From contig NZ_CP116477.1 in assembly GCF_028335745.1 (NCBI RefSeq), positions 3,534,001 through 3,598,000 on the forward strand: a stretch of DNA of 64,000 nt, read 5' to 3'. A program made the translations under genes and the position numbers. The notes beneath the pieces are model-generated. The model was not told the origin of the DNA and made no database searches. It worked only from the letters and a program-made list of their open reading frames with translations. Positions 1 through 64,000 of the stretch are shown one piece after another. How positions within the stretch are numbered: position 1 is the stretch's first letter; each line of letters begins with the position of its first letter. This stretch comes from Pectobacterium sp. A5351. Lineage in GTDB: Bacteria; Pseudomonadota; Gammaproteobacteria; Enterobacterales; Enterobacteriaceae.

Positions 1-393
1 ATTGAGCCAGACAGTCATCCCCGTTTCGATGCTGAGCTCACGCGTTTCCCCCGTGCCCGTACGGTAATCGGCAGCATAACTTTCCCACGGCAGGCTAAAG
101 CCCACTCCCCCGGTAAGGCAGGCAATCGCCAATAGTTTGAGCATACGGCGACGTTCCTCACCGCGCTTACTCAGCACCGAAGAGGCCAACTGGCTATCTA
201 CCACATGGAAACGGGCATGAATCTGTTCAACCTGCTGCCAGGCAAGCCGATGGGTTTCATTCTGGTGTAACCAGCGCTGCCATGCCTGACGATCGTGCTC
301 GGAGCAGTCTTCATCATACAGCGTGGCATACCACTCAGCGGCAGCATAAAGAACATCTTTGGGAATAGAAGACGTGATAGAAGAAATCATCAT
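1..393 (-). CDS. FecR-family anti-sigma factor / signal transducer, 3' end outside window
   Basis: The frame is open from an ATG at 393 to the window edge, giving the first 131 residues. The N-terminus has the FecR-type cytoplasmic domain (AAEWYATLYDE at about 18-28 and the W-rich QAWQRWLHQNETHRLAWQQV), then a short hydrophobic segment (about residues 88-103, LLAIACLTGGVGFSLPW) that would cross the inner membrane, then the start of the periplasmic FecR domain (GTGETRELSIETGMTVWLN). The family carries the signal from a loaded TonB receptor in the outer membrane to its ECF sigma factor. The start overlaps the stop of the upstream sigma gene (ATGA), so the two are translationally coupled. A second ATG follows immediately at 390. 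The length and C-terminal half cannot be judged. Confidence 0.88.
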   Translation of the reverse strand, partial: MMISSITSSIPKDVLYAAAEWYATLYDEDCSEHDRQAWQRWLHQNETHRLAWQQVEQIHARFHVVDSQLASSVLSKRGEERRRMLKLLAIACLTGGVGFSLPWESYAADYRTGTGETRELSIETGMTVWLN

Positions 394-911
394 TCCTGAC
401 ACAATAGACAATGCATCATCGCTTGTGCCATATATTTTTTTACCATTCGCTCGGAAACGGCTAATTGTTCAGCAACCTGTCGATAGGTCAAACCGTCAAG
501 CTGCACCAGCAAGAATGCCTGACGTACTTTGCCGGGCAGCGTCGCCAGCATCTGATCGATGGCCAACAGCGCATCAACCACCATAGCCTGTTGCTCTGGC
601 GAGGGAGAAAAATGAAACTCCTGCTCTGTCAGCACCTGAAGATAGGCATTTTCGATGTCTTTACGCCGCCAGTGATTCACCATCAGCCCATGAGCCACGG
701 TCGTTAACCAGGCGCGTGGTTCACGGATGCGCTCGACCGAATGCTGGCAAATCAACCGTAGAAACGTATCCTGTGCCAGATCCGCTGCCTGCTGTGAACA
801 CCCCAAACGCCGACGCAACCACGCCTGTAGCCAGGCATGATGGTCATGATAAATCCGCTGAACGTTTAAGGTTTCAGGCTGATTGGGGCAGACTGCTGCG
901 GGACTCTTCAC
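390..911 (-). CDS. FecI-type ECF sigma-70 factor
   Basis: A 173-residue ECF sigma factor with the usual two parts. Region 2 is near residues 18-85 (AADLAQDTFLRL is the conserved core-binding segment, followed by PRAWLTTVAHGLMVNHWRR). Region 4 is near 108-168 (LPGKVRQAFLLVQLDGLTYRQVAEQL, then VSERMVKKYM as recognition helix). In this family it directs RNA polymerase to the promoter of its partner TonB receptor once the FecR protein releases it. It is followed without a gap by the fecR-type gene and preceded by a Fur-like box, so iron limitation should turn it on. The receptor gene lies upstream on the same strand, about 350 bases away. The substrate is not evident, so no gene symbol is given. 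Confidence 0.9.
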   Translation of the reverse strand: MKSPAAVCPNQPETLNVQRIYHDHHAWLQAWLRRRLGCSQQAADLAQDTFLRLICQHSVERIREPRAWLTTVAHGLMVNHWRRKDIENAYLQVLTEQEFHFSPSPEQQAMVVDALLAIDQMLATLPGKVRQAFLLVQLDGLTYRQVAEQLAVSERMVKKYMAQAMMHCLLCQE

Positions 912-935
912 GGTATTCGCTCAATGTGACAGCAA

Positions 936-954
936 TTAAATGATTTTCATTATC
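936..954. promoter_or_regulatory. Fur-like box upstream of the sigma gene
   Basis: This 19-base stretch agrees with the Fur consensus GATAATGATAATCATTATC at 14 of 19 positions by my count, with the right half (TCATTATC) perfect. It lies 25-43 bases upstream of the sigma factor ATG on the minus strand, where a repressor would cover the promoter. Iron-dependent repression of FecI-type genes by Fur is well established. Confidence 0.6.
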
Positions 955-1034
955 ATTAAAAGTAAAGTCAACGACTATTCACGTCTATCGTGCCGAGAAC
1001 GGTAAAAATAAGGAAATAGCGGGGCGTGTGGAGC

Positions 1035-1243
1035 AAAAAAGAAAGAAGCCCAAGGGCTCCAGACCGTTGAAGAACCTATTTGCCGAATGAAAACGGGAGT
1101 AACGGAATAGAAGAGTAAAGCGTTTGCGCCAGGGATGGCGCAAGCCGAGCGTACATGGACGTATTCACAGCGTCTTTACGATCTATCCGTTACTCCCGCT
1201 CTACGGACTTTGTCAGCAACCTCAATCCCAAGGGCTTCTTTTC
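1035..1243. repeat. Nested palindromic intergenic element
   Basis: The 320 bases between receptor and sigma genes hold an element with long imperfect inverted arms. The outer arms are AAGAAGCCC (near 1044) and GGGCTTCTT (near 1234). Inside these, CGGGAGTAACGG near 1094 pairs with CCGTTACTCCCG near 1188. An inner palindrome GCGCCAGGGATGGCGC is at about 1127-1142. The arrangement resembles ERIC-like or other enterobacterial intergenic repeats but is not the ERIC sequence I know. It could fold in RNA read from either strand and could attenuate read-through from receptor to sigma gene. Confidence 0.5.
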
Positions 1244-1264
1244 AGTCCGGTTTGAAACGAGAGA

Positions 1265-3658
1265 TTACCAACGATAGCTAACATTCGCGCTGACGTTACG
1301 GCCTTCACCGTAGTAGCACCAGTAGTTACACGCGCTGACATACTCACGGTTTGTCAGGTTGGTTGCATTAACCTGCAACCGCCAGTCCTTGCTGAAATCA
1401 TAGGCGATCATCGCATCCCACAGCGTATAAGCAGGAACCTTCATGTCCGACGAATTGGCAATATCACCGTAAGAGCTGCCTACATAGCGTACACCGCTGC
1501 CGATACTTAATCCTTCCAGCTTGCCGTTAAAGGCATAAGTCGCCCAGCCAGACACGATCTGTTCAGGGAGGCCCGGTAGGCGTTTCCCCACTTCACCGAC
1601 GGTACCTGATTTGGTCGTTTCCACTTCGTTGTATGTGTAGTTTGCCGTCAGCGTCAGACCAGTATACACCTCGCCGCTCAATTCCAGTTCAAGACCGCGT
1701 GAACGGGCTTCACCCGCCTGAATAGTCAGACTCGGATTTTTAGGATCCGTCGTTTTAACGTTTTTCTGTTCCAGATTAAACAGGGCAGCAGACGCATAAC
1801 CGTTAAAGCCTTCCGGCGTATATTTTACGCCCACTTCCATTTGCTGGCCCTCTTCCGGCACATATGGACGTTCATAACCATCGCGTCCCGACACCGGCAG
1901 GAAGGATTCCGAGTAGCTTACGTAAGGGGAAAGACCGTTATCAAACAGGTACATTACCCCGGCAGTCTTGGTAAATTTGGTATCGTCGGTACGCGTATCC
2001 GCGCCTGATGAAAAATTACGGTCACGAGACTTCGCCACGTCGTAACGTCCACCCAGCAAGAAAATCAGGCGCTCGTCATACTTGATCTGATTCTGGACGT
2101 AATAACCCGTCTGATGGCGACCAGAACGGTGATCAAATAGCTGGCTGTCCGGCGACGTGTAGTGGCCGTAAACCGGGTTAAACATATCAATAGGGTCGCC
2201 AAAGGAGTACAGGTTTCCATCGCGACTTTGCGTATTGGCACGGCGGTAGTCAAACCCGAGCAGCAGCGTGTTTTCAATATCTTCCCACTGCCATTCGCCC
2301 ACTAAACGGTTATCGGTAGCCCAGTTTTGCGCAAAACCGTCACGGTAGGTCAACCCACGATTGGCTAATCGATCGCTGACAACATTCGTGACCGGATCGG
2401 TATACATCCCCAGCACGTAAGCATTACGCAGATCCAAATTCAGATAGGTGTAATTCACATTCTGGTGGAACGTCCAGGTGTCGTTCAGATGATGCGTGAA
2501 TTCATAGCCCAGAGTGAACTGGCGGGTATCATGGCGGTTCATACCCGGTTCGCCCAGCGACGTTTTATAGCCGACTTTGCCAAACGGCGTGCCATGTAGT
2601 GTACCGTACGGCAGCTTAAAGCCGTTGGTCGTGTCGGACTTCGTATCCATGTAGCTGGCTAATACGGTCAGTTCCGTGTCTTCTCCGAGGAATGTGACGC
2701 TCGGAGCCAGATAGAAACGTTTACTCTTCGAAAAGTCCATCTCACCCGAGGTATCACGCGCTAGCGCCACAACCCGATACAACACCGAGCCATCATCATT
2801 TAACGGACCCGCGCTGTCGACGGCCAGATGGCGGTAGTCGTTAGAACCGTATTCCAGCTCAACTTTCCCCTGAGGTAAACGCGTAGGCCGTTTGGTGATG
2901 ACATTAACCAAACCGCCGGGCGGGTTTTGCCCATACAGGACGGAAGCGGGGCCTTTCAGGACTTCGATACGTTCAACACCGAACGGTTCAATCTGCTGAC
3001 CGTAGAACCCGTCTTCATTCAGCGTCGCCAGACCATTCTGGAACCGGGATTGATCGCTAAATCCACGAATGGTCACCCATTCAGCTTTATTATCCGGCCC
3101 GTATGGCGTAGCCAGAATCCCGCTGCTATAGCGCAGCGCCTGATCGATCTTTTGTGCCCCACGCTCTTCGATCTGTTTCTCCGAGACAACCGCAACCGCA
3201 CGTGGCGTTTCTGAAATCGGCACATCCAGCTTCATCGCGGTATTCGGTGGGGCGGTGACAACGATCCGATCGTTTTTGGCAGGAGCAGGGGCGGTAACAG
3301 GCAGAGGCTCACTCGCCACACGCAGCACCAGCGTCACGCTGCCATCTACACTGTACTGTGCACTGAGGCCGCTGTTGATGAGAATCTGCTGGAAGCCCTG
3401 CTCTACGCTGTAGTTCCCCTGCAATCCCGCACCGCGTTTACCCGCCACCAATGCCGGATCGTAAGAAAGTAATACGCCAGCCTGTTGGGCAAATTGATTG
3501 AGCATCTGATTGAGCGGGCCGGACGACACCGCGTATTGTTGGACTGGCACCGCAGAGGCAGCATAGACTGCCGCTATTGGCAGCATTGAGGCAAACGATG
3601 CCCCAGGTACCCCAGCACGTAAAGCACGCGCCAACAGGTGGGTACGGAATTTGACCAT
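1265..3658 (-). CDS. TonB-dependent siderophore receptor with STN signalling domain
   Basis: A 797-residue outer-membrane receptor. After a signal peptide (about residues 1-34) comes a secretin/TonB short N-terminal domain (about 40-112; PLNQMLNQFAQQAGVLLSYD), which contacts FecR-type proteins. A TonB-box-like stretch DRIVVTAPP (about 130) follows, then the plug (about 145-270; ERIEVLKGPASVLYGQNPPGG) and a 22-strand beta barrel ending in the usual aromatic residue (VSYRW). Length and plug motifs fit ferric siderophore receptors of the FpvA/FoxA/FhuE group; the ligand cannot be told from sequence. The receptor precedes the sigma/anti-sigma pair on the same strand, whereas the classic order is fecI-fecR-fecA. 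No clear Fur box was seen directly upstream, which fits activation by the ECF sigma factor. Confidence 0.93.
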   Translation of the reverse strand: MVKFRTHLLARALRAGVPGASFASMLPIAAVYAASAVPVQQYAVSSGPLNQMLNQFAQQAGVLLSYDPALVAGKRGAGLQGNYSVEQGFQQILINSGLSAQYSVDGSVTLVLRVASEPLPVTAPAPAKNDRIVVTAPPNTAMKLDVPISETPRAVAVVSEKQIEERGAQKIDQALRYSSGILATPYGPDNKAEWVTIRGFSDQSRFQNGLATLNEDGFYGQQIEPFGVERIEVLKGPASVLYGQNPPGGLVNVITKRPTRLPQGKVELEYGSNDYRHLAVDSAGPLNDDGSVLYRVVALARDTSGEMDFSKSKRFYLAPSVTFLGEDTELTVLASYMDTKSDTTNGFKLPYGTLHGTPFGKVGYKTSLGEPGMNRHDTRQFTLGYEFTHHLNDTWTFHQNVNYTYLNLDLRNAYVLGMYTDPVTNVVSDRLANRGLTYRDGFAQNWATDNRLVGEWQWEDIENTLLLGFDYRRANTQSRDGNLYSFGDPIDMFNPVYGHYTSPDSQLFDHRSGRHQTGYYVQNQIKYDERLIFLLGGRYDVAKSRDRNFSSGADTRTDDTKFTKTAGVMYLFDNGLSPYVSYSESFLPVSGRDGYERPYVPEEGQQMEVGVKYTPEGFNGYASAALFNLEQKNVKTTDPKNPSLTIQAGEARSRGLELELSGEVYTGLTLTANYTYNEVETTKSGTVGEVGKRLPGLPEQIVSGWATYAFNGKLEGLSIGSGVRYVGSSYGDIANSSDMKVPAYTLWDAMIAYDFSKDWRLQVNATNLTNREYVSACNYWCYYGEGRNVSANVSYRW

Positions 3659-4386
3659 TATTTATCCCCTATCGCATAAGAAACACTTGTTTTCAAAAGT
3701 TATGCCAATCGAGTGGATAAAAAGGGGAACTGCGAGTCGCAAAATAATTGAAATAATGCGCTCTGAATCAGAATTATTGAGGAACATTCGCTGTCAATAT
3801 TAGTAAACTAATGACAATAAAAAGTTGACATGATTTTTATCAAAACGTGCTATACACCGCCAAAAGCTATGTCAGTTTGGCCTAATCAATAATTATTAGA
3901 TGAGAATCTACTTATATAGTTGTCATCCTTTAAGTTTCAGCACGCTAAGAATAAAGAAAATTTTAAGAGTTTCTTATCAAGATTTAATAAGCAATGGTGT
4001 TTAAGGAAATAATTTTCGAGAAGGAAAAGGGAAGAAACATAAAGGTAAGCAAGATGATATCGAAACGTTTCGCTGATTATTTTAAAGAAACATATTATAT
4101 GCAATATAATATATAACCCTCTATTTTTATTAGCTTTTAAAATTATTGCAGCTAATAAAAAACATCTTTTATTCTTCATTCACGAAAAATCAACAAGACG
4201 TTATTGTCATACTGGCCGAAAGTAATAAGCAGAGAATAACCTACGTAATCGGTTGCCGTTGAAAAAGCTATGCTAAATTAGCAATAACAACGTTATTAAT
4301 AGCAACAATTTTTCTTTTTTTGTTATTTTTAACTAGAAAATACGCGTTTTTAGTCTTCCGGCCAGATAATCGACTATTATGCAAAT
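3659..4386. other. AT-rich intergenic region
   Basis: About 730 bases, strongly AT-rich compared with its neighbours. It must contain the receptor promoter at its left end. Short open frames occur (for example 3937-4179 on the minus strand) but lack a convincing ribosome binding site or a recognisable protein. I see no other supported feature. Confidence 0.5.
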
Positions 4387-4779
4387 TTATGACGCTAGAT
4401 TTGCCGAGGGCTCAACCGTATCCTGGTTCAGGATCAGCAAAGAAAGCACCCGGTTTTCAACGTTTAGCTTAGAAAAAGACAACGTACTTAACTGATTTTT
4501 AGTAAACCCATCAGACAACAAATCCGAGACCACACGCGTACTCAAGGCATTGGAATTCTTCATAAAATCGTGATAGGCGAACTTCACGTTGACAGGCAAC
4601 ACATCATCGATTGAAACGGGCATGTTCATTTCAGCACGCAATCCAAAATGGGCGTTGAAGGCAGAATTCGCACAGACGACCTTACACTTTTCGTCAATCA
4701 CCGCCACAGCACGTCGATCGTTCTGAACTGGTTGAGAAAGCATGCCTAAAATTTCATTCCGGCCAAATATCAGACTCAT
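4387..4779 (-). CDS. Small single-domain PAS protein
   Basis: A 130-residue protein that is essentially one PAS fold: RRAVAVIDEKCKVVCANSAF (about 22-41) is the PAS core beta strands and first helix, and the last strands include LSFSKLNVENRVLSLLILNQ. No output domain (HTH, kinase, GGDEF) follows before the stop. A good Shine-Dalgarno (GAGGAAAC, about 5 bases before ATG) supports the start. PAS domains sense small ligands or redox state or mediate dimerisation. This one could be a stand-alone sensor/antagonist or the remnant of a PAS-LuxR type regulator. It stands alone between AT-rich spacers with no operon partner. Confidence 0.65.
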   Translation of the reverse strand: MSLIFGRNEILGMLSQPVQNDRRAVAVIDEKCKVVCANSAFNAHFGLRAEMNMPVSIDDVLPVNVKFAYHDFMKNSNALSTRVVSDLLSDGFTKNQLSTLSFSKLNVENRVLSLLILNQDTVEPSANLAS

Positions 4780-5681
4780 TGTTTCCTCTGCATCATGCTA
4801 TGTAAAAAGATATCTCACAGCGCGCCATGACCTTACGGCACACCATTGATAAGCAATCAACCTACCGGAATTTAAAGGGTTTCCGGATTAATAGTGTTCT
4901 TCCCCACCCCAGAAAGTCACCTAATGAAAATAGTGAATTTCGCTAACCAAAACGGTTTATACGTCCTCAGGCTACCGGGGCTCAAACACCTGCCGCCTTA
5001 GTCAGCGTCAGTGATGTTGGGTATATGTATGTTATTTATTTTTGGAAACCGGATATTTCTGAATAAGACACAAAAAATAACACTTCATTTTTCTTTTTGT
5101 CAGCGGCTAGCACACGGCATCTTTACCCTTTTTAAGAAGGCCCACATCTGTGCTGTGGAACCCACTTAGAGTGTAGATTATTCACACTTATCTGCCCGTT
5201 GATAATCAGATAAATCTATTTCATTAATAGCCTACATATAATTAACAAATGAAACAAAATCTCAACAGATGGAACACAGGTGAACGCGCTAAATAGCTGG
5301 CTCACGTAGAAATATACTCTGAACGGGGTTTTTACTATCGGCTGAATAAGCGGGATCTTTATGCCTTTTGATCGTAAAGGGCGATCAAAAACTTGATAAC
5401 AATAGATATAATCTATTGAAAACAATGAATTGATCGTTAATGACATTATAACAGCATAGATAATTCTGCTGACCGTCATATTGTGACATACATCACTTAT
5501 TGCGTTTTGGCTATCACGAAAAAACTGCCTGTTTTCTGAACCAAAAGACTATCTTTTAAGTAACGCCTCACTGCTTTTCCTGCATTGCGTGATCAATCGC
5601 GCAAAAAAGAAACAAAGATAACGGGTTAACTACAATTAACCATTATTTGACATAGCATTAACATGTTTAAGGAGAAGCGCT
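4780..5681. other. Long acs upstream region
   Basis: A roughly 900-base AT-rich spacer between the divergent PAS gene and acs. It contains the CRP site noted separately at 5482-5497. A minus-strand frame at 5216-5479 overlaps this control region, lacks a ribosome binding site and is unlikely to be a gene. A long control region before acs is also seen in E. coli. Confidence 0.5.
5482..5497. promoter_or_regulatory. CRP-cAMP binding site for acs
   Basis: The sequence is TGTGA-N6-TCACT, one base off the TGTGA-N6-TCACA consensus core. It sits 185 bases before the acs start. E. coli acs is activated by CRP from two sites in its long upstream region, so the same control is likely here. The core promoter was not identified with confidence. 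Confidence 0.7.
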
Positions 5682-7643
5682 ATGACACAACATAATAAAC
5701 ACACCATTCCCGCCGCAATTGCGGAAAATGCACTGATAAATGCTCAGCAATACGAAAATATGTATCGGCTGTCCGTTGACGATCCCGCTGCCTTTTGGGG
5801 TGAGCAGGGAAAGATCGTCGATTGGATCAAACCCTATAAAACTGTCAAGAACACCTCATTCGACCCTGGCCATATCAGTATTCGCTGGTTTGAAGACGGT
5901 ACGCTAAACGTGGCTGCAAACTGCCTGGATCGCCATCTGGCAGAGCGTGGCGATCAAACCGCCATCATCTGGGAAGGTGATAACGCGACAGAAAGCAAAA
6001 AAGTCACCTATCGAGAACTGCATCAATCCGTATGCCGCTTCGCCAACGTGCTGAAGTCACAGGGCATCAAAAAAGGCGATGTCGTTGCTATTTATATGCC
6101 GATGGTGCCGGAAGCCGCCGTAGCGATGCTGGCCTGCGCCAGAATCGGAGCCATTCACTCGGTGATCTTCGGCGGATTCTCTCCTGAAGCAATTTCCGGG
6201 CGTATCATCGATTCCAGCGCCAAGCTGGTTATTACCGCCGATGAAGGCGTACGCGCCGGACGTGTGATTCCGCTGAAGAAGAATATTGATGAAGCGCTAA
6301 AAAACCCGAACGTCACCACCATTTCGAGCGTCATCGTTTTCCGTCGTACGGGTAAAACCGGTGAATGGAAGGAGGGTCGCGATCTGTGGTGGCACGATCT
6401 GGTTGAAAAAGCAGACGATCACTGCCCGCCAGAAGAGATGAATGCGGAAGATCCGCTCTTTATCCTTTATACCTCCGGCTCGACCGGCAAACCGAAAGGT
6501 GTACTTCACACCACAGGCGGCTATCTGGTCTATGCTGCACTGACTTTCAAGTATGTCTTCGACTACCACCCTGGCGACATTTACTGGTGTACGGCAGATG
6601 TTGGCTGGGTCACGGGGCACAGCTACCTGCTATATGGTCCGCTGGCGTGCGGCGCAATTACGCTCATGTTTGAAGGTGTGCCGACCTGGCCGGACGCCAG
6701 ACGTATGGCGCAAGTGGTCGATAAGCATCAGGTCAACATTCTCTATACTGCCCCCACCGCCATCCGCGCACTGATGGCTGAAGGTGATAAAGCAATCGAA
6801 GGGACATCGCGTGAATCGCTCCGGATCATGGGTTCTGTCGGTGAGCCAATCAACCCGGAAGCCTGGGAGTGGTATTTCAACAAAATCGGCAATGGTAAGT
6901 GCCCTATCGTCGACACCTGGTGGCAAACGGAGACGGGCGGCTTCATGATCACCCCTCTGCCTGGCGCGATTGAAGCGAAAGCCGGCTCCGCGACGCGCCC
7001 ATTCTTCGGCGTACAACCTGCACTCGTCGATAACCTCGGCAACCCGCAGGAAGGCACCGCGGAAGGCAATCTGGTCATCGTGGATTCCTGGCCGGGTCAG
7101 GCACGAACCCTGTTTGGCGATCACGATCGCTTCGAACAAACCTATTTTTCTACCTTCAAAGGCATGTACTTCAGCGGTGACGGCGCGCGCCGTGACGAAG
7201 ATGGCTATTACTGGATTACGGGTCGCGTTGACGACGTGTTGAACGTTTCCGGGCATCGTCTGGGGACGGCGGAAATCGAATCAGCGCTCGTTGCCCATCC
7301 CAAAATTGCTGAAGCAGCCGTCGTCGGCATTCCGCACCATATGAAAGGGCAGGCTATTTACGCCTACATCACGCTGAACCACGGCGAGGAGCCGTCCAGC
7401 GAGCTGTATACGGAGGTTCGCAACTGGGTACGTAAGGAAATCGGCCCGATTGCAACTCCAGATATCCTGCACTGGACTGACTCTTTACCAAAAACGCGAT
7501 CCGGCAAAATCATGCGTCGTATTTTGCGGAAGATCGCCGCCGGTGACACCAGCAATCTGGGGGATACCTCAACGCTGGCCGATCCTGGCGTCGTCGAAAA
7601 ACTGCTCGAAGAAAAGCAGGCCATGAGTACCGCCTCTCAATAA
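5682..7643 (+). CDS. acs: Acetyl-CoA synthetase (AMP-forming)
   Basis: A 653-residue enzyme that activates acetate with ATP and CoA to acetyl-CoA in the cytoplasm, allowing growth on low acetate. Family motifs are all present: the phosphate loop [11 protein letters not shown] (about 264-274), the adenylate-binding [10 protein letters not shown], the hinge/A8 region [20 protein letters not shown], and the C-terminal catalytic lysine in [11 protein letters not shown] (about 602-612), which is also the known acetylation-control site. The start follows AAGGAGAAG with good spacing. Downstream are yjcH and actP in the same direction, the enterobacterial acetate-scavenging operon. Length matches E. 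coli Acs (652). Confidence 0.98.
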
Positions 7644-7665
7644 CCCTCTGACCCACCGCTCTCTT

Positions 7666-7700
7666 CATCCCCGTAAGCCATGACGTGGCTTGCGGGGATG
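7666..7700 (+). other. Stem-loop between acs and yjcH
   Basis: Arms of 15 bases (7666-7680 and 7686-7700) pair with only one G-U wobble around a 5-base loop. There is no U-tract after it, so this is more likely an mRNA-stability or processing hairpin inside the operon than a full terminator. It could lower yjcH-actP expression relative to acs. Confidence 0.6.
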
Positions 7701-7768
7701 TGGCTGGCGATAAATCAGGCGGCGGCGTCGCGGCAATACTCAACCCTACAGATTACTGGAGACTTACG

Positions 7769-8080
7769 ATGAATGATGCCATTTATCAACGGATTGAAAG
7801 TAACCCCTTATTCAGAGAACTGGTCAACAAACGGCAGCGTTTCGCTGTTTTTCTCTCGCTGATCATGCTGGTGCTTTATGTGGGTTTTATCCTGCTCATC
7901 GCCTTTGCGCCTGGCTGGCTGGGAACGCCCATCAGCCCAGGTTCCAGCATTACCCGTGGCATTCCGATTGGCGTGGGATTGATTGCGATCTCCTTCATCC
8001 TGACAGGCACTTATGTGTACCGCGCTAACGGTGAATTTGATCGTCTGACCAAACAGTTACTGGATGAGGTAAAGCAATGA
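7769..8080 (+). CDS. yjcH: DUF485 inner-membrane protein YjcH
   Basis: A 103-residue protein with two membrane segments (about residues 26-48 and 62-84) separated by a short loop, as in the DUF485 family. The start at 7769 ([15 protein letters not shown]) is preferred over the longer in-frame start at 7685 because it has GGAGA seven bases upstream and matches the E. coli YjcH length (104). The stop overlaps the actP start (ATGA), indicating coupling. YjcH homologues accompany the acetate permease; a direct role in transport is assumed but not proven. Confidence 0.93.
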
Positions 8081-9735
8081 AAATACGCTTTATGATGCTG
8101 TTCGGACTTTTGACGCTGCCGGTGCTTGCGTGGGCGGCGGATGCCCTCACGGGGGATGTTCAGCGCCAGCCGTTGAATATTCAAGCCATCGTGATGTTTC
8201 TGTTGTTCGTCGGCGGTACGCTGTATATCACTTACTGGGCGTCGAAGAAAACCCGTTCACGTAGCGATTATTATACGGCTGGCGGCAACATTACCGGTTT
8301 CCAGAACGGGCTGGCGATTGCGGGGGACTACATGTCCGCCGCGTCCTTCCTCGGTATTTCTGCGCTGGTTTATACCTCCGGCTACGACGGCCTGATCTAC
8401 TCACTCGGCTTTTTGGTCGGCTGGCCTATTATTCTGTTTCTGATCGCAGAGCGGCTGCGCAACCTCGGGCGTTATACCTTTGCTGACGTCGCCTCCTACC
8501 GTTTGCAGCAGCGCCCGATCCGTAGCCTTTCCGCCTGTGGCTCGCTGGTGGTTGTGGCCCTATACCTCATCGCACAGATGGTTGGCGCAGGGAAACTCAT
8601 CGAACTGCTGTTCGGCCTCAACTACCATGTGGCCGTGATACTGGTCGGTATTCTGATGGTGATGTATGTAATGTTTGGCGGCATGCTCGCCACCACATGG
8701 GTACAGATTATCAAAGCCGTCCTGCTGCTCTTCGGCGCCACCTTCATGGCTGTCATGGTGATGAAATCCGTGGGGTTCAGCTTTAACGAGCTGTTCAAAC
8801 AGGCGATGGTGGTTCACCCGAAAGGTGCATCAATCATGAGCCCCGGTGGGCTGGTTTCTGATCCGATATCCGCGCTGTCCCTCGGGTTAGGCCTGATGTT
8901 CGGTACCGCTGGCCTGCCGCACATTCTGATGCGCTTCTTCACCGTCAGCGATGCGAAAGAAGCCCGCAAGAGCGTGTTCTATGCCACAGGTTTCATGGGC
9001 TATTTCTACTTCCTGACCTTCATCATCGGCTTCGGCGCCATCCTGCTGGTCAGCGCTAACCCTGCGTTCAAGGACGCGACAGGCGCTCTTATCGGCGGGA
9101 ATAACATGGCGGCGGTGCATCTGGCCGATGCGGTCGGCGGCGACTTCTTCCTCGGCTTTATCTCTGCCGTAGCCTTTGCCACCATCCTGGCCGTCGTTGC
9201 CGGTCTGACCTTGGCAGGCGCGTCTGCCGTATCCCACGATCTTTACTCCAACGTAATCAAAAAAGGGAAAGCGACAGAGCGTGATGAGCTGAAAGTCTCG
9301 AAAATCACCGTGTTGGTGCTGGGTGTCGTGGCAATTTCGCTGGGTATCCTGTTTGAGAACCAGAATATCGCCTTCATGGTTGGGCTGGCCTTCTCCATCG
9401 CTGCCAGTTGTAACTTCCCGATCATTATCATCTCGATGTACTGGTCAAAACTGACCACACGCGGGGCGATGATTGGCGGCTGGGCAGGTCTGTTGACGGC
9501 CGTCATTTTGATGATATTGGGGCCGACTATCTGGGTGAAAATCCTCGGTCACGCCACCCCCATTTACCCTTACGATTATCCAGCGCTTTTCTCCATGCTG
9601 GTCGCGTTTATCGGTATCTGGTTCTTCTCCATCACCGATCGCTCCGAATCCGGGCAGCAGGAACGCGCTCGCTTCCATGCGCAGTTTGTCCGTTCACAAA
9701 CCGGCGTCGGCGCTTCAAAAGGCAGTTCCCACTAA
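8077..9735 (+). CDS. actP: Acetate/glycolate symporter ActP
   Basis: A 552-residue sodium:solute symporter with a cleavable signal ([17 protein letters not shown]) and about 13 membrane segments. Motifs typical of ActP include [20 protein letters not shown] (about 66-85) and the SSS core [12 protein letters not shown] near 280. It imports acetate and glycolate for Acs. It is the last gene of the acs operon, translationally coupled to yjcH. Length is close to E. coli ActP (549). Confidence 0.97.
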
Positions 9736-9745
9736 TCTTCCTCTC

Positions 9746-9775
9746 ACTGGCCCGCATTCGCGGGTCAGTTCTTCT
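9746..9775 (+). terminator. Probable terminator of the acs operon
   Basis: A GC-rich stem (9746-9755 with 9760-9769, one G-U pair, ATTC loop) lies 11 bases after the actP stop and is followed by a T-rich but interrupted tract (TTCTTCTCT). It fits a modest intrinsic terminator. Confidence 0.6.
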
Positions 9776-9901
9776 CTGTAATCCAACGCTACGCGCTGTT
9801 GAAAGATTTTTGCGGGGCGGCTTCACGATAGTTATCGGCCTTCTGCTCTTCCCTGAACGTTCCGCTATGGTATCGGCATACACATCACAGGGAAGGATGC
9901 G

Positions 9902-10810
9902 ATGCAGCCTCACGATGCCATCTTCAAACAGTTTTTAAGCGATATTGATATCGCCAGAGATTTTCTTGCCGCCCATTTACCACCTGCGATTCAGCAGCGG
10001 TGCGATTTTAGTACATTGCAGTTGGAGTCTGCATCGTTTATCGAAAACACTTTACGCTCTCGCCTGTCAGACATGCTGTACTCACTGCAAACCCACTCTG
10101 GTTCTGGATATATCTATTGCGTCATAGAACATCAAAGTCGCCCCGACAAGCTCATGGCCTTCCGGCTATTACGCTATTGCCTTGATGCTATGCAGCAGCA
10201 TTTATCCCAGGGCCATCAGTCGTTACCCGTAGTTATTCCACTCCTGTTCTATCACGGCAAACGCAGTCCTTATCCATATAGTATGCAGTGGCTAGATCAT
10301 TTCACCGATCCAACACTCGCTGCACAGGTCTACCACCATGACTTTCCGCTAATAGACCTGACCGTTATTCCAGATGAAGAGATCAAAACGCACCGCCGTG
10401 CCGCACTGCTAGAACTCGTGCAGAAACACATCAGAACACGGGATATGCTGGAATTGGCACACGACATCGGGCTATTATTTGAACACTGGAACCTGTCTTT
10501 GCCACTGCGGCACGCGTTATTACTGTACGTCGCGACAGTGGGCAATACGTCTGACATAGACAGGTTCATTGATTCAGTGGCAGAGCCCCTGTCAACGCAT
10601 AAGGAGGACACAATGACTATTGCACAACAATTACACCAAAGGGGATTTGAGCAGGGGATGCAAGCTGGGCTACAAGAAGGGATGAAGGCCAGCGCACTAA
10701 ACATAGCCCGCCAGTTGCTGCAAAGCGAGATGGAGCTGGAATTAGTTCAGCGCGTTACACAATTATCCGATGAAGATATAGCGCCGCTACTCCGCAGCGA
10801 ACAGAAATAG
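9902..10810 (+). CDS. Rpn-family recombination-promoting nuclease / putative transposase
   Basis: A 302-residue member of the YhgA/Rpn family (PD-(D/E)XK-type). The N-terminus PHDAIFKQFLSDIDIARDFL, then LRSRLSDMLYSL and YIYCVIEHQSRPD (about 75-100) carry the acidic and E-x-Q/K residues of the nuclease core. In E. coli, Rpn proteins are DNA endonucleases that raise RecA-independent recombination. The C-terminus has the family's repetitive QRGFEQGMQAGLQEGMKAS helix. The start follows GGGAAGG by 6 bases. Related repeats flank the gene on both sides (see repeat at 10811 and findings), which suggests it arrived or moves as a unit. Confidence 0.85.
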   Translation: MQPHDAIFKQFLSDIDIARDFLAAHLPPAIQQRCDFSTLQLESASFIENTLRSRLSDMLYSLQTHSGSGYIYCVIEHQSRPDKLMAFRLLRYCLDAMQQHLSQGHQSLPVVIPLLFYHGKRSPYPYSMQWLDHFTDPTLAAQVYHHDFPLIDLTVIPDEEIKTHRRAALLELVQKHIRTRDMLELAHDIGLLFEHWNLSLPLRHALLLYVATVGNTSDIDRFIDSVAEPLSTHKEDTMTIAQQLHQRGFEQGMQAGLQEGMKASALNIARQLLQSEMELELVQRVTQLSDEDIAPLLRSEQK

Positions 10811-10986
10811 TTTTTTATCGTGGGCTATCCCTGCCCACGCCCCTTCGGGCCAACGCTTTGCGTTGTTGAAAATCGCTCCTGCTCTTTTTTATCGTGGGCT
10901 ATCCCTGCCCACGCCCCTTCGGGCCAACGCTTCGCGTTGTTGAAAATCGCTCCTGCTCTTTTTTATCGTGGGCTATCCCTGCCCAC
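10811..10986 (+). repeat. 74-bp tandem repeats after the Rpn gene
   Basis: Two full and one partial copy of a 74-base unit begin at 10811, 10885 and 10959. Each starts with a T-run and ATCGTGGGCTATCCCTGCCC, then a CCCCTTCGGG palindrome, then CCAACGCTTCGCGTTGTTG. The copies are almost identical; the third breaks off after GCCCAC but a degenerate CCAACGCTTC follows at about 11000. A related piece (CCAACGCTACGCGCTGTTG) is at 9783-9801, upstream of the gene. The T-runs could also act as weak terminators. Confidence 0.85.
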
Positions 10987-11027
10987 TCTCCAGAGAAATC
11001 CAACGCTTCACATGATTAAAACTGGTT

Positions 11028-12758
11028 TTACTCCTCGCTTAAGGTCACCACGTCGTACATCACGCTGCCGCCTTTTAATTGCAGTGTGATCGTGTTGTTG
11101 CCGTTTTTCAGGAAACGGGATGACACGGGGATACGGGCAATGTGGTAGCGACCGCTTTGTAGCGCACCGCGATAAATAGTTTTGTCGTTTCCGTAAGTCA
11201 GTGTTTCCAGCATCCTGCCGTTTACCCCTACCGCTAGCTGCGGCAGGGTCGGTTCACTCATGCCGCTATTGCTGGCTGCCGCCAATGCGATATTCAGGAA
11301 ATAGGTTTTCTTCTCAGGTTGCAGGGCAAAACGGATATCCCATTTTCCCGGTTTGGTCTGCGCGTAATACCAGTCGCGTTGATAGTCGCTGCGGCTAATA
11401 TCGAACGTCAGATTGGCAGGCACCTCATGCTGCCAGCGGGTATTGCGTGCCTCGTCGCCAAAGCGGAATTCACTTGCCTGACGATTGGCTTGTCCAATGG
11501 CCCAGATAACCGGTTCAGCTTTGGGCAAAGCAATCACAGGCAGCGCTTGCTTGTCACCGGAAATGGACAGCGTCTGCTCTGCCAATATCCCCGGCTGCGT
11601 ACCGCTATTGGCGTAGACCGCAAGGTGGTAATTGCCCGGACGGACATGGGAAATCGCAAAATTCCCCTGTGTGTCTGTCGTTGCCTGATATGCATAGCCA
11701 CGGGTTTGTACATCAAACGGTTCATCCAATGATGATGAAAGCACCACCGTCACCGGTCGCTGGCTGGCAATGCGTCCGCTAACCTGTGTGCGATCGCGCA
11801 CATAGCGGGAATCGTCCACCCATGTGTACGGCCAACTGACGGCTTCCGTCAGCGCCTGACGCCGTGCATCTGCCAGAATCTGTTCGGTATCGCCCTGATT
11901 GATATACAGCAGCCACGGGCCGTAGAATTTTTTCCAACCTGGAGGCGCTACCATATCTGGCGTACCGAAGTGTGAACCCGTCATGTAGTTCAGAATGATC
12001 GCATCCTGATGTACCAGCAGATCCTGCTTGAGCGCATCGCCGGAAAAATACTCCCGATTGCCGTGAATCAGCCATGCGCCCACGCCATTGCCGAAAACGC
12101 CCCAGAAAGGCGCGGCGCGCACATAGCCAGCAAAATCATATTTGGAGTAGATACTGCCATCCGGTAGCTTCCAGGTTTCATCCTGTACCTTCGGTGCCGC
12201 TTCAAGTTGGCTGTAAAGCAGCGGTTTACCCTGACGTTCGCCGTTATAGAGATGGTCTAACCGGGCAGGATCGAAGCGGTATACGTTACGTAGTTCACTG
12301 ACTTTAACGTCCTGACTGCCGCGATTCTCCGCCACTACATAGCTGTAAAGTCCGCTAACGCCGCGACGCATAATCAGGTGATATTCAAGCCGTAACAGCC
12401 CGTTCCGGTCATCGATATAGGCGACATGCGCCATATCACGATCGTTGCGCAGCACCTCCACCCGCTCGGGGACAAAATCTTTGACGCCTTTGACATAAGC
12501 ATCGTTAACATAGTAATCGAGATAAGCGCTACGCGTTTTGCTTGGGTCGCGCGCCGCGCCGGACAGGTTGGTGACAATATTCTTATCCCCTGTCACCATA
12601 CTCACCGCGCTGCCATCCTCGCCAAATGCGACGCTGAGTAAGCCATTATCCAGCACAGTATGCAAACCAGAAACGGATAGCGACACCGCATTATCCTGCG
12701 CACTATAGCCATAGGGCGCCAGCATGGCCCCCACCAACAACAAGACAGATCGCTTCAC
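11028..12758 (-). CDS. rhiE: Rhamnogalacturonate lyase RhiE (PL4)
   Basis: A 576-residue secreted enzyme that cleaves the rhamnogalacturonan I backbone of pectin by beta-elimination. A signal peptide (MKRSVLLLVGAMLAPYGYSA) is followed by the large N-terminal beta-sandwich of family PL4 (about 25-330), a fibronectin-III/carboxypeptidase-like domain (about 335-425; RIASQRPVTVVLSS...GNFAISHVRPGNYHLAVYA) and a C-terminal carbohydrate-binding-like domain (about 430-576). This three-domain order and length match Dickeya/Pectobacterium RhiE, which is exported by the Out type II system and induced by rhamnose and pectin. The gene stands alone. The control region beyond 12758 has no KdgR box I would trust. 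Confidence 0.93.
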   Translation of the reverse strand: MKRSVLLLVGAMLAPYGYSAQDNAVSLSVSGLHTVLDNGLLSVAFGEDGSAVSMVTGDKNIVTNLSGAARDPSKTRSAYLDYYVNDAYVKGVKDFVPERVEVLRNDRDMAHVAYIDDRNGLLRLEYHLIMRRGVSGLYSYVVAENRGSQDVKVSELRNVYRFDPARLDHLYNGERQGKPLLYSQLEAAPKVQDETWKLPDGSIYSKYDFAGYVRAAPFWGVFGNGVGAWLIHGNREYFSGDALKQDLLVHQDAIILNYMTGSHFGTPDMVAPPGWKKFYGPWLLYINQGDTEQILADARRQALTEAVSWPYTWVDDSRYVRDRTQVSGRIASQRPVTVVLSSSLDEPFDVQTRGYAYQATTDTQGNFAISHVRPGNYHLAVYANSGTQPGILAEQTLSISGDKQALPVIALPKAEPVIWAIGQANRQASEFRFGDEARNTRWQHEVPANLTFDISRSDYQRDWYYAQTKPGKWDIRFALQPEKKTYFLNIALAAASNSGMSEPTLPQLAVGVNGRMLETLTYGNDKTIYRGALQSGRYHIARIPVSSRFLKNGNNTITLQLKGGSVMYDVVTLSEE

Positions 12759-12838
12759 AGTCAGCCCTCTTGTATTCAGTCGGTTAAATCATAATTTTCA
12801 TCGCAGCGGTTCAAGGTAACGGTCAATGCCAGATATTA

Positions 12839-12892
12839 GGGGAAACACGGTGATGAGGTTCCCGCAGGGACACCTCGCACCGTGGTAGCCCC
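12839..12892. repeat. Palindromic intergenic repeat (REP-like)
   Basis: A long imperfect palindrome: outer arms GGGGAAACACGGTG and CACCGTGGTAGCCCC enclose an inner perfect stem GAGGTTCCC / GGGACACCTC around a short loop. It lies upstream of rhiE, in the 330-base gap to the export operon. Its build resembles dispersed palindromic elements of soft-rot bacteria. Apart from this and the next stem-loop I see nothing else in this gap. Confidence 0.55.
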
Positions 12893-13012
12893 GTGTATCT
12901 CGATATCACGTCGCTGCCTTGCCACTAATGTAAAAAAATCAGCTATTTTAAACAGATAGAATGGAGATAACAGGAACAACATAATCGAGAGGGATAAGCG
13001 TCCTCCTTCACG

Positions 13013-13045
13013 TCACTGCCAGCAGAAACAGGAAGCTGGCAGTGA
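13013..13045. other. Perfect 11-bp stem-loop after the M50/HlyD gene
   Basis: TCACTGCCAGC (13013-13023) pairs perfectly with GCTGGCAGTGA (13035-13045) across an 11-base loop. It sits about 45 bases beyond the last gene of the long minus-strand cluster. No U-tract follows, so it may be a 3'-end protecting hairpin or a weak terminator. Confidence 0.5.
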
Positions 13046-13087
13046 CAGGAAGAAAGTCAGGATCGACATCGCAGAAATCACAACTGG

Positions 13088-15205
13088 TCAGAATGACAGT
13101 TCGCGAATCAGTACGGCGAACACGACTTTCCAACCGCGAATCAAAAGACTTTGCGCCTCACCGTCCATCACCACCGTGCCGCGCAGCACCTGCGGCTGAG
13201 CACGATAATCGTCCGGCAGACTGAGCAGCACGCGATAAACGGCCTGTTCGGGATGCAGTTTGCGCTGCGCATCGCTCAGCGTGGCGATATCCCCGCCATA
13301 CACCGAAGCCAGTTCTGGCGCAGCGTTCAGATCGCGGGTCGCCGTGCTGGCAATGTCCACAATCGTGAGCGGCAGCGACGAGCGGCTGACATCCTGTAAA
13401 TAAAATGTGCCCTTTCCGCCCATGTGCAGCCGCTGCCAGTCTTTTTCCGACACGAACGCCTCTACCAGCCCGCCGGTTGGCTTGGTGACGACCGCCAGCC
13501 ATTCACCCTGCCCCAGCCACTCGCCGGTTTCCAGCGGCGTTGCCATGTCAGCCACCACGCCGTCTATCGGCGCACGTACCGTCAGTTGTTCAGACTGACG
13601 CCGCAAGACCTGTAACTTTTGCAGCGCCGCTTCATGCTCCTGCTTCACCCGCTGGTGATCGCCAACCGCTTCCTTGTTGAATACCTGAAAGGTACTTTGC
13701 CACTTCAGCGTCGCGATCTGTCGCTCCAACTGCTGCCGTTCATGCGCCAGCGCGTCAGACGACAGGGTAAATAGCGTTTGCCCAGCGCGCACCGGCTGAC
13801 CGACCTGAACCTCAATGTGCTGAATCATCGCGGGCACAGGCATATACAGGCTGCTTTGCTGTTCCGCACGCAAAAGCGCGGGTGCATACACGCTGCGCTT
13901 CCAGGGAATCAGCAACACAAGCAGAAGTACAGCGCTCACCGTTAGCGTGGTCGTCATATTACGGTTCATACGATAATCCTTACGGCGTTTACTCCATTCA
14001 CGTACTTCATTCACTACCGGCATCACGACAAAGTAGCCGATTTCAATGGCAAAAAGCAGCATCCCCAATAACTTGAACGCCATGTGGTAAACCAGAATCG
14101 CGATACCAGTAAACAGGAAAAAACGATATATCCACACCGCAAAGGCATAGCCCACCAGCGTGCGTTGCAGCCAGCGCGGGAAGCGCTCCGGCGGGGCATC
14201 CCCTAAGCCGAACAGCCATTCCCTCATCTGCCAGCGGCCGATAGCAAAGCCGCGGTTTTGCAGGTTCGGCATCTGTAGCCCATCGGACAGCAGGAAATAG
14301 CCGTCAAAGCGCATCAGCGGACTGAGGTTAATCGCCAGCGTCATAATCCAGGTGGTCGTCGCCAGCATAAATGCGGCGCTGCGCAGCATACCGTCCGGCA
14401 AAAAGCTCCACGCCAGCGTCGCCCATGCCGCCAGTACCAGTTCGGTCACCATGCCTGCCGCACCAATCGCCATCCGCTGCCGCCGACGGGTGAGCTTCCA
14501 TGAACCGGACGTATCGGTATACAACACCGGCATCATCACCAGAAACGCAACGCCCATCGTGGCGACCCGCGCACCAAAGCGCTTGCAGGTGTAGGCGTGG
14601 CCAAATTCATGCAGGATCTTGGTAACGCACAGCGTCAGCCCTGCCAGCGCTGCACCTTCCAGCGTGAAGAAATGCAAAAAGGTATGCTTGAACGTTTCCC
14701 ACTGGCGTCCGGCGAGGAATAGCCCCAGCACGGCCACCAGCAGCGTCAGTTTGAGGAAAGTCCGACTGAAGAACGGCGCGACCCACGGCAGCGTCGCCCC
14801 CAGAAAACGATCGGGATGCCATAAAGGGATGCGAAAAAACAGATAGTTCTTCAACAGTTTGCGCCAAATGGAAACGCGTGACTGTTCCACCTGACGAGAA
14901 AACTGCGCCAGCGCGTCATCGCCGGACACGCGCGTCAGGCTGTTGGCCTGCAAGAAGCGGTTGAAATACTGCACATCGCTGTCATCCAGCGTGAGCGCAG
15001 AAGTTTGGTTAACCTCGGCCACGATCTGCGCAGCATCCCCGATCGACCAGCGCGAGAGCATCGCCATTTCTGCCCAGCCGATACGAAAATAGAGACCACG
15101 TATCGGATCTTCCAGCGTCCAACTGGGCGAACCGTCGCGGTTAGCCGGCCCGGCGTGCAGGATCAGTTCATCCCGTAGCGGGCTGAGTATGGCAGGCGAC
15201 GGCAT
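13088..15205 (-). CDS. Membrane M50 metalloprotease fused to an HlyD-type domain
   Basis: A 705-residue protein in two parts. The N-terminal 430 residues form a polytopic domain with the zinc site of M50 (site-2) proteases: HEFGH at 199-203 and NLSPLMRFDG at 293-302 provide the HExxH and the third-ligand Asp. Before it is a region like that of the peptide zinc metalloproteases (YFRIGWAEMAMLSRW). The C-terminal part (about 440-705) is a membrane-fusion/HlyD module with lipoyl-like halves (VRAGQTLFTLSSDALAHERQ and VRAPIDGVVADMATPLETGE) around a coiled coil. It overlaps the stop of the GAF/HlyD gene by one base. No ABC ATPase lies in the cluster, so this protein may supply the inner-membrane part of the exporter, the substrate processing, or both (inference). 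The clean zinc motifs suggest an active enzyme. Confidence 0.85.
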   Translation of the reverse strand: MPSPAILSPLRDELILHAGPANRDGSPSWTLEDPIRGLYFRIGWAEMAMLSRWSIGDAAQIVAEVNQTSALTLDDSDVQYFNRFLQANSLTRVSGDDALAQFSRQVEQSRVSIWRKLLKNYLFFRIPLWHPDRFLGATLPWVAPFFSRTFLKLTLLVAVLGLFLAGRQWETFKHTFLHFFTLEGAALAGLTLCVTKILHEFGHAYTCKRFGARVATMGVAFLVMMPVLYTDTSGSWKLTRRRQRMAIGAAGMVTELVLAAWATLAWSFLPDGMLRSAAFMLATTTWIMTLAINLSPLMRFDGYFLLSDGLQMPNLQNRGFAIGRWQMREWLFGLGDAPPERFPRWLQRTLVGYAFAVWIYRFFLFTGIAILVYHMAFKLLGMLLFAIEIGYFVVMPVVNEVREWSKRRKDYRMNRNMTTTLTVSAVLLLVLLIPWKRSVYAPALLRAEQQSSLYMPVPAMIQHIEVQVGQPVRAGQTLFTLSSDALAHERQQLERQIATLKWQSTFQVFNKEAVGDHQRVKQEHEAALQKLQVLRRQSEQLTVRAPIDGVVADMATPLETGEWLGQGEWLAVVTKPTGGLVEAFVSEKDWQRLHMGGKGTFYLQDVSRSSLPLTIVDIASTATRDLNAAPELASVYGGDIATLSDAQRKLHPEQAVYRVLLSLPDDYRAQPQVLRGTVVMDGEAQSLLIRGWKVVFAVLIRELSF

Positions 15206-16560
15206 TACACCCCCAGCCAGACGCGCAGGGAAGCCAGCGGTTTACGCAGCAGGTAAACGAACAGCACCGTGCGTTTCCCGTACAGCTTAGCGGTTCCTTT
15301 CAGGCCCACGCGCAGCTGCGGGTCATCTTGCGTAAAGCGCGCCCGAAGCCGATAGGCCATCACATTATCCGGCGTCGGCGCAGCGCGATAGCCAATCTGT
15401 TCAAGCCGTGCGTCCTGTGCCGAATTCGGTGCCACATTGAGGAACAGGCGCACATCCGCGCCGTTTTCCAGTGCAATCGCGTCCGCCGCAGGCAATTGGA
15501 TCTCCAGTTCAACATCGTGCGGATCGGCGATCATCATGATACGTTCCCCCACCGCCACCGAGCGCCCAATCCAGTCGTTGCTATCATCAAAAATCGCCAC
15601 GCCGTCGCGCGGGGAAACAAGCTGCATGCGTTCCTGCTGGCGTTGTAGAAAATCCATGTCGCTCTGCGCCTGCTCACGGCGGCTTTGCAGCACAGCCAGG
15701 CTGGCTTTGCTATTGGCATCGAACAGCGCCTGCTGCTGTGCCTGACGATACTGAGCATCGGCGGTGGCAAACGCCTGCCGCGCTGACTCCAGCCGATTTT
15801 CCAGCTCGCGCACATCCAGCCGTACCAGCGGCTGATTGGCGCTAACGGTCTGATTAGGGCGTACCAGTATGTCATCCACCACGCCCGCCACCGGAGCGCG
15901 CACCATCACCGGACGATGCGCGACGATCTCTGCCGGTGCCAGCACCGACTGGCGAACGGGGATCAATAAGATCAGCACCAGCGCCACGATCCCTGCCAGA
16001 ATCAAACGGCGTTTCTTCGGGTTGGTATTCGTCTGCCGCCGACGTGGTTTTTGCAAACTCGCCCACGCGTGGGCATACGCTTCTGCCAGCTTTTCCAGCA
16101 GCACGATCTCGGCAGGAAGCCACGCGCTGTCCCGCGCTAACACCAGCACCAGTGGCGTATCGCCCTGCGATAAACGCAGCGGTAGCCAGAGCAAAAACGC
16201 CGGCAGATGTTCCTGCCACAGGATTTGATCATCGACGGGTAGCTCGCGGCATTGCAGCGCCTGCGTTTGTCGCCCCTCTGCCTGCCACTGGCGGCACAGG
16301 CGGCTAAACTCGGTACAAAACGGCGCATTGTGATCGAGCGAGGCCAGCCCGGAAGCCACCTGCAAGCGCTGTTTATCGCAGTCCCACAGCAGCGCCTGTC
16401 GATATTTCACTACGTTGTGCGTCTCGTTGACGATAAAAAACGCCAGCTCATCCAGCGTTTCACGCGCTCTGGCACGGCTTTGCAGTTGTAACAGCTCGGC
16501 CAGCAGCGCCAGCCGGGTATCCTGTTCAGTTTGTGCTGCTGTCGTGTTCCGTTCGGTCAT
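15205..16560 (-). CDS. GAF-like / HlyD fusion adaptor
   Basis: A 451-residue protein. The first about 175 residues are cytoplasmic and look GAF-like (LDELAFFIVNETHNVVKYRQ at about 36-55, then LLWLPLRLSQGDTPLVLVLA). One membrane helix follows at about 186-202 (LILAGIVALVLILLIPV). The periplasmic part is a HlyD/membrane-fusion domain with two lipoyl-like halves (VRAPVAGVVDDILVRPNQTV and LVSPRDGVAIFDDSNDWIG) flanking a coiled coil. The layout suggests an adaptor whose cytoplasmic side senses a ligand or docks a partner. Its stop/start overlaps (ATG/TGA) with genes on both sides place it in one translationally coupled operon with the HlyD and M50 genes. The GAF assignment is from pattern only. 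Confidence 0.78.
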   Translation of the reverse strand: MTERNTTAAQTEQDTRLALLAELLQLQSRARARETLDELAFFIVNETHNVVKYRQALLWDCDKQRLQVASGLASLDHNAPFCTEFSRLCRQWQAEGRQTQALQCRELPVDDQILWQEHLPAFLLWLPLRLSQGDTPLVLVLARDSAWLPAEIVLLEKLAEAYAHAWASLQKPRRRQTNTNPKKRRLILAGIVALVLILLIPVRQSVLAPAEIVAHRPVMVRAPVAGVVDDILVRPNQTVSANQPLVRLDVRELENRLESARQAFATADAQYRQAQQQALFDANSKASLAVLQSRREQAQSDMDFLQRQQERMQLVSPRDGVAIFDDSNDWIGRSVAVGERIMMIADPHDVELEIQLPAADAIALENGADVRLFLNVAPNSAQDARLEQIGYRAAPTPDNVMAYRLRARFTQDDPQLRVGLKGTAKLYGKRTVLFVYLLRKPLASLRVWLGV

Positions 16561-17312
16561 GGCGACACGCGGCCTGCATCAGGCGGCACGATTTGCGCCA
16601 CGCCGCTCATGCCCGGCAGTAATCCGGCGGTGGATTGGGTTATGCGGCCAAAGACTTTTACCGATTGGCTAACCGGATCGATCGCCGAAGAAAGCCGGCT
16701 GATTTCCGCCGGATAGCTCAGGCCCGTTTCATCCAGCGTAACCTGAAAAGCGCTGCCCTGCTTTAACCACACCAGCCAGCGCGACGGCACGATCATTTCC
16801 AGCTCGAACGCGCTGTCATCATAAATCGCCAACAGCTCTTTACCTTCCGGCACGGATTCCCAGCGTTTCACCTTGGTTTCCGTGACGCGGCCGGAGAACG
16901 GGGCTTTGATAGCACAGCGTTGCAACATCGCGCGGTTAACGCCGCTTTCCGCCTGCGCCATCGACACCGACGATCGCGCTTGATCGACATCCGACAGGCT
17001 GATCGAATTGAGCTTGTCTAACCGATCGGCAATCGCCAGCTTCTTACGCGCGGCATTTTCCGCGGCGTTTGAGTAGTTCAGCTTTTCGCGCAGCACGGTG
17101 CAGTCAAACGTGATCAGCGTATCGCCCTGCTTGAATTGTTCGCCCTCTTTCACCGCAATATCCGTCACTTTCGCGGCAATTTCGCTGGATAACACGGTAT
17201 AGCGCTGCGCGCTAAGCTGCACGCGAATGTCACCGGTTGTCGCAGCCTGCCCCCACAGGGGCAGACTCAACGAACTCACGAGCAACAGCGGACGCATGAT
17301 GCCGAAGGTCAT
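16557..17312 (-). CDS. Periplasmic HlyD-family adaptor
   Basis: A 251-residue adaptor with a signal peptide (MRPLLLVSSLSLPLWGQAATT; an internal Met at residue 6 could be the true start) and a short barrel-sandwich with hairpin: VAAKVTDIAVKEGEQFKQGD (lipoyl half 1), a short coiled coil (about 75-120), and APFSGRVTETKVKRWESVPE (half 2), then a beta-barrel domain. Shorter than RND adaptors (about 370), like the small MFP proteins linked to M50 loci. It overlaps the upstream TolC-type gene and the downstream GAF/HlyD gene by a few bases, so all are one transcript. It probably bridges inner-membrane parts to the outer-membrane channel. Confidence 0.85.
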   Translation of the reverse strand: MTFGIMRPLLLVSSLSLPLWGQAATTGDIRVQLSAQRYTVLSSEIAAKVTDIAVKEGEQFKQGDTLITFDCTVLREKLNYSNAAENAARKKLAIADRLDKLNSISLSDVDQARSSVSMAQAESGVNRAMLQRCAIKAPFSGRVTETKVKRWESVPEGKELLAIYDDSAFELEMIVPSRWLVWLKQGSAFQVTLDETGLSYPAEISRLSSAIDPVSQSVKVFGRITQSTAGLLPGMSGVAQIVPPDAGRVSP

Positions 17313-19090
17313 TAACGCGAACCTCCCGCTTGTAGAGATTGCAGGTTATCCCACATATCGGTGTTCACCACGCGGTAAGGCTTGCCGTTAGTCGACGGTG
17401 TGACCACAGACGATGCTGCCGGTTTCACCACTGGGGCAACGGATACCGTTGTCGTAGCTGGCACAGCCGGTGTTGACAGGGACAGACGCGGTACAGCAAC
17501 GCCGCCTTTCTCAAGGTTACCCGTGGTGCGGGCAATCGAGCTGCTCAGCGCCGCCAAGCTGACATCGCTCACGTTATCCGGCAGCACATCCAGTCCGGCA
17601 GCCTGATACACCGCCCCCAGCGCGTTCTGCACGTCGGCAAAGCTGCGGTCACGCGCGCGGGTGGTCAGAATGGTTTCCGTGCTGACACGCACCTGTTCCA
17701 TCTGCGTTTCGGCACGATGCTGTACACTGAGCGTGGTCTGATTGAGGATGCCACGCTGAATCCGCGCCAGTTCCTGATAGCGACCGAACATCCGCGTGCT
17801 CTGCTGGTATTCCTGCCAGGCGACGTTTACCTGCGTCAGTACCGCCATACGCAGCGCCTGACGGCGGACTTCCGCCAGACCTTCATTCGCCTGTCCGGCG
17901 CGTTTCACCGATGACCACGACAGCACGTTCAGCAAGTTACCGCTGACCTGAACGCCGGCATTTGCCCACTGGTGATTGACCAGATAGCTGTTGCTGTCAC
18001 CGTTGATTCCAGCAAACAACGACACGCCCGGCAGCAGACGCAGCAGTGATTTACGGGTTTCCAGTACGCTGTTGCGTGCCAGATAGCTCTCTTCGCGCAC
18101 TTCCGGGCGTTTCACCATCGAGAAGTTTTCCAGATCGTCGAGCGAATAGGCCATCTTCGGCGCAACCAGACTGCTTTCGCTCGGCACGACGACATCGTAT
18201 TTGCTCGACGGTGGCAGATTCATCAGCGCCGCCAGACGGGATTTTGCTACCACCAGATCGCTGTCAACGATTTCCAACTGGCGCACCATCTCCAGCATAT
18301 TTTTCTGGAAACGCAGCGCCTCAACCGGTGCCAGCAAACGCTGTTGCTCGGTCTGGCGCGCATATTCCAGCGCCTGACGCGCCTGCGTCAGCGCCGTGGT
18401 CACTTCCGGCTGCAAACGTTGTGCGGTGGCCGCTTCCCAATAGGCCGTCCGCACCTGGCGGGTAATATCCGCCACGACGCGACGACGACGCTCTTCCGCC
18501 GCCAGCGATTTGTTCGCCTGCACTTTGGCGTTGAAATAGCTGATACCGAAGTCCAGCACGTTCCAGCTCATCGTCAGATCGGCGGTGCGCTGGGTTTGAT
18601 CCTGACTGGTAGACGCTTCCAGCGATTGTCTTCCCGTGGTCACCGACTGGCTGCTGGAACCGGCCACGTTATCGCGAGTTTGCAGCCCGGCACGCGCGGT
18701 CAGTTTCGGTAACAGCATATCCAGATTCTGTACGCCCAACAGGTCGTCTTCCATCGCCTGTTCCATCAGCGCGACTCGTTGTTGCAGGTTATATTTCAGC
18801 GCACGGGCAATCGCTTCATCCAGCGTGATCGTACCGCGTACCGGTTCCTGATTGGCGAACATCTGCGTTCTGTCGCTCAGCGCCTGGGCAACCTGCTGCT
18901 CAACCGTAATCGGCTCAGGCTTGACGGCACAGCCCGCCAACCCCAGACAGGCAAGGGTCACGGCGATCCGTAACACCCGGGAACCTGCGGTACGTGGTGT
19001 AGCCTCGTGTTGAACGTGCTGCTGCTGACTGTCGTGTTGCTGGCTATCCCAGAAATGCGCTATGTGCTGATTCACCCGGGTTCTCCCCAT
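17312..19090 (-). CDS. TolC-family outer-membrane lipoprotein channel
   Basis: A 592-residue TolC-type efflux/secretion channel. A lipobox-like LACLGLAGCAV at about 52-62 predicts a lipidated Cys, and two OEP repeats follow (about 90-300 and 320-510; GTITLDEAIARALKYNLQQR and ARQALEYARQTEQQ). It is longer than usual (about 450-490) because of a 45-residue leader and a Pro/Thr/Val-rich tail (about 535-592). The leader may not be real: a GTG at 19075 has GGGGAGA six bases upstream and is a plausible alternative start. It stands between the giant surface protein gene and the HlyD genes, so it should be the exit duct for that protein. Confidence 0.87.
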   Translation of the reverse strand: MGRTRVNQHIAHFWDSQQHDSQQQHVQHEATPRTAGSRVLRIAVTLACLGLAGCAVKPEPITVEQQVAQALSDRTQMFANQEPVRGTITLDEAIARALKYNLQQRVALMEQAMEDDLLGVQNLDMLLPKLTARAGLQTRDNVAGSSSQSVTTGRQSLEASTSQDQTQRTADLTMSWNVLDFGISYFNAKVQANKSLAAEERRRRVVADITRQVRTAYWEAATAQRLQPEVTTALTQARQALEYARQTEQQRLLAPVEALRFQKNMLEMVRQLEIVDSDLVVAKSRLAALMNLPPSSKYDVVVPSESSLVAPKMAYSLDDLENFSMVKRPEVREESYLARNSVLETRKSLLRLLPGVSLFAGINGDSNSYLVNHQWANAGVQVSGNLLNVLSWSSVKRAGQANEGLAEVRRQALRMAVLTQVNVAWQEYQQSTRMFGRYQELARIQRGILNQTTLSVQHRAETQMEQVRVSTETILTTRARDRSFADVQNALGAVYQAAGLDVLPDNVSDVSLAALSSSIARTTGNLEKGGVAVPRLSLSTPAVPATTTVSVAPVVKPAASSVVTPSTNGKPYRVVNTDMWDNLQSLQAGGSR

Positions 19091-19189
19091 CTTCTATTTG
19101 TCTGTTCCCTTCGGCTTGCAGGCGGTGGCCTGCAAGCGCTTAGGTGTGTGTGGTTAAGGAATAAAATCTCGTCTCGATCTGCGGCGTGC

Positions 19190-22100
19190 TTACGCACGCA
19201 GGCTGCTAAGTTCACTGAGCGCCGCCAGCAGCGCATCCTGTTCAGGCTGGTGCTGATGCAGTTGTTCAGTAAAGGCGGTTTTTCCCATTGGTGCTAATCG
19301 TTCTGCCTCCCGGTTTTCCGTCGGGAATGAAGACCGTTGCATTGCGCCACGATCAGTCGCCATTTCTGCACCAGCGCCCTGCCCGGTTTGCAGCGTAATC
19401 GGTACGATCCGGCTAGTACCGTCTGCGGCCTGCGCTTTCAACGCCAGTTGGATCTGGTTAACCTGCACCGCACTGGCATCGGTAATGCGCACCACGCCGC
19501 TGCGAGCATCAAACTGCACCCACGCAGGCAGCGGACGCCCGTTCGCCAGTTGCAGCGTCAGCATGGCGTTGCCTTCACGCACGCTGAACATGCGCTGCGG
19601 CAGGCTAAAGGCCAGTTCGCCGGAGGCATCCGGCAGCAACGCGCCTTGCACGCTGCTGAACGCCGATTCCAGCGCTGTTGTCTGACCACGTACGCTCAGG
19701 AACAGGTTGGAATCCGTCGAGCGCACGGCGGCGCTATCGCGTATCGCCGCCTCAGCACGTGAAGAGAAGTTGACCTGCTCCAGCGTCGGCATCAGCTGTG
19801 ACATCACGGGGTCGAGTACCCAAGGCGCATCCGATGGTCGTGTCGTATCGGCAGCGCGCTGGCGTGCAGGTTCAGCGGTGGTGCTGGTGGGTAACGATTG
19901 TGGTTGCGCGTCTGGACGAGACAGATCGGCGACAATCGCGCCTAACGGCTGCTCGCGTTCTCTTTCATCCGCATCCGCGGGCAGGCTTGCGCCCTGCTGC
20001 ACCAGAATCACCGGTGCCGCTGTTGAGGTGTTATCAGGATTGGCCGGCTCCGTCGGCGTGCCGGGGTCGACCGGCGTAACAGGATCGACTGGCGTTGAGG
20101 CAGCATTAATCGTCAGCGCCACAGTCAGCGCCGTCGCGTTCCCCGCGCTGTCCGTGGCGGTAATCGTTACGTTAAACGTTCCCGCCGTTGACAGCATGCC
20201 GCTGAGAGTACGGGTTGCGCTATCAAAGCTCACACCGTTAGGCAACTGTGCCGCGTTAATGGTTATCGTTAGCGTGTCATTCTCTGGGTCGCTAAACAAA
20301 CCAGTGGGCAAGGCATAAGACCAGTTAGAGCCAACCTGAGCCGTAGGCGGGGTGAACAACTCAGCGTGACCAACAGGTGGCAGGTTAACACTATCGGAAA
20401 TCGTCACCGTCGCCTCATAAGGCGTGGAATCCTGCTCTCCGTCATTCAGTATCACACGGAGTGCCACAGAACTTTCATTAACCACGACTGTGCTGCGCCA
20501 CCCCATCTGGCGCACAAGAGCGGTGGCCTCATCACGGGAAAGGCTCGCGGTAAACGTTACAGAAGCCCGGCCATCAGCCTGATCCAACGTTGCCACCGGT
20601 TGCCCATCTTTACTGATAACGTTACCCGATACGGTAAAACCGTTGCCGGCAATCATCTCAAAACGATCGTTTGATGACGGAGATTCACTGCGCTGAAACA
20701 CAACAGATGCCCCACGGTAATCCCCTGCCCCGCCATTTGCAGCATCTAATTCCGCATCACTGAGTATCAATGTCGGCACCGCTGCAACCGCAGATCCCCC
20801 ATTGGTATAGAAAGCACTTAGCGGAGTCTGGCGCATCACCACCAGCGCATCGGCAAGGATAATGATTTCACCTCGTGGTGATACCGTAATTTTCTGGGCA
20901 TCCGCCAGATTATTCTGGGTATCAATACGTTCCAACGTGTCCGCAGAATAATAAGCCAGAGAACCATCGGACAAGGCGACGTACAGCGTTTTATCATCTG
21001 CTGACAGTGAAATGTCTTCCACCGTTGCGGTGCCATTGAGCGTGCCCAAATGCGTTAATGTCCCGGCAGCGTTGAGTCGGAAAGCATCTATTTTCAATGG
21101 GTGGTTAGTTACCGTGTTTTCCCCTGTCCATCCGTTAAAGGAACTGGTACGGCTATTGGCGATAAAGATCGTTTTTCCATCGGCGCTGACTGATAAATGC
21201 TGCACATATTGTAGATCTACGACTTTGCCGGTGCTGTCTGCTTCCCCAGAATGGAGATACGTCAGCGGGGTCAACTGACCTGTTTCACTATTACGTTGAT
21301 AAACAATGAGTGATGAACCATTGCTGGGGTTGGTCACCACATAAACCTTATCTCCCTGCGTGACAACTTCCGTCGGAGACCACAAATAAGGCGGTGATGA
21401 CATATCGCTCTGGAGATCTTGAAGATGGGTCAGTGCGCCAGTCGTGGTATCTCGCCCATAAACGATAATCGTCGTCCGATCCATCAGATAAAGGTTTTTC
21501 CCATCATCCGACAGCGTAATCTGCGCCGCATCCCAGATCTGTTTGAGAGAGCTTTGCTCTGTCAGATTGCCTTCACTATCAAGAGCGAAAGTAACAATAA
21601 TCCCTTCGCTGCTATTTCTTTGCAGAGCGTATAAATTCGCACCATCAGACGTCATTTGGAGTTGAATGACACCGCTGGCAATAGCGCTCGTCCGCATGTG
21701 CGTCAACGTGCCATCGGCATTGCGAGTAAATAACGCAATGTGACCCTGCTGGTCAGCAATATATACGCGGCTACCGTCAGCAGACACCGTGCTGCTCGTT
21801 GAGCCAGTCAGCCCAAATGTCGACAATTCCAGAGTCTGTAACCGATCTAAATCGCCGAATGACAGAACAGGATCGTTGTTGATAACTGGAACATCATTAA
21901 TCTGTGTGATGCCTATGGTTACAACCGAATCCTGAGAAACCAGATAGCGATCGGCCAGCGTCACCGTCACCACAACCTGTGCGGCTGGCGTATGGCTGTC
22001 GCTGGCGTAGGTAATCTGGCGCAGCGTATTCTGCACATCTTCCGTGGTTGGAATCGTGCCTGCATTCGCATTAAAGCGAATCGTCAGCACACCGTCTTGG

Positions 22101-24601
22101 TTACTGATTTGACCAATGGTGACACCGTTTTTCTGAAGCGTATCGCCCGACAGCGTCAGGCCATTGCCTGCACTGAAGCCCAGCTTATCCAGCGCCGTTT
22201 TGCCATCGCCCAGTGTAATCTTGAGCGTCGCGCCGTCATAGTTGCTCTTGCCGCCGTTGAGTTTGTCCATCTGCGCGTCGGACACCGTCGCCTCCGGTGC
22301 CAACACGATAGGATCGGCACGTTCGGTATACGTCGGCGTGGTGACAGGAATCGTGATAACTGGCGCAGTATTGGTTTCTACCGCCGGTGCCAGCGTTAGC
22401 GTAATCGCCTGTTCTAGTTTGGTTTCCGGTGCGCTGCCGTTATAACTATTTTCCTTGATCATCAGGGTGACATGGCGTTCACCGCTGGACTCGCTGCCCA
22501 GATAATTGTAGCCAATGCTGTCAATGATCGCGGCGGTTCCACTCGCGTCTCTCGCGACATACAGGAGAACCGTCGCTTTACCGTCCTTCACATCAACAGA
22601 GTATTGCAAGCCGCTGGCGGTGCGGGGAACACCGCTGGATTTTTCGAGCACAATCGTGCTGCCATCAACGCTAATAACTTCGTTAGGGCCTGAGACATCA
22701 AATGTCAGTACCACCTGCCAGATGGTTTGTCCGCGCTCAATGGTGTCGATATGCGTATCTTTAAACAGCTTAACGAACTCGCTGTTGCCCGGAATCTGTG
22801 GATTCAGCACCGTCGTCGTCAATATCGCAGGATCGTTCACGCCAACGAGATTAACGGTGATGTCCATACTAGCAATGTTATTGTCGCCGTCATTAATCCT
22901 GAAGGTGAATATCGGCGACGATCCTGCCTGTTCGGGATCCTGACTGGTGTTGTGGTAGGTGATCTGGCGCAGCACATTCTGCGCATCGGCTTTGGTCACC
23001 GCCGCCGTAAATGTCACTGTCAGCACGCCCTCCACCTGCGTAAAGGTGGCGATCGCCGTGCCGTCTTTAACGAGAGTGTTACCGTCCAACGTTAAGCCGT
23101 TATCCGCCTTAAAGCCAAAGGTGTCTTCCGGTAGCCCATCCTTTTCCCGACTAACGGTGATGCTCGCACCGTTATAGTTGCCCACGCCATTATTTAACGC
23201 ATCAAGCTGCGGATCGGACAGACGACCAGACGGCAGCAGCACCGTGGCGTCACGACCTTCGGTATAGCTTGCACCGGCGATGCCGATATTCAGAACATGG
23301 ACTTTATCGCCACCAATCAGGTAAAGCTGCTTACCATCAGCACTCAGTTCCACCTTTTGCAGATCGGAGAAAGAAATGCCGATCGGGCTATTCCAGTCAC
23401 CACTGATGGTGGATTTCAGCGTCAGGCTGCCATCTTCTGCGCGGGAGAAGATTGAAATGTTCTTACCGATCACAAACAGGGCCGTGCCATCGGCAGAAAC
23501 GACCAGATCGGTCGCCAGTGCCTCGCCGGAATCGCCACCATCATTGGCAAACGGCACTGTCGAGACCAGCGTAAGCGCACCATCGGCACCTACCGTTATC
23601 GTATTGAGCGTGTAATTGCCCACATCGGCATGAATCGCATACAGCGTTTTGCCGTCAGGGGATAAGGCAAGTGAATTGATGTAATACAGGTCTTCGCCTT
23701 CAGCACGAATCTGGGAAACCTGGGTGAGCTTGCCCTCAGCATCAATGCTGAACCCGGTGACACCAACCGTATCGCCTAAACCCGACACAAACAGATAACG
23801 CCCAGTCGGATCCAGCACAAGACGGCTAGCGCCGATCAGATTATCGGTCTGAGACACCGACGTCAGACTACCGTCCGTTCCGCGTTTAAATACCAGTACG
23901 CTGCGGCTGTCATTATTACTGTCAGTTTGAGCCGCAGTCATGTAAAGATAATCGCCCTGCGAAACAAGATGGGAACGTACGTCCAGCGAATGACCGCCCA
24001 GCGCGGCTTGATCAAGCACAGCGGCTTGCGTCAGTTTCCCCTCGCTGCCCACGCTGAAGATCGTGACGGCATTACCTTCACTGCCCACCACATAGAGATA
24101 TTGTCCATCAGTGGACAATGCCACGTCTGACGCTCCCGCCAGTGACTTGATCGGCGTTATTTTTTCATCTGTGGATTCTGATGTGAACGTTTTCGACAGG
24201 GTAAATTTATCTGACGCATCACGGACAAAAATGCTTAACGCCGATGAACCACCATCAAGTGAACTCACAACATACAGGTACTGACCATCAGCAGAAATGG
24301 CAGAAGCTCGCACGCCTATCATCACATCTCGTCCAATAACGTCACTGTACCTCTCTTGTAAAGACTGATCTTTTTCCAATGCTGAAGATTCCCCCGCGAT
24401 CGCAGGCACTGATGAAACCACAGCAAGTTGAGACATCGTGGCATCATCACCAGATACTGTGTCTGTTGCCGCAACGTGCGCAACCACATCCACCGCCGTG
24501 GAAACAGCCGCAGCATCAAACATCATGCGCGGTTCCAATACCCACGCCTGACGCGGCGCGCGCGTTAAGCCTGAACCAGATTTTGAGCGGGAAAAAGTCA
24601 T
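19190..24601 (-). CDS. Giant LEPR-XLL surface/adhesin-like protein
   Basis: About 1803 residues. The N-terminus has the LEPR-XLL signature (VLEPRMMFDAA, about residues 21-31), typical of very large exported surface proteins. Then come a beta-propeller built of lactonase-like repeats (SADGQYLYVVSS, STDGQYLYVVGS, DPTGRYLFVSGL, SPDGKTLYAIHA), two cadherin-like repeats with LD(A/K)LN-G-NY-GA motifs, a second propeller, a third such repeat, an Ig-like He_PIG domain (LPTGLFSDPENDTLTITI), a Pro/Thr linker and a final PLPAWVQFDARSG domain. No RTX nonapeptides are seen. The start at 24601 is chosen because CAGGA lies upstream and it places LEPR close to the N-terminus; an in-frame ATG at 24640 is possible. 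It follows tadG by 58 bases and precedes the export genes, so it is the likely cargo. Confidence 0.85.
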   Translation of the reverse strand: MTFSRSKSGSGLTRAPRQAWVLEPRMMFDAAAVSTAVDVVAHVAATDTVSGDDATMSQLAVVSSVPAIAGESSALEKDQSLQERYSDVIGRDVMIGVRASAISADGQYLYVVSSLDGGSSALSIFVRDASDKFTLSKTFTSESTDEKITPIKSLAGASDVALSTDGQYLYVVGSEGNAVTIFSVGSEGKLTQAAVLDQAALGGHSLDVRSHLVSQGDYLYMTAAQTDSNNDSRSVLVFKRGTDGSLTSVSQTDNLIGASRLVLDPTGRYLFVSGLGDTVGVTGFSIDAEGKLTQVSQIRAEGEDLYYINSLALSPDGKTLYAIHADVGNYTLNTITVGADGALTLVSTVPFANDGGDSGEALATDLVVSADGTALFVIGKNISIFSRAEDGSLTLKSTISGDWNSPIGISFSDLQKVELSADGKQLYLIGGDKVHVLNIGIAGASYTEGRDATVLLPSGRLSDPQLDALNNGVGNYNGASITVSREKDGLPEDTFGFKADNGLTLDGNTLVKDGTAIATFTQVEGVLTVTFTAAVTKADAQNVLRQITYHNTSQDPEQAGSSPIFTFRINDGDNNIASMDITVNLVGVNDPAILTTTVLNPQIPGNSEFVKLFKDTHIDTIERGQTIWQVVLTFDVSGPNEVISVDGSTIVLEKSSGVPRTASGLQYSVDVKDGKATVLLYVARDASGTAAIIDSIGYNYLGSESSGERHVTLMIKENSYNGSAPETKLEQAITLTLAPAVETNTAPVITIPVTTPTYTERADPIVLAPEATVSDAQMDKLNGGKSNYDGATLKITLGDGKTALDKLGFSAGNGLTLSGDTLQKNGVTIGQISNQDGVLTIRFNANAGTIPTTEDVQNTLRQITYASDSHTPAAQVVVTVTLADRYLVSQDSVVTIGITQINDVPVINNDPVLSFGDLDRLQTLELSTFGLTGSTSSTVSADGSRVYIADQQGHIALFTRNADGTLTHMRTSAIASGVIQLQMTSDGANLYALQRNSSEGIIVTFALDSEGNLTEQSSLKQIWDAAQITLSDDGKNLYLMDRTTIIVYGRDTTTGALTHLQDLQSDMSSPPYLWSPTEVVTQGDKVYVVTNPSNGSSLIVYQRNSETGQLTPLTYLHSGEADSTGKVVDLQYVQHLSVSADGKTIFIANSRTSSFNGWTGENTVTNHPLKIDAFRLNAAGTLTHLGTLNGTATVEDISLSADDKTLYVALSDGSLAYYSADTLERIDTQNNLADAQKITVSPRGEIIILADALVVMRQTPLSAFYTNGGSAVAAVPTLILSDAELDAANGGAGDYRGASVVFQRSESPSSNDRFEMIAGNGFTVSGNVISKDGQPVATLDQADGRASVTFTASLSRDEATALVRQMGWRSTVVVNESSVALRVILNDGEQDSTPYEATVTISDSVNLPPVGHAELFTPPTAQVGSNWSYALPTGLFSDPENDTLTITINAAQLPNGVSFDSATRTLSGMLSTAGTFNVTITATDSAGNATALTVALTINAASTPVDPVTPVDPGTPTEPANPDNTSTAAPVILVQQGASLPADADEREREQPLGAIVADLSRPDAQPQSLPTSTTAEPARQRAADTTRPSDAPWVLDPVMSQLMPTLEQVNFSSRAEAAIRDSAAVRSTDSNLFLSVRGQTTALESAFSSVQGALLPDASGELAFSLPQRMFSVREGNAMLTLQLANGRPLPAWVQFDARSGVVRITDASAVQVNQIQLALKAQAADGTSRIVPITLQTGQGAGAEMATDRGAMQRSSFPTENREAERLAPMGKTAFTEQLHQHQPEQDALLAALSELSSLRA

Positions 24602-24659
24602 CGTGTCATGTCCTGTAATGAAAGGGGCAAATCGCGTCATTCCTGGCTACATTCCGCGG

Positions 24660-26291
24660 TCATTCAACCAGCCGCACGTAACCGCCCTCGGTTTCGATCT
24701 GGCCGGCGATACGATCCAACCGTTGAATCAACTGATCCTCAACGCCCTCTGCGCTGAAGCCTGCACCATCGATAAAGCTCATACGTTTTTCGCCCTCGGT
24801 GCAGATCAGCAGACCCGGCGTCGCTTCTCTGTCGAACAGGTTGCGGCCAAAGTCTTCAGGGTCGCCGGGACGAATGCCGATAAAATAAAATTTGATGTTG
24901 CGCGCGCGGAAGCTGGAGCACAGATCGCGAAAACGCTGTGCGGCAAAGGAACGGGCAGGATCCGAGCCGGTCGAACCTCGAAATTCGTTACGATTGAAGT
25001 TGTAGCTGTCGGTGTCGAACCAGTTACCGATGGTATTCGCCATCATGACGATCACCTTTTGCCCGTCACCGTTGCCATCCAGATTGAAGTCCAGCGGCAG
25101 GGTCGCATCTCCCCAGCCGTCTGAACCGCGCATATTGGGCGACAGCGCCGCGCCTGCCCACCCCATCGCGATGGCATAGTTGGTATTGAAACGTGGCTGT
25201 AACTGACCAATGCGCTGATTCAGCTTGCTTTCTTCATTGGTCAACGGCATCAGTGCCGCGTTCGGGCACCCTCTATCCGCGACGATAAAGCGGGTATCTA
25301 CAGCATCAGAGTTGTTATCCCACGGGTAGAGATCGGGGTTGGGGCCACGCCAGGTAATCGGCGGCGCGCCGGGACTACCGTTTTGCGGCAAATCGTGGCG
25401 GTAGTACACGCGAAATTGCCCAGCGGGCGGCTCATCCCAGAAGAAATTTTCTTCCCGTCCCAGCCCACGGTACATGCACAGCAAATTCGCCCGGCGATCG
25501 GGGAAACGACGGTCAGCCAGACTACTCACCACACCGCTGGCAAACAGCGAACGCAGCTCTGGCGGGTTCAGCGCACTCGGCGTAGACCAGCGACGAATGC
25601 GGTTGGCATCTTCCGCGTCGTACACGTTCACCGACTGGCTGTACGGCACCAGCGACAGCCACAGGTTGTCGCGTTTACCGTCCGCGCTGCTTAGCATGCG
25701 CTCAACGAAGCTGCGGCTAACGCTTTTCAGCGAGCTGATATCGGCATCACTCATATCCCCCGTTACTGGCATCACAAAAGCCACTTCCGTCGGACGGTTG
25801 ACGATCTCTGACGTCGAATACACTTCCTGCTTCCTTGCGCCGAGGCTCAGCAGGCTGGGCTTAGTTTCAAAGGCGACGGTGACGGTATAGGTTTTACGCG
25901 TAGCGCTGTTTTGCCCTTCCATGACGGACACATCACCGACCACCAGCTTTTCACTCAGGGCCTTATTCATTCCTAGGTTATTTTTAACGTACTCATACGC
26001 CAGCTTCGTAGTGTCTTCCTGGCTGTACTCTTCACCGTTAATGGTCGCCTGATGCCCGACAGCCAACGCGGCAGCATCCGTCGCGCGTTTGATTTGTGTC
26101 GCATCGCCGGTGGCCGTAGAGGTATCCACGATAAAAGCCGCCGTCACCAATAACGCCATCGCACCCAGCACATAAAACCCCGTGCCTGCGCCATTTTCCT
26201 GCTGAATAAAAGCGGACAGGCGTTCATGCCAGAACAGAGTGATTCCGGTAGCGTCTTTTTTTACTCTTCTGTTCTGTAAGGTTTTTCTCAT
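24660..26291 (-). CDS. tadG: TadG-like pilus assembly protein
   Basis: A 543-residue protein with an N-terminal membrane helix (about 42-62; FYVLGAMALLVTAAFIVDTS) followed by the TadE/TadG-like segment ATGDATQIKRATDAAALAVG and a von Willebrand A-like region starting at about residue 172 (TEVAFVMPVTGDMSD). The usual DxSxS metal site is not intact (PVTGDMS), while other VWA features remain (NYAIAMGWAGAALSP, KVIVMMANTIGN, RNIKFYFIGIRPGD). TadG is a minor pseudopilin-like or anchoring component of Flp pili. The start follows AGGAAAGG directly. It is the last canonical tad gene and is followed closely by the LEPR-XLL gene. Confidence 0.87.
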   Translation of the reverse strand: MRKTLQNRRVKKDATGITLFWHERLSAFIQQENGAGTGFYVLGAMALLVTAAFIVDTSTATGDATQIKRATDAAALAVGHQATINGEEYSQEDTTKLAYEYVKNNLGMNKALSEKLVVGDVSVMEGQNSATRKTYTVTVAFETKPSLLSLGARKQEVYSTSEIVNRPTEVAFVMPVTGDMSDADISSLKSVSRSFVERMLSSADGKRDNLWLSLVPYSQSVNVYDAEDANRIRRWSTPSALNPPELRSLFASGVVSSLADRRFPDRRANLLCMYRGLGREENFFWDEPPAGQFRVYYRHDLPQNGSPGAPPITWRGPNPDLYPWDNNSDAVDTRFIVADRGCPNAALMPLTNEESKLNQRIGQLQPRFNTNYAIAMGWAGAALSPNMRGSDGWGDATLPLDFNLDGNGDGQKVIVMMANTIGNWFDTDSYNFNRNEFRGSTGSDPARSFAAQRFRDLCSSFRARNIKFYFIGIRPGDPEDFGRNLFDREATPGLLICTEGEKRMSFIDGAGFSAEGVEDQLIQRLDRIAGQIETEGGYVRLVE

Positions 26292-26469
26292 CCTTTCCTA
26301 TCCTGTATTCCTGGATTCAGCGCGAACTTAACCCACCCATAAAACGGGAAAATAAAAACGACATGGCTCACACGTTATTTGTCTTAATCGTTTCGTTATT
26401 CCGGCAACAAGACTTTCGCCGCCGTTTACGGTCTATTTGCCGCTTCTGTGTCTTGTATAAAGCCCGTAA

Positions 26470-27102
26470 CTATTGATCTTCTTCTTCCAGACCGGCCTCT
26501 TTTCGGAGTACCTCATCCAGTTCCACCGCGTTGATAGCAACCCGATTGACTGACGAGGCATGCAGCAGGCCACCCAACGACAGGCCGCCCAGCAGGCTTA
26601 CATCTTTCCCCTGACGGCAAATCTCAACCACGATCATAGTGGTATTTTTGCTGCCTTCTTCGCGGTCTCTTTCCGGCAGTTCAGGAAGATATTCTTCACC
26701 CGACAGCGTTTCACTTTCCGCACACAGCGCTTCTACCGTGCCCCTGCTCAACTGCCAGTACAATTCACCGGTCTGGCGCACGTTGCTGATTAACAGTTGG
26801 TAGTTTCCTGCGCCTTCCGTTGGCAACACCGTATCGAGCAGCCCTTGCAAGCCTTTCTCATCGAGCTTCTGCTGCATCGCTACTATTGACGCGATGGCAC
26901 CCGCACGTTGTTCCATGCGCGTGCGCTCCAACCCGACGGTATAGAGATCCGCACATAGCGACCCAATCGCCAACACAATAGGAAACGCTAACGCTGTTTC
27001 TACTGCGGTAGATGCGCCGCGAGAAAACCAGAAGCGGCGGAGCCCATTCAGTAAACGACGGGGTTTCCATGAACGACGGGTTTTCAGTAAAACATCAGTC
27101 AT
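26470..27102 (-). CDS. tadF: TadF-like minor pseudopilin
   Basis: A 210-residue protein whose N-terminus holds a prepilin-like hydrophobic helix after a glycine (RGASTAVETALAFPIVLAIG, about 29-48), the TadE/TadF pattern that TadV-type peptidase would cut. The remainder is periplasmic with many charged residues. The start at 27102 (MTDVLLK) is chosen because the upstream in-frame start lies inside tadE; the genes overlap by 8 bases. A gap of about 180 bases to tadG holds nothing else I recognise. Confidence 0.85.
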   Translation of the reverse strand: MTDVLLKTRRSWKPRRLLNGLRRFWFSRGASTAVETALAFPIVLAIGSLCADLYTVGLERTRMEQRAGAIASIVAMQQKLDEKGLQGLLDTVLPTEGAGNYQLLISNVRQTGELYWQLSRGTVEALCAESETLSGEEYLPELPERDREEGSKNTTMIVVEICRQGKDVSLLGGLSLGGLLHASSVNRVAINAVELDEVLRKEAGLEEEDQ

Positions 27103-27655
27103 TGCGCAGTTCCGTCCCAAACACATGTTTGTACTGGTAGCGGAACGTGTCTCCCAGCGTTAACACTTCCGGCAGCGGCGTGATAAACGCCTTTTTAATC
27201 TGCACCGTCACGGACCACACTGGCAGCGTCGTCGTTTCCTCGCCATTGGGATTGTCCTGACTGCTATTGCCGTTGGTCAGCCCGCCAAGCTGGCTCAGAT
27301 TGTCGAAGTGCAACACGCTGACGGTTAAATCGTCTTCCTTGAGGTAGCCATACCCCGCTTCAACCATCCGCGCCTTTAGGCGGGTACTCATCTGCTCCGC
27401 GCTGTCCGACGCGAGATTATCGAGGCGGAAAGCCTGCACGGCTTTATCCAGCGCGGCGCTTCCGGCGGCAATCACCAGCCCGATGCGCGCCAGTTCAAAC
27501 AGCATCATCACCCCGACCAGCACCACCGGTACCAGAAACGCCACTTCCGTCGCGATCACACCGCACGTGCTGCGCCAGTGGCGTTCATGGCGCGGTACGA
27601 TACTTTGCACGATGCCTCTATCACGCCACGGGCCGAGATTACGAAGCCACGCCAT
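27095..27655 (-). CDS. tadE: TadE-like minor pseudopilin
   Basis: A 186-residue protein with the TadE signature: GVIATEVAFLVPVVLVGVMM at about residues 32-51, with a Gly followed by a Glu at +5 of the hydrophobic helix as in class IVb prepilins. A periplasmic domain follows. Its ATG overlaps the tadD stop. Together with TadF it should be processed by the prepilin peptidase encoded at the head of the cluster and act in pilus initiation. Confidence 0.88.
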   Translation of the reverse strand: MAWLRNLGPWRDRGIVQSIVPRHERHWRSTCGVIATEVAFLVPVVLVGVMMLFELARIGLVIAAGSAALDKAVQAFRLDNLASDSAEQMSTRLKARMVEAGYGYLKEDDLTVSVLHFDNLSQLGGLTNGNSSQDNPNGEETTTLPVWSVTVQIKKAFITPLPEVLTLGDTFRYQYKHVFGTELRND

Positions 27656-28506
27656 TACTCAGGAGCACTCAATTGCAGGCGTTGACGGCTGGATAACAGC
27701 AGCGCTTCACCACGGGATTTATCCTGCTGCATCTGCTGTAAACGCTGGTTCAGTTCGTCGATCAGACCATCAATACGCTGTGGCTGGGCAATGGTCGCCA
27801 GCGCCGCACGCGCGTCAGTGTCTCTGCCCTCGGAGAGGTAGGCCAGTGCCAGATTCAGCCGACCGGTCGCGTTGCTCTCATCCACCGAGCGCAGCAGAGA
27901 AATGGCGTTGTCCGCGTTGCCGCTTGCCAACCAGGAGAGCGCCAGATTATTGAGTGCCGCCACATCGGCAGGATTCACCTGCAATGCTTTTTCAAACAGC
28001 TGGCGTGCTTCGGCGTGCTTACCGGAAGCATCCATCACCACGCCCATGCCATTGAGAGCGCCCGCGTCGTTCGGCTGTGCTTTCAACGCACAGGAAAAGT
28101 CGGTTTGCGCCATCGCATTACGTCCTAACGCCAGTTGCGCGCGCCCCATGCCCAGACACACCGCGAGTGCTTCTTCTGGCGTCATTTTGCTGGCATCGCC
28201 GCCCAACGCCTGGCGTGCTCGTCCGTACAGCTCCAACGTTTGCTGTGGCGAGCGAACCAGAGCGGCCACGCTGGCATACTCCAGTATCTCAGCACCTTTC
28301 AATGCATCACGGCTATCCAGACGCGCATACACTTCCGTTGCCGCTTCAACACGCCCCTGATCGCGCAGCAGGCGTGCCAGACGCAGCCCCTCATCCTTAC
28401 TGCCTTTAATCGCCATCGAGCTGCCGCACCCCACCAGCACGGTACTGACAATGAGCAGTGCCAGCATGGACGCACCGCGCTTAAGTTTTGCTACCAGATC
28501 GACCAT
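27655..28506 (-). CDS. tadD: TadD tetratricopeptide lipoprotein
   Basis: A 283-residue lipoprotein: the signal peptide ends in the lipobox LVGCGS (Cys at about 27), followed by TPR motifs (about 105-235; LALGRNAMAQTDFSCALKAQ, ALNGMGVVMDASGKHAEARQ, ALNNLALSWLASGNADNAIS). In Tad systems TadD is needed for secretin assembly or stability. It has the standard position between tadC and tadE, though separated from tadC by a 115-base gap with a strong hairpin. Confidence 0.9.
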   Translation of the reverse strand: MVDLVAKLKRGASMLALLIVSTVLVGCGSSMAIKGSKDEGLRLARLLRDQGRVEAATEVYARLDSRDALKGAEILEYASVAALVRSPQQTLELYGRARQALGGDASKMTPEEALAVCLGMGRAQLALGRNAMAQTDFSCALKAQPNDAGALNGMGVVMDASGKHAEARQLFEKALQVNPADVAALNNLALSWLASGNADNAISLLRSVDESNATGRLNLALAYLSEGRDTDARAALATIAQPQRIDGLIDELNQRLQQMQQDKSRGEALLLSSRQRLQLSAPE

Positions 28507-28537
28507 TTTCGCTCACTCCATCGGTTGTAACCCTGGT

Positions 28538-28561
28538 GATTCCCGGTACATACCGGGAATC
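28538..28561. other. Intra-operon hairpin before tadD
   Basis: A perfect 10-base stem (GATTCCCGGT / ACCGGGAATC) with a 4-base loop sits 32 bases upstream of the tadD ATG. A second, AT-rich inverted repeat (ATCGAT...ATCGAT with TTTTAAAA between) follows just beyond it. No U-tract directly adjoins the GC stem on the minus strand. It may be an mRNA processing or expression-setting element dividing the operon. Confidence 0.6.
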
Positions 28562-28621
28562 GATGTTTTAAAATCGATATTTTTCAAACAACATCAAAAT
28601 CAATGCCCTGAAAATAACAAG

Positions 28622-29581
28622 CTACTGCGCCAACAGGCGAACCACCCGCACCAGCGCAGGCGACGCCATAATGGCGATAATCGGCGGCAGAATCAGCGCC
28701 ATCAACGGCACGCTCAACTGCGCAGGGAGCTTGCCTGCTTTCTCTTCCAGACTCAGAATCAGCGTCTTGCGGCTTTCATCCGCTATCGTGCGCAGTGCCT
28801 GAGACAGCGGCGTACCGTAGCGCTCTGCCTGAATCAGCGTCGCCACCATGCTTTCAATCTCACTGACGCGGGTACGCTCTGCCAGATGCTTCATCGCCAG
28901 CGTACGATCTGACAGGATCTGCAATTCTGCGGCGGTGTAGTGCAATTCATCCGCCATTTCCGGTGAAGACAGTCCCAGCTCTTTCGATACCACCTGCAAC
29001 ACGCGCCCAATCGGCAGACCGGCTTCGGCACAGACCACCATCAAATCCAGTGCATCCGGCACCGCGCGCGCCAGCTTTTCGCCCCGGCTTGCCGCACGCC
29101 ATTTCAGCCACCACTCCGGCACCATGGTACCGACAAAGAAACCAATCAATCCCGCAGCAACACCTGTCAGCCCCGCACGATCAGCGGGCGGTAACCAGCC
29201 CCACACCAGCGCGATAGCAAGCAGCGCTCCGGCGGCAAATTTCCCCATCACTAACCAGCCCACCGCTTCGTTGCGGCGGATCCCCGCCAGATCCAGCAGG
29301 CGGCGCAGATTGCGGCGATCGCGCTCCGATCCCGACAGGCGCTCGCCCTGTGTGGCCAGCGGCTGCAACAGCTTTTCCAACAGGGGAGATAATGTGGTTC
29401 CCTGGCCTCTCAGGATGTTTTCCTGAGAGGCCGCCTCTATAGAGGCCGTGGGCAAATGCCCGCGCATGCGAATTTCCAGTTGCTTGTATTGCTGCGTTTT
29501 ATGCTGCATACGTGCCAGATAAATCCCCGCCACCATTAGCACGAGCGCCAGCAGCAGTAAGGGATCGTCAAAAACAGTCAT
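28622..29581 (-). CDS. tadC: TadC inner-membrane platform protein
   Basis: A 319-residue GspF/T2SF-family membrane protein with helices near residues 5-22, 110-130, 135-155 and 290-312. The conserved T2SF segment is at about 180-275 (DALDLMVVCAEAGLPIGRVL, SLEEKAGKLPAQLSVPLMAL). TadC and TadB together form the inner-membrane platform that couples the TadA ATPase to pilin extrusion. It follows tadB by 14 bases. Confidence 0.93.
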   Translation of the reverse strand: MTVFDDPLLLLALVLMVAGIYLARMQHKTQQYKQLEIRMRGHLPTASIEAASQENILRGQGTTLSPLLEKLLQPLATQGERLSGSERDRRNLRRLLDLAGIRRNEAVGWLVMGKFAAGALLAIALVWGWLPPADRAGLTGVAAGLIGFFVGTMVPEWWLKWRAASRGEKLARAVPDALDLMVVCAEAGLPIGRVLQVVSKELGLSSPEMADELHYTAAELQILSDRTLAMKHLAERTRVSEIESMVATLIQAERYGTPLSQALRTIADESRKTLILSLEEKAGKLPAQLSVPLMALILPPIIAIMASPALVRVVRLLAQ

Positions 29582-29595
29582 GAATGGCTCTCCCT

Positions 29596-30576
29596 TTACC
29601 CAATTCGCTTAACCATAACGTGCGTGATCAACATGCCGACCGAGACGCTGCATAAGGCATAAATCAGCACCGACGTTCCCACTGGATCGGAGAACAAGAA
29701 ACTGAAATCTTCCGGTGACTTCATGTACAGATAGGCCAGACAGCCGGGGAACAGCGCGGCGACAATCTTGGCGGATGCCCGCGCCTCGGACGTCTTGGAT
29801 TGCACTTTGAGTTGCAGCTCACGACGTTCACGCAGCGTGGCAGACAGACGCTCCAGCGTTTCGCCCAGTCGCCCACCGGCTTCCTGATTGATGATCAGAA
29901 TCACCACGAAGAAACGGTATTCGGACATCGGTACCCGCGTAGCCGAGGCCTGAATCACCTGACGCAACGGAATACCCAGCCGCAGCCAGTGATCGATCGT
30001 CTTGAATTCATTTGCCAGCGGCCCAGCCAGATGTTCAGCAACAATTGCAAACGTATTCGCCACCGGCACACCGGCACGACAGCTACGGGTAATGGCATCA
30101 ATCGCTTCCGGCAGGCTCTCGCGCAGCGCTTTCAGGTGTTTCTGCAACGTCGAACGGAACAGCAGCAGGCCGATGCTGATAAACAGCAGCAGCGTAAATA
30201 CCAGACCCATCGTGAGCGGCAGCAACGTACGCTGTCCCAGAATCATGCCGAGGATCAGGCAGACCGCCGCCAGCGCCAGAGAACGCTGAAGCAGGTTCTT
30301 TTTCCAGCCGATGAACGCCATCTGCGCCCAGAGGATCGCCAGCCAGCGCCCAATGACAGGAATGCCCATCAGCGGCGTTTTGATCTCATCACGCAGGATC
30401 GAATCAGACGCCACCGCCGCAGCCGACGGGCTGACCTCGTTCAAAATCTGCTGCCAGCGCTGTTCACGCTGCGTGCGCTGCTGCCGTGATTTTCTCCAGG
30501 CGTTGACCGCCAGAAGCAGCATCAGCACGCTGCAAAACACCAGCAGCGTAATCAGGTTCAGACGTGCGTCACTCAT
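29596..30576 (-). CDS. tadB: TadB inner-membrane platform protein
   Basis: A 326-residue GspF/T2SF-family protein. It has an N-terminal helix (about 8-26), paired helices around 100-145, the cytoplasmic T2SF domain (about 165-285; SLPEAIDAITRSCRAGVPVA, INQEAGGRLGETLERLSATL) and a C-terminal helix (about 300-322). Partner of TadC. Located 18 bases after tadA. Confidence 0.93.
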   Translation of the reverse strand: MSDARLNLITLLVFCSVLMLLLAVNAWRKSRQQRTQREQRWQQILNEVSPSAAAVASDSILRDEIKTPLMGIPVIGRWLAILWAQMAFIGWKKNLLQRSLALAAVCLILGMILGQRTLLPLTMGLVFTLLLFISIGLLLFRSTLQKHLKALRESLPEAIDAITRSCRAGVPVANTFAIVAEHLAGPLANEFKTIDHWLRLGIPLRQVIQASATRVPMSEYRFFVVILIINQEAGGRLGETLERLSATLRERRELQLKVQSKTSEARASAKIVAALFPGCLAYLYMKSPEDFSFLFSDPVGTSVLIYALCSVSVGMLITHVMVKRIG

Positions 30577-30594
30577 CGGCGTCTCCTTCGTCCG

Positions 30595-31998
30595 TCACGG
30601 CGCATCAAACAGGTGCGATTTGTCGCTGTAGAACTGCGGACGCTGGATGTGCTGCACATATTCCCCCGTCAACAGGCCCTGTCCATCCATCCCCTGAATG
30701 TTGAAGCTGAACAGATCCTGAAGCTGGATCACTTCGTTCTCCATGCCGCACACTTCGGTAATGGACACCACGCGGCGCATGCCGTCGCGCATACGTTCGA
30801 TCTGCACGATCAGGTGCACCGCGCTGGCGATCTGACGGCGGATCGCCATCAGCGGTAACTGCATGTTCGCCATCATCACCATGTTTTCCAGACGCTGTAT
30901 CGCATCGCGCGAGGTATTGGCGTGTACCGTACACAGCGACCCGTCGTGGCCCGTGTTCATCGCCTGCAACATGTCAAAGCTCTCGCCGCCGCGCACCTCA
31001 CCCAGAATGATGCGGTCAGGGCGCATACGCAGGGCGTTACGCATCAGATCGCGCTGATCGACGCGGCCAGTACCTTCGGCGCTGACAGGACGGGTTTCCA
31101 GCCTGACCACATGCTCCTGCTGCAATTGCAGTTCGGCGGCATCTTCGATAGTGATAATGCGGTCGGTACTGCCGATCTTCTGCGACAGCGCATTCAGCAA
31201 GGTGGTTTTCCCCGCGCCCGTTCCACCCGAGACAATGACGTTGACGCGCGCCTGCATCGCTTTGTTCAGGACATCCGCCATCGCGTAGGACATGCAGCGA
31301 CGCTCTGCCAGCATTTCCAGCGACAGGTTGCGGCGCATAAATTTACGGATCGAAATCGTGGTGCCGTCGATCGCCAGCGGATACGTGATGACGTTGACGC
31401 GGCTGCCGTCCGGCAGACGCGCATCCACCATCGGGCTGGCTTCGTCGATACGGCGCCCCACCGCCGCGGCAATACGCTGCGCGGTGTTAAAGACATGCTC
31501 TTCATCAATGAAGGTAATCGACGACAGCTCCAGTTTGCCAAAACGCTCGACAAACACCTGACCGGCGCCGTTGACCAGAATATCGTTGACCGTGTCATCC
31601 GACAGCAGCGGCTGGATCGGCCCGATCCCGGTCATTTCATCCAGCATTTCGGCGGCGATGGCTTCCTCTTCCTGCCGGGAAAGCTGCAAACGCTGCTCAT
31701 CACAGATGCGGCGGATCACCGTTTCGATCTGCACCAGCAGCTTGTCACGCCCCATCATCGCCGCTTTACCGGCATCGATCTGATCGTAGAGCTGTGCGCG
31801 GATAATCCGGCGCTGGCTGGTCCGATTATCCGTCTGGCGGGCAGCCGGAGCGGTGCCCGAAGCCCCATTCGCCGCAGGCTGTGTGCGATTCTCCGCAGCC
31901 GGACGCGTTTTCAGTTCTGCCACGTTGGCAGCAGGCGCAGGCTGAGGCGTGCTTTTTCCTGCTTCGCTTTTTTGCAGGTTATTCTTGCGAATCAACAT
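30595..31998 (-). CDS. tadA: TadA secretion ATPase
   Basis: A 467-residue VirB11/CpaF-type ATPase that powers Flp pilus assembly. After a low-complexity Ala/Pro-rich head (about 1-60) come the N-terminal domain (about 65-200; IGPIQPLLSDDTVNDILVNG) and the ATPase core with Walker A GGTGAGKTTLLNA (about 258-270), Asp box (TIEDAAELQL) and Walker B region RIILGEVRGGESFDMLQAMN followed by the His box GHDGSLCTVHAN. The start at 31998 is an ATG with GAGG upstream; the longer frame begins with TTG and is less likely. Downstream are its platform proteins TadB and TadC. Confidence 0.95.
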   Translation of the reverse strand: MLIRKNNLQKSEAGKSTPQPAPAANVAELKTRPAAENRTQPAANGASGTAPAARQTDNRTSQRRIIRAQLYDQIDAGKAAMMGRDKLLVQIETVIRRICDEQRLQLSRQEEEAIAAEMLDEMTGIGPIQPLLSDDTVNDILVNGAGQVFVERFGKLELSSITFIDEEHVFNTAQRIAAAVGRRIDEASPMVDARLPDGSRVNVITYPLAIDGTTISIRKFMRRNLSLEMLAERRCMSYAMADVLNKAMQARVNVIVSGGTGAGKTTLLNALSQKIGSTDRIITIEDAAELQLQQEHVVRLETRPVSAEGTGRVDQRDLMRNALRMRPDRIILGEVRGGESFDMLQAMNTGHDGSLCTVHANTSRDAIQRLENMVMMANMQLPLMAIRRQIASAVHLIVQIERMRDGMRRVVSITEVCGMENEVIQLQDLFSFNIQGMDGQGLLTGEYVQHIQRPQFYSDKSHLFDAP

Positions 31999-32076
31999 AA
32001 TCCTGAACCTCAAAAAACAGTCCGTAACCCTAAAATAATCCGTTCATCTTTGAAAAACGGCGCACGCTGAACATCA

Positions 32077-33276
32077 TCAGGCGCGTTTTAACCAACGTGA
32101 GAACCAGCGTTTTTCCGCCGGTCTGGCGCGCACGCCGCAGGCCAGATCGACCAACTGGCGCAAGCCCTGCTGGAAAGCAGGTGCCGCAGACAGATTCAGT
32201 GCGCCGAGCGTCAGGCTCTGCGCCAACGCCTGACCCGCATTCGGTAATACGACATCAATTTTCCGGCCAGTAAATTGTTCGAACTGATCGCGACTGAGCG
32301 GCGCGGCTGTGGCAAAACGGCTCTGGTTATGCACCAGCAACAGGCGTTGCCCTTCGCTTTCGTCGCCGATCTCATTCAGCACACGCCGTACATTACGCGC
32401 GTCCTGAAGCGTCAACTCCGTCACGATGATGCGCAGATCCGCGTAAGTCAGCACGTCCAGCGCCCCGGTCGGGTAGCTGCTGGGCAGATCCCAGATCACC
32501 TGATTGAACATACGGCACAGCGCACCACCGAGGTTCAGTACGTTATCTACCTCAACCGGGCTCAACTCGCCCAGCTCTGGCTTCTGCGCCAGCAGGTGCA
32601 GGCGGGTATCCACGCGCAGCATGGCGCGCTGTAATAGTCGGGTATCCAGCTCCTGTGTCCCCAACACCGCCGCCAGCCCCGCGTCATCGGTTTGCCCTTG
32701 CAGCAGCAGTTGGTCGCCGTTACGGCGGTCAAAATCCACCAGCGCGACAGGCAAATGACGCTCGCCGGACAGCAGGCGGCTTAGCCCCATCGCCACGGTG
32801 CTTGCCCCACTGCCGCCGCTGGCACCGACAACCGCAATCGTCCTGCCCATACGGGCATATTCCGGCCCAGCCTGTTGGCCTTCACACTTCGCCAACGTTG
32901 CCGCCAGCAGATCCAGCGTGAACGGCTTCACCAGATAGTCCACCACGCCAGCCTGAAGCAGCGCGCGGTATAAGCCGACATCCTGCTCTTTGCCGATAGC
33001 AATCACCTGGCTGGTGGGGCCGCAGACGCTCAGCAGCTCTTCCAGTGCGGGAAGCGGCCAGTGCTCTGCCTCCAGATCCACCAGTAAAATACGTGGAGGG
33101 ACGTTCAGTTCGCACCATTGACGAGCGGCAGTAATACCACCGGACATCACCGGAACATCGGGCTGTTTCAGACGGGTGAAGAGATCGCTGATATCGGCCA
33201 CATCGCGCGCGTCATTGGCAAACGCCACCAGCGGTAGCGCCAGTTCTTCACCGTCGTTAGGGGTAATTTCACTCAT
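32077..33276 (-). CDS. tadZ: TadZ (CpaE-like) localisation ATPase
   Basis: A 399-residue protein with an N-terminal receiver-like domain (about 10-130; RILLVDLEAEHWP, VVDYLVKPFTLDLLAATLAK) and a ParA/MinD-like domain from about 145. Its deviant Walker A, VGASGGSGASTVAMGLSRLL, lacks the usual signature lysine, a known trait of TadZ proteins. TadZ marks the cell pole or site where the pilus machine assembles. It sits between rcpB and tadA as in other complete tad loci. Confidence 0.92.
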   Translation of the reverse strand: MSEITPNDGEELALPLVAFANDARDVADISDLFTRLKQPDVPVMSGGITAARQWCELNVPPRILLVDLEAEHWPLPALEELLSVCGPTSQVIAIGKEQDVGLYRALLQAGVVDYLVKPFTLDLLAATLAKCEGQQAGPEYARMGRTIAVVGASGGSGASTVAMGLSRLLSGERHLPVALVDFDRRNGDQLLLQGQTDDAGLAAVLGTQELDTRLLQRAMLRVDTRLHLLAQKPELGELSPVEVDNVLNLGGALCRMFNQVIWDLPSSYPTGALDVLTYADLRIIVTELTLQDARNVRRVLNEIGDESEGQRLLLVHNQSRFATAAPLSRDQFEQFTGRKIDVVLPNAGQALAQSLTLGALNLSAAPAFQQGLRQLVDLACGVRARPAEKRWFSRWLKRA

Positions 33277-33290
33277 GGAATGTCACGCCC

Positions 33291-33983
33291 TTAATCTTCT
33301 TCAAAGTTAATGTCGATGAGCTCTTTCACTTCACCCTTGTGATAGCGTTCGATGCTATTGACCGCCGCGACACCATCCGCATCGTCCAGCGCTTTCGCCT
33401 GAATCAGATCGCGTGGTTCAGACACCATCATCGCCAGATTGTTTTGCGTGGCGCAGCCGAGAGAACCAATGGCTTCATAGGGCTTCACCATTAGCTGATT
33501 GGGGTCATTGATCGTGCAGCGGGTGGTTTTGACCACCAAAGCCTCGGAGATCACTTCCAGATCACCGTTCTGACCGCTCGCGGTAGAGCGGCGCATCTGT
33601 TTCACATTCTGTGGATTCGCGCCGGCATTTTTCAGCACGGTCGCCAATCGCCCGGCCATCTGTTCACCGCTCGCACTGTGCGGAATCAGCGTCAGCGTCT
33701 GTGCCGATAGCCGCCCTTGATCCTTCAACATGATATTGAGCTGCTTCAACGACTCAGGGAGGAACCCCCGTCCGTTCGGCGCGGCCAATAACGGTACGGA
33801 CACCGATGAAGGCTGGACGGCGATGGGCTGAAGCCCTGGCTGGTCAAAGCGCTGCATACGTACATCGTTAATCGGCTTATTCCATCCGCATCCTGCCAGG
33901 AGAAAAACGGCGGTAAGCATCGCTGCCCGCAGGTGCAGCGGGCGGAACGGAGGCTGATTGTTGTTAATCGTGGTCATATTCAT
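33291..33983 (-). CDS. rcpB: RcpB (CpaD-like) pilus lipoprotein
   Basis: A 230-residue lipoprotein: signal peptide with lipobox LLAGCGW (Cys at about 32), then a CpaD-like periplasmic domain (LTLIPHSASGEQMAGRLATV, LEVISEALVVKTTRCTINDP and GCATQNNLAMMVSEPRDLIQ), all CpaD family traits. It assists the RcpA secretin. The start at 33983 has GAGG four bases upstream; ATG at 33977 is a near-equal choice. It lies 15 bases after rcpA. Confidence 0.88.
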   Translation of the reverse strand: MNMTTINNNQPPFRPLHLRAAMLTAVFLLAGCGWNKPINDVRMQRFDQPGLQPIAVQPSSVSVPLLAAPNGRGFLPESLKQLNIMLKDQGRLSAQTLTLIPHSASGEQMAGRLATVLKNAGANPQNVKQMRRSTASGQNGDLEVISEALVVKTTRCTINDPNQLMVKPYEAIGSLGCATQNNLAMMVSEPRDLIQAKALDDADGVAAVNSIERYHKGEVKELIDINFEED

Positions 33984-33997
33984 TGCCCCTCGTGGAC

Positions 33998-35437
33998 TTA
34001 GTAGAGATAGCCGACAGATGCAGAGCGCGGCATGGAGGCATCCAGCATTTTCACGCCTTGCCCCGGCGTCTGAAGATCGCCCGCATTAACTGGCTCAACC
34101 ACATAGGCGGTCGCGATAATCACCAGTTCCGTTTCTTCCTGGCTGGTGGCTTCGCTTTCAAACAGGCGACCAAACATCGGGACGCTACTGAGCCCCGGCA
34201 CGCCGTTGATCGTCTGGCTACCCGCACTACGCAGCATCCCCGCCAGCGCAAAGCTCTGCCCGCTAGCCAGCTCTACCGTGGTATCCGCACGACGTACCGT
34301 TAAGGCAGGAATGCGCGATCCGCCTTCCAACTGTACGGAACCCACATCCGTGAGTTCGCTGACTTCCGGCGCAATGTGCAGGCTGATGCGATTGGCAGAC
34401 AGCAGCGTCGGCGTCATACGCAGTATCACGCCGTAGGATTTGTAATCGATGCTGACGCTGTTATTGGTGACCAGAACGATGGGGACTTCACCACCCGCGG
34501 CAAACGCCGCCGTTTCCCCGGACATCGCCGTCAGATTAGGTTCAGCCAATACCGTTGCCATGCCCTGTTGGTTCATAGCAGTTAATAGTCCGCTCAATCT
34601 GGAACGTCCGAAGTTCAGGAAACCCGCATCCGTTGGGTTAGAAAATCTTCCGGTCGTGGCATTAAACAGGTTTAGACGCGATCCGCTGCCTGCGGTCATG
34701 TTGCCGCTGCCGGTGCTCAATGACGCCGCCCAGTTGAAGCCCAGTTCACTGGTCAGCTTGCGAGACACTTCCACCACACGCACCTGAATATTGATTTGCG
34801 AAGGCGTTTTGATTTTGAGTTGGTTGATCACCTTGCCGGACGATTCGCTGGAGCCTGGCAGTTTTTCGCCACCACCTCCACCGCCGCCCTGCCCGCCGTT
34901 TGAGGACGCGCTGATGTAAGCCTGCACGCTGTCGATAACGCGTTTGGCATCCTGCGGGGTATCGACGCTACCGCGTACAATCACACCGCTGGGAATCGAG
35001 GCTTCCAGTTGGATATCCGCACCGGGGAATTCACGCTTCATGCGTTCACCCAGCGCTTTCAAATCATGCTCGGACACCAAACGAATCGCGTTGATGACAT
35101 TGCCATTTTCATCCATCGCGTAGAGCGTGGTGGTACCGACACTTTTGGCGTAGACAAACAGGTTACCCGGTGAAGGCAGTTCAAAACTGGCGATATTCGG
35201 ATCGGCCACCAGCACGCTGTCCGGCAGCGCATTGAGATGTAACAACCGTCCCTGATTCACAGTCAAGCGCACTTCATCCGTGACAGGGGCAACAGAGACG
35301 CCAGCAGCCAGCGTGGTCGCAGGCAACATCATCGTCGTCAGCGTGACAGGCAATACCACATTAAACAGGCCAGCGATCAGCAACCGTTTGCACGTATCCC
35401 GAAAGTCCGATTTCAAAAACAGCGAAAACATCGTCAT
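33998..35437 (-). CDS. rcpA: RcpA (CpaC-like) outer-membrane secretin
   Basis: A 479-residue secretin for the Flp pilus. The signal peptide ends near ATTLAAG (about 45). The N-terminal pilus-domain (about 50-120; RLTVNQGRLLHLNALPDSVL) and BON-like region are followed by a Gly-rich loop and the secretin core (about 210-440; IQVRVVEVSRKLTSELGFNW, ATVLAEPNLTAMSGETAAFA, GGEVPIVL and GVILRMTPTL). It forms the multimeric pore for pilus exit. Standard position between rcpC and rcpB. Confidence 0.95.
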   Translation of the reverse strand: MTMFSLFLKSDFRDTCKRLLIAGLFNVVLPVTLTTMMLPATTLAAGVSVAPVTDEVRLTVNQGRLLHLNALPDSVLVADPNIASFELPSPGNLFVYAKSVGTTTLYAMDENGNVINAIRLVSEHDLKALGERMKREFPGADIQLEASIPSGVIVRGSVDTPQDAKRVIDSVQAYISASSNGGQGGGGGGGEKLPGSSESSGKVINQLKIKTPSQINIQVRVVEVSRKLTSELGFNWAASLSTGSGNMTAGSGSRLNLFNATTGRFSNPTDAGFLNFGRSRLSGLLTAMNQQGMATVLAEPNLTAMSGETAAFAAGGEVPIVLVTNNSVSIDYKSYGVILRMTPTLLSANRISLHIAPEVSELTDVGSVQLEGGSRIPALTVRRADTTVELASGQSFALAGMLRSAGSQTINGVPGLSSVPMFGRLFESEATSQEETELVIIATAYVVEPVNAGDLQTPGQGVKMLDASMPRSASVGYLY

Positions 35438-35517
35438 TTACTTAATTTCCGTAATGGGCTTCATTTTTCCATGAGCAACTCGCGGCTCCCCGCAGGCTGT
35501 CAGATGGCGTACTCGTC

Positions 35518-36462
35518 TTATCGGGAGGGGAACGTCACCACGTCTTTTTGCTCAGCGCGATAGATTTTCACTTTGCGTTCACCGGATCCTGCTGATAGCA
35601 CCCCGTAGATATCGGTCGCGCGCGGAACCGTGGTCACATGGGGTCGCCCTGTCGCTGGATCGACTACATCATCCAAATCAGCACTGCGTAGCGCCAAATG
35701 CAGAATGCCCAGTTCTTTGGCAACGGCTAACGCTTCAGCCTGCTGAGGCGTGACTTCCAGCGTCACAGTTTGATAGGTGGCAGGACGGGAGCGCACGGCG
35801 GGCTCACGGCTTTTGGCCGTGGCATCAAGCGCCGCGCCATCTTCCATCGCATCCAAACGTGGGTATACCGGCGTACCGGTTCTGTCATTCAGTGCCAATA
35901 CGCGTAAATCGCGAACAATGGTTTGTGACGCCAGCAATGGCATCACGACAGGTTGGTTACGGCTTGCGGGTAACTCCGACTGATCGTCTCGTCTCATGCT
36001 GAGGATCACATCAACACGATCACCTGCTGATACTAGCCCTGCATTGCTCGCAATGGCGCTAGTGGGAACGGAGATAGCCCGCATCCCTTTATGTAGCACA
36101 GCGGCAACAAAGCCCGGTTCATTAGGCTTAACCAATACGTTACTGGTCAACGGTGCACCTTCCGCGACGGTTTCACGCAGCGTTGCGCCGAACAGGAGCG
36201 ACTGGCTGTCTTTACCGCGAACAAAGTTAAAGGAACGAGAAACCGACTCATCTGTCTCCTGCCAACGCAGAGAGGAGGAGTCAAGAAAATCACCGGGATG
36301 CAGGTTTTTAGCCGCCACTAAAATAGCGGTTTTTTCCGGTACTTTAACCACTACAGGAGGCGGCGCTGGAGGTTCCGAAGAGAGATGGCTACGTACCACC
36401 AGCGCAACAATGCCTGCCAGAACGAGCGCGCCTGACAGTACGTATGTAGAGTTCACTTTCAT
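35518..36462 (-). CDS. rcpC: RcpC (CpaB-like) pilus assembly protein
   Basis: A 314-residue protein with an N-terminal membrane helix (about 8-25) and a periplasmic SAF domain (about 45-110; KTAILVAAKNLHPGDFLDSS) followed by the RcpC/CpaB domain (MRAISVPTSAIASNAGLVSA, GDRVDVILSMRRDD, VTLEVTPQQAEALAVAKELG). It is thought to modify or stabilise the secretin channel. Second assembly gene after tadV. Confidence 0.93.
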   Translation of the reverse strand: MKVNSTYVLSGALVLAGIVALVVRSHLSSEPPAPPPVVVKVPEKTAILVAAKNLHPGDFLDSSSLRWQETDESVSRSFNFVRGKDSQSLLFGATLRETVAEGAPLTSNVLVKPNEPGFVAAVLHKGMRAISVPTSAIASNAGLVSAGDRVDVILSMRRDDQSELPASRNQPVVMPLLASQTIVRDLRVLALNDRTGTPVYPRLDAMEDGAALDATAKSREPAVRSRPATYQTVTLEVTPQQAEALAVAKELGILHLALRSADLDDVVDPATGRPHVTTVPRATDIYGVLSAGSGERKVKIYRAEQKDVVTFPSR

Positions 36463-36508
36463 TTCAACTTGCCTACCCTAGCGTGTGTGTCTTAAAGCTG
36501 CGACAGAA

Positions 36509-37060
36509 TTAAAACAAGGGAAAAATCAGGACATACATCGCACCAAACGCAATGGCGACGCCGTAAGGTATGCCTTGAGAAAGATCGGCGGGCAACGCGG
36601 GTGGCATAGGCAACCGACTCTTGAATATCCGGTTGGTGGTTTGAATGCCCATCGCCACCGCTGTGGGTACGGTATTGAGCAGCGGCAGGCTAAGCGCCAA
36701 AACACCGCCAGCCAGCGCCGTCACCATGACGAAAACGATCTGGTGCCCTTGCCCAACCCACAGGCACAGCACGCTCATCAGTTTCACATCCCCGGCACCT
36801 AGTCTGCCGGTGAGGAAAAGCAAAAACCCCACAACCAGTACTGCCGCCGCACCAGGCAGCGCCCAAAGCGTTTTTCGTAGTGCCAACATATCTACCGCAC
36901 CGGATTGCAGGACGTGTGAAGCGCTGAAGAACAGCCAGCCCAGCAATAAAATCAGTACCGCCCGATTGGTAATTTTGCGTACTAACAGGTCGGTACTGAT
37001 ACACCACAGCAGGCAGCCCATCAGCAGCGCCGTCTGCGGCCAGTGCACATAATCCGCCAT
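36509..37060 (-). CDS. tadV: TadV prepilin peptidase
   Basis: A 183-residue A24-family aspartic peptidase of the inner membrane. The two catalytic aspartates are in STDLLVRKITN (about 21) and GAGDVKLMS (about 91), the short TadV/CpaA layout without a methyltransferase domain. The start at 37060 (MADYVHW) follows the flp stop by 7 bases; a longer in-frame start would overlap flp and is less likely. It should cut Flp, TadE and TadF after the glycine before their hydrophobic helices. Confidence 0.93.
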   Translation of the reverse strand: MADYVHWPQTALLMGCLLWCISTDLLVRKITNRAVLILLLGWLFFSASHVLQSGAVDMLALRKTLWALPGAAAVLVVGFLLFLTGRLGAGDVKLMSVLCLWVGQGHQIVFVMVTALAGGVLALSLPLLNTVPTAVAMGIQTTNRIFKSRLPMPPALPADLSQGIPYGVAIAFGAMYVLIFPLF

Positions 37061-37067
37061 CGTGTGC

Positions 37068-37289
37068 TTATTTCGCTGCGCCGGAGGTACCGCCGCTGGT
37101 GCCCGTGCCGGTAATTTGATCGGCGATTTGGCTGAATTTCTCATTCAGCGCTTTCACGAAGATACCGTCGCCGCCAAAAATAGCGCCAATTGCAGCCGCC
37201 ATTGCCGCTGCAAGAATGCCGTATTCGATTGCCGTTACACCGCTTTCGTCACGCAGGAAAGAACGTAATTTTGCTTTCATGTTTTTCAT
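37068..37289 (-). CDS. flp: Flp major pilin
   Basis: A 73-residue Flp-type (class IVb) prepilin. The charged leader MKNMKAKLRSFLRDESG ends at the expected cleavage glycine, and the mature protein begins VTAIEYGILAAAMAAAIGAI with the invariant Glu-Tyr pair (E5, Y6). A Ser/Gly/Thr-rich tail follows. The start at 37289 is chosen because AGAGG lies 8 bases upstream and it gives a normal leader; the longer open frame upstream is non-coding in appearance. First gene of the pilus operon. Confidence 0.95.
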   Translation of the reverse strand: MKNMKAKLRSFLRDESGVTAIEYGILAAAMAAAIGAIFGGDGIFVKALNEKFSQIADQITGTGTSGGTSGAAK

Positions 37290-37355
37290 GGGAAGAGCCT
37301 CTAATTCGCAGCCAAAGAAATCATGGCCTACTCGGGAATTCGGGGGCGCCATGAT

Positions 37356-37386
37356 GATAATAAGATTAATAATGAGACTTATTATC
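37356..37386. promoter_or_regulatory. Dyad and Fur-like box upstream of flp
   Basis: GATAATAAG (37356-37364) and CTTATTATC (37378-37386) are a perfect 9-base inverted repeat with a 13-base spacer, 67-97 bases before the flp ATG. The right-hand 19 bases (37368-37386) agree with the Fur consensus at 15 of 19 positions by my count. The site may bind Fur, or the response regulator encoded upstream. Confidence 0.45.
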
Positions 37387-37601
37387 AAGCGTCGCAAGCA
37401 GCAGAACATTAATATTCGTTAATCTTTCCATGCAAAAAATTATCAATATAAATCAATAATTAACACAAATTCCGTTACAGTGAAAATTAATAGATATTCA
37501 TATTTTTTGAAGGGATATTCATAAGAAATCGAGAGAGGCGTGTCGTGGCAAGCTGGGGGAAAATCGCTCGCCACGCGTCTGTTCATCGTAAGAAAAGCGT
37601 A

Positions 37602-39116
37602 TTAACAGCGATTAAGGCACAGGTAGACATTCAGGCCCGGCTCAGAGGAGTCCAGATAGAGCTTGCCGCCGTGCAGGTCGGTAATCGCCTGTACCAAAGA
37701 CAGCCCCAGCCCATAGCCGGACTGAAACCAGGTATCCAACCGCTGAAAACGCTGTAGCGCCTTGGCATGAAGTGCGGGCGGAATACCCGGACCACGGTCA
37801 GCAACGCTCAGCGCGATCCAGCCGCGATAGAGCGTCACGCTCAAGGTAATATATTTACCCTGTGCCGCGTATTTCAGCGCGTTCTCCACCAGATTGGCCA
37901 GCGCCTGAAACAGCAGCGCCCGGTCGCCAAAAAGCTGGATACCGGCTTTGATTTCAATCTTCAAGCGACAGCCGCGTTCTTCCGCCAGCGGCTGATAATA
38001 CTCGGCAATTTCTTCCAGCAGTTGGCGTGCCTCAATATTCTCAAACTGGTGCACGCAGCGCCCGCTTTCGATTTCGCCGATGCGCATCACGGTACGGAAC
38101 AGCCCGAGAATTTTGTGCACCTCGTCCACCGCCAGATTCAACTCATCACGAACGTCGTTATCCAACCCTGCCCGCTCCGTCAGGTTGAACAATCGGTTTT
38201 GCAGATGCGTCAACGGCGTACGCAGCTCATGCGCGACGTGGCTTGATGTATTACGCACCTGCTCCATCAGGCGCTCAATCCGTTCCAGATTCTGATTAAT
38301 GTCAGCGCTCAGGCTGTCAAAATCATCGTCATAAGGCGACAGTGGCATACGCACCTGTTGCTCGCCGCTGCTGTAGCGATGCAGCGCCGCACGGATTTTC
38401 TCCACGCTGCGTAAACTGCGTAAGCTGAAATGGCGGCTGACGAACAGGCAGAAAAGCAGCACGATAAACAGTCCTGCCCCCGCCACCAGCGGGATCGTCC
38501 TCACCCGTTCTAACATGGGCCGAATGTTATAGGCGGTAAACAGCACGCCCCCATCATCCAGCATGACGGACAAACCGATCAGATTGGGATCGTCAGGACT
38601 GGAAATTTCGGCCTTAAGGCAGCTGACATCCATCCGGCAGTCAGTGTGCTGCCGCATTTCCAGAGGATGGATATTGAGAGGAAGTGCCTGTAGAGAAGAC
38701 GTTTTCAGAGGATGCGGTTTTAGAGAATGATTGTGATACAGAATATCACCGTCTTTATTCATCACCAGAAACAGCGGTAATTCATCCCCTTTCGCCCGAT
38801 TATCCTGGCGTAATTGCGCGATCAGGCTATCGGCATTGGTTAAACGCGACTGCATCGAGTAATCGTAAATATTACCCAGAATAACTTCGCGGACATGCGT
38901 TCTAATCAGCGTTTCGCTGAGTGAACTGAAGCCGACAATACACATCAGCATCATCAATAAGAACAGAAAAACAATGGTTATTGCCTGACGAAAATTAGAG
39001 GTGCATAAAAAGCCAGGATATTGGCTTGCCCCCAGTAATTGCCAGTGTTTTATTTTTACCTGCCAGCGCTGCCCCAGCTTCTTTATTTTTATTTTATTCA
39101 GCGTGGCTGCCAACAT
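37602..39116 (-). CDS. Two-component sensor histidine kinase
   Basis: A 504-residue EnvZ-like kinase. It has two membrane helices (about 46-68 and 213-233) enclosing a periplasmic sensor domain of about 145 residues, a HAMP region (about 235-290), the phospho-acceptor H-box SSHVAHELRTPLTHLQNR (about 291-308), the N-box LANLVENALKYAA and G-box DRGPGIPP, then GYGLGLSLVQAITDLHGG. The start overlaps the response regulator's end by 23 bases. It ends 312 bases before flp on the same strand, so it probably controls the pilus/adhesin cluster (inference from context). Confidence 0.92.
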   Translation of the reverse strand: MLAATLNKIKIKKLGQRWQVKIKHWQLLGASQYPGFLCTSNFRQAITIVFLFLLMMLMCIVGFSSLSETLIRTHVREVILGNIYDYSMQSRLTNADSLIAQLRQDNRAKGDELPLFLVMNKDGDILYHNHSLKPHPLKTSSLQALPLNIHPLEMRQHTDCRMDVSCLKAEISSPDDPNLIGLSVMLDDGGVLFTAYNIRPMLERVRTIPLVAGAGLFIVLLFCLFVSRHFSLRSLRSVEKIRAALHRYSSGEQQVRMPLSPYDDDFDSLSADINQNLERIERLMEQVRNTSSHVAHELRTPLTHLQNRLFNLTERAGLDNDVRDELNLAVDEVHKILGLFRTVMRIGEIESGRCVHQFENIEARQLLEEIAEYYQPLAEERGCRLKIEIKAGIQLFGDRALLFQALANLVENALKYAAQGKYITLSVTLYRGWIALSVADRGPGIPPALHAKALQRFQRLDTWFQSGYGLGLSLVQAITDLHGGKLYLDSSEPGLNVYLCLNRC

Positions 39117-39804
39117 CGGTTTTGTCCTTATCTACCGCGCCTAATGCGTAGCCCATCGCTCTTAACGTTTTAATTAATGGACGCGGGAAGCCTTTATCAA
39201 TTTTCGCCCGCAGCTTTGACATATGAACGTCGATCAAATTGGTCTGTGGATCAAAATTATAGCCCCAGACACGCTCTAACAGCATGGTGCGCGTAATCGC
39301 CTGGCCTGGATTTTCCATCAATATAATCAGTAACTTGATTTCTTTATCAGTCAAATCGATACGCTTGCCGCCGCGCCATGCAACGCGCTGCATACGGTCC
39401 AGTTGCAGGTCTTCAAAGGTCAGCATAGAAGGATTATCGACATGACGTTTACCGCGCCGCGCCATAATATCCAGACGTAACCTAAGCTCATTAAAATTAA
39501 AAGGTTTGCCGAGATAATCTTCTGCACCGAGCTCTAAGCCCATCACCCGATCAACATCACGATCCAACGCCGAAAGCAGCATAATGGGTGGATGACGCGA
39601 GCCTTGTAATTCACGTAATACCGTGAATCCATCCATGATGGGTAACATTCTGTCTAACAGAACGACATCATAAACTTCATCCTTGATCGCTTTTAATGCG
39701 TGTGCGCCATCATGCACCATTCGGCAAGAATGGCCGTGGGAATGTAATTTAGACCCCAGCCAATGGCACAGCACAGAATCATCATCAACCACTAATACAC
39801 GCAT
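39094..39804 (-). CDS. OmpR-family response regulator
   Basis: A 236-residue regulator: receiver domain (about 1-115) with the acidic pair DDD at 7-9, phospho-acceptor Asp in VVLLDRMLP (about 51) and Lys in LGKPFNFNELR (about 100), then a winged-helix OmpR domain (about 130-225; LTDKEIKLLIILMENPGQAI, TNLIDVHMSKLRAKI). The start follows AGGGGAAC. Its partner kinase overlaps its 3' end. The nearest targets are flp and the tad genes downstream. A strong Fur-like box lies about 190 bases upstream. Confidence 0.94.
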   Translation of the reverse strand: MRVLVVDDDSVLCHWLGSKLHSHGHSCRMVHDGAHALKAIKDEVYDVVLLDRMLPIMDGFTVLRELQGSRHPPIMLLSALDRDVDRVMGLELGAEDYLGKPFNFNELRLRLDIMARRGKRHVDNPSMLTFEDLQLDRMQRVAWRGGKRIDLTDKEIKLLIILMENPGQAITRTMLLERVWGYNFDPQTNLIDVHMSKLRAKIDKGFPRPLIKTLRAMGYALGAVDKDKTDVGSHAE

Positions 39805-39995
39805 AATGTTCCCCTATAAACGTGGCTTATTACCTAATTAATTCAGGGTTAATGTCCGTTTATTTTTTATTTGGTCCTTTAAACAGCCATTCACCCCACA
39901 CGGTGTTGATACCGTGCGGGCCGTTTTGTTCTTCTGGTTTTTTTACTTTTCTGCTTTTTACTGCTCTACTTTTCACCTCTAAGAAAAGTCCTACG

Positions 39996-40014
39996 GATAA
40001 TAACAATCATTATC
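39996..40014. promoter_or_regulatory. Fur-like box upstream of the two-component system
   Basis: GATAATAACAATCATTATC agrees with the 19-base Fur consensus at 17 positions by my count, the best such match seen in the window. It lies in the 360-base gap between the yjcE-type gene's terminator and the response regulator start. Iron control of the regulator, and through it of the pilus cluster, is inferred. A stable hairpin (CCCACACGGT / ACCGTGCGGG, about 39895-39921) lies between the box and the gene. Confidence 0.6.
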
Positions 40015-40068
40015 ATTTAGTGACAAGCAGTTTACAATCGCCTGACGTTGTTCTTAGACCAGACGCAT

Positions 40069-40104
40069 AAAAAACATCCCCATCGCTTACGCCATGGGGA
40101 TGTT
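40069..40104 (-). terminator. Intrinsic terminator of the Na+/H+ antiporter gene
   Basis: A perfect 11-base stem (AACATCCCCAT with ATGGGGATGTT, loop of 10) is followed on the minus strand by six T residues. It lies 60 bases after the antiporter stop. Confidence 0.88.
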
Positions 40105-40163
40105 GAGGAAGGGAAAAGAAGAGAAAAAAATCAACGTGGTAGCGAGGATCACCTCACCACGGC

Positions 40164-41810
40164 TTATTCATTTTCGATCAGAAGCGCTTCCATCAGATCG
40201 AGATCGCGCAGCATTTTTTGCAACGTCTCATTGCTGATCTGCTGCGTAGCGCGCAGATGATACAGCTCCGCACGTTCGGAATTCAGCGCGGTCAGACGAA
40301 AACGTCGCTCCAGATTCTCAATCAGCAGGCCATTTTCAGGATCGTCTTTATCGATTAGCCGTCGGCGCAGATTACCGATAACGCGTGCGCTGACTTCTTT
40401 CAGCACCTGCTCATCAATGTTTTCCTCCCGATCGGCCGCCAGCCGCTCCTCCATTTTGCGCATGCTTTTGATCGCCACTTCTGCCACCGCCATACGCGCC
40501 ATGCGGATTTCTTTGGCGTGCGCGGCTTTATCCGCCACCACCACGCCGCGCAGTAGAAACGGCAAGGCCAGCACACCACACAGCAGAGAAAACAAAATGA
40601 CGCCCGTGGCGATAAACACCAGCTGATAGCGTGAGGGGAACGCGGTGCCGTCCGTCAGCAGCAGCGGAATAGACAGCACACCCGCCAGCGTAATCGCCCC
40701 GCGTACACCAGCAAAGGACGCGATCCACAACTCGCGCGTAGAAAATTCGGCGAAGATCATCGGGCGCTTTTTCTGAATGTGCATGCTGTATCTTTTCATC
40801 ACCCACAGCCAGCAGAAACGCAGCAGCAACAGAGCGCCATAGATGATCGCAATATCGGTAAACAGCATCCAGGTTTCAACCGTCGGGTCCAGCTCCGCCT
40901 GCGTCACCGAGGTTTCCAGAATATCCGGCAATTGCAGGCCCAGCATGATAAACACCATGCCGTTAAACACAAATTCCAGCATCGACCACACGCCGTTTGC
41001 TCGCAGCCGCATCGCAAGGGGGGCACTACGGATGACGCCCGACTGGCCGATGGTCATCCCTGCCGCCACCGCCGCCAGAATGCCTGACACACCAATGTGT
41101 TCCGCGATCAGATACGATGCGAAAGGCAACAGCAGCAGCAGCACGATCTGCGTCGCGGCATCATCACCGCTCCAGCGGCTGATAACACGCAGCGATTTCC
41201 CGAATATCCAGGTCACGCCAACGCCCGCCAACAGCCCACCCAGCGCAACCTGCATGAACTCCAGCGTTGCGCCTGAAACAGTAAACACCATCGTGCCCAT
41301 CGCAATCGCGACAGCAAATTTTAGCGACACCAGACCGGACGCATCGTTCATCAACGCTTCGCCCTGCAAAATGCCCATCAGTTTTTTCGGAATACGATCT
41401 TCACCCACAATGCCAGACAGCGCGACGGCATCCGTTGGTGACAGCACGGCGGCCAACGCAAAAGCGGCAATCAGCGGCATGCCCGGCACCATCCAGTAGA
41501 TGAAATAGCCGATGCCCACCACGGTAATCAGTACCAGAACCAGCGCCAGACCAATAATTTCCCGACCGTGTTTCAGAAACTCACGCGTAGGCGTTTTCCA
41601 GCCGTCGGCAAACAGCAGCGGCGGAATGAAGAGCACCATAAACAGCTCGGGATTGAAATCAACGTGCAAACCGAACTGGGGCCAGGCAAGGATGGCACCA
41701 AGCGCAATTTGCATTAAAGGCAGGGGAATTTGAAAAGGTAAAATGCGGGTAACTACCCCGGACAGGGATACCACCAGGGTCAAAATAAGAATCGTAAAAA
41801 ATATTTCCAT
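40164..41810 (-). CDS. yjcE: Na+/H+ antiporter, CPA1 family (YjcE-like)
   Basis: A 548-residue antiporter with about 12 membrane segments in the first 420 residues and a charged cytoplasmic tail. Motifs include MVLFIPPLLFADGWKTP (about 59-75), the ion-site region AAVLSPTDAVALSGIVG (about 122-138) and LQGEALMNDASGLVSLKFAV (about 149-168). Length and sequence match E. coli YjcE (549). It exchanges monovalent cations for protons across the inner membrane. The start follows AAGGAAAGC. In E. coli yjcE also neighbours ghxP and the acs operon. Confidence 0.92.
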   Translation of the reverse strand: MEIFFTILILTLVVSLSGVVTRILPFQIPLPLMQIALGAILAWPQFGLHVDFNPELFMVLFIPPLLFADGWKTPTREFLKHGREIIGLALVLVLITVVGIGYFIYWMVPGMPLIAAFALAAVLSPTDAVALSGIVGEDRIPKKLMGILQGEALMNDASGLVSLKFAVAIAMGTMVFTVSGATLEFMQVALGGLLAGVGVTWIFGKSLRVISRWSGDDAATQIVLLLLLPFASYLIAEHIGVSGILAAVAAGMTIGQSGVIRSAPLAMRLRANGVWSMLEFVFNGMVFIMLGLQLPDILETSVTQAELDPTVETWMLFTDIAIIYGALLLLRFCWLWVMKRYSMHIQKKRPMIFAEFSTRELWIASFAGVRGAITLAGVLSIPLLLTDGTAFPSRYQLVFIATGVILFSLLCGVLALPFLLRGVVVADKAAHAKEIRMARMAVAEVAIKSMRKMEERLAADREENIDEQVLKEVSARVIGNLRRRLIDKDDPENGLLIENLERRFRLTALNSERAELYHLRATQQISNETLQKMLRDLDLMEALLIENE

Positions 41811-42088
41811 GCTTTCCTTAGACGTACTCCTAAATCAAAAAATTCTGCCTGTTAGCGAGCAAACACCCCTTCCATATTTAACGCATTTAGCTCGGTATGA
41901 AAATGGGTTTTTGGCCGAAATCGAGATTAATAACAAGATTGATTATCACACAAGTAACATCAACCCAAAGCCAATAAAAGGGCACATGAAATCGCGTTTG
42001 GCGTGAGAAACGATAAGGAAGAGAAGAGGAAGGAAAGACGAGGAATAACAGACCTTCTGGGCGGCGCCAGAAGGTCTGTCGGAAGGGA

Positions 42089-43444
42089 TTACAGCGCCCA
42101 GCCGCCCGAGTAGAACACCACCAGCGCGACAGCGATAATGACGGTTCCGATGTTCAGCTTACGCCATTCGCCAGCACAAATGCGGCCTAATACCAGCGCG
42201 CCAAAACCCAGCATGATACCAGTCACGATGTTACAGGTCAGTACGATGAATACGGCACAGACCAGACCGGACATTGCGTCCACGAAGTCATCAAAGTTCA
42301 GTTTGGAGACGTTGCCCAGCATCAGCAGGCCAACGTACATCAGCGCGGGTGCGGTGGCATAACCAGGCACCAGATACGCTAATGGAGAGACAAACAGCAG
42401 CAGCAGGAACAACACGCCCACTATGGTTGCCGTTAAGCCCGTTTTACCACCAGCCGCCGTACCCGCTGCCGATTCGATGTAGACCGCCGCAGGTGACGTC
42501 CCGACCAGGCTGGAGAAAATGCTGCTCACGGAGTCTGCGGTCAGCGCTTTACCACCGTTGATGATTTGCCCGTCTTTATCCAGCAGGTTCGCCTGTCCGG
42601 CTACGGCACGGATAGTACCGGTGGCATCGAACACGGCGGTCATCACCAACGCCAATACGCTCGGCAGAACCATCGGCTGCAATGCACCCATGATATCGAG
42701 ACTGAAGATCAGCGACGAACCGTCAGCCGCCGTCAGACTCGGCAACGCAAAGAAGCCCGCGTATTTTACCTTCGGGTCAAAAATCAGTCCCAGAATAGAG
42801 ATCGCGATGATAACCAGCAGAATACCGCCCGGTACGCGACGTTTCTCTAAACCGATGGTCGCCGCCAGCCCCAGCAGAGACATAATGACGGGGAAAGAGG
42901 TGAAATCACCCAGCGCGACCGGCAGGCCATCAATCGGGTTTTTTACCACCAGCCCCACACCGTTAGCGGCAATAATCAGCAGGAACAGGCCAATACCAAT
43001 CCCCGTTCCGTGCGCCACGCCCATCGGCAGGTTACGCAAGATCCAGGAACGGATGCCTGTGACGGAAATGATGGTAAACAGCACGCCCATCAGGAAAATC
43101 GCTCCCAGCGCCACGGGAATACTGATTTGTTGCCCCAGCACCAGACTGAACGCGGTGAACGCCGTCAGTGAAATCGCACAGCCAATCGCCATCGGCAGAT
43201 TAGCCCACAACCCCATCAGCAGCGACCCCAGCCCGGCAACCAGACAGGTTGCCACAAACACGGCCGCAGGCGGGAAGCCGGCCTTGCCCAGCATACTCGG
43301 CACCACAATCACCGAGTAAACCATCGCCAGAAATGTCGTCAGACCCGCTAACACTTCCTGACGCACATTACTGCCGCGCTGTGTAATTTTGAAAAAAGCA
43401 TCAAGCGCGCCCTGCGAGCCTGCCTGACGAGTGGTGTTTGACAT
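42089..43444 (-). CDS. ghxP: Purine (guanine/hypoxanthine) permease GhxP
   Basis: A 451-residue NCS2/AzgA-type permease with about 12-14 membrane helices. Recognised by close agreement with E. coli YjcD/GhxP throughout (for example [58 protein letters not shown]). It imports guanine and hypoxanthine with protons. The start at 43444 (MSNTTRQ) has AGGGGAT upstream and fits the E. coli length (449) better than the longer frame from 43483. A PurR-like site is upstream. Confidence 0.95.
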
Positions 43445-43557
43445 GGTGGTATCCCCTGAAATGCCATTATTATTTACGATCAATTTGACCGGTTCCCGCG
43501 GCCTTGCTCCGCAAGCGCACCAGCTTCACTGGCGCACCATGAACCGTATGGCTCCGC

Positions 43558-43573
43558 ACGCAAACGATTAACT
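43558..43573. promoter_or_regulatory. PurR-like operator before ghxP
   Basis: ACGCAAACGATTAACT matches the left half and centre of the PurR operator (ACGCAAACG-TTT-CGT type) but has a weaker right half. It lies about 115 bases before the ghxP start. Purine repression of purine permease genes by PurR is known in E. coli. Confidence 0.45.
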
Positions 43574-43603
43574 CGCTGAGTGCAAAACCGGAAAACGCTG
43601 TCT

Positions 43604-43697
43604 TATCAAGACATTGATGTATAGAAACGGTGCTATATCAAGACACTGCTGTATCAAAACAGACTGTATTAAAACAAGCTGGATAAAACAGGGTCTG
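43604..43697. repeat. Degenerate 15-16 bp tandem repeats
   Basis: About six head-to-tail units of the type TATCAAGACA-TG-TG (for example TATCAAGACATTGATG, TATCAAGACACTGCTG, TATCAAAACAGACTG, TATTAAAACAAGCTG). They lie between ghxP and the small-protein locus. Such phased AT-rich units could curve DNA or bind a protein cooperatively; function unknown. Confidence 0.6.
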
Positions 43698-43929
43698 GCA
43701 ATGTGAAACGCGTGATTATCCCGCTTCACCTGCGCTTATTTCAACTGCTAATCGAGACAATTTACCTATCTCACTTAATCTGTCCGACAAGGCAGCGCTC
43801 GGCCAGTACAGACCGCGTTCAAGCAGGCAACTCGCTGAAAACGCATCAGTATGAAGAAAAAGCAGAAAAGGTGTTTAGAAGAAAATCAAAACAGCGGTTT
43901 ATTCCTCACAAACTGATCGTTCATTTTTT

Positions 43930-43945
43930 TGTGATTTTCATCACA
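43930..43945. promoter_or_regulatory. Perfect CRP site before the small-protein genes
   Basis: TGTGATTTTCATCACA is a perfect match to the CRP core TGTGA-N6-TCACA and is flanked by A/T runs on both sides (TTTT...AAAA). It ends 6 bases before a -35 element, so CRP is centred near -50 of the predicted start: it could activate or interfere. Confidence 0.82.
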
Positions 43946-43951
43946 AAAAAG

Positions 43952-43980
43952 TTGACCGTTCGTATCAGTACGAGTATTCT
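43952..43980 (+). promoter_or_regulatory. Sigma-70 promoter of the small-protein transcript
   Basis: TTGACC (-35) and TATTCT (-10) with an ideal 17-base spacer. The predicted transcription start is near 43987, giving a transcript of about 290 nt to the terminator at 44280. Confidence 0.75.
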
Positions 43981-44035
43981 TAAAAACGTGAACAGCATCA
44001 CAGAAAACAAATCAACTAACAATGAGGAAATGACC

Positions 44036-44107
44036 ATGAAACTGCTGAACAAAATCATCGCTATGTTTGAAAACATCAACATCAACTTTGGTACTTTCAA
44101 CCAATAA
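44036..44107 (+). CDS. Putative 23-residue small protein (AzuC-like N-terminus)
   Basis: The ORF has a proper ribosome binding site (GAGG, 8 bases before the ATG) and sits just after a strong promoter with a CRP site. The peptide begins MKLLNKIIAMFENINI, an amphipathic helix, and ends NFGTFNQ. The pattern MKL--KI---MF-N is also the start of E. coli AzuC as I remember it, so this may be a diverged paralogue of the next small gene. An ATG six bases earlier (44030) has poorer spacing. Coding status is inferred from signals and arrangement only. Confidence 0.55.
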   Translation: MKLLNKIIAMFENININFGTFNQ

Positions 44108-44135
44108 TTATTTAAGAATCGTGGGGATAAAAAAG

Positions 44136-44222
44136 ATGCGCGTTGTCCGCAAAATCAATCAAATATTAAAAGCGTTGGGCAAAACCTATCGCGGTGTTAA
44201 CCCCCACGCTATCTTCCGTTAA
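44136..44222 (+). CDS. AzuC-like 28-residue small protein
   Basis: A 28-codon ORF with GGGGA 8 bases before its ATG. The peptide is amphipathic and basic (MRVVRKINQILKAL) and ends KTYRGVNPHAIFR. E. coli AzuC, a 28-residue membrane-associated protein from the dual-function AzuCR RNA, ends KTFKDVPPGNMFR; length and C-terminal motif agree. AzuC modulates glycerol-3-phosphate dehydrogenase in E. coli and its gene is under CRP control; a perfect CRP site lies upstream here too. The call rests on remembered sequence and was not checked by search. Confidence 0.65.
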   Translation: MRVVRKINQILKALGKTYRGVNPHAIFR

Positions 44223-44247
44223 TCGTACTCAGTACGTTAACCACCCT

Positions 44248-44280
44248 AAAATGGCTGCCATCCGGTGGCCATTTTTGTTT
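44248..44280 (+). terminator. Intrinsic terminator after the small-protein genes
   Basis: AAAATGGC pairs with GCCATTTT, extended by TGCC/GGTG pairs around a 4-base loop, followed by TTTTTGTTTT. It ends the small-protein transcript 25 bases after the second ORF and can also work for the converging lpxP gene. Confidence 0.85.
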
Positions 44281-44363
44281 TACACGATGCGTCACTAACT
44301 CTGCTCACCATACCGACCGTGATGGCGCAACAGCGCCATCCGATATCATACGTGTTTATGCCA

Positions 44364-45287
44364 TCAGGCGTAGAGCGACATTTCCCCCGCTGGTCGCGTT
44401 TTAAAGCGACGGTGCAGCCAGAGATACTGCTCAGGCGCACGCATGATTTCTTTCTCAATCACCTTATTCATATAACACGCCGCAGCCTGTTCATCGTGAT
44501 AAGGGTAATCCTGTAATTCGGGCTGAATCACCAGTTGATAGCCAGAGGCATCGGGTTTACGAATCAGCACTGTCGTCATCATCGCCGGTTTTGCCAGACG
44601 GCTGAGCGTGTACGTTCCGCTGGTCGTCGCCGCATTTTTCACCGCAAAGAACGGGGCAAAAACACTGCCTTTAGGGCCGTAGTCCTGATCGGGAGCGAAC
44701 CATACCGCTTCACCGCGTTTCAACGCTTGCACCATGCCACGCAGATCTTTACGGTCGATCATCGCCTTGTTCGAACGAGAACGTCCCCAGGTTTGTACCA
44801 TCTCCATCGCTTTATTATTGTGCGGACGGTACATCGCCATCATCGGTCGACATAGCCCCATCGCCCTGCCGCCCAACTCCAGCGACATGAAGTGAATACC
44901 AATCACCATCACGCCCTGACCTTTTGCCGTAGCGTGGTGTAAGTGTTCCAGTCCCGAAACATCAAACCAGTGACGCACGCGACGATCGGACCAGAACCAG
45001 GCCATGCCGGTTTCGACCAATGCCATGCCGAGCGAAGCAAAGTTGCTGTCAATCATCGCTTCTCTTTCGTCGTCAGAGATCGTAGGGAAGCACAATTCAA
45101 GGTTGCGTCTGGCAATCGACACCCGACGTTTGAGAAAGACGCGGGACAGGCGACCTGCACTGCTCCCGATTTTCATCAGCAGCGGGTAAGGAAGTTGAAC
45201 TAATAAAAACAGCACGCCAAGGCCGAACCAAGTCGTCCAATAGCGCGGGTGGAGTACTGCCCTGGTAAAGGTTTGCTTAATCTTCAT
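44364..45287 (-). CDS. lpxP: Lipid A palmitoleoyltransferase LpxP
   Basis: A 307-residue inner-membrane acyltransferase of the LpxL/LpxP/LpxM family. It has an N-terminal membrane helix (about 20-38), the catalytic H-x4-E motif in VIGIHFMSLELGGR (about 130-143) and RPHNNKAMEMVQTWGRSRSN. Sequence follows E. coli LpxP closely, including the C-terminus IMRAPEQYLWLHRRFKTRP. It transfers a C16:1 chain to Kdo2-lipid IVA, mainly in the cold. The start at 45287 (MKIKQTF) matches E. coli length (306). LpxL is the close alternative; P is preferred on overall similarity. Confidence 0.88.
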   Translation of the reverse strand: MKIKQTFTRAVLHPRYWTTWFGLGVLFLLVQLPYPLLMKIGSSAGRLSRVFLKRRVSIARRNLELCFPTISDDEREAMIDSNFASLGMALVETGMAWFWSDRRVRHWFDVSGLEHLHHATAKGQGVMVIGIHFMSLELGGRAMGLCRPMMAMYRPHNNKAMEMVQTWGRSRSNKAMIDRKDLRGMVQALKRGEAVWFAPDQDYGPKGSVFAPFFAVKNAATTSGTYTLSRLAKPAMMTTVLIRKPDASGYQLVIQPELQDYPYHDEQAAACYMNKVIEKEIMRAPEQYLWLHRRFKTRPAGEMSLYA

Positions 45288-45663
45288 GATACTCGTCTTT
45301 AAGTGATTAACAGCGTACCGCATAAAGAGTCGTTCTTATCGCGCTACATCTATCATGACACTTATTTATAGGAATCGTTTTAGCTGTGTGAAAAACTGCT
45401 TCTGACCGTTATCACGCATGAGGTTAAAAAGCAGAATAAACATGCTGATAACACAGAGGGGATGTTGAGCAATCTATGAGCAGTTGACGGCAACGGCATC
45501 ATACCCGATTCGCTCTTAATAAAGGAGTGGTCAGACAAGAAATATTCGCAATATCACGTAGTCTAACGCTAACATCTTGGTATATGTCAAAAAAGCGCTT
45601 AACGTCCTGACGTGAAGAACAGGACGATGACAAGTAACAATATAATCAATAAGCTGATGAAAA
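45288..45663. other. Intergenic region between lpxP and the DUF1176 remnant
   Basis: About 375 bases between divergent genes, holding the lpxP promoter. I see no coding frame, repeat or RNA gene that I can support. Confidence 0.4.
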
Positions 45664-46238
45664 ATGAATTTTTCTCTCCCTTCCCACCTCACTATGCTCA
45701 CGGCGCTTATCGCGGGGATCCCTGCTTTGGCGTTGGCTACAACGCTTGCCGATAGCTCTTTCTCTCACAAAGACTGGGAAGTAGTCTGTGATAACACGCT
45801 GACGTGCCGGGCCGCCGGTTACTCGTCAGAAAAACAGTACGCGGGAGAAACGCTCAATGATGATTGCGATAGATTACAACCGCAAGATGGTCAACGGAAC
45901 CCATTGAGCTTACCCCCCTGAATGACAACCTGTCCCTGCTCAGCACCCTTTGCTGGCGTGCGGCGTATAACGAAGGCTATGCCTACTGGGTTATCGATAA
46001 CGCCATACAGACTCAGCTCGTGACGACAGATGGCACAGATTACGAAAACGGTGAAATTACCTCTGTGCATAAGGGACGTGGACTTGCAGACTGCATGAGC
46101 TATGACATCTGGACATGGGATGGCAAAACATTCCAGCAAAGCAGTGTATCGACTACTGATTCATGCCGCATGATCCAACTCGGTGGCACCTGGGATTTAC
46201 CTAGCTGGACAACAACCGTGGTGAAACCGGGTAAATGA
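45664..46238 (+). pseudogene. Truncated, frameshifted DUF1176-family protein
   Basis: The first part (45664-45921) encodes a signal peptide (ALIAGIPALALATTLA) and SFSHKDWEVVCDNTLTCRAA, the N-terminus of DUF1176 proteins. The C-terminal DUF1176 part (LADCMSYDIWTWDGKTFQQS, GGTWDLPSWTTTVV) is in another frame, open from about 45861 to 46238. DUF1176 proteins usually have about 340 residues; here only about 190 codons remain, so a central deletion with frame change occurred near 45860-45900. The cysteines typical of this periplasmic family survive in both halves. Function of the family is unknown. Confidence 0.8.
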
Positions 46239-46329
46239 CAGGAATTGAGGTCACTCGCTGACCTCAAATTCAATCATGGGAAAAGCTGTCGAGGAAGAAT
46301 AAAAACGCACCTGCCTTAACTAAACAGAA

Positions 46330-46722
46330 TCAGTCCAGCAGCGTTGTTCCATAGGAATTATCAATGGTGCAAAGCCAGTTTCCATCGACATTTTTCCTGA
46401 ACACATAAGTCGCTCGTCGCGTTGTTGTGACAATATTCCCTTTGTCATCTGGGTAATGAAGAACGGTTTCCATGATAACGAAAGCGTCTCCACCACCTTC
46501 AATGACCTGCATATTGCCTTGTTCAACAATAAGTTGATTTTTAAAATAATCGGCAATGGCGACAAACGCTTTTTTTATATCCTCTTTGCCTCTCGCAACC
46601 ATGCCTGGCTTGATAACAAGTGCGGCATCCTCAGCGTAATAACACATCAGAGCATCAAAATTTCGCTCAGAAATTGCTTTATCACAGGCCTCAATAATCT
46701 CGCGTATCGGATGGGGTTTCAT
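46330..46722 (-). CDS. SnoaL/NTF2-like domain protein
   Basis: A 130-residue single-domain protein of the NTF2-like (DUF4440/SnoaL) superfamily: REIIEACDKAISERNFDALMCYYAEDAALVI at the start is the helix-turn with the YAEDA motif, and the end FRKNVDGNWLCTIDNSYG is the typical last strand. Many such proteins are small isomerases or binding proteins of unknown substrate. The start at 46722 is chosen because GAGG lies 8 bases upstream. No operon partners. Confidence 0.75.
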   Translation of the reverse strand: MKPHPIREIIEACDKAISERNFDALMCYYAEDAALVIKPGMVARGKEDIKKAFVAIADYFKNQLIVEQGNMQVIEGGGDAFVIMETVLHYPDDKGNIVTTTRRATYVFRKNVDGNWLCTIDNSYGTTLLD

Positions 46723-47006
46723 AAGCATGGCCTCAGTGAAATGGCGTAAAAACCCAATAAGGAATGACACACAACCCTATGATAATAGAGATGTTATTCA
46801 TAATAATCTCTTGTATTCAGATTGCGAGAAAATTCTGCTTATGAATGCTCTGCTTTTTTCGGGAGATGGCTTTATACGCAAACTCTATACACTCTGATGT
46901 ATAACTTTCGATAGACGAGGGTTTTTCCTGAACGACTGAGAAGTAGCGCTAAGCCTTGTGGTGACTGGATTTATTGGACTTGGATAGACGTTGAAAGAAG
47001 AGATAT

Positions 47007-47029
47007 TGGAGCGAGTGAAGGGAATCGAA
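47007..47029 (-). other. tRNA-Gly 3' end fragment, possible attachment site
   Basis: Read on the minus strand the 23 bases TTCGATTCCCTTCACTCGCTCCA resemble the T-loop to CCA end of tRNA-Gly(CCC) (TTCGATTCCCTTCGCCCGCTCCA as remembered from E. coli), with two differences. No complete tRNA is present. Such 3' ends are left as attR/attL when an element integrates at a tRNA gene. Confidence 0.5.
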
Positions 47030-47278
47030 TAAATCACATAACGCATTGATATTAAGATAAATCATCCATCTTTAACCTTTGTAGCTATACGCATTTCTAT
47101 ACACATTCACTCTCGCTTGAATTTTACCAACAGCGAAATCTTGATTTTGGTGTGAAGAGTAAAAACGTAGAAAATAGCATTCATTAATAGGTATAAACGT
47201 TGTCTGGTAGCACCTTACCACTACTAACCACTTCGGTTTATCTGGATGAAACGTAACTACCAGAGAAGATAACCCTAT

Positions 47279-47297
47279 CCCTTCGGCTCAATCCCCT
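47279..47297. repeat. 19-bp direct repeat, copy 1
   Basis: CCCTTCGGCTCAATCCCCT, identical to copy 2 at 48102-48120. Copy 2 is the last codons of the small ribbon-helix-helix gene; copy 1 on the minus strand would encode the same GIEPKG tail, so it is a detached fragment of that gene or a target-site duplication. Confidence 0.8.
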
Positions 47298-47475
47298 AAT
47301 CTCGAAAATATCTAAAAATAACCTTAAGCACATCCCGGATTTGTGAAGATAATTATTAAATTTTATCTTTATTTTCAATAGGTAATTAAAAATAACAACA
47401 TAACCATTGACTCAAAAAACAAACAACATCATCATAAACAAATCAAATATGATAAAAACAAACTAAGGTGTTGAT

Positions 47476-48057
47476 ATGAGAACGATAGAAATTAGCCAAG
47501 AAACCTTTGATCGTCTGGCTAAATATGCAACTGGGTTTGATACACCAGAAAATGTCATAAACCGTCTATTAGATACACAAGAAGTAGAACTCAGCCAGCG
47601 ACCAGAACTCACATTCAAGCCAGAGAGTGAAGAGCTTTTTAAACAAGAGCTTATAAGAATAAAACATGCAAAAGTGGAACTATATAAGGCCGATGGGACT
47701 AAAGAGGAAGGAGAGTGGAATGCAAGAACCATTAATCAGACATCATCACTTCGCAGTAATCTTTGGTCTGGTTATCTTCGGAACTGGAAGGAAAAAGGCA
47801 TCATTCGTGCCGTTTTTACAATCAAAGAAAATAAAAATGGGATAGATGTAAAAAGAAGCGCTATTTATAAAAATTTCAAAATAAACCAATTAGATACAGG
47901 AACCATCACTGTATATAATGCTGGTGAAATTGTTGATACCGTAATGCCTGTTTTGAGAGTAATAGCTCAGGAAATCGGTGTGTCGCCTGTGAATTCAAAT
48001 GGAAATGATAGGAATACAAGGCAGTTAGGACTACTTATCATTGAAAAATTATCATGA
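47476..48057 (+). CDS. Ribbon-helix-helix/SeqA-N-like conserved protein
   Basis: A 193-residue protein with a start like SeqA and other ribbon-helix-helix proteins (MRTIEISQETFDRLAKYATG, then TPENVINRLLD, about 1-34) and a second conserved region at about 66-120 (AKVELYKADGTKEEGEWNAR, SNLWSGYLRNWKEKGIIRAV) that I know from hypothetical proteins but cannot name. A role in DNA binding is suggested by the N-terminus only. The region is AT-rich and lies between two 19-bp direct repeats, which points to horizontal acquisition. Confidence 0.75.
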   Translation: MRTIEISQETFDRLAKYATGFDTPENVINRLLDTQEVELSQRPELTFKPESEELFKQELIRIKHAKVELYKADGTKEEGEWNARTINQTSSLRSNLWSGYLRNWKEKGIIRAVFTIKENKNGIDVKRSAIYKNFKINQLDTGTITVYNAGEIVDTVMPVLRVIAQEIGVSPVNSNGNDRNTRQLGLLIIEKLS

Positions 48058-48063
48058 TCAAGT

Positions 48064-48087
48064 GTATAGCCTGACAAGGCTATACTT
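48064..48087. other. Hairpin after the ribbon-helix-helix gene
   Basis: GTATAGCC and GGCTATAC form a perfect stem around a short loop directly after the stop of the 193-residue protein gene. It lacks a U-tract; it may serve as 3'-end structure for both converging genes. Confidence 0.5.
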
Positions 48088-48097
48088 CGCCAACACA

Positions 48098-48292
48098 TCA
48101 CCCCTTCGGCTCAATCCCCTGCTTTCTCAATTCCTGACGGGCAAGCTCTTTGAACCAGTTGCCGAGACTGACACCTTCTTTTGTAACTATCTCATCAAGC
48201 TGTTCGCGTAGCTCAGGGGAGATCCGTATCTGGAAGGTTGGTGATTTCCCCAATGATGAAGATTTTTTCGTATCGCGTTTTATCGTTGACAT
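48098..48292 (-). CDS. CopG-like ribbon-helix-helix regulator
   Basis: A 64-residue protein: basic head, then TFQIRISPELREQLDEIVTK and VSLGNWFKELARQELRKQG, the beta strand plus two helices of the CopG/Arc fold. Such proteins are usually autoregulators, often antitoxins or plasmid copy regulators. A perfect inverted repeat covers its promoter/ribosome-binding region, supporting self-repression. No toxin gene adjoins it. Copy 2 of the 19-bp direct repeat is its 3' end. Confidence 0.8.
   Translation of the reverse strand: MSTIKRDTKKSSSLGKSPTFQIRISPELREQLDEIVTKEGVSLGNWFKELARQELRKQGIEPKG
48102..48120. repeat. 19-bp direct repeat, copy 2
   Basis: Identical to 47279-47297; forms the 3' end of the CopG-like gene. 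The two copies are 823 bases apart and bracket the 193-residue protein gene. Confidence 0.8.
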
Positions 48293-48334
48293 GTACGTAC
48301 CTTTTTAACTATGCTGAGTTTCATAGGTACGTAC
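48293..48334. promoter_or_regulatory. Operator of the CopG-like gene
   Basis: GTACGTACCT (48293-48302) and AGGTACGTAC (48325-48334) are a perfect 10-base inverted repeat with a 22-base spacer, touching the ATG at one end. The inner GTACGTAC is itself a palindrome, so each arm may bind one dimer. Position and symmetry fit autorepression by the ribbon-helix-helix protein. Confidence 0.75.
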
Positions 48335-48448
48335 ACTATCACAAAGTCTCATACTCATCACCCGTTTCGCCCCCGAAAGGTAGTGTAATACCAGACAGGG
48401 GCTCACCACGCTGTTATGGAGTTAACGATATGGCTATCAGCAAGTCTA

Positions 48449-49602
48449 AATAGCTTCGCCTAATACCGCTCCACTTTAGCCAGACCATGCTGATTGCCGG
48501 GGAATGGTGAAGCGGCATTCATAAATAGCTTTACCTGTTCCAGTAACTGCCGCATATATCGGCACCGATGGTTACGCGTTATGGTTTCGTGTAACGACAA
48601 CCAGAGCAACTCGATTGGATTGAGCCACGGCGAATACGTGGGCAGGAACAACAACCGGAACTTCGTATTTTTTTCCAGCCACCGTTCCACCTTGCGGCTT
48701 TTATGAATGATGTAGTTATCAACGACCAGCGTAATGGTTTTCGCTCGCCGATATGTCCGTCGTAACGTCTCTAACAGATTGATAAATAAATCAGAACACT
48801 TTTTACTGCCGCCAACGTAATGGACCCGTCCCGTATCCGAATGCAGTGCTCCTGCCAGATAATACTTTTGATTATGTCCCGGCGTAGTAATACGTTTCTG
48901 TTGCCCTTTGAGCATCCAGTCTGCACCGATTTTTGGGTTCAGGTCGATATCCACTTCATCCTGATAAAATACCGGATGAATCGTCTGTTTCCGGGAGACG
49001 GCCTGTTCGATGGCGAGTCGCTTTTCCTCATAATGCGGGTCTTTGATTTTCAGTGTTGGCGCGGCTCTGCGCCAGACAATACCCGCTCGCCTCAGATAGC
49101 GGTACAACGTGGAAGGATGGAGCGCTACATTAAAAAGCCGATTAACGACAAGTGATAACAACTCCGTGCTCCAGCGGGAACGCAGCCAGCCAAAATCCTG
49201 AGGAGAACGCTGAACCAGAAGCGGCAAAGTAGGCAGGATATCCGCGACCGGCCAGGGTGGTGTTCGTCCGGACTTGAGGCTCTTTAGTCCTTCAATACCA
49301 TGTAAAGTAAACCAATTTATCCATCTTCCAACGGATGAACGAGCGGCACAGAGCAGTCTGGCGACGTCGGTGACGGTCATTCCCCGATGGAGCATCAGTA
49401 TGGCGATGAGTCGTCTGGAATGGTTTTTATCGCGTGTTTGTTGGGCTTCTTTACGCATTAGTCGTCGTTCTTCATCAGGGATTGCTGCTATGATCGGCAT
49501 CGCTCAGTCCGGTTGGTGATTTGTGATGTTTGGCGATTGATCAGATCGCACAACTCGGACTGAGTTCCCTTCAAGTGATCTACTATTTGGCGAAGCTATT
49601 TA
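48449..49602 (-). mobile_element. IS630-family insertion sequence
   Basis: A roughly 1150-bp element with one transposase gene and terminal inverted repeats AATAGCTTCGCC (left, from 48449) and GGCGAAGCTATT (right, to 49600). It is flanked by TA on both sides (48447-48448, 49601-49602), and the rebuilt empty site is CTAG, the target typical for IS630. The ends and transposase are intact, so it may still move. Confidence 0.88.
48460..49500 (-). CDS. IS630-family transposase
   Basis: A 346-residue transposase: N-terminal helix-turn-helix (about 20-75; MTVTDVARLLCAARSSVGRW), winged-helix part, and DDE catalytic domain with YQDEVDIDLNP (about 194), LVVDNYIIHKS (about 274) and SPWLNPIELLW (about 305-315). 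The frame is uninterrupted. It lies within the inverted repeats of the element. Confidence 0.92.
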   Translation of the reverse strand: MPIIAAIPDEERRLMRKEAQQTRDKNHSRRLIAILMLHRGMTVTDVARLLCAARSSVGRWINWFTLHGIEGLKSLKSGRTPPWPVADILPTLPLLVQRSPQDFGWLRSRWSTELLSLVVNRLFNVALHPSTLYRYLRRAGIVWRRAAPTLKIKDPHYEEKRLAIEQAVSRKQTIHPVFYQDEVDIDLNPKIGADWMLKGQQKRITTPGHNQKYYLAGALHSDTGRVHYVGGSKKCSDLFINLLETLRRTYRRAKTITLVVDNYIIHKSRKVERWLEKNTKFRLLFLPTYSPWLNPIELLWLSLHETITRNHRCRYMRQLLEQVKLFMNAASPFPGNQHGLAKVERY

Positions 49603-50102
49603 GCGTTACGGAGGAAGTTCCCCTTACGCCACGCATGCAACGCCTTCGTGCCCGCTATTTAGAAGCACGCCCCAGTATTTCTATTCCTACCACCAGGTCA
49701 ACGGCGGCGGCGACACCTGCCCCGGCGACGATGTGTTGCTGTTTACCAAAGGCATGAAGGGCATCAAAGCCGACGCACAAGCAAATCTGGCTCAGCTTGA
49801 TATGGAAGAACCGGAAGATATCGATCGTATCTATTTTTATAAGGCGCGATTGAAACCTGCGACGGCGTCATGGCCTATGCGCGCCGCATTGCGGCACACG
49901 AACACGAACTGGCAGAACAGGAAGAGGATGCCTCAAGGCGTGCCGAACTTCTGGCCATTGCAGAAGTAAACGAGAACGTGCCAGCTCATCCCCCCAAGAC
50001 GTTGCAGGAAGCGCTGCAAAGTAAAAACAAACCGGAATCCGTCAAAGACTACTTCTTCGACGGTAAACACGTTGATGCGGGTAGCTAATCGCATCATATT
50101 TA

Positions 50103-50133
50103 GCAAGCCTGCATCAGAAATACGCAGGTTTGC
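50103..50133 (-). terminator. Stem-loop at the end of the sugar operon
   Basis: GCAAGCCTGC (50103-50112) pairs with GCAGGTTTGC (50124-50133) with one G-U. It lies about 95 bases after the last gene of the minus-strand operon and has only a short T-poor tail, so termination is plausible but not certain. A diverged copy of this region is found near 58580 after the LacI-family gene. Confidence 0.45.
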
Positions 50134-50227
50134 TCTGTGGTATTTTCCCTCGGGTTAACCGTTAGTACGGGACAAAAATGAATGTTCCCTTCCCAGTGAA
50201 ACAGCCCTACAGGCCGCTTCTACCGCT

Positions 50228-51184
50228 CTATTCGGTGATTCCCGCCTCATACCGCCGTTCCGCGTGCTGTTGCATTCGTTCAAGCGCTTCTTCATAACGT
50301 GGCATCGCATGCGCAGCACCTTCACGTTCCACGCAAAGTGAGGCATAGGAGGAAGAAAATAGCACCGCCCGCTCCAGAGAATCACCGGCCGCCAGCCTCG
50401 CCGCCAGTGCGCCGTTAAATGCATCGCCAGCCCCCGTGGTGTCCCTGGGCTGGGCTGGAAACGCCGGGATATGTGCCTGAACATCCCCCGTTGATAAGAA
50501 TGCACCCTGCACACCAAGCGTAATGACCAGTTGGCGTACCCCCTTGTCGTGTAACACCGCAGCCGCCTGCCGTGCGCTGTCGATATCCATTACCGGAATG
50601 CCGGTCAACAACGTCGCTTCAGTGCTATTTGGCGTCAGGAGATCGATCTTACGCAGTAAGGCATTGCTCACTTTTTGCCAGGGCGCGGGGTTCATAATGA
50701 CGAACGTGTTCGCCTCCTGTGCACTATCCACGATACGCTGAATTGCACTAAGATTATTTTCCAGTTGAATCAACAAAATATCTGCCGCTGCGACCGTCGG
50801 TTGGCAGCGTGCGATCTCCGCTGCCGTCACTGTCAGATTCGCACCTGGGTAGACGGAAATCATATTTTCTGCATCGTCGCCTGCCACATAGATCAACGCA
50901 TTCCCTGTCGGTTTTTCTTTGCAGGTAAACAAGGTAATCGCATCAAAGCCCGTCTTTTCGAGATGGCGTCTGGCAAACAGACCAAAATCATCATTACCAA
51001 TTTTACCGATATAGTGTACCCGCGCACCGGCACGCAACGCGGCGGTCGCCTGATTAGCCCCCTTTCCCCCCGGCCCCATCATGCTGCGGTGTGCAATCAG
51101 CGATTCTCCCGGCTGCGGAAAGCGGGACATTCCCGCCACAATGTCCAAATTGAACGAGCCAAACACACAAACTTTACCTTTCAT
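50228..51184 (-). CDS. Ribokinase-like PfkB-family sugar kinase
   Basis: A 318-residue kinase with both PfkB signatures: GPGGKGANQATAALRAGARV (about 37-56) and DTTGAGDAFNGALAARLAAG (about 249-268), where the Asp of GAGD is the catalytic base. Very like ribokinase in length and N-terminus (VFGSFNLDIVAGMSRFPQPG). It phosphorylates a sugar, probably a pentose or ketose; the substrate is not decidable. Last gene of the operon; its start overlaps the ROK kinase stop by 4 bases. Two different sugar kinases in one operon is unusual. Confidence 0.88.
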   Translation of the reverse strand: MKGKVCVFGSFNLDIVAGMSRFPQPGESLIAHRSMMGPGGKGANQATAALRAGARVHYIGKIGNDDFGLFARRHLEKTGFDAITLFTCKEKPTGNALIYVAGDDAENMISVYPGANLTVTAAEIARCQPTVAAADILLIQLENNLSAIQRIVDSAQEANTFVIMNPAPWQKVSNALLRKIDLLTPNSTEATLLTGIPVMDIDSARQAAAVLHDKGVRQLVITLGVQGAFLSTGDVQAHIPAFPAQPRDTTGAGDAFNGALAARLAAGDSLERAVLFSSSYASLCVEREGAAHAMPRYEEALERMQQHAERRYEAGITE

Positions 51185-52074
51185 ATTTTCCCCCCGAATT
51201 GACGCTCTGCCGCCAGACAGGCACCACGACAGCCGGTATAGTCCGTGGCCTCACTGAACACCATATTGAGTTTCCCACGCGTCATCGGGGGACGCAGATG
51301 CCGCCAGATCCCATCGCGCAGGGCAGCATGCGGAAAATCAACCATCGATAAAACGCCACCGCCGAGAATCAGGTAGTCGGGGTCGAAAATATTCATCTCC
51401 GTTGCAACCACCTTCGCCAACCGATCAACAAATGCCAGTAAATCCGGGTGTGAGCCAAAATACGTAAACAGGGATGGCATGGTTGCGCCGTCCTGCTGCG
51501 TTGCCCAATGTTGTAACCAGTGCCCCGATGTCAGCGTTTCCACGCAGCCAAGATTGCCGCAAGGGCAAGGCCGTTGATTATCCTGCCAGGGAATATGCCC
51601 CAGTTCACCCGCCCCCCCGTGTTCGCCATGATAAAAACGACCATTGAGCCACAGGCTATTACCAATCCCGGTGCCGAGGTAAATACCAACCGCCGTGTCC
51701 GGCAGCATTTTTAACTGCATTAAGTCCCACAACATCAAATGATTAACGTCTTTATCCATCGCCACGGGTATGCCCAGACGTTCACCGATTTTTTGCGCAA
51801 CTGGCTGGTCATTCAGCGCTGGAATAAATGGCAACGACAGCACGGATTGACGATCGCGGCTCAGAATACCCGGCAACCCGAGCATCACGCCATTTACCGC
51901 CTGCTGTTCCAGCGTCTGCGCAATCACATCAGTCAATGCTGCCAACGCATCACCTTGCTGTGCCCAGCTCGCCGTCGCTACTTTGCGAAATCCCGACCAC
52001 TGGTGCTGCGCATCCATCAGCATTAACCGTGTGCTGGTACCGCCAATATCGATTCCCAGCCACCGTTCTGTCAT
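51181..52074 (-). CDS. ROK-family sugar kinase (allose kinase-like)
   Basis: A 297-residue ROK kinase: ATP-binding DIGGTSTRLMLMD near the N-terminus, GTGIGNSLWLNGRFYHGEHG, the ROK zinc motif CPCGNLGCVE (about 170-180) with upstream GELGH. Closest in my memory to AlsK of E. coli. The start at 52074 (MTERWLG) overlaps the epimerase stop in ATGA, supporting it over the longer frame. With the downstream epimerase-type gene product it would turn allose to allose 6-phosphate (inferred). Confidence 0.88.
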   Translation of the reverse strand: MTERWLGIDIGGTSTRLMLMDAQHQWSGFRKVATASWAQQGDALAALTDVIAQTLEQQAVNGVMLGLPGILSRDRQSVLSLPFIPALNDQPVAQKIGERLGIPVAMDKDVNHLMLWDLMQLKMLPDTAVGIYLGTGIGNSLWLNGRFYHGEHGGAGELGHIPWQDNQRPCPCGNLGCVETLTSGHWLQHWATQQDGATMPSLFTYFGSHPDLLAFVDRLAKVVATEMNIFDPDYLILGGGVLSMVDFPHAALRDGIWRHLRPPMTRGKLNMVFSEATDYTGCRGACLAAERQFGGKI

Positions 52075-52763
52075 GCAGACTCCTGTATCAGGCGCTGTGC
52101 CTGTGCGATGTGCCCCGTCATCATCTCCCATGATGTCGCCAGATCGTCATGCAGGTTAAAGAGTCCCGATGTTCCAACAATCAGAACTTCAGCCCCTGCC
52201 GCTAGCAGCGTACCGTAGGTTTTCTGATTACAAGAGCCATCAATTTCGATCAGGTAGGAATAGCCATGTTGCTGTTTTAACGCATTTAGTTTTTTGATCT
52301 TTTGGAGCATTTCCGGGATGAACGGCTGACCCGCATAGCCTGGATCGACCGTCATCACCGTAATTTTGTCCAGTAGATGAATATAGTGTTGGATAAATTC
52401 GACCGGCGTCGCGGGGTTCAGTACCACGCCCACCTTTTTGCCGAGTGAACGTATCTGATTGATTACCCGAAACGCATCCCGGTTGATCGTCTCGGCGTGG
52501 GGGCAAATATAGTCCGCACCGGCTTTCGCAATCGCATCGATAAAATCGGTAGGCGCTTCCACCATCAGGTGTACGTCTATCACGAGTGACGTATGTGGGC
52601 GAATTTGCTCAATAAAGAACGGCGACAGCGTGATATTTTTCACGTAGTGCCCATCCATGATGTCTACATGCAAAAAATCAGCACGCGAGTTCAGGACGGC
52701 CAACTGTTGTTTAATCTCAATCAGGTTCATGCACATCAGCGAGGGAGAGATTTTGGTCTGCAT
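52071..52763 (-). CDS. alsE: D-allulose-6-phosphate 3-epimerase (AlsE-like)
   Basis: A 230-residue (beta/alpha)8 epimerase of the ribulose-phosphate 3-epimerase family. The metal and catalytic segments are FLHVDIMDGHYVKNITLSPF (about 30-49), DVHLMVEAP, ITVMTVDPGYAGQPFIPEM (about 138-156; catalytic Asp) and IEIDGSCNQKTY. IDGSCN and NITLSPFF favour AlsE over Rpe. It converts allulose 6-phosphate to fructose 6-phosphate. It is coupled to the ROK kinase and follows the permease gene directly (stop/start share a base). Confidence 0.88.
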   Translation of the reverse strand: MQTKISPSLMCMNLIEIKQQLAVLNSRADFLHVDIMDGHYVKNITLSPFFIEQIRPHTSLVIDVHLMVEAPTDFIDAIAKAGADYICPHAETINRDAFRVINQIRSLGKKVGVVLNPATPVEFIQHYIHLLDKITVMTVDPGYAGQPFIPEMLQKIKKLNALKQQHGYSYLIEIDGSCNQKTYGTLLAAGAEVLIVGTSGLFNLHDDLATSWEMMTGHIAQAQRLIQESA

Positions 52764-53809
52764 CAGACTTCCTTTTTTTCAGTTAAATGGTCGGCACGGG
52801 CGCGTAAAGCACTCAGGCGCACCGCACGATAATCGACGTAGCGAGCTTTAAAGAATTTCAGTGCCAGGACGACAATCAGCACGGCACCCCACATGGCCAG
52901 GCTGAAATGCTGGCTAATATTCATCAGGTTGAAGCCCGTAGAGAGAATCTGAAGCGCGATGAGTGACAACACCACCCCCGTCACCCGCCCGAACCCGCCA
53001 TTCGGGTCGGTGCCGCCAAGGATGATCGCCAGTACCGTCAACAGCAGGTAGGAGTCACCGTACCCCATCCGCGCCGAGTTAAAGCGCGCCATCATCACTA
53101 GCCCCGCCAGGACACACATCAGGCTGGAGATGACATAAACCAGCATCAACATGCGATGCGTATTGATGCCGCTGAACCAAGTCGCGTTAATGTTGCTACC
53201 GCCCATATAAATGCACTTTCCTGCCCGGGTCTTACCGAGGAAGAGCGCCAGAGCTCCCGCAGCAGCCACAAACAACCAGAGCGGTAGCGGAATTCCGATC
53301 CATGTACCGGAACCCAACGTGCGCAACACATCAGGCATTCCGCTGACAGCTGCCCCTTTGGTCAGCCAGATGCCAATCCCGTTCACGGTCATCATGCTCG
53401 CCAGCGTCACCAGAATGGGGTGTGCGCCCACCTTCGTGACCATAAATCCGGTCAATGCGCCAATCACGATGGCAATAGCCGATGCCCCCAACAGACCCAC
53501 TCCCAGCCACAGCAACTGCATAGCAGTTCCTGCACCTTCAGGGAGGAAATGCAGCAGAACCCAGGCAATAAACAGGCTGGTCAGATTGGCTGTCGCAATA
53601 ATGCACAGGTTCAACCCGCCGCTAAGAATGGCGATAAACATTCCCAACGTCAGCAAGCCCAGTTCAGGCAGTTGGAACGCCATGCTCATGAACGTCGACG
53701 TCGTAAAAAAGCGGCCTGGTAGCATGACGCTGAACAGCGCACAACACAGTGCGATGAGGAGCAATAACCCTGCGTCGGCACCGTTTGGTTTGAAGATATA
53801 TCGTTTCAT
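52763..53809 (-). CDS. Sugar ABC transporter permease (AlsC/RbsC-like), second
   Basis: A 348-residue permease of the RbsC/AlsC type with about 9-10 membrane helices and the family motif region RVTGVVLSLIALQILSTGFN near the C-terminus. The start at 53809 has GGAGG 7 bases upstream. It pairs with the other permease to form a heteromeric channel. The first gene's end overlaps the longer alternative start by 4 bases. Confidence 0.9.
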   Translation of the reverse strand: MKRYIFKPNGADAGLLLLIALCCALFSVMLPGRFFTTSTFMSMAFQLPELGLLTLGMFIAILSGGLNLCIIATANLTSLFIAWVLLHFLPEGAGTAMQLLWLGVGLLGASAIAIVIGALTGFMVTKVGAHPILVTLASMMTVNGIGIWLTKGAAVSGMPDVLRTLGSGTWIGIPLPLWLFVAAAGALALFLGKTRAGKCIYMGGSNINATWFSGINTHRMLMLVYVISSLMCVLAGLVMMARFNSARMGYGDSYLLLTVLAIILGGTDPNGGFGRVTGVVLSLIALQILSTGFNLMNISQHFSLAMWGAVLIVVLALKFFKARYVDYRAVRLSALRARADHLTEKKEV

Positions 53810-53826
53810 CAGGATCCTCCGGTCGG

Positions 53827-54816
53827 TCACACAAAGCTGACGTCAGTTTCTTTGCGCTTTTTGTAATGTGTGACGGCAATAGCCAACATGATCACCACGC
53901 CAATAACGATATTCATGAAATAGCTAGACACCCCGATCAGATTCAGGCCGTTTTTCAAAATAGCGATGAGAAAGACCCCCATCAGCGTTCCCAACACCGT
54001 CCCTTTGCCACCCATCAGGCTGGCTCCGCCGAGTACGGTAGCGGCCAGTACGTCCAGTTCGCCGCCGACCAGCGCATTGGGCACCACTTCGCCCATGCGA
54101 TAGGTCTGTACCAGCCCGCCAATGGCAGCCATCGCCCCCAGATAGCCATAGGCGAAGAGGTGGATCAGTCCAACCCGAATCCCGATTCGACGTGCGGATT
54201 CCTGATCGCCGCCGACCGCATAGAGCTGACGCCCCAGATGCGTTTTATTCAGCAGGAGCCAGGTCAACCCCGTAATCACCAGCAGGGTGACCAGCGGCAG
54301 CCCCACCTGAAACGTCAGGCCATTCAGCGAAAACGGCAAGACTTGCCGCAGCGTGACCCACCATTCGGGCAAGGTGTAAAGGCTGCGGCCATCGGTCAAC
54401 CACATCAGCAGGCCAAACAGCAGCGACTGCATGCTGATCGTGATGATGATCGAGACAATTCTCAGCGAATAGATCAGCACCGCGTTGACCATGCCGCACA
54501 ACATGCCGCAGGCAATCGCCAGCACAATGCTGAGCGCGGCATTATCAAATTGAAACTGGATAAAAAGTGTGGCGATCAGGTACTGCACAACGGATGCCAC
54601 GGCGGCAAACGAGATATCGATCCCCCCCGTTACCAGCACAACGAACAGACCCAGCGCGAAGATACCGGTCACCGCGTAGCTCTCCGCCAGATCGAGCAGG
54701 TTTTGCATCGATAAAAATTGATCGCTGGTTAATGAGAAAAATACGATCGCAACCAGCAGTACCCAGGCCAGCCATCCCTGGCTACTCTTGGGTTTGAAAA
54801 AAGAGAAATCAGGCAT
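53827..54816 (-). CDS. Sugar ABC transporter permease (AlsC/RbsC-like), first
   Basis: A 329-residue RbsC-type permease with about 9-10 membrane helices; ALGLFVVLVTGGIDISFAAV (about 55-74) and GGELDVLAATVLGGASLMGG (about 243-262) are family motifs. It overlaps the ATPase gene end by 8 bases. Together with the next gene it makes the membrane part of the importer. Confidence 0.92.
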   Translation of the reverse strand: MPDFSFFKPKSSQGWLAWVLLVAIVFFSLTSDQFLSMQNLLDLAESYAVTGIFALGLFVVLVTGGIDISFAAVASVVQYLIATLFIQFQFDNAALSIVLAIACGMLCGMVNAVLIYSLRIVSIIITISMQSLLFGLLMWLTDGRSLYTLPEWWVTLRQVLPFSLNGLTFQVGLPLVTLLVITGLTWLLLNKTHLGRQLYAVGGDQESARRIGIRVGLIHLFAYGYLGAMAAIGGLVQTYRMGEVVPNALVGGELDVLAATVLGGASLMGGKGTVLGTLMGVFLIAILKNGLNLIGVSSYFMNIVIGVVIMLAIAVTHYKKRKETDVSFV

Positions 54817-56329
54817 TGATCACCTCCGCAAGCTGCTGTTGTTCAACCTGTTCGGGCTGGTATTCGGCATGGATGGCCCCGTTGCGAAAGTGCAAAATCC
54901 GGTCACAGTTGTAATAGACTTCTGGCACTTCGTCGGAGATCAGGATGATGGCAATCCCCTCCTGTGCCAGTTGGTGGATTAACGCGTAGATACTGGCTTT
55001 GGCACCCACATCAACGCCAACCGTGGGCGAATCCAGAATGAGAATTTTTGGCTGGGTCAGCACCCACTTCGCCAGTACGATTTTCTGCTGATTGCCCCCA
55101 GACAACGTGGAAATTGCCTGCTGGGGATCGGCCATCCGTACCCCCAACCGCTCAATCCACTTCACGATCAATTTATTTTTACGGTACTCATCAATCAGGT
55201 GAAAGCGGCTGCGAAGCCGATCGAGAATCGTCAGCACCATGTTGTCAGCAACTGACTGCTGCTGTACCAACCCCAGCGTCAGACGATCTTCAGACACGTA
55301 TCCAATCCCTGCTTTAATCGCGTCTTCATGGCTGCGGAAGGTGACGGGCTTGCTGTCTAACCAGATTTTCCCACTGTCTGGACGCGTCATACCAAACAAA
55401 GAGAGCGCCAGCTCCGTACGCCCCGATCCTAATAGCCCACACAGCCCCAGAACTTCCCCTTCGTGTAGGGTAAAATTGATATCGTGGTACTGGCCTGAAC
55501 GAGTCAGGCCTGCCACCTCTAATAATGTGCGTTCTGGATTCAACGTCGGCATTTTACGCTGGTAATCCAGCGTCATTCCCGTCATCAATTCGGTCAGACG
55601 ATGACCATCCATATCACTGGCCGACCAGGTGCCAATCTTCCGTCCATCACGGATCACCGTGACGCGATCGGAAATCTCCAGCACCTCATCCAGACGGTGG
55701 CTGACAAACACCACACAGATACGCTTCTCTTTCAGGTAGCGCACGGTACGCAACAGTTGATTCACTTCGGTTCGCGTTAACGATGCCGTCGGTTCATCCA
55801 TGATCACCAGCCGGGCATCCGCCACCAGCGCACGGCAGATGGCAACCTGCTGGCGCTGGGCGATGGACAAAGCAGAGACTTTTTCATCCAGATTTAGCTC
55901 GAAGTTCAGTTCGCTGATGACCCGCCGTGCCGTTTCCCGCAGCGTCCCTGCCCGATACCAGCCCAGCAACCCTTTCAGGTTATGTTCAAATGCAATGTTT
56001 TCCGCCACGCTCAGATTGGGAAATAACGACAGATCCTGATAGATCACCTGAATACCAAATTCGCGTGCCTGCTTAGGCGTCAGACGAGGAAAACGAGATT
56101 CTGTCGCGGTTTCACCATCAAATAGCGAGATCTGGCTACCCGCATCCGGCGTGTACACGCCGGCAATCACCTTTATCAACGTACTTTTGCCACAGCCGTT
56201 GGTGCCAGCAAGGCAGTGGACCTCCCCGACAGCCAGTGACAGATCAACGTCATTCAGCGCACGGCTACCGCCAAACGTCTTGGAGACAGAGCCGAGAGCA
56301 ATCAACGTCTGTGGTTCGGTCAGCGTCAT
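54809..56329 (-). CDS. Sugar ABC transporter ATPase, two-domain
   Basis: A 506-residue ATPase with two ABC domains as in RbsA/AlsA. The first has Walker A GTNGCGKST (about 38-46), signature LSIAQRQQ and Walker B LVIMDEPTAS. The second (from about 265) has the degenerate Walker A GLLGSGRTEL typical for the family, signature LSGGNQQK and Walker B LILDSPTVGVD. Encoded between the binding protein (gap of 4 bases) and the permeases. Confidence 0.95.
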   Translation of the reverse strand: MTLTEPQTLIALGSVSKTFGGSRALNDVDLSLAVGEVHCLAGTNGCGKSTLIKVIAGVYTPDAGSQISLFDGETATESRFPRLTPKQAREFGIQVIYQDLSLFPNLSVAENIAFEHNLKGLLGWYRAGTLRETARRVISELNFELNLDEKVSALSIAQRQQVAICRALVADARLVIMDEPTASLTRTEVNQLLRTVRYLKEKRICVVFVSHRLDEVLEISDRVTVIRDGRKIGTWSASDMDGHRLTELMTGMTLDYQRKMPTLNPERTLLEVAGLTRSGQYHDINFTLHEGEVLGLCGLLGSGRTELALSLFGMTRPDSGKIWLDSKPVTFRSHEDAIKAGIGYVSEDRLTLGLVQQQSVADNMVLTILDRLRSRFHLIDEYRKNKLIVKWIERLGVRMADPQQAISTLSGGNQQKIVLAKWVLTQPKILILDSPTVGVDVGAKASIYALIHQLAQEGIAIILISDEVPEVYYNCDRILHFRNGAIHAEYQPEQVEQQQLAEVINA

Positions 56330-56333
56330 CGGC

Positions 56334-57317
56334 TTACAGCCCCATCTCGATTAGTTTTGGCAAATTAGATTTATCGAGGCTCTCCGTGTTATTGCCAAGA
56401 ATGGTGCGTGCCTGCGTATCCACATTGACCTTGCCCAGCCCCTCAATCGTCATCCCGTCCGTAATCGGCTGATTTTTTTGCATCATATCGGCCAGCCGAA
56501 CAAACACCTCTCCAGCCGTTTTCGGGTTCCAGATATAACCCCCTTTGATGGCCCCGCGATTTACCAGCGTTGCACCCTGCCCTGGGCTAAACGCACCAAT
56601 CACACAAATTTGATCGGTTTTATTACGGTTCATCACCGCGCGCCCCGCACCGATCGGCCCCTGTGAACCAAAAGCCATGATGCCTTTAAGATCGGGGTAT
56701 TTAGACATCAGTTCGTTACTGGTGCGGATAGATTCATCCAGCGATTCACCGACTCCAAATTTATCCGTCACGAGTTGCATTTTCGGATAATGTGCCTTCT
56801 GATAGGCTAGGGCCGCATCTGTCCATTCCTGATGCAGAGGCACCGTCAGGCTCCCCACATACATGGCGTATTTGCCTTCCTCTTTCATACATGCAGCCAG
56901 CGCTTTCATATGGTTGATGCCGTGCGTTGGCGCATCAACCAACTCAAAATCCCAGTCTGCATATTTCTGGCCAGGAGATTCATGTACCAGCACTTTAATG
57001 CCAGCCTCTTGCGCACGTTTGAGCACGGGTTCCAGCACTTTCGGGTCATTCGGCACCACGCCAATGATATCCACTTTCTGGGCGATTAAGTCTTCAATAG
57101 CGCGCACCTGTAGAGCGGGGTCAGCAGCAGTGGGGCCGACCTGCCAGGCATCAATACCACGCTTGGCCGCTTCGCTTTTGATGCCCGCCTCCATCGCATT
57201 AAACCAGGGAATACCACCAATTTTGACGACAACGCCCATGCGCAATTTCTCGGCGGCATCGGCGTGAGCTGAACTCAACAAGGCAAGGAGGGTACAGGCG
57301 AGGAATGTTCTTTTCAT
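56334..57317 (-). CDS. Periplasmic sugar-binding protein
   Basis: A 327-residue type 1 periplasmic binding protein with a signal peptide (MKRTFLACTLLALLSSAHADA). The fold is clear: MGVVVKIGGIPWFNAMEAGI at the start, VDIIGVVPNDPKVLEPVLKR, and DLKGIMAFGSQGPIGAGRAV. It is of the RhaS/LsrB/RbsB group. The ligand is probably the sugar handled by the downstream epimerase and kinases. First structural gene of the importer. Confidence 0.92.
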   Translation of the reverse strand: MKRTFLACTLLALLSSAHADAAEKLRMGVVVKIGGIPWFNAMEAGIKSEAAKRGIDAWQVGPTAADPALQVRAIEDLIAQKVDIIGVVPNDPKVLEPVLKRAQEAGIKVLVHESPGQKYADWDFELVDAPTHGINHMKALAACMKEEGKYAMYVGSLTVPLHQEWTDAALAYQKAHYPKMQLVTDKFGVGESLDESIRTSNELMSKYPDLKGIMAFGSQGPIGAGRAVMNRNKTDQICVIGAFSPGQGATLVNRGAIKGGYIWNPKTAGEVFVRLADMMQKNQPITDGMTIEGLGKVNVDTQARTILGNNTESLDKSNLPKLIEMGL

Positions 57318-57341
57318 AATCTCTCCAGTGTGATGATCCTA

Positions 57342-58172
57342 TTAATTATTAATTAACTGCATGGTCTGAGCACGTTGCGAGCAATCAATAATATTGACGC
57401 CGTTCCAGGCCAGTTCCTGTGTTAGATCTTTGTCGTCCAATTTTTCGGTAATAAGAAAATCCACATCCCGATAATGACAAATACGTGCAAAAGAAGGGCG
57501 TAGAAATTTACTCGCATCCATCAGCAAATATTTTCTTTCGGAAGCCAATAACATTTGCTGTTTTAGGTGTGCTTTATTTTCATTTCCCTCACGTAAATAA
57601 CCGTCATTACCCAGACTGCTACAGGAGAAGAAAATCTTATTAATCAAAAATTCTTTTAACGGTTGCTCCGTCACCAAGCCGTTAAAATCCTCATGGCGGT
57701 CGGAATATTCTCCCCCCAGACAGATCGTGCGGATATTTCCTTTCGCTGCCAATGTTTGAACCGTCCGTAGTGAATTCGTTATTACCGTTAACTCTATGTC
57801 GGGTAATTGCCGAGCAAGGAACCAACATGTGGTACTGCTGTCGAGTAACAGACAATCCCCCACGCTAATAAAATCCAGTGCACGTTTGGCTATTTGCATT
57901 TTTTGCGAAACATGTTCATTCATACGCTGGCGGAAGGTTAATTCATATTCACTATTTTTAGTTATATTATTTATTATATTTCCCTGGTGTTTCTGTGCTA
58001 ATACTGCTCCGCCATGACTCCGCTGCAATACGCCTTTCGCCTCCAACTTTGATAAATCTCGGCGAATGGTTTCCTGAGAAACCTGTAATAAACTCACTAA
58101 TTCTGTAACCAACACGCGACTATTCAACGCTAATATTTCCATTATCCGGCGCTGGCGTTCAATCGGTAACAT
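57342..58172 (-). CDS. DeoR-family transcriptional regulator
   Basis: A 276-residue regulator with an N-terminal helix-turn-helix (LPIERQRRIMEILALNSRVL, VSQETIRRDLSKLEAKGVLQ, about 2-58) and a C-terminal sugar-phosphate-binding domain (DCLLLDSSTTCWFLARQLPD, TVITNSLRTVQTLAAK, GGEYSDRHEDFNGLV). It probably controls the following ABC/kinase/epimerase operon in response to a sugar phosphate. The start at 58172 has GGAGG 5 bases upstream; the longer open frame is unlikely. Only 24 bases separate it from the binding-protein gene. Confidence 0.9.
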   Translation of the reverse strand: MLPIERQRRIMEILALNSRVLVTELVSLLQVSQETIRRDLSKLEAKGVLQRSHGGAVLAQKHQGNIINNITKNSEYELTFRQRMNEHVSQKMQIAKRALDFISVGDCLLLDSSTTCWFLARQLPDIELTVITNSLRTVQTLAAKGNIRTICLGGEYSDRHEDFNGLVTEQPLKEFLINKIFFSCSSLGNDGYLREGNENKAHLKQQMLLASERKYLLMDASKFLRPSFARICHYRDVDFLITEKLDDKDLTQELAWNGVNIIDCSQRAQTMQLINN

Positions 58173-58630
58173 GATGACCTCCGGTGTTAATAAAGTAATG
58201 GATAGAGAGTTCGAAAAATGTGCACTACGCGATAGTACAAAAGGGGAAAAAGGATAGATTGCATTACGTGAAGAACATTGAAAAATAATGAAAATAAACA
58301 ATGATGTTCATTATTTATTGTGACAAAACTCTCATTTAAGGCCGCTATACGCCATTTTTTTACCTCCATTCAAACAAGGAGAAAAACGGCGACAACACAT
58401 TGCAATGACTGAATATGACCGAATTTGTGTATTTGACCGTTTCATCCAGTTGACGTTCATTAACAAAAAAACATCTTTTGCCTCATCTTTTCGCAGTAAA
58501 TAGCGAAAATGCTGGAAAAAAGCGCTCTGAATCGCTGTTGCATCAATCCGATCCAGGTGGGAACAACGGCGTCGTCTGACAAACTTGCGTCAGACATACT
58601 CAGGTTTTCTCTGTGGCATTTTCCCCCTAC
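58173..58630. other. Regulatory/3' intergenic region
   Basis: About 460 bases holding the DeoR-operon promoter on the left. On the right (about 58576-58626) is a stretch similar to 50100-50156: the shared pattern is C-TGC-TCAGA-ATAC-CAGGTTT-CTCTGTGG-ATTTTCCC. Both copies lie just after a minus-strand gene's stop. No other feature is supported. Confidence 0.45.
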
Positions 58631-59821
58631 TTAACTGCTAGCTCGAGGCTCAAAGATGAATTTTACCTTTTCCACTACGGGTGGGTGTTCGTCATTGTCC
58701 ATCATGGCGAGCACCAGATGCCCGACCTCCGCCCCTAGCTTTTCATAATCGAGCCGCATCGCCGTCAACGCCGGGAACGTATGCTCACATTGTTCAGAGC
58801 CATCCAGACAGGCAATCGCCAGATCGTAGGGCACTTTCATCAGCCGGCGCTGGCATTCAAAGAGCGCGCCCAACGCAATTTCTTCGTGGCTACAGATAAT
58901 TGCATCCAGCTCCGGCTGGTTTTGCAGCAGTTCCGTCATCGCATAGCGGCCAAACTGTAGGCTGGGGGCTTCCGGGATCGTAATTTTCAAATCCGCATTG
59001 TGATAGTGTGCCAGCATGGCTTTATTCCAGCCGTTCAACTGCTGCTTTTGCAAACGGTTATCCGTATGCGCACCGATATAAGCCACGTGACGATATCCCT
59101 TTTCCAGCAGCGACATTGTCAGTTGTTCCGCCGCTTCGGCAAGGGCGATATCAATAGTGATATTGGTATTCAACGCGGCAGCACCGGACACATTCACCGT
59201 AATGACGTTGCTGGCCTGTATGATGTCCTGAGTACGTTGCGAGAGTTGCGCACTGAATAACACCAGCGCCGCTGGCCGCTGCTGCAAGAGTTTTTCCACC
59301 ATGCCCGCTTCAGTGTGCTGGCGATATTCATGGCAACCCATGATTAACGACACATGATGTTTGCCAACCGCCTGCTGTAATGCCTGCACAAAACGCACGC
59401 TGGCGCGGTCTTGCTGAAAAGGATAAAGCACCGCGATAGTGGGTTGATAGGCTGAGGCCAGCGCGCCTGCGGCCTGGTTCGGTACGTAGCCCAGCGTTTT
59501 TATCGCCTCATTGATTTTCTTCTGTGTGGCATCGGAGACCAGCCCTGGCTCCCTCAATGCGCGGGACACCGTCATCGCACCGACACCAGCATGGTTCGCA
59601 ATGTCCTGTAGCGTGATGCGACTCGTACTCTCGGTAAGCTGGCTGGCTTCTTGATTGGGTTCATAGCCCAATGTTCTGGCGGCCAGTTCCACTTTGCTGC
59701 GTAACTTCTCAGAGACCAGATCGGGTTTGCGCATCACGCGCGATACCGTCATCGTCCCGACGCCCGCGTAGTCGGCGACATCCTGTAGCGTAACCTTACC
59801 GGTACTACGACGCTTACGCAT
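58631..59821 (-). CDS. LacI-family regulator with two tandem HTH domains
   Basis: A 396-residue protein, about 60 longer than normal LacI/GntR regulators because the DNA-binding domain is present twice. HTH 1 runs from about 9 (VTLQDVADYAGVGTMTVSRV) and HTH 2 from about 68 (ITLQDIANHAGVGAMTVSRA), each followed by a hinge-like LGY-PNQ-A segment. The effector domain (about 125-396) is of the periplasmic-binding-protein type, closest to gluconate repressors GntR/IdnR. The two HTH copies differ at many codons, so the duplication is not recent. The start at 59821 follows GAGGAAG. It is divergent from the PTS operon, its likely target. Confidence 0.9.
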   Translation of the reverse strand: MRKRRSTGKVTLQDVADYAGVGTMTVSRVMRKPDLVSEKLRSKVELAARTLGYEPNQEASQLTESTSRITLQDIANHAGVGAMTVSRALREPGLVSDATQKKINEAIKTLGYVPNQAAGALASAYQPTIAVLYPFQQDRASVRFVQALQQAVGKHHVSLIMGCHEYRQHTEAGMVEKLLQQRPAALVLFSAQLSQRTQDIIQASNVITVNVSGAAALNTNITIDIALAEAAEQLTMSLLEKGYRHVAYIGAHTDNRLQKQQLNGWNKAMLAHYHNADLKITIPEAPSLQFGRYAMTELLQNQPELDAIICSHEEIALGALFECQRRLMKVPYDLAIACLDGSEQCEHTFPALTAMRLDYEKLGAEVGHLVLAMMDNDEHPPVVEKVKFIFEPRASS

Positions 59822-60042
59822 GCTCACTTCCTCTCCATTCGTCATTTTTCTCATCGCACGATCGCGATAACAGCCAGTGACCTCTATTGCCTTCAGGCTG
59901 GCGTGAAGGGGTAGGCAACGAGCGAACAACCCCGATTTCCTTACTGCGTCATTCACACCCTGTCATCGCCGTTCATAGTGTGCCTATGGTGACATGGGGG
60001 AACAAATAATGCCCCCGCTTGTGCTAAGTCGGTCACAGTTAA

Positions 60043-60056
60043 TGATAGGCATATCA
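60043..60056. promoter_or_regulatory. Candidate operator in the LacI/PTS divergent region
   Basis: TGATAGGCATATCA has 5-base inverted arms (TGATA/TATCA) around 4 bases, and a similar GATATC lies 7 bases further. It lies in the 320-base region between the LacI-type regulator and the EIIA gene, about 90 bases before the latter. Size and symmetry fit a LacI-family operator, but there is no further support. Confidence 0.3.
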
Positions 60057-60143
60057 GTTAGCGATATCTTTTTAGAGATTAGTCACATTATTTACGCCAT
60101 CGCCACACTATCCTGCGTTCAGAATGATACAGAGGTGACTCCA

Positions 60144-60587
60144 ATGCTTAACACTTTACTAACACCAGACGTTGTTCAGATTTTACCTGCCTGTGATGAC
60201 TGGCGTCACGCTATCGCCTTGTCCTGTCAGCCTTTACTGGATAACGGTTCGATTGAACCCACCTATGTTGAGGCGATATACCGCTCTCATGAGGCCATCG
60301 GCCCTTACTATGTCGTCGGCCCTGGGATTGCCATGCCGCATGCGCGACCGGAAGACGGCGTGAACCAACTTGCCGTCAGCCTGACGCTGATTCGTGACGG
60401 CGTGATTTTCCATTCCGAAGATAACGATCCCGTGCATTTACTCATTGTTTTGGCCGCCACGGACAGCAATAGCCACATCGATATTATTTCACAGCTCGCT
60501 CAGTTGTTCGACACGCCTGATGACGTCGCCGCGTTACTCCACGCGACGGACGTAGAACAGGTGTTTTCCGTTATTTCTCGTTATTAA
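60144..60587 (+). CDS. PTS EIIA component (mannitol/fructose-ascorbate type)
   Basis: A 147-residue EIIA of the PTS_EIIA_2 fold. The active-site histidine is in GPGIAMPHARPEDGV (about 59-73), followed by the usual LIRDGVIFHSEDNDPVHLLIVLAA. It takes phosphate from HPr and passes it to EIIB. The start at 60144 has GAGGT 8 bases upstream; the longer frame from 59994 has no such signal. First gene of the operon EIIA-EIIB-EIIC-fsa. Confidence 0.92.
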   Translation: MLNTLLTPDVVQILPACDDWRHAIALSCQPLLDNGSIEPTYVEAIYRSHEAIGPYYVVGPGIAMPHARPEDGVNQLAVSLTLIRDGVIFHSEDNDPVHLLIVLAATDSNSHIDIISQLAQLFDTPDDVAALLHATDVEQVFSVISRY

Positions 60588-60609
60588 TTGCCACCAGAGG
60601 ACACAGATT

Positions 60610-60897
60610 ATGAAAATTACAGTCGTATGCGGTAACGGCCTGGGTACCAGCCTGATGATGGAAATGAGCATTAAAAACATCGTTAAAGAGCTTGGCGTGG
60701 TTGCTGATGTGGATCACGTGGATTTAGGTTCAGCGAAAGGCACGGACAGCGATATTTTTGTCGGTACCAAAGATATTGCCGATCAGCTCGTCGCACAGGC
60801 GGTGGGGGGAAAAATTGTCTCCCTGAGTAACATGATCGATAAAGTGGCGATGAAAGAGCGTCTGTCGGTCGCCCTGACAGAACTTGGTGCCTTATAA
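60610..60897 (+). CDS. PTS EIIB component (ascorbate/galactitol type)
   Basis: A 95-residue EIIB with the phospho-cysteine P-loop VVCGNGLGTSLMMEM at residues 5-19 (Cys 7), as in UlaB and SgcB. It receives phosphate from EIIA and gives it to the sugar during transport through EIIC. Located 22 bases after EIIA and 15 before EIIC. Confidence 0.93.
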   Translation: MKITVVCGNGLGTSLMMEMSIKNIVKELGVVADVDHVDLGSAKGTDSDIFVGTKDIADQLVAQAVGGKIVSLSNMIDKVAMKERLSVALTELGAL

Positions 60898-60912
60898 GCT
60901 GGGGGATCAAAA

Positions 60913-62172
60913 ATGGAATTTTTCCGTTTTTTAATGAGTGATGTGCTGTCTGAACCGTCTATCCTGGTCGGTTTGATTGCGCTTATCGGCCTGATTGCAC
61001 AAAAAAAGCCGGCCACGGAGTGCATCAAAGGCACCGTGAAAACCGTGATGGGTTTCTTGATTCTCGGTGCCGGTGCCAGCCTGATCGTTTCATCGTTGGG
61101 GGACTTCGCCGAAATTTTCCACCACGCGTTTGGTATCGCCGGTGTGGTGCCTAACAATGAAGCCATTGTCGCCGTCGCACAGAAGAACTTCGGCACCGAG
61201 ATGGCGATGATCATGTTCTTCGCGATGGTCATTAATATCGCGATCGCCCGCTTTACGCCGTGGAAATACATTTTCCTGACCGGCCACCATACGCTGTTTA
61301 TGTCGATGATGGTTGCCGTAATTCTGGCGACAGCGGGCATGAAGGGGATACTGCTGATTACCGTTGGCTCGCTGGTGGTTGGGGTATCAATGGTACTGTT
61401 CCCTGCCATTATTCACCCGTATATGAAGAAAGTCACAGGATCGGATGACGTCGCCTTTGGTCACTTCTCTGCGATATCACAGTTGCTGTCAGCGTTTATC
61501 GGCAGCAAATTTGGTAATAAAGAGAAATCAACGGAAGACATGGAAGTACCGAAAAGCCTGCTGTTCCTGCGTGATACGCCGGTCGCCATCGCCTTTACCA
61601 TGTTCTTCATCTTCATGTTTACCTGTCTGTTTGCTGGCCCGGAAGCGGTGAAAACGATGAACGCCGGTGGGAAAAACTGGTTCATGTTTTCGCTGATTCA
61701 ATCCATTACCTTTGCCGCCGGCGTGTACATCGTGCTGCAAGGCGTGCGGATGGTGATTGCGGAAATCGTGCCTGCGTTTAAAGGCATTTCTGACAAACTG
61801 GTCCCCAATGCTAAACCGGCATTAGATTGTCCCGTGGTCTTCCCCTATGCGCCAAATGCCGTGCTGGTCGGCTTCCTGAGCAGCTTTGCAGCCGGGGTGG
61901 TCGGTATGGTGCTGCTCTATCTGTTAGGTATGACAGTGATCATTCCTGGCGTGGTGCCGCACTTCTTCGTCGGCGCAGCTGCTGGCGTTTTCGGTAATGC
62001 CACTGGCGGGCGTCGCGGTGCGATTTTAGGCTCTTTCGCCAATGGACTGCTGATTACCTTCCTGCCTGTCTTCCTGCTGCCGGTGTTGGGCAGTATCGGA
62101 CTGGCAAACACCACGTTCAGTGATTCCGATTTCGGCGCGGTGGGTATTCTACTGGGCATTATCGTGCGCTAA
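60913..62172 (+). CDS. PTS EIIC component, UlaA family
   Basis: A 419-residue membrane transporter with about 10-11 helices. Family features of the ascorbate-type (UlaA/SgaT) EIIC are [20 protein letters not shown] (about 37-56), [20 protein letters not shown] and [20 protein letters not shown]. UlaA is usually about 460 residues; this one is shorter but unbroken. The substrate need not be ascorbate: no UlaD/E/F/G-type ascorbate genes are present, and an aldolase follows instead. Confidence 0.9.
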
Positions 62173-62225
62173 GTCCGCATGATGAATCTCATCCGCAACA
62201 CGAGTTTTCGTTAACGGGGGAAATG

Positions 62226-62891
62226 ATGGAATTCTATTTAGATACGGCTGATGTGGCCGCAGTAGAACGGCTTGCTGGCGTGTTACCGATTAAAGGCGTG
62301 ACCACCAACCCAAGTATTGTTGCACGCGGAAAATCCGATATTTATACCGTGCTACGGGACATGCAGGCCATTATCGGCACGGAAGGCCAGCTGTTTGCTC
62401 AGGTGATGTCTCGCGATTCGAAGGTGATGGTAGAAGAAGCGTTGAAACTCAGGGAGGTCATTCCCTCTTTGGTCGTCAAAGTCCCGGTCACACACGCAGG
62501 TTTACGTGCCATTAAGCAATTGACGACGCTGGAGGTTCCCACCCTCGGCACCGCCATCTACGGCGCGGGACAAGGATTCTATGCTGCATTGGCGGGGGCT
62601 CGCTACATCGCGCCTTACGTCAACCGCATTGACGCACAGGGGGGAGACGGGATTACGCTCGTGAAAGAGCTTCAAACCCTGATTAACCTGCACTGCCCGA
62701 AAACTCAGGTGCTGGCAGCCAGCTTTCGCACGCCGCGTCAGGTATTGGACTGCCTGCTGGCTGGGTGTCGAGCCATTACGGTTGACCCTGCGGTTGCCGA
62801 GCTGTTCCTGCAAGATCCGGCGGTTGAGGATGCGCTTAACCGATTTGATCATGACTGGCAGGCACGTTTCGGCCATGCCGATCTTGGCTAA
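62226..62891 (+). CDS. fsa: Fructose-6-phosphate aldolase (FSA/TalC-like)
   Basis: A 221-residue transaldolase-family aldolase. The Schiff-base lysine is in [12 protein letters not shown] (about 84-95), with the family motifs [37 protein letters not shown] and [20 protein letters not shown]. Closest to E. coli FsaA/FsaB (220). It splits fructose 6-phosphate, or a similar ketose phosphate, into dihydroxyacetone (or hydroxyacetone) and glyceraldehyde 3-phosphate. ATG at 62226 is favoured by spacing to GGGGG; the adjacent ATG at 62223 is possible. Last gene of the PTS operon. Confidence 0.93.
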
Positions 62892-62898
62892 CTGATGG

Positions 62899-62927
62899 AA
62901 AAACACCACTCGCCCGTCGGGTGGTGT
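62899..62927 (-). terminator. Terminator between fsa and yacL
   Basis: ACACCAC pairs with GTGGTGT around a GC-rich 11-base loop that can pair further. On the minus strand it is followed by a run of five T residues, so it fits yacL termination; it may also help end the fsa transcript. Confidence 0.7.
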
Positions 62928-62989
62928 GTCCAACATAACCGTGTTCTCAAAACGATTGCATGACTAATGCGGTCGTTTTGCCAAAAGCA

Positions 62990-63349
62990 TCAATGCAGGA
63001 CGAACTCGCGGTATTTTTCCACCAGCGTCAGAAAATCATCCAGGCCGCATAAAGACAGGCTTTCCTCGTCGTAATAACTCATGCCTTCTTCCAACTCATC
63101 CGTGGTGAAAGATAGCTGATTCGCCTGCACCATCACTTCTTCTTCATCCAGCGACAGCGTGTATTCATGTCCCACGCGCCGCCACTGCCGTTCGCTGCCA
63201 GCAACAGAACGCGCCGCCTCTTCAACGTCAGCCAATATCGTCAGTTGGCCTTTTACTTCTTCATTGAACCAGTGCCCGATCGCTTCATGTCCCATCGACA
63301 TACGAACGATGACCTGGCCCGTCACATCGCGCAAAAATTCATAGTCCAT
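62990..63349 (-). CDS. yacL: YacL family protein (UPF0231)
   Basis: A 119-residue acidic cytoplasmic protein that follows E. coli YacL almost throughout: [52 protein letters not shown] and [20 protein letters not shown]. Function is unknown. In E. coli it also lies directly after acnB in the same direction. Confidence 0.95.
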
Positions 63350-63520
63350 GATGCCATCCTCATTGTGATGTTTCTTCTGTTTAGTTTAGTCGCCTATGCG
63401 CCCTGCCGTCGTGACGCACCTTCACCTTTGATGTTGCACATGCACAATTGATATTGCAGATGCACAATGCCCGCAGCCAACGGCCAGCGCACAGACAACG
63501 TGAAGTATGAAAACAGGTAG

Positions 63521-63548
63521 AAAAAAGGAGGCCTGTGTAGGCCTCCTT
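63521..63548 (-). terminator. Intrinsic terminator of acnB
   Basis: AAGGAGGCC and GGCCTCCTT form a perfect 9-base stem with a 6-base loop, followed on the minus strand by six T residues. It begins 26 bases after the acnB stop. Confidence 0.92.
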
Positions 63549-63573
63549 CGGTAGAGATGCGAACTATAGCGAG

Positions 63574-64000
63574 TTAGACAGTCGTCTGGAAGATCACGCC
63601 ATCGGCTTTCTCGGTATATTGGCCTAACTGGTCAAAATTCAGATAGCGATAGGTGTCCTGCGCGGTTTTATCCACCTGAGACATGTAGGTCTGGTACTCT
63701 TCTGACGTCGGCAGGCGACCCAGCAGAGACGCCACCGCCGCCAGCTCAGCAGACGCCAGATACACGTTGGCACCCGTTCCCAAACGGTTGGGGAAGTTAC
63801 GTGTCGAGGTCGAAACCACCGTCGCACCATCTGCCACGCGGGCCTGGTTACCCATGCACAGCGAGCAGCCTGGGATCTCGATACGTGCCCCGCTCTTACC
63901 AAACACGCTGTAGTAACCTTCTTCGGTCAGTTGTGCCGCATCCATCTTGGTCGGCGGCGCAACCCACAGTCGGGTCGGCAACTGGCCTTTGTGGCTATCC
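63574..64000 (-). CDS. acnB: Aconitate hydratase B, C-terminal part (gene continues past the window)
   Basis: The last 141 residues of AcnB. The frame is open to the window edge. The Fe-S ligand motif [14 protein letters not shown] (two cysteines of the [4Fe-4S] cluster) and the substrate loop [20 protein letters not shown] are present, and the C-terminus [20 protein letters not shown] matches E. coli AcnB closely. The enzyme converts citrate to isocitrate in the TCA cycle and, as apo-protein, binds mRNA. It is followed by a strong terminator and then yacL. Confidence 0.96.

Follow-up and report, generated by a model that had tools for sequence, protein, structure and literature searches.

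On the minus strand of the 64,000-nt stretch of DNA analysed here (the window, taken from G000, a soft-rot Pectobacterium genome of 4.41 Mb), we found a locus that probably encodes a dedicated, ABC-less envelope machine of type I-like build for one giant surface protein, a reading to which we assign a probability of about 0.6. Judged from its sequence and place, the giant encoded next to the machine is the likely substrate. We propose that an N-terminal PqqD/RRE-like domain of the M50-HlyD protein would capture an LExRx[ML]FD[GA]A leader on the cargo, which the intramembrane M50 site would trim or license at this leader. Export would run through the three adaptors and TolC as a conduit, with the second adaptor's GAF domain as its gate and a C-terminal motif of the cargo as a second sorting mark.

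Gene order and protein domains

The minus-strand order was TadG-like gene, giant, TolC, small HlyD, GAF-HlyD and M50-HlyD (Table 1). The giant was separated from TolC by 99 nt, and the successive TolC, small HlyD, GAF-HlyD and M50-HlyD frames overlapped by 1, 4 and 1 nt. HlyD-type adaptors and a TolC-type channel were recognised in the locus, and the N-terminal domain of GAF-HlyD had a GAF fold. This arrangement, described in an earlier note on the same DNA, was real and non-random and is common to relatives. Linkage of the TadG-like gene to the cargo gene was kept in all six Pectobacterium loci examined; the available portion of a paper on the Pectobacterium Flp/Tad cluster says nothing on the genes downstream of it (PMC3767616). 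A promoter scan stayed at chance level, and nothing was gained from a tandem-repeat search, a DUF4347 lead or passages of papers on LEPR-XLL.

Table 1. Features of the locus in window coordinates.
Feature	Coordinates	Strand	Remarks
TadG-like gene, end of Tad/Flp pilus cluster	24660..26291	(-)	immediately 5' of cargo gene
Giant cargo protein	19190..24601	(-)	1803 aa from 24601; ORF to 24640 = 1816 aa
N-terminal motif LEPRMMFDAA (type A form of LEPR)	24509..24538	(-)	translation checked
C-terminal motif GKTAFTEQL	19259..19285	(-)	22 residues before cargo end; translation checked
TolC-type outer-membrane channel	17312..19090	(-)	N-terminal lipobox-like LAGC, by eye
Small HlyD/RND-type adaptor	16557..17312	(-)	N-terminal segment looks signal-like by eye; 10-residue hydrophobicity at most 1.92
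GAF-HlyD	15205..16560	(-)	N-terminal GAF fold, residues 12-175; one TM segment, ~186-204; adaptor domain
M50-HlyD	13088..15205	(-)	N-terminal bbbaaa domain, residues 15-87; multi-TM M50 metalloprotease; adaptor domain, residues 436-689
M50 zinc motif HEFGH	14597..14611	(-)	H199, E200, H203 invariant in 80/80 aligned homologues
M50 third-ligand motif NLSPLMRFD	14303..14329	(-)	N293, D301 invariant in 80/80 aligned homologues

M50-HlyD matched Pfam PF02163 with 29.5 bits (cut-off 27.2) and contained both the HExxH and NxxPxxxxD motifs, with the five residues listed in Table 1 invariant across the aligned homologues. Its best NCBIfam match was a daptide maturation protease over residues 65-395 (149 bits, cut-off 300), and the YydH/LiaK model scored 30.3 bits (cut-off 225). 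No ATPase domain was found in M50-HlyD, and a sister branch of the module possesses a separate SecA paralogue (see below), so the idea that the M50/HlyD protein replaces the ABC subunit as the motor is not supported.

The N-terminal domain of M50-HlyD had the bbbaaa topology of PqqD/RRE winged-helix domains. When a mixed N-domain profile was compared with the PDB, the first three of six matches were TbiB1, PqqD and TfuB1, of which we take TbiB1 and TfuB1 to be RREs. PqqD models matched 9 of 30 N-domains in the mixed set and four of eight from type B, the SecA-bearing sister branch (NCBIfam), as well as 4 of 69 from type A, the branch of the window (Pfam; best E 0.0066). A profile built from type A N-domains only retrieved no RRE among its four PDB matches, the window's own N-domain had no PqqD match, and the list from a fold search with the M50-HlyD model was filled by matches to the adaptor domain. 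We see here a weak hint that the N-domain is kin to PqqD/RRE leader-binding domains.

Recurrence of the module and its neighbouring genes

M50-HlyD was detected in 42 of 274 genomes of the class, the own genome included (E 1e-10), in 14 of 197 genomes of the order (E 1e-20) and in all 25 Pectobacterium genomes searched. Among the 120 M50-HlyD homologues listed, the others were 95-96% identical and the named ones were from Pectobacterium. Besides the own genome, 41 class genomes were positive, and gene neighbourhoods were compared for 20 of them and for the best 80 of at least 559 relatives (named genomes), a set that by this choice is no random sample. The 84 type A loci comprised the window, the 80 named ones and three class loci (L045, L047, L048); L044 and L046, which had no labelled module neighbours, and the partial L049 belonged to the window's branch or were similar to it and were left out. 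The type A loci came from Pseudomonadota, Nitrospirota and Thermodesulfobacteriota.

Within 6 kb and on the strand of M50-HlyD, GAF-HlyD was present in 79 of the 84 loci, small HlyD in 55 and TolC in 54. All three flanked M50-HlyD in 53 loci (53 of 87 with L044, L046 and L049 added); the true figure is probably higher, since many loci run into a contig end or contain fused frames. When 576 neighbouring ORFs were clustered, no additional conserved type A component emerged: the largest cluster covered 13 of 84 loci and was sensor-kinase-like by eye, followed by two cargo-like groups (seven and five loci) and clusters of at most three loci.

The earlier note had stressed the lack of an ABC transporter gene in the operon. 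None was encoded there, and the survey of the co-occurring genes bore the point out among relatives: the set recurred, and no ABC exporter adjoined it in any of the 84 type A loci (PF00664, E 0.1), a search of linked genes only in which several loci were short. Six of the 84 loci had an ABC-labelled gene in this 6-kb range and on the strand of M50-HlyD. Apart from five genes of at least 490 aa, ABC-labelled genes near type A modules were short (230-375 aa). These five (two in L123, one each in L073 and L106, and a gene of the window that lies 39.6 kb from the module) had ATPase domains without PF00664 at E 0.1. An exporter hidden among these short or ATPase-only genes was therefore rejected. 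Beside M50 in two loci of a small third branch (L054, L059) lay an ABC-labelled gene of about 620 aa; that of L054 contained two ABC ATPase domains and ABC_tran_CTD, with no membrane domain among the best 25 of 32 families, and we take it for an ABC-F-type gene rather than an exporter.

Homologues of M50-HlyD were also plasmid-borne, including 18 Escherichia and eight Citrobacter records, and Azospirillum brasilense has a homologue as well. The one plasmid neighbourhood examined, from a wastewater E. coli, was annotated with the whole set (giant, TolC, adaptor, HlyD, HlyD). Its giant, inspected after the motifs had been fixed, had 4457 aa with one cysteine and carried the N-terminal motif RFALESRQLFDGAA from residue 15, and its C-terminus, GAPSLAAQVDAL (GAPSLAAQV), deviated from the C-terminal motif. 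On the megaplasmid of C. metallidurans CH34, the same order was recognised from ORF lengths, with no domain scan; the C-terminus of that giant reads AASFTDQIRQLASR, and its N-terminus lies outside the stretch examined.

The giant protein and its end motifs

The cargo had no cysteine and no TM-like hydrophobic segment in its 1816 residues, and contained lactonase-type beta-propeller stretches and an Ig-like domain. No RTX family matched it at E 0.1, in keeping with the RTX-type signal having been noted as absent. With the best 10-residue hydrophobicity of the N-terminal region as a proxy for a Sec signal, values of at least 2.0 were reached by 2 of 24 motif-bearing ORFs (both from the third branch) versus 53 of 57 small HlyDs. 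For the window itself the difference was small (cargo 1.73, small HlyD as in Table 1). The cargo N-terminus thus appears to have no recognisable Sec signal peptide.

Type A cargos carried an N-terminal motif of the form LExRx[ML]FD[GA]A, for which the type B form is LEPRxLLSA. A regular expression of the kind LExRxx[FL][DS][GA]A was run against the N-terminal 200 residues of the ORFs that were 300 aa or longer in 100 loci and the window. It matched 25 of 1123 ORFs, all of them unlabelled and at least 588 aa long, and none a gene of the machine. In the alignment of the type A part of these matches (A2, 22 sequences), the expression itself fixes L, E, R and the last position (A, or A/D), which are thus invariant by design; F and D were invariant too, and only this choice of F over L and of D over S is informative. 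The A2 profile had matches in nine of the 274 class genomes, of which those in G056 and G112 (the latter with a stop inside the frame) were weak, at E 0.003-0.004. Eight of the nine were among the 42 M50-positive genomes (p = 1.3e-6, and p = 4.5e-5 without the two training genomes, neither corrected for kinship), and only G245 had the motif with no M50 match. Outside its training set, the profile matched 38 of 40 genomes with a type A module, with no match in L088 and L102. Place and strand fitted the module within 20 kb in 32 of these 40, contig identity being unchecked; in Limnohabitans (L132), an open frame of 17,576 aa starts farther off and its span reaches the module. The own genome had one M50-HlyD and one N-motif match. 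The importance that had been claimed for the N-terminal LEPR motif is thus upheld, since the motif travels with the machine in the regular-expression search, the class genomes and the held-out genomes alike. Together with the invariant catalytic residues of M50, this makes processing of the cargo by the protease plausible.

As a DNA pattern, LEPRxLLSA occurred in 11 of 274 class genomes. Eight of the matches were open LEPRx[L][LF]SA by eye, all in M50-positive genomes; the other three had a stop or other residues, in M50-negative genomes. The NCBIfam LEPR-XLL model (NF012209) matched 17 of 28 module genomes versus 0 of 14 control genomes. It was stronger in SecA-bearing genomes (seven of nine) than in other module genomes, and exceeded its family cut-off in 9 of the 14 genomes with a window-branch M50. 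The window cargo had no NF012209 match at E 0.1, and neither did any other protein of genome G000.

Near their end, many type A cargos carried G[KR]xx[FL]xxQ[LVF] (GKxxFxxQL-like). This motif was evaluated by a split-half procedure, in which 54 cargo candidates were divided into training and held-out halves and 886 ORFs served as controls. With a threshold of E 0.1, the profiles recognised 16 and 18 of the 27 cargos held out in each round versus 8 and 10 of the 886 controls, i.e., 34 of 54 overall with 20 of 54 not recognised; at E 0.01, the values were 13 of 27 and 12 of 27 versus 5 and 8. Some of the control matches resembled missed cargos, e.g. L071_3_5654 and L124_3541_6684.

A cargo match was present in each of the 25 Pectobacterium genomes, with open frames of approximately 1,780 to 3,260 aa and with the cargo broken into several frames in two of the genomes, G529 and G531. 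M50-HlyD was 94-96% identical in the 24 other Pectobacterium species, and the cargo was far more variable. Between the window cargo and those of four relatives (L215-L218), identity was 73-85% over residues 1-74, 66-75% over residues 1434-1816 and 32-34% in the locally aligned middle. Two of the six Pectobacterium relatives deviated, with 46% (L220) and 83% (L219) in the middle. Both end motifs were present in all seven cargos examined, including that of L221, from a second, Tad-free module in Pectobacterium.

Motor, alternative routes and known systems

In some class loci, a SecA-like ATPase adjoined M50-HlyD (Pfam on two, HMM labels in eight). We surveyed SecA in 28 chosen genomes, 20 from the class and 8 of the 80 named ones, each of which had a single SecA_DEAD match scoring over 400 bits. 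Nine of the 28 genomes also encoded a short SecA-like protein (231-350 bits), in 10 copies altogether, each copy beside M50-HlyD. Thirteen of the 14 genomes with a window-branch M50 lacked a second SecA, their further matches scoring 20-32 bits; the remaining one, Candidatus Nitrospira defluvii, had both a type A and a type B module. A SecA label occurred in 0 of the 84 type A loci. These comparisons are given as counts without a p-value because type B is partly defined by SecA. In an unrooted tree of 90 M50 proteins (quick method), a split supported by SH-aLRT 100 separated the nine SecA-linked proteins, together with L058 and L061, from the window's branch and the small third branch. L058 and L061, one of them on a long branch, had no SecA-like gene beside M50.

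The eight short SecA-like proteins aligned were 33-41% identical to one canonical SecA and stopped at its residue 672-673 of 898. From this end point relative to the domain borders of SecA, the short SecA would keep the motor and drop, with the C-terminal quarter, the parts that engage SecYEG. Type B is probably driven by this truncated SecA paralogue. The type A operon encodes no motor gene; by analogy with type B, the likeliest energy source for type A would be the housekeeping SecA or another cellular pump.

A housekeeping route might carry the cargo across the inner membrane altogether, through SecA/SecYEG or an unlinked ABC exporter, leaving the module only outer-membrane passage and processing. 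The operon has no ATPase, and the own genome offers one canonical SecA (the only other SecA match, at 32 bits, presumably being a RecG-like protein) and 12 PF00664 matches, 11 of them over the cut-off, none within the window, and four T1SS-like by eye from their neighbours. However, the four T1SS-like genes have, by eye, their own neighbouring ORFs of HlyD-, TolC- or substrate-like kind, the PF00664 match closest to the window is still approximately 85 kb away from it, the cargo N-terminus is without a Sec-like hydrophobic core and the lack of a linked ABC exporter is common to relatives; we consider such a route somewhat unlikely. Conserved cargo ends around a variable middle, an M50 that is catalytically intact by sequence, a GAF domain in an adaptor of the same operon and the sensor-kinase-like neighbours in 13 of 84 loci would also suit retention and release. 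Here the cargo would exit C-terminus first by its C-terminal motif, the LEPR segment would plug the machine, and an M50 cut on a GAF-sensed signal would free the adhesin, as LapG releases LapA. We regard this as unlikely: LapA-type export depends on an ABC exporter, whereas no linked one was found, an intramembrane protease would be an odd place for a release step, and an entry signal fits better with LEPR-family N-motifs marking giants in SecA-branch genomes too.

The daptide protease as best NCBIfam match, the YydH/LiaK match and the PqqD-like N-domain could mean that M50-HlyD acts in RiPP-like peptide maturation or efflux with the giant an incidental neighbour. The scores are far from the curated cut-offs, the module is accompanied by giants with end motifs in three phyla as well as on a plasmid of E. 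coli, and the cargo ends are conserved when the middle is not, all of which makes this very improbable. That the dedicated ABC-less machine forms a separate kind of secretion system, for giant proteins without a signal peptide, is a more tentative reading with somewhat less than an even chance. Such a kind would combine a PqqD/RRE-like leader receptor, the intramembrane M50 protease and the periplasmic HlyD adaptor in one inner-membrane protein with a two-ended address on the cargo and a motor that is a SecA without its SecYEG-engaging part (type B) or is borrowed (type A). Receptor, gate and conduit would then stem from peptide maturation and Sec, not from ABC exporters.

A SecA_DEAD / Peptidase_M50 / HlyD / GAF-HlyD locus was described by Kamneva, Poudel and Ward in 2015, who proposed a secretion-related role with SecA as a possible ATPase and M50 as a possible pore and, in the available portion of the paper, called the biological role "completely unknown" (PMC4452313). 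LEPR is not mentioned in that portion of their text (PMC4452313). The kind is therefore not wholly new, since the SecA-bearing sister locus is in print (PMC4452313). The distinct secretion route proposed in the earlier note is accordingly new only in part, the sister locus and the M50-pore idea having been published in 2015 (PMC4452313). New here, as far as sequence comparison goes, is the likely substrate with its two end motifs, the SecA-free branch and the PqqD-like domain. In the open-licence literature searched, we found no paper that describes the SecA-free branch, the cargo or the motifs, no account of how LEPR-type giants reach the outside and no experiment that addresses export or cleavage by this machine. 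With the likely cargo, end motifs and PqqD-like domain named, the export of LEPR giants and the role of the sister locus become directly testable. The SecA-free branch is common, as M50-HlyD is seen in all 25 Pectobacterium genomes searched and its homologues on plasmids, and the same set occurs in many bacteria, so this looks like a widespread, little-studied way to export giant proteins.

With the Kamneva locus, the window's locus shares M50/HlyD, GAF/HlyD, HlyD, sometimes a TolC-type OEP and, as far as the available portion of that paper goes, the absence of a detected ABC transporter (PMC4452313); it differs in that its branch has no SecA-like ATPase and lies across the SH-aLRT 100 split of the unrooted tree. 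The M50 core is common to daptide and YydH/LiaK maturation proteases and M50-HlyD, whereas M50-HlyD is fused to an HlyD adaptor, adjoins a giant protein instead of a peptide and scores below both cut-offs. LEPR-XLL (NF012209) proteins have an N-terminal LE(P)R core in common with type A cargos, but type A reads LExRx[ML]FD[GA]A and the window protein falls below the model. Regulated adhesins of the LapA/LapG type are characterised by the LapG protease, the LapD receptor and a double-alanine cleavage site. Classical type I secretion comprises HlyB/HlyD/TolC, or LapB/LapC/LapE with giant adhesins, and its cargos bear a C-terminal secretion signal that is not cleaved off and is often accompanied by RTX repeats. 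The window's locus resembles it in TolC, the HlyD-type adaptors, a giant, cysteine-free, adhesin-like cargo and a conserved C-terminal element. In contrast to type I secretion, the locus has no ABC exporter or RTX match, and it features an M50 protease, a GAF domain and the N-terminal motif in addition.

Genomic neighbourhood of the module in Pectobacterium

The gene for the giant cargo protein directly adjoined the end of a Tad/Flp pilus cluster, and a gene for a rhamnogalacturonate lyase (PL4) lay on the other side of the TolC/HlyD/GAF-HlyD/M50-HlyD module (see table). The lyase gene was present in all six Pectobacterium loci read, and in each of them (6/6) TadG was followed in turn by the cargo gene, the module and the rhamnogalacturonate lyase gene. 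Tad-like genes also surrounded the module of Marinomonas rhizomae (L122).

Coordinates of features within the window and in the loci and genomes compared
Feature	Location	Content or motif
Tad/Flp pilus cluster	window 24660-36462	T2SSF x2, T2SSE, CpaD, secretin, RcpC, TPR protein, TadG
Rhamnogalacturonate lyase (PL4) gene	window 11028-12758	immediately downstream of module
Third-branch cargo	L054 2152-5502	MRKLExRVVLDAA
Third-branch cargo	L059 11915-14425	MRKLExRVVLDAA
Locus of second M50-HlyD, Pectobacterium G525	L221 1-18001	LEPRILFDGA; FSQQL
Type A motif (L161)	G245:C76:12373-12462	
LEPR-XLL match, Marinomonas rhizomae	G278:C1:339898-339951	

Second M50-HlyD and plasmid homologues

A second M50-HlyD, with an identity of approximately 40%, was encoded in 20 of the 25 Pectobacterium genomes compared (G525 and 19 others), the window's own genome being among those from which it was absent. 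In one genome (G529), the second gene was interrupted by stops. At the locus read in G525, it was accompanied by its own cargo, carrying the listed N-motif and C-terminal motif. M50-HlyD homologues were also found in 79 plasmid records, including 18 from Escherichia and 8 from Citrobacter. In pABWA45_1 (L205, L207), the sole E. coli plasmid read, IS1 elements adjoined the module.

Atypical branches and very long frames

In cargos of the small third branch of the M50-HlyD tree (L054, L059), the motif was placed at the very N-terminus, starting from residue 4. On the SecA side of this tree, two of the M50-HlyDs (L058, L061) had no SecA-like gene nearby; their genomes showed canonical SecA only, but nonetheless contained LEPR-XLL matches. 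Genome G245 contained the type A motif, and an M50-HlyD match was not found there at the threshold used. Frames with LEPR-XLL matches reached 10,000–14,000 aa in SecA-bearing genomes (G240, G053, G107), and in Limnohabitans sp. T6-5 (L132, G311) the open frame that carried the type A N-motif was 17,576 aa long. The LEPR-XLL frame of Marinomonas rhizomae comprised 4,115 aa and was separate from the cargo of its module (1,672 aa).
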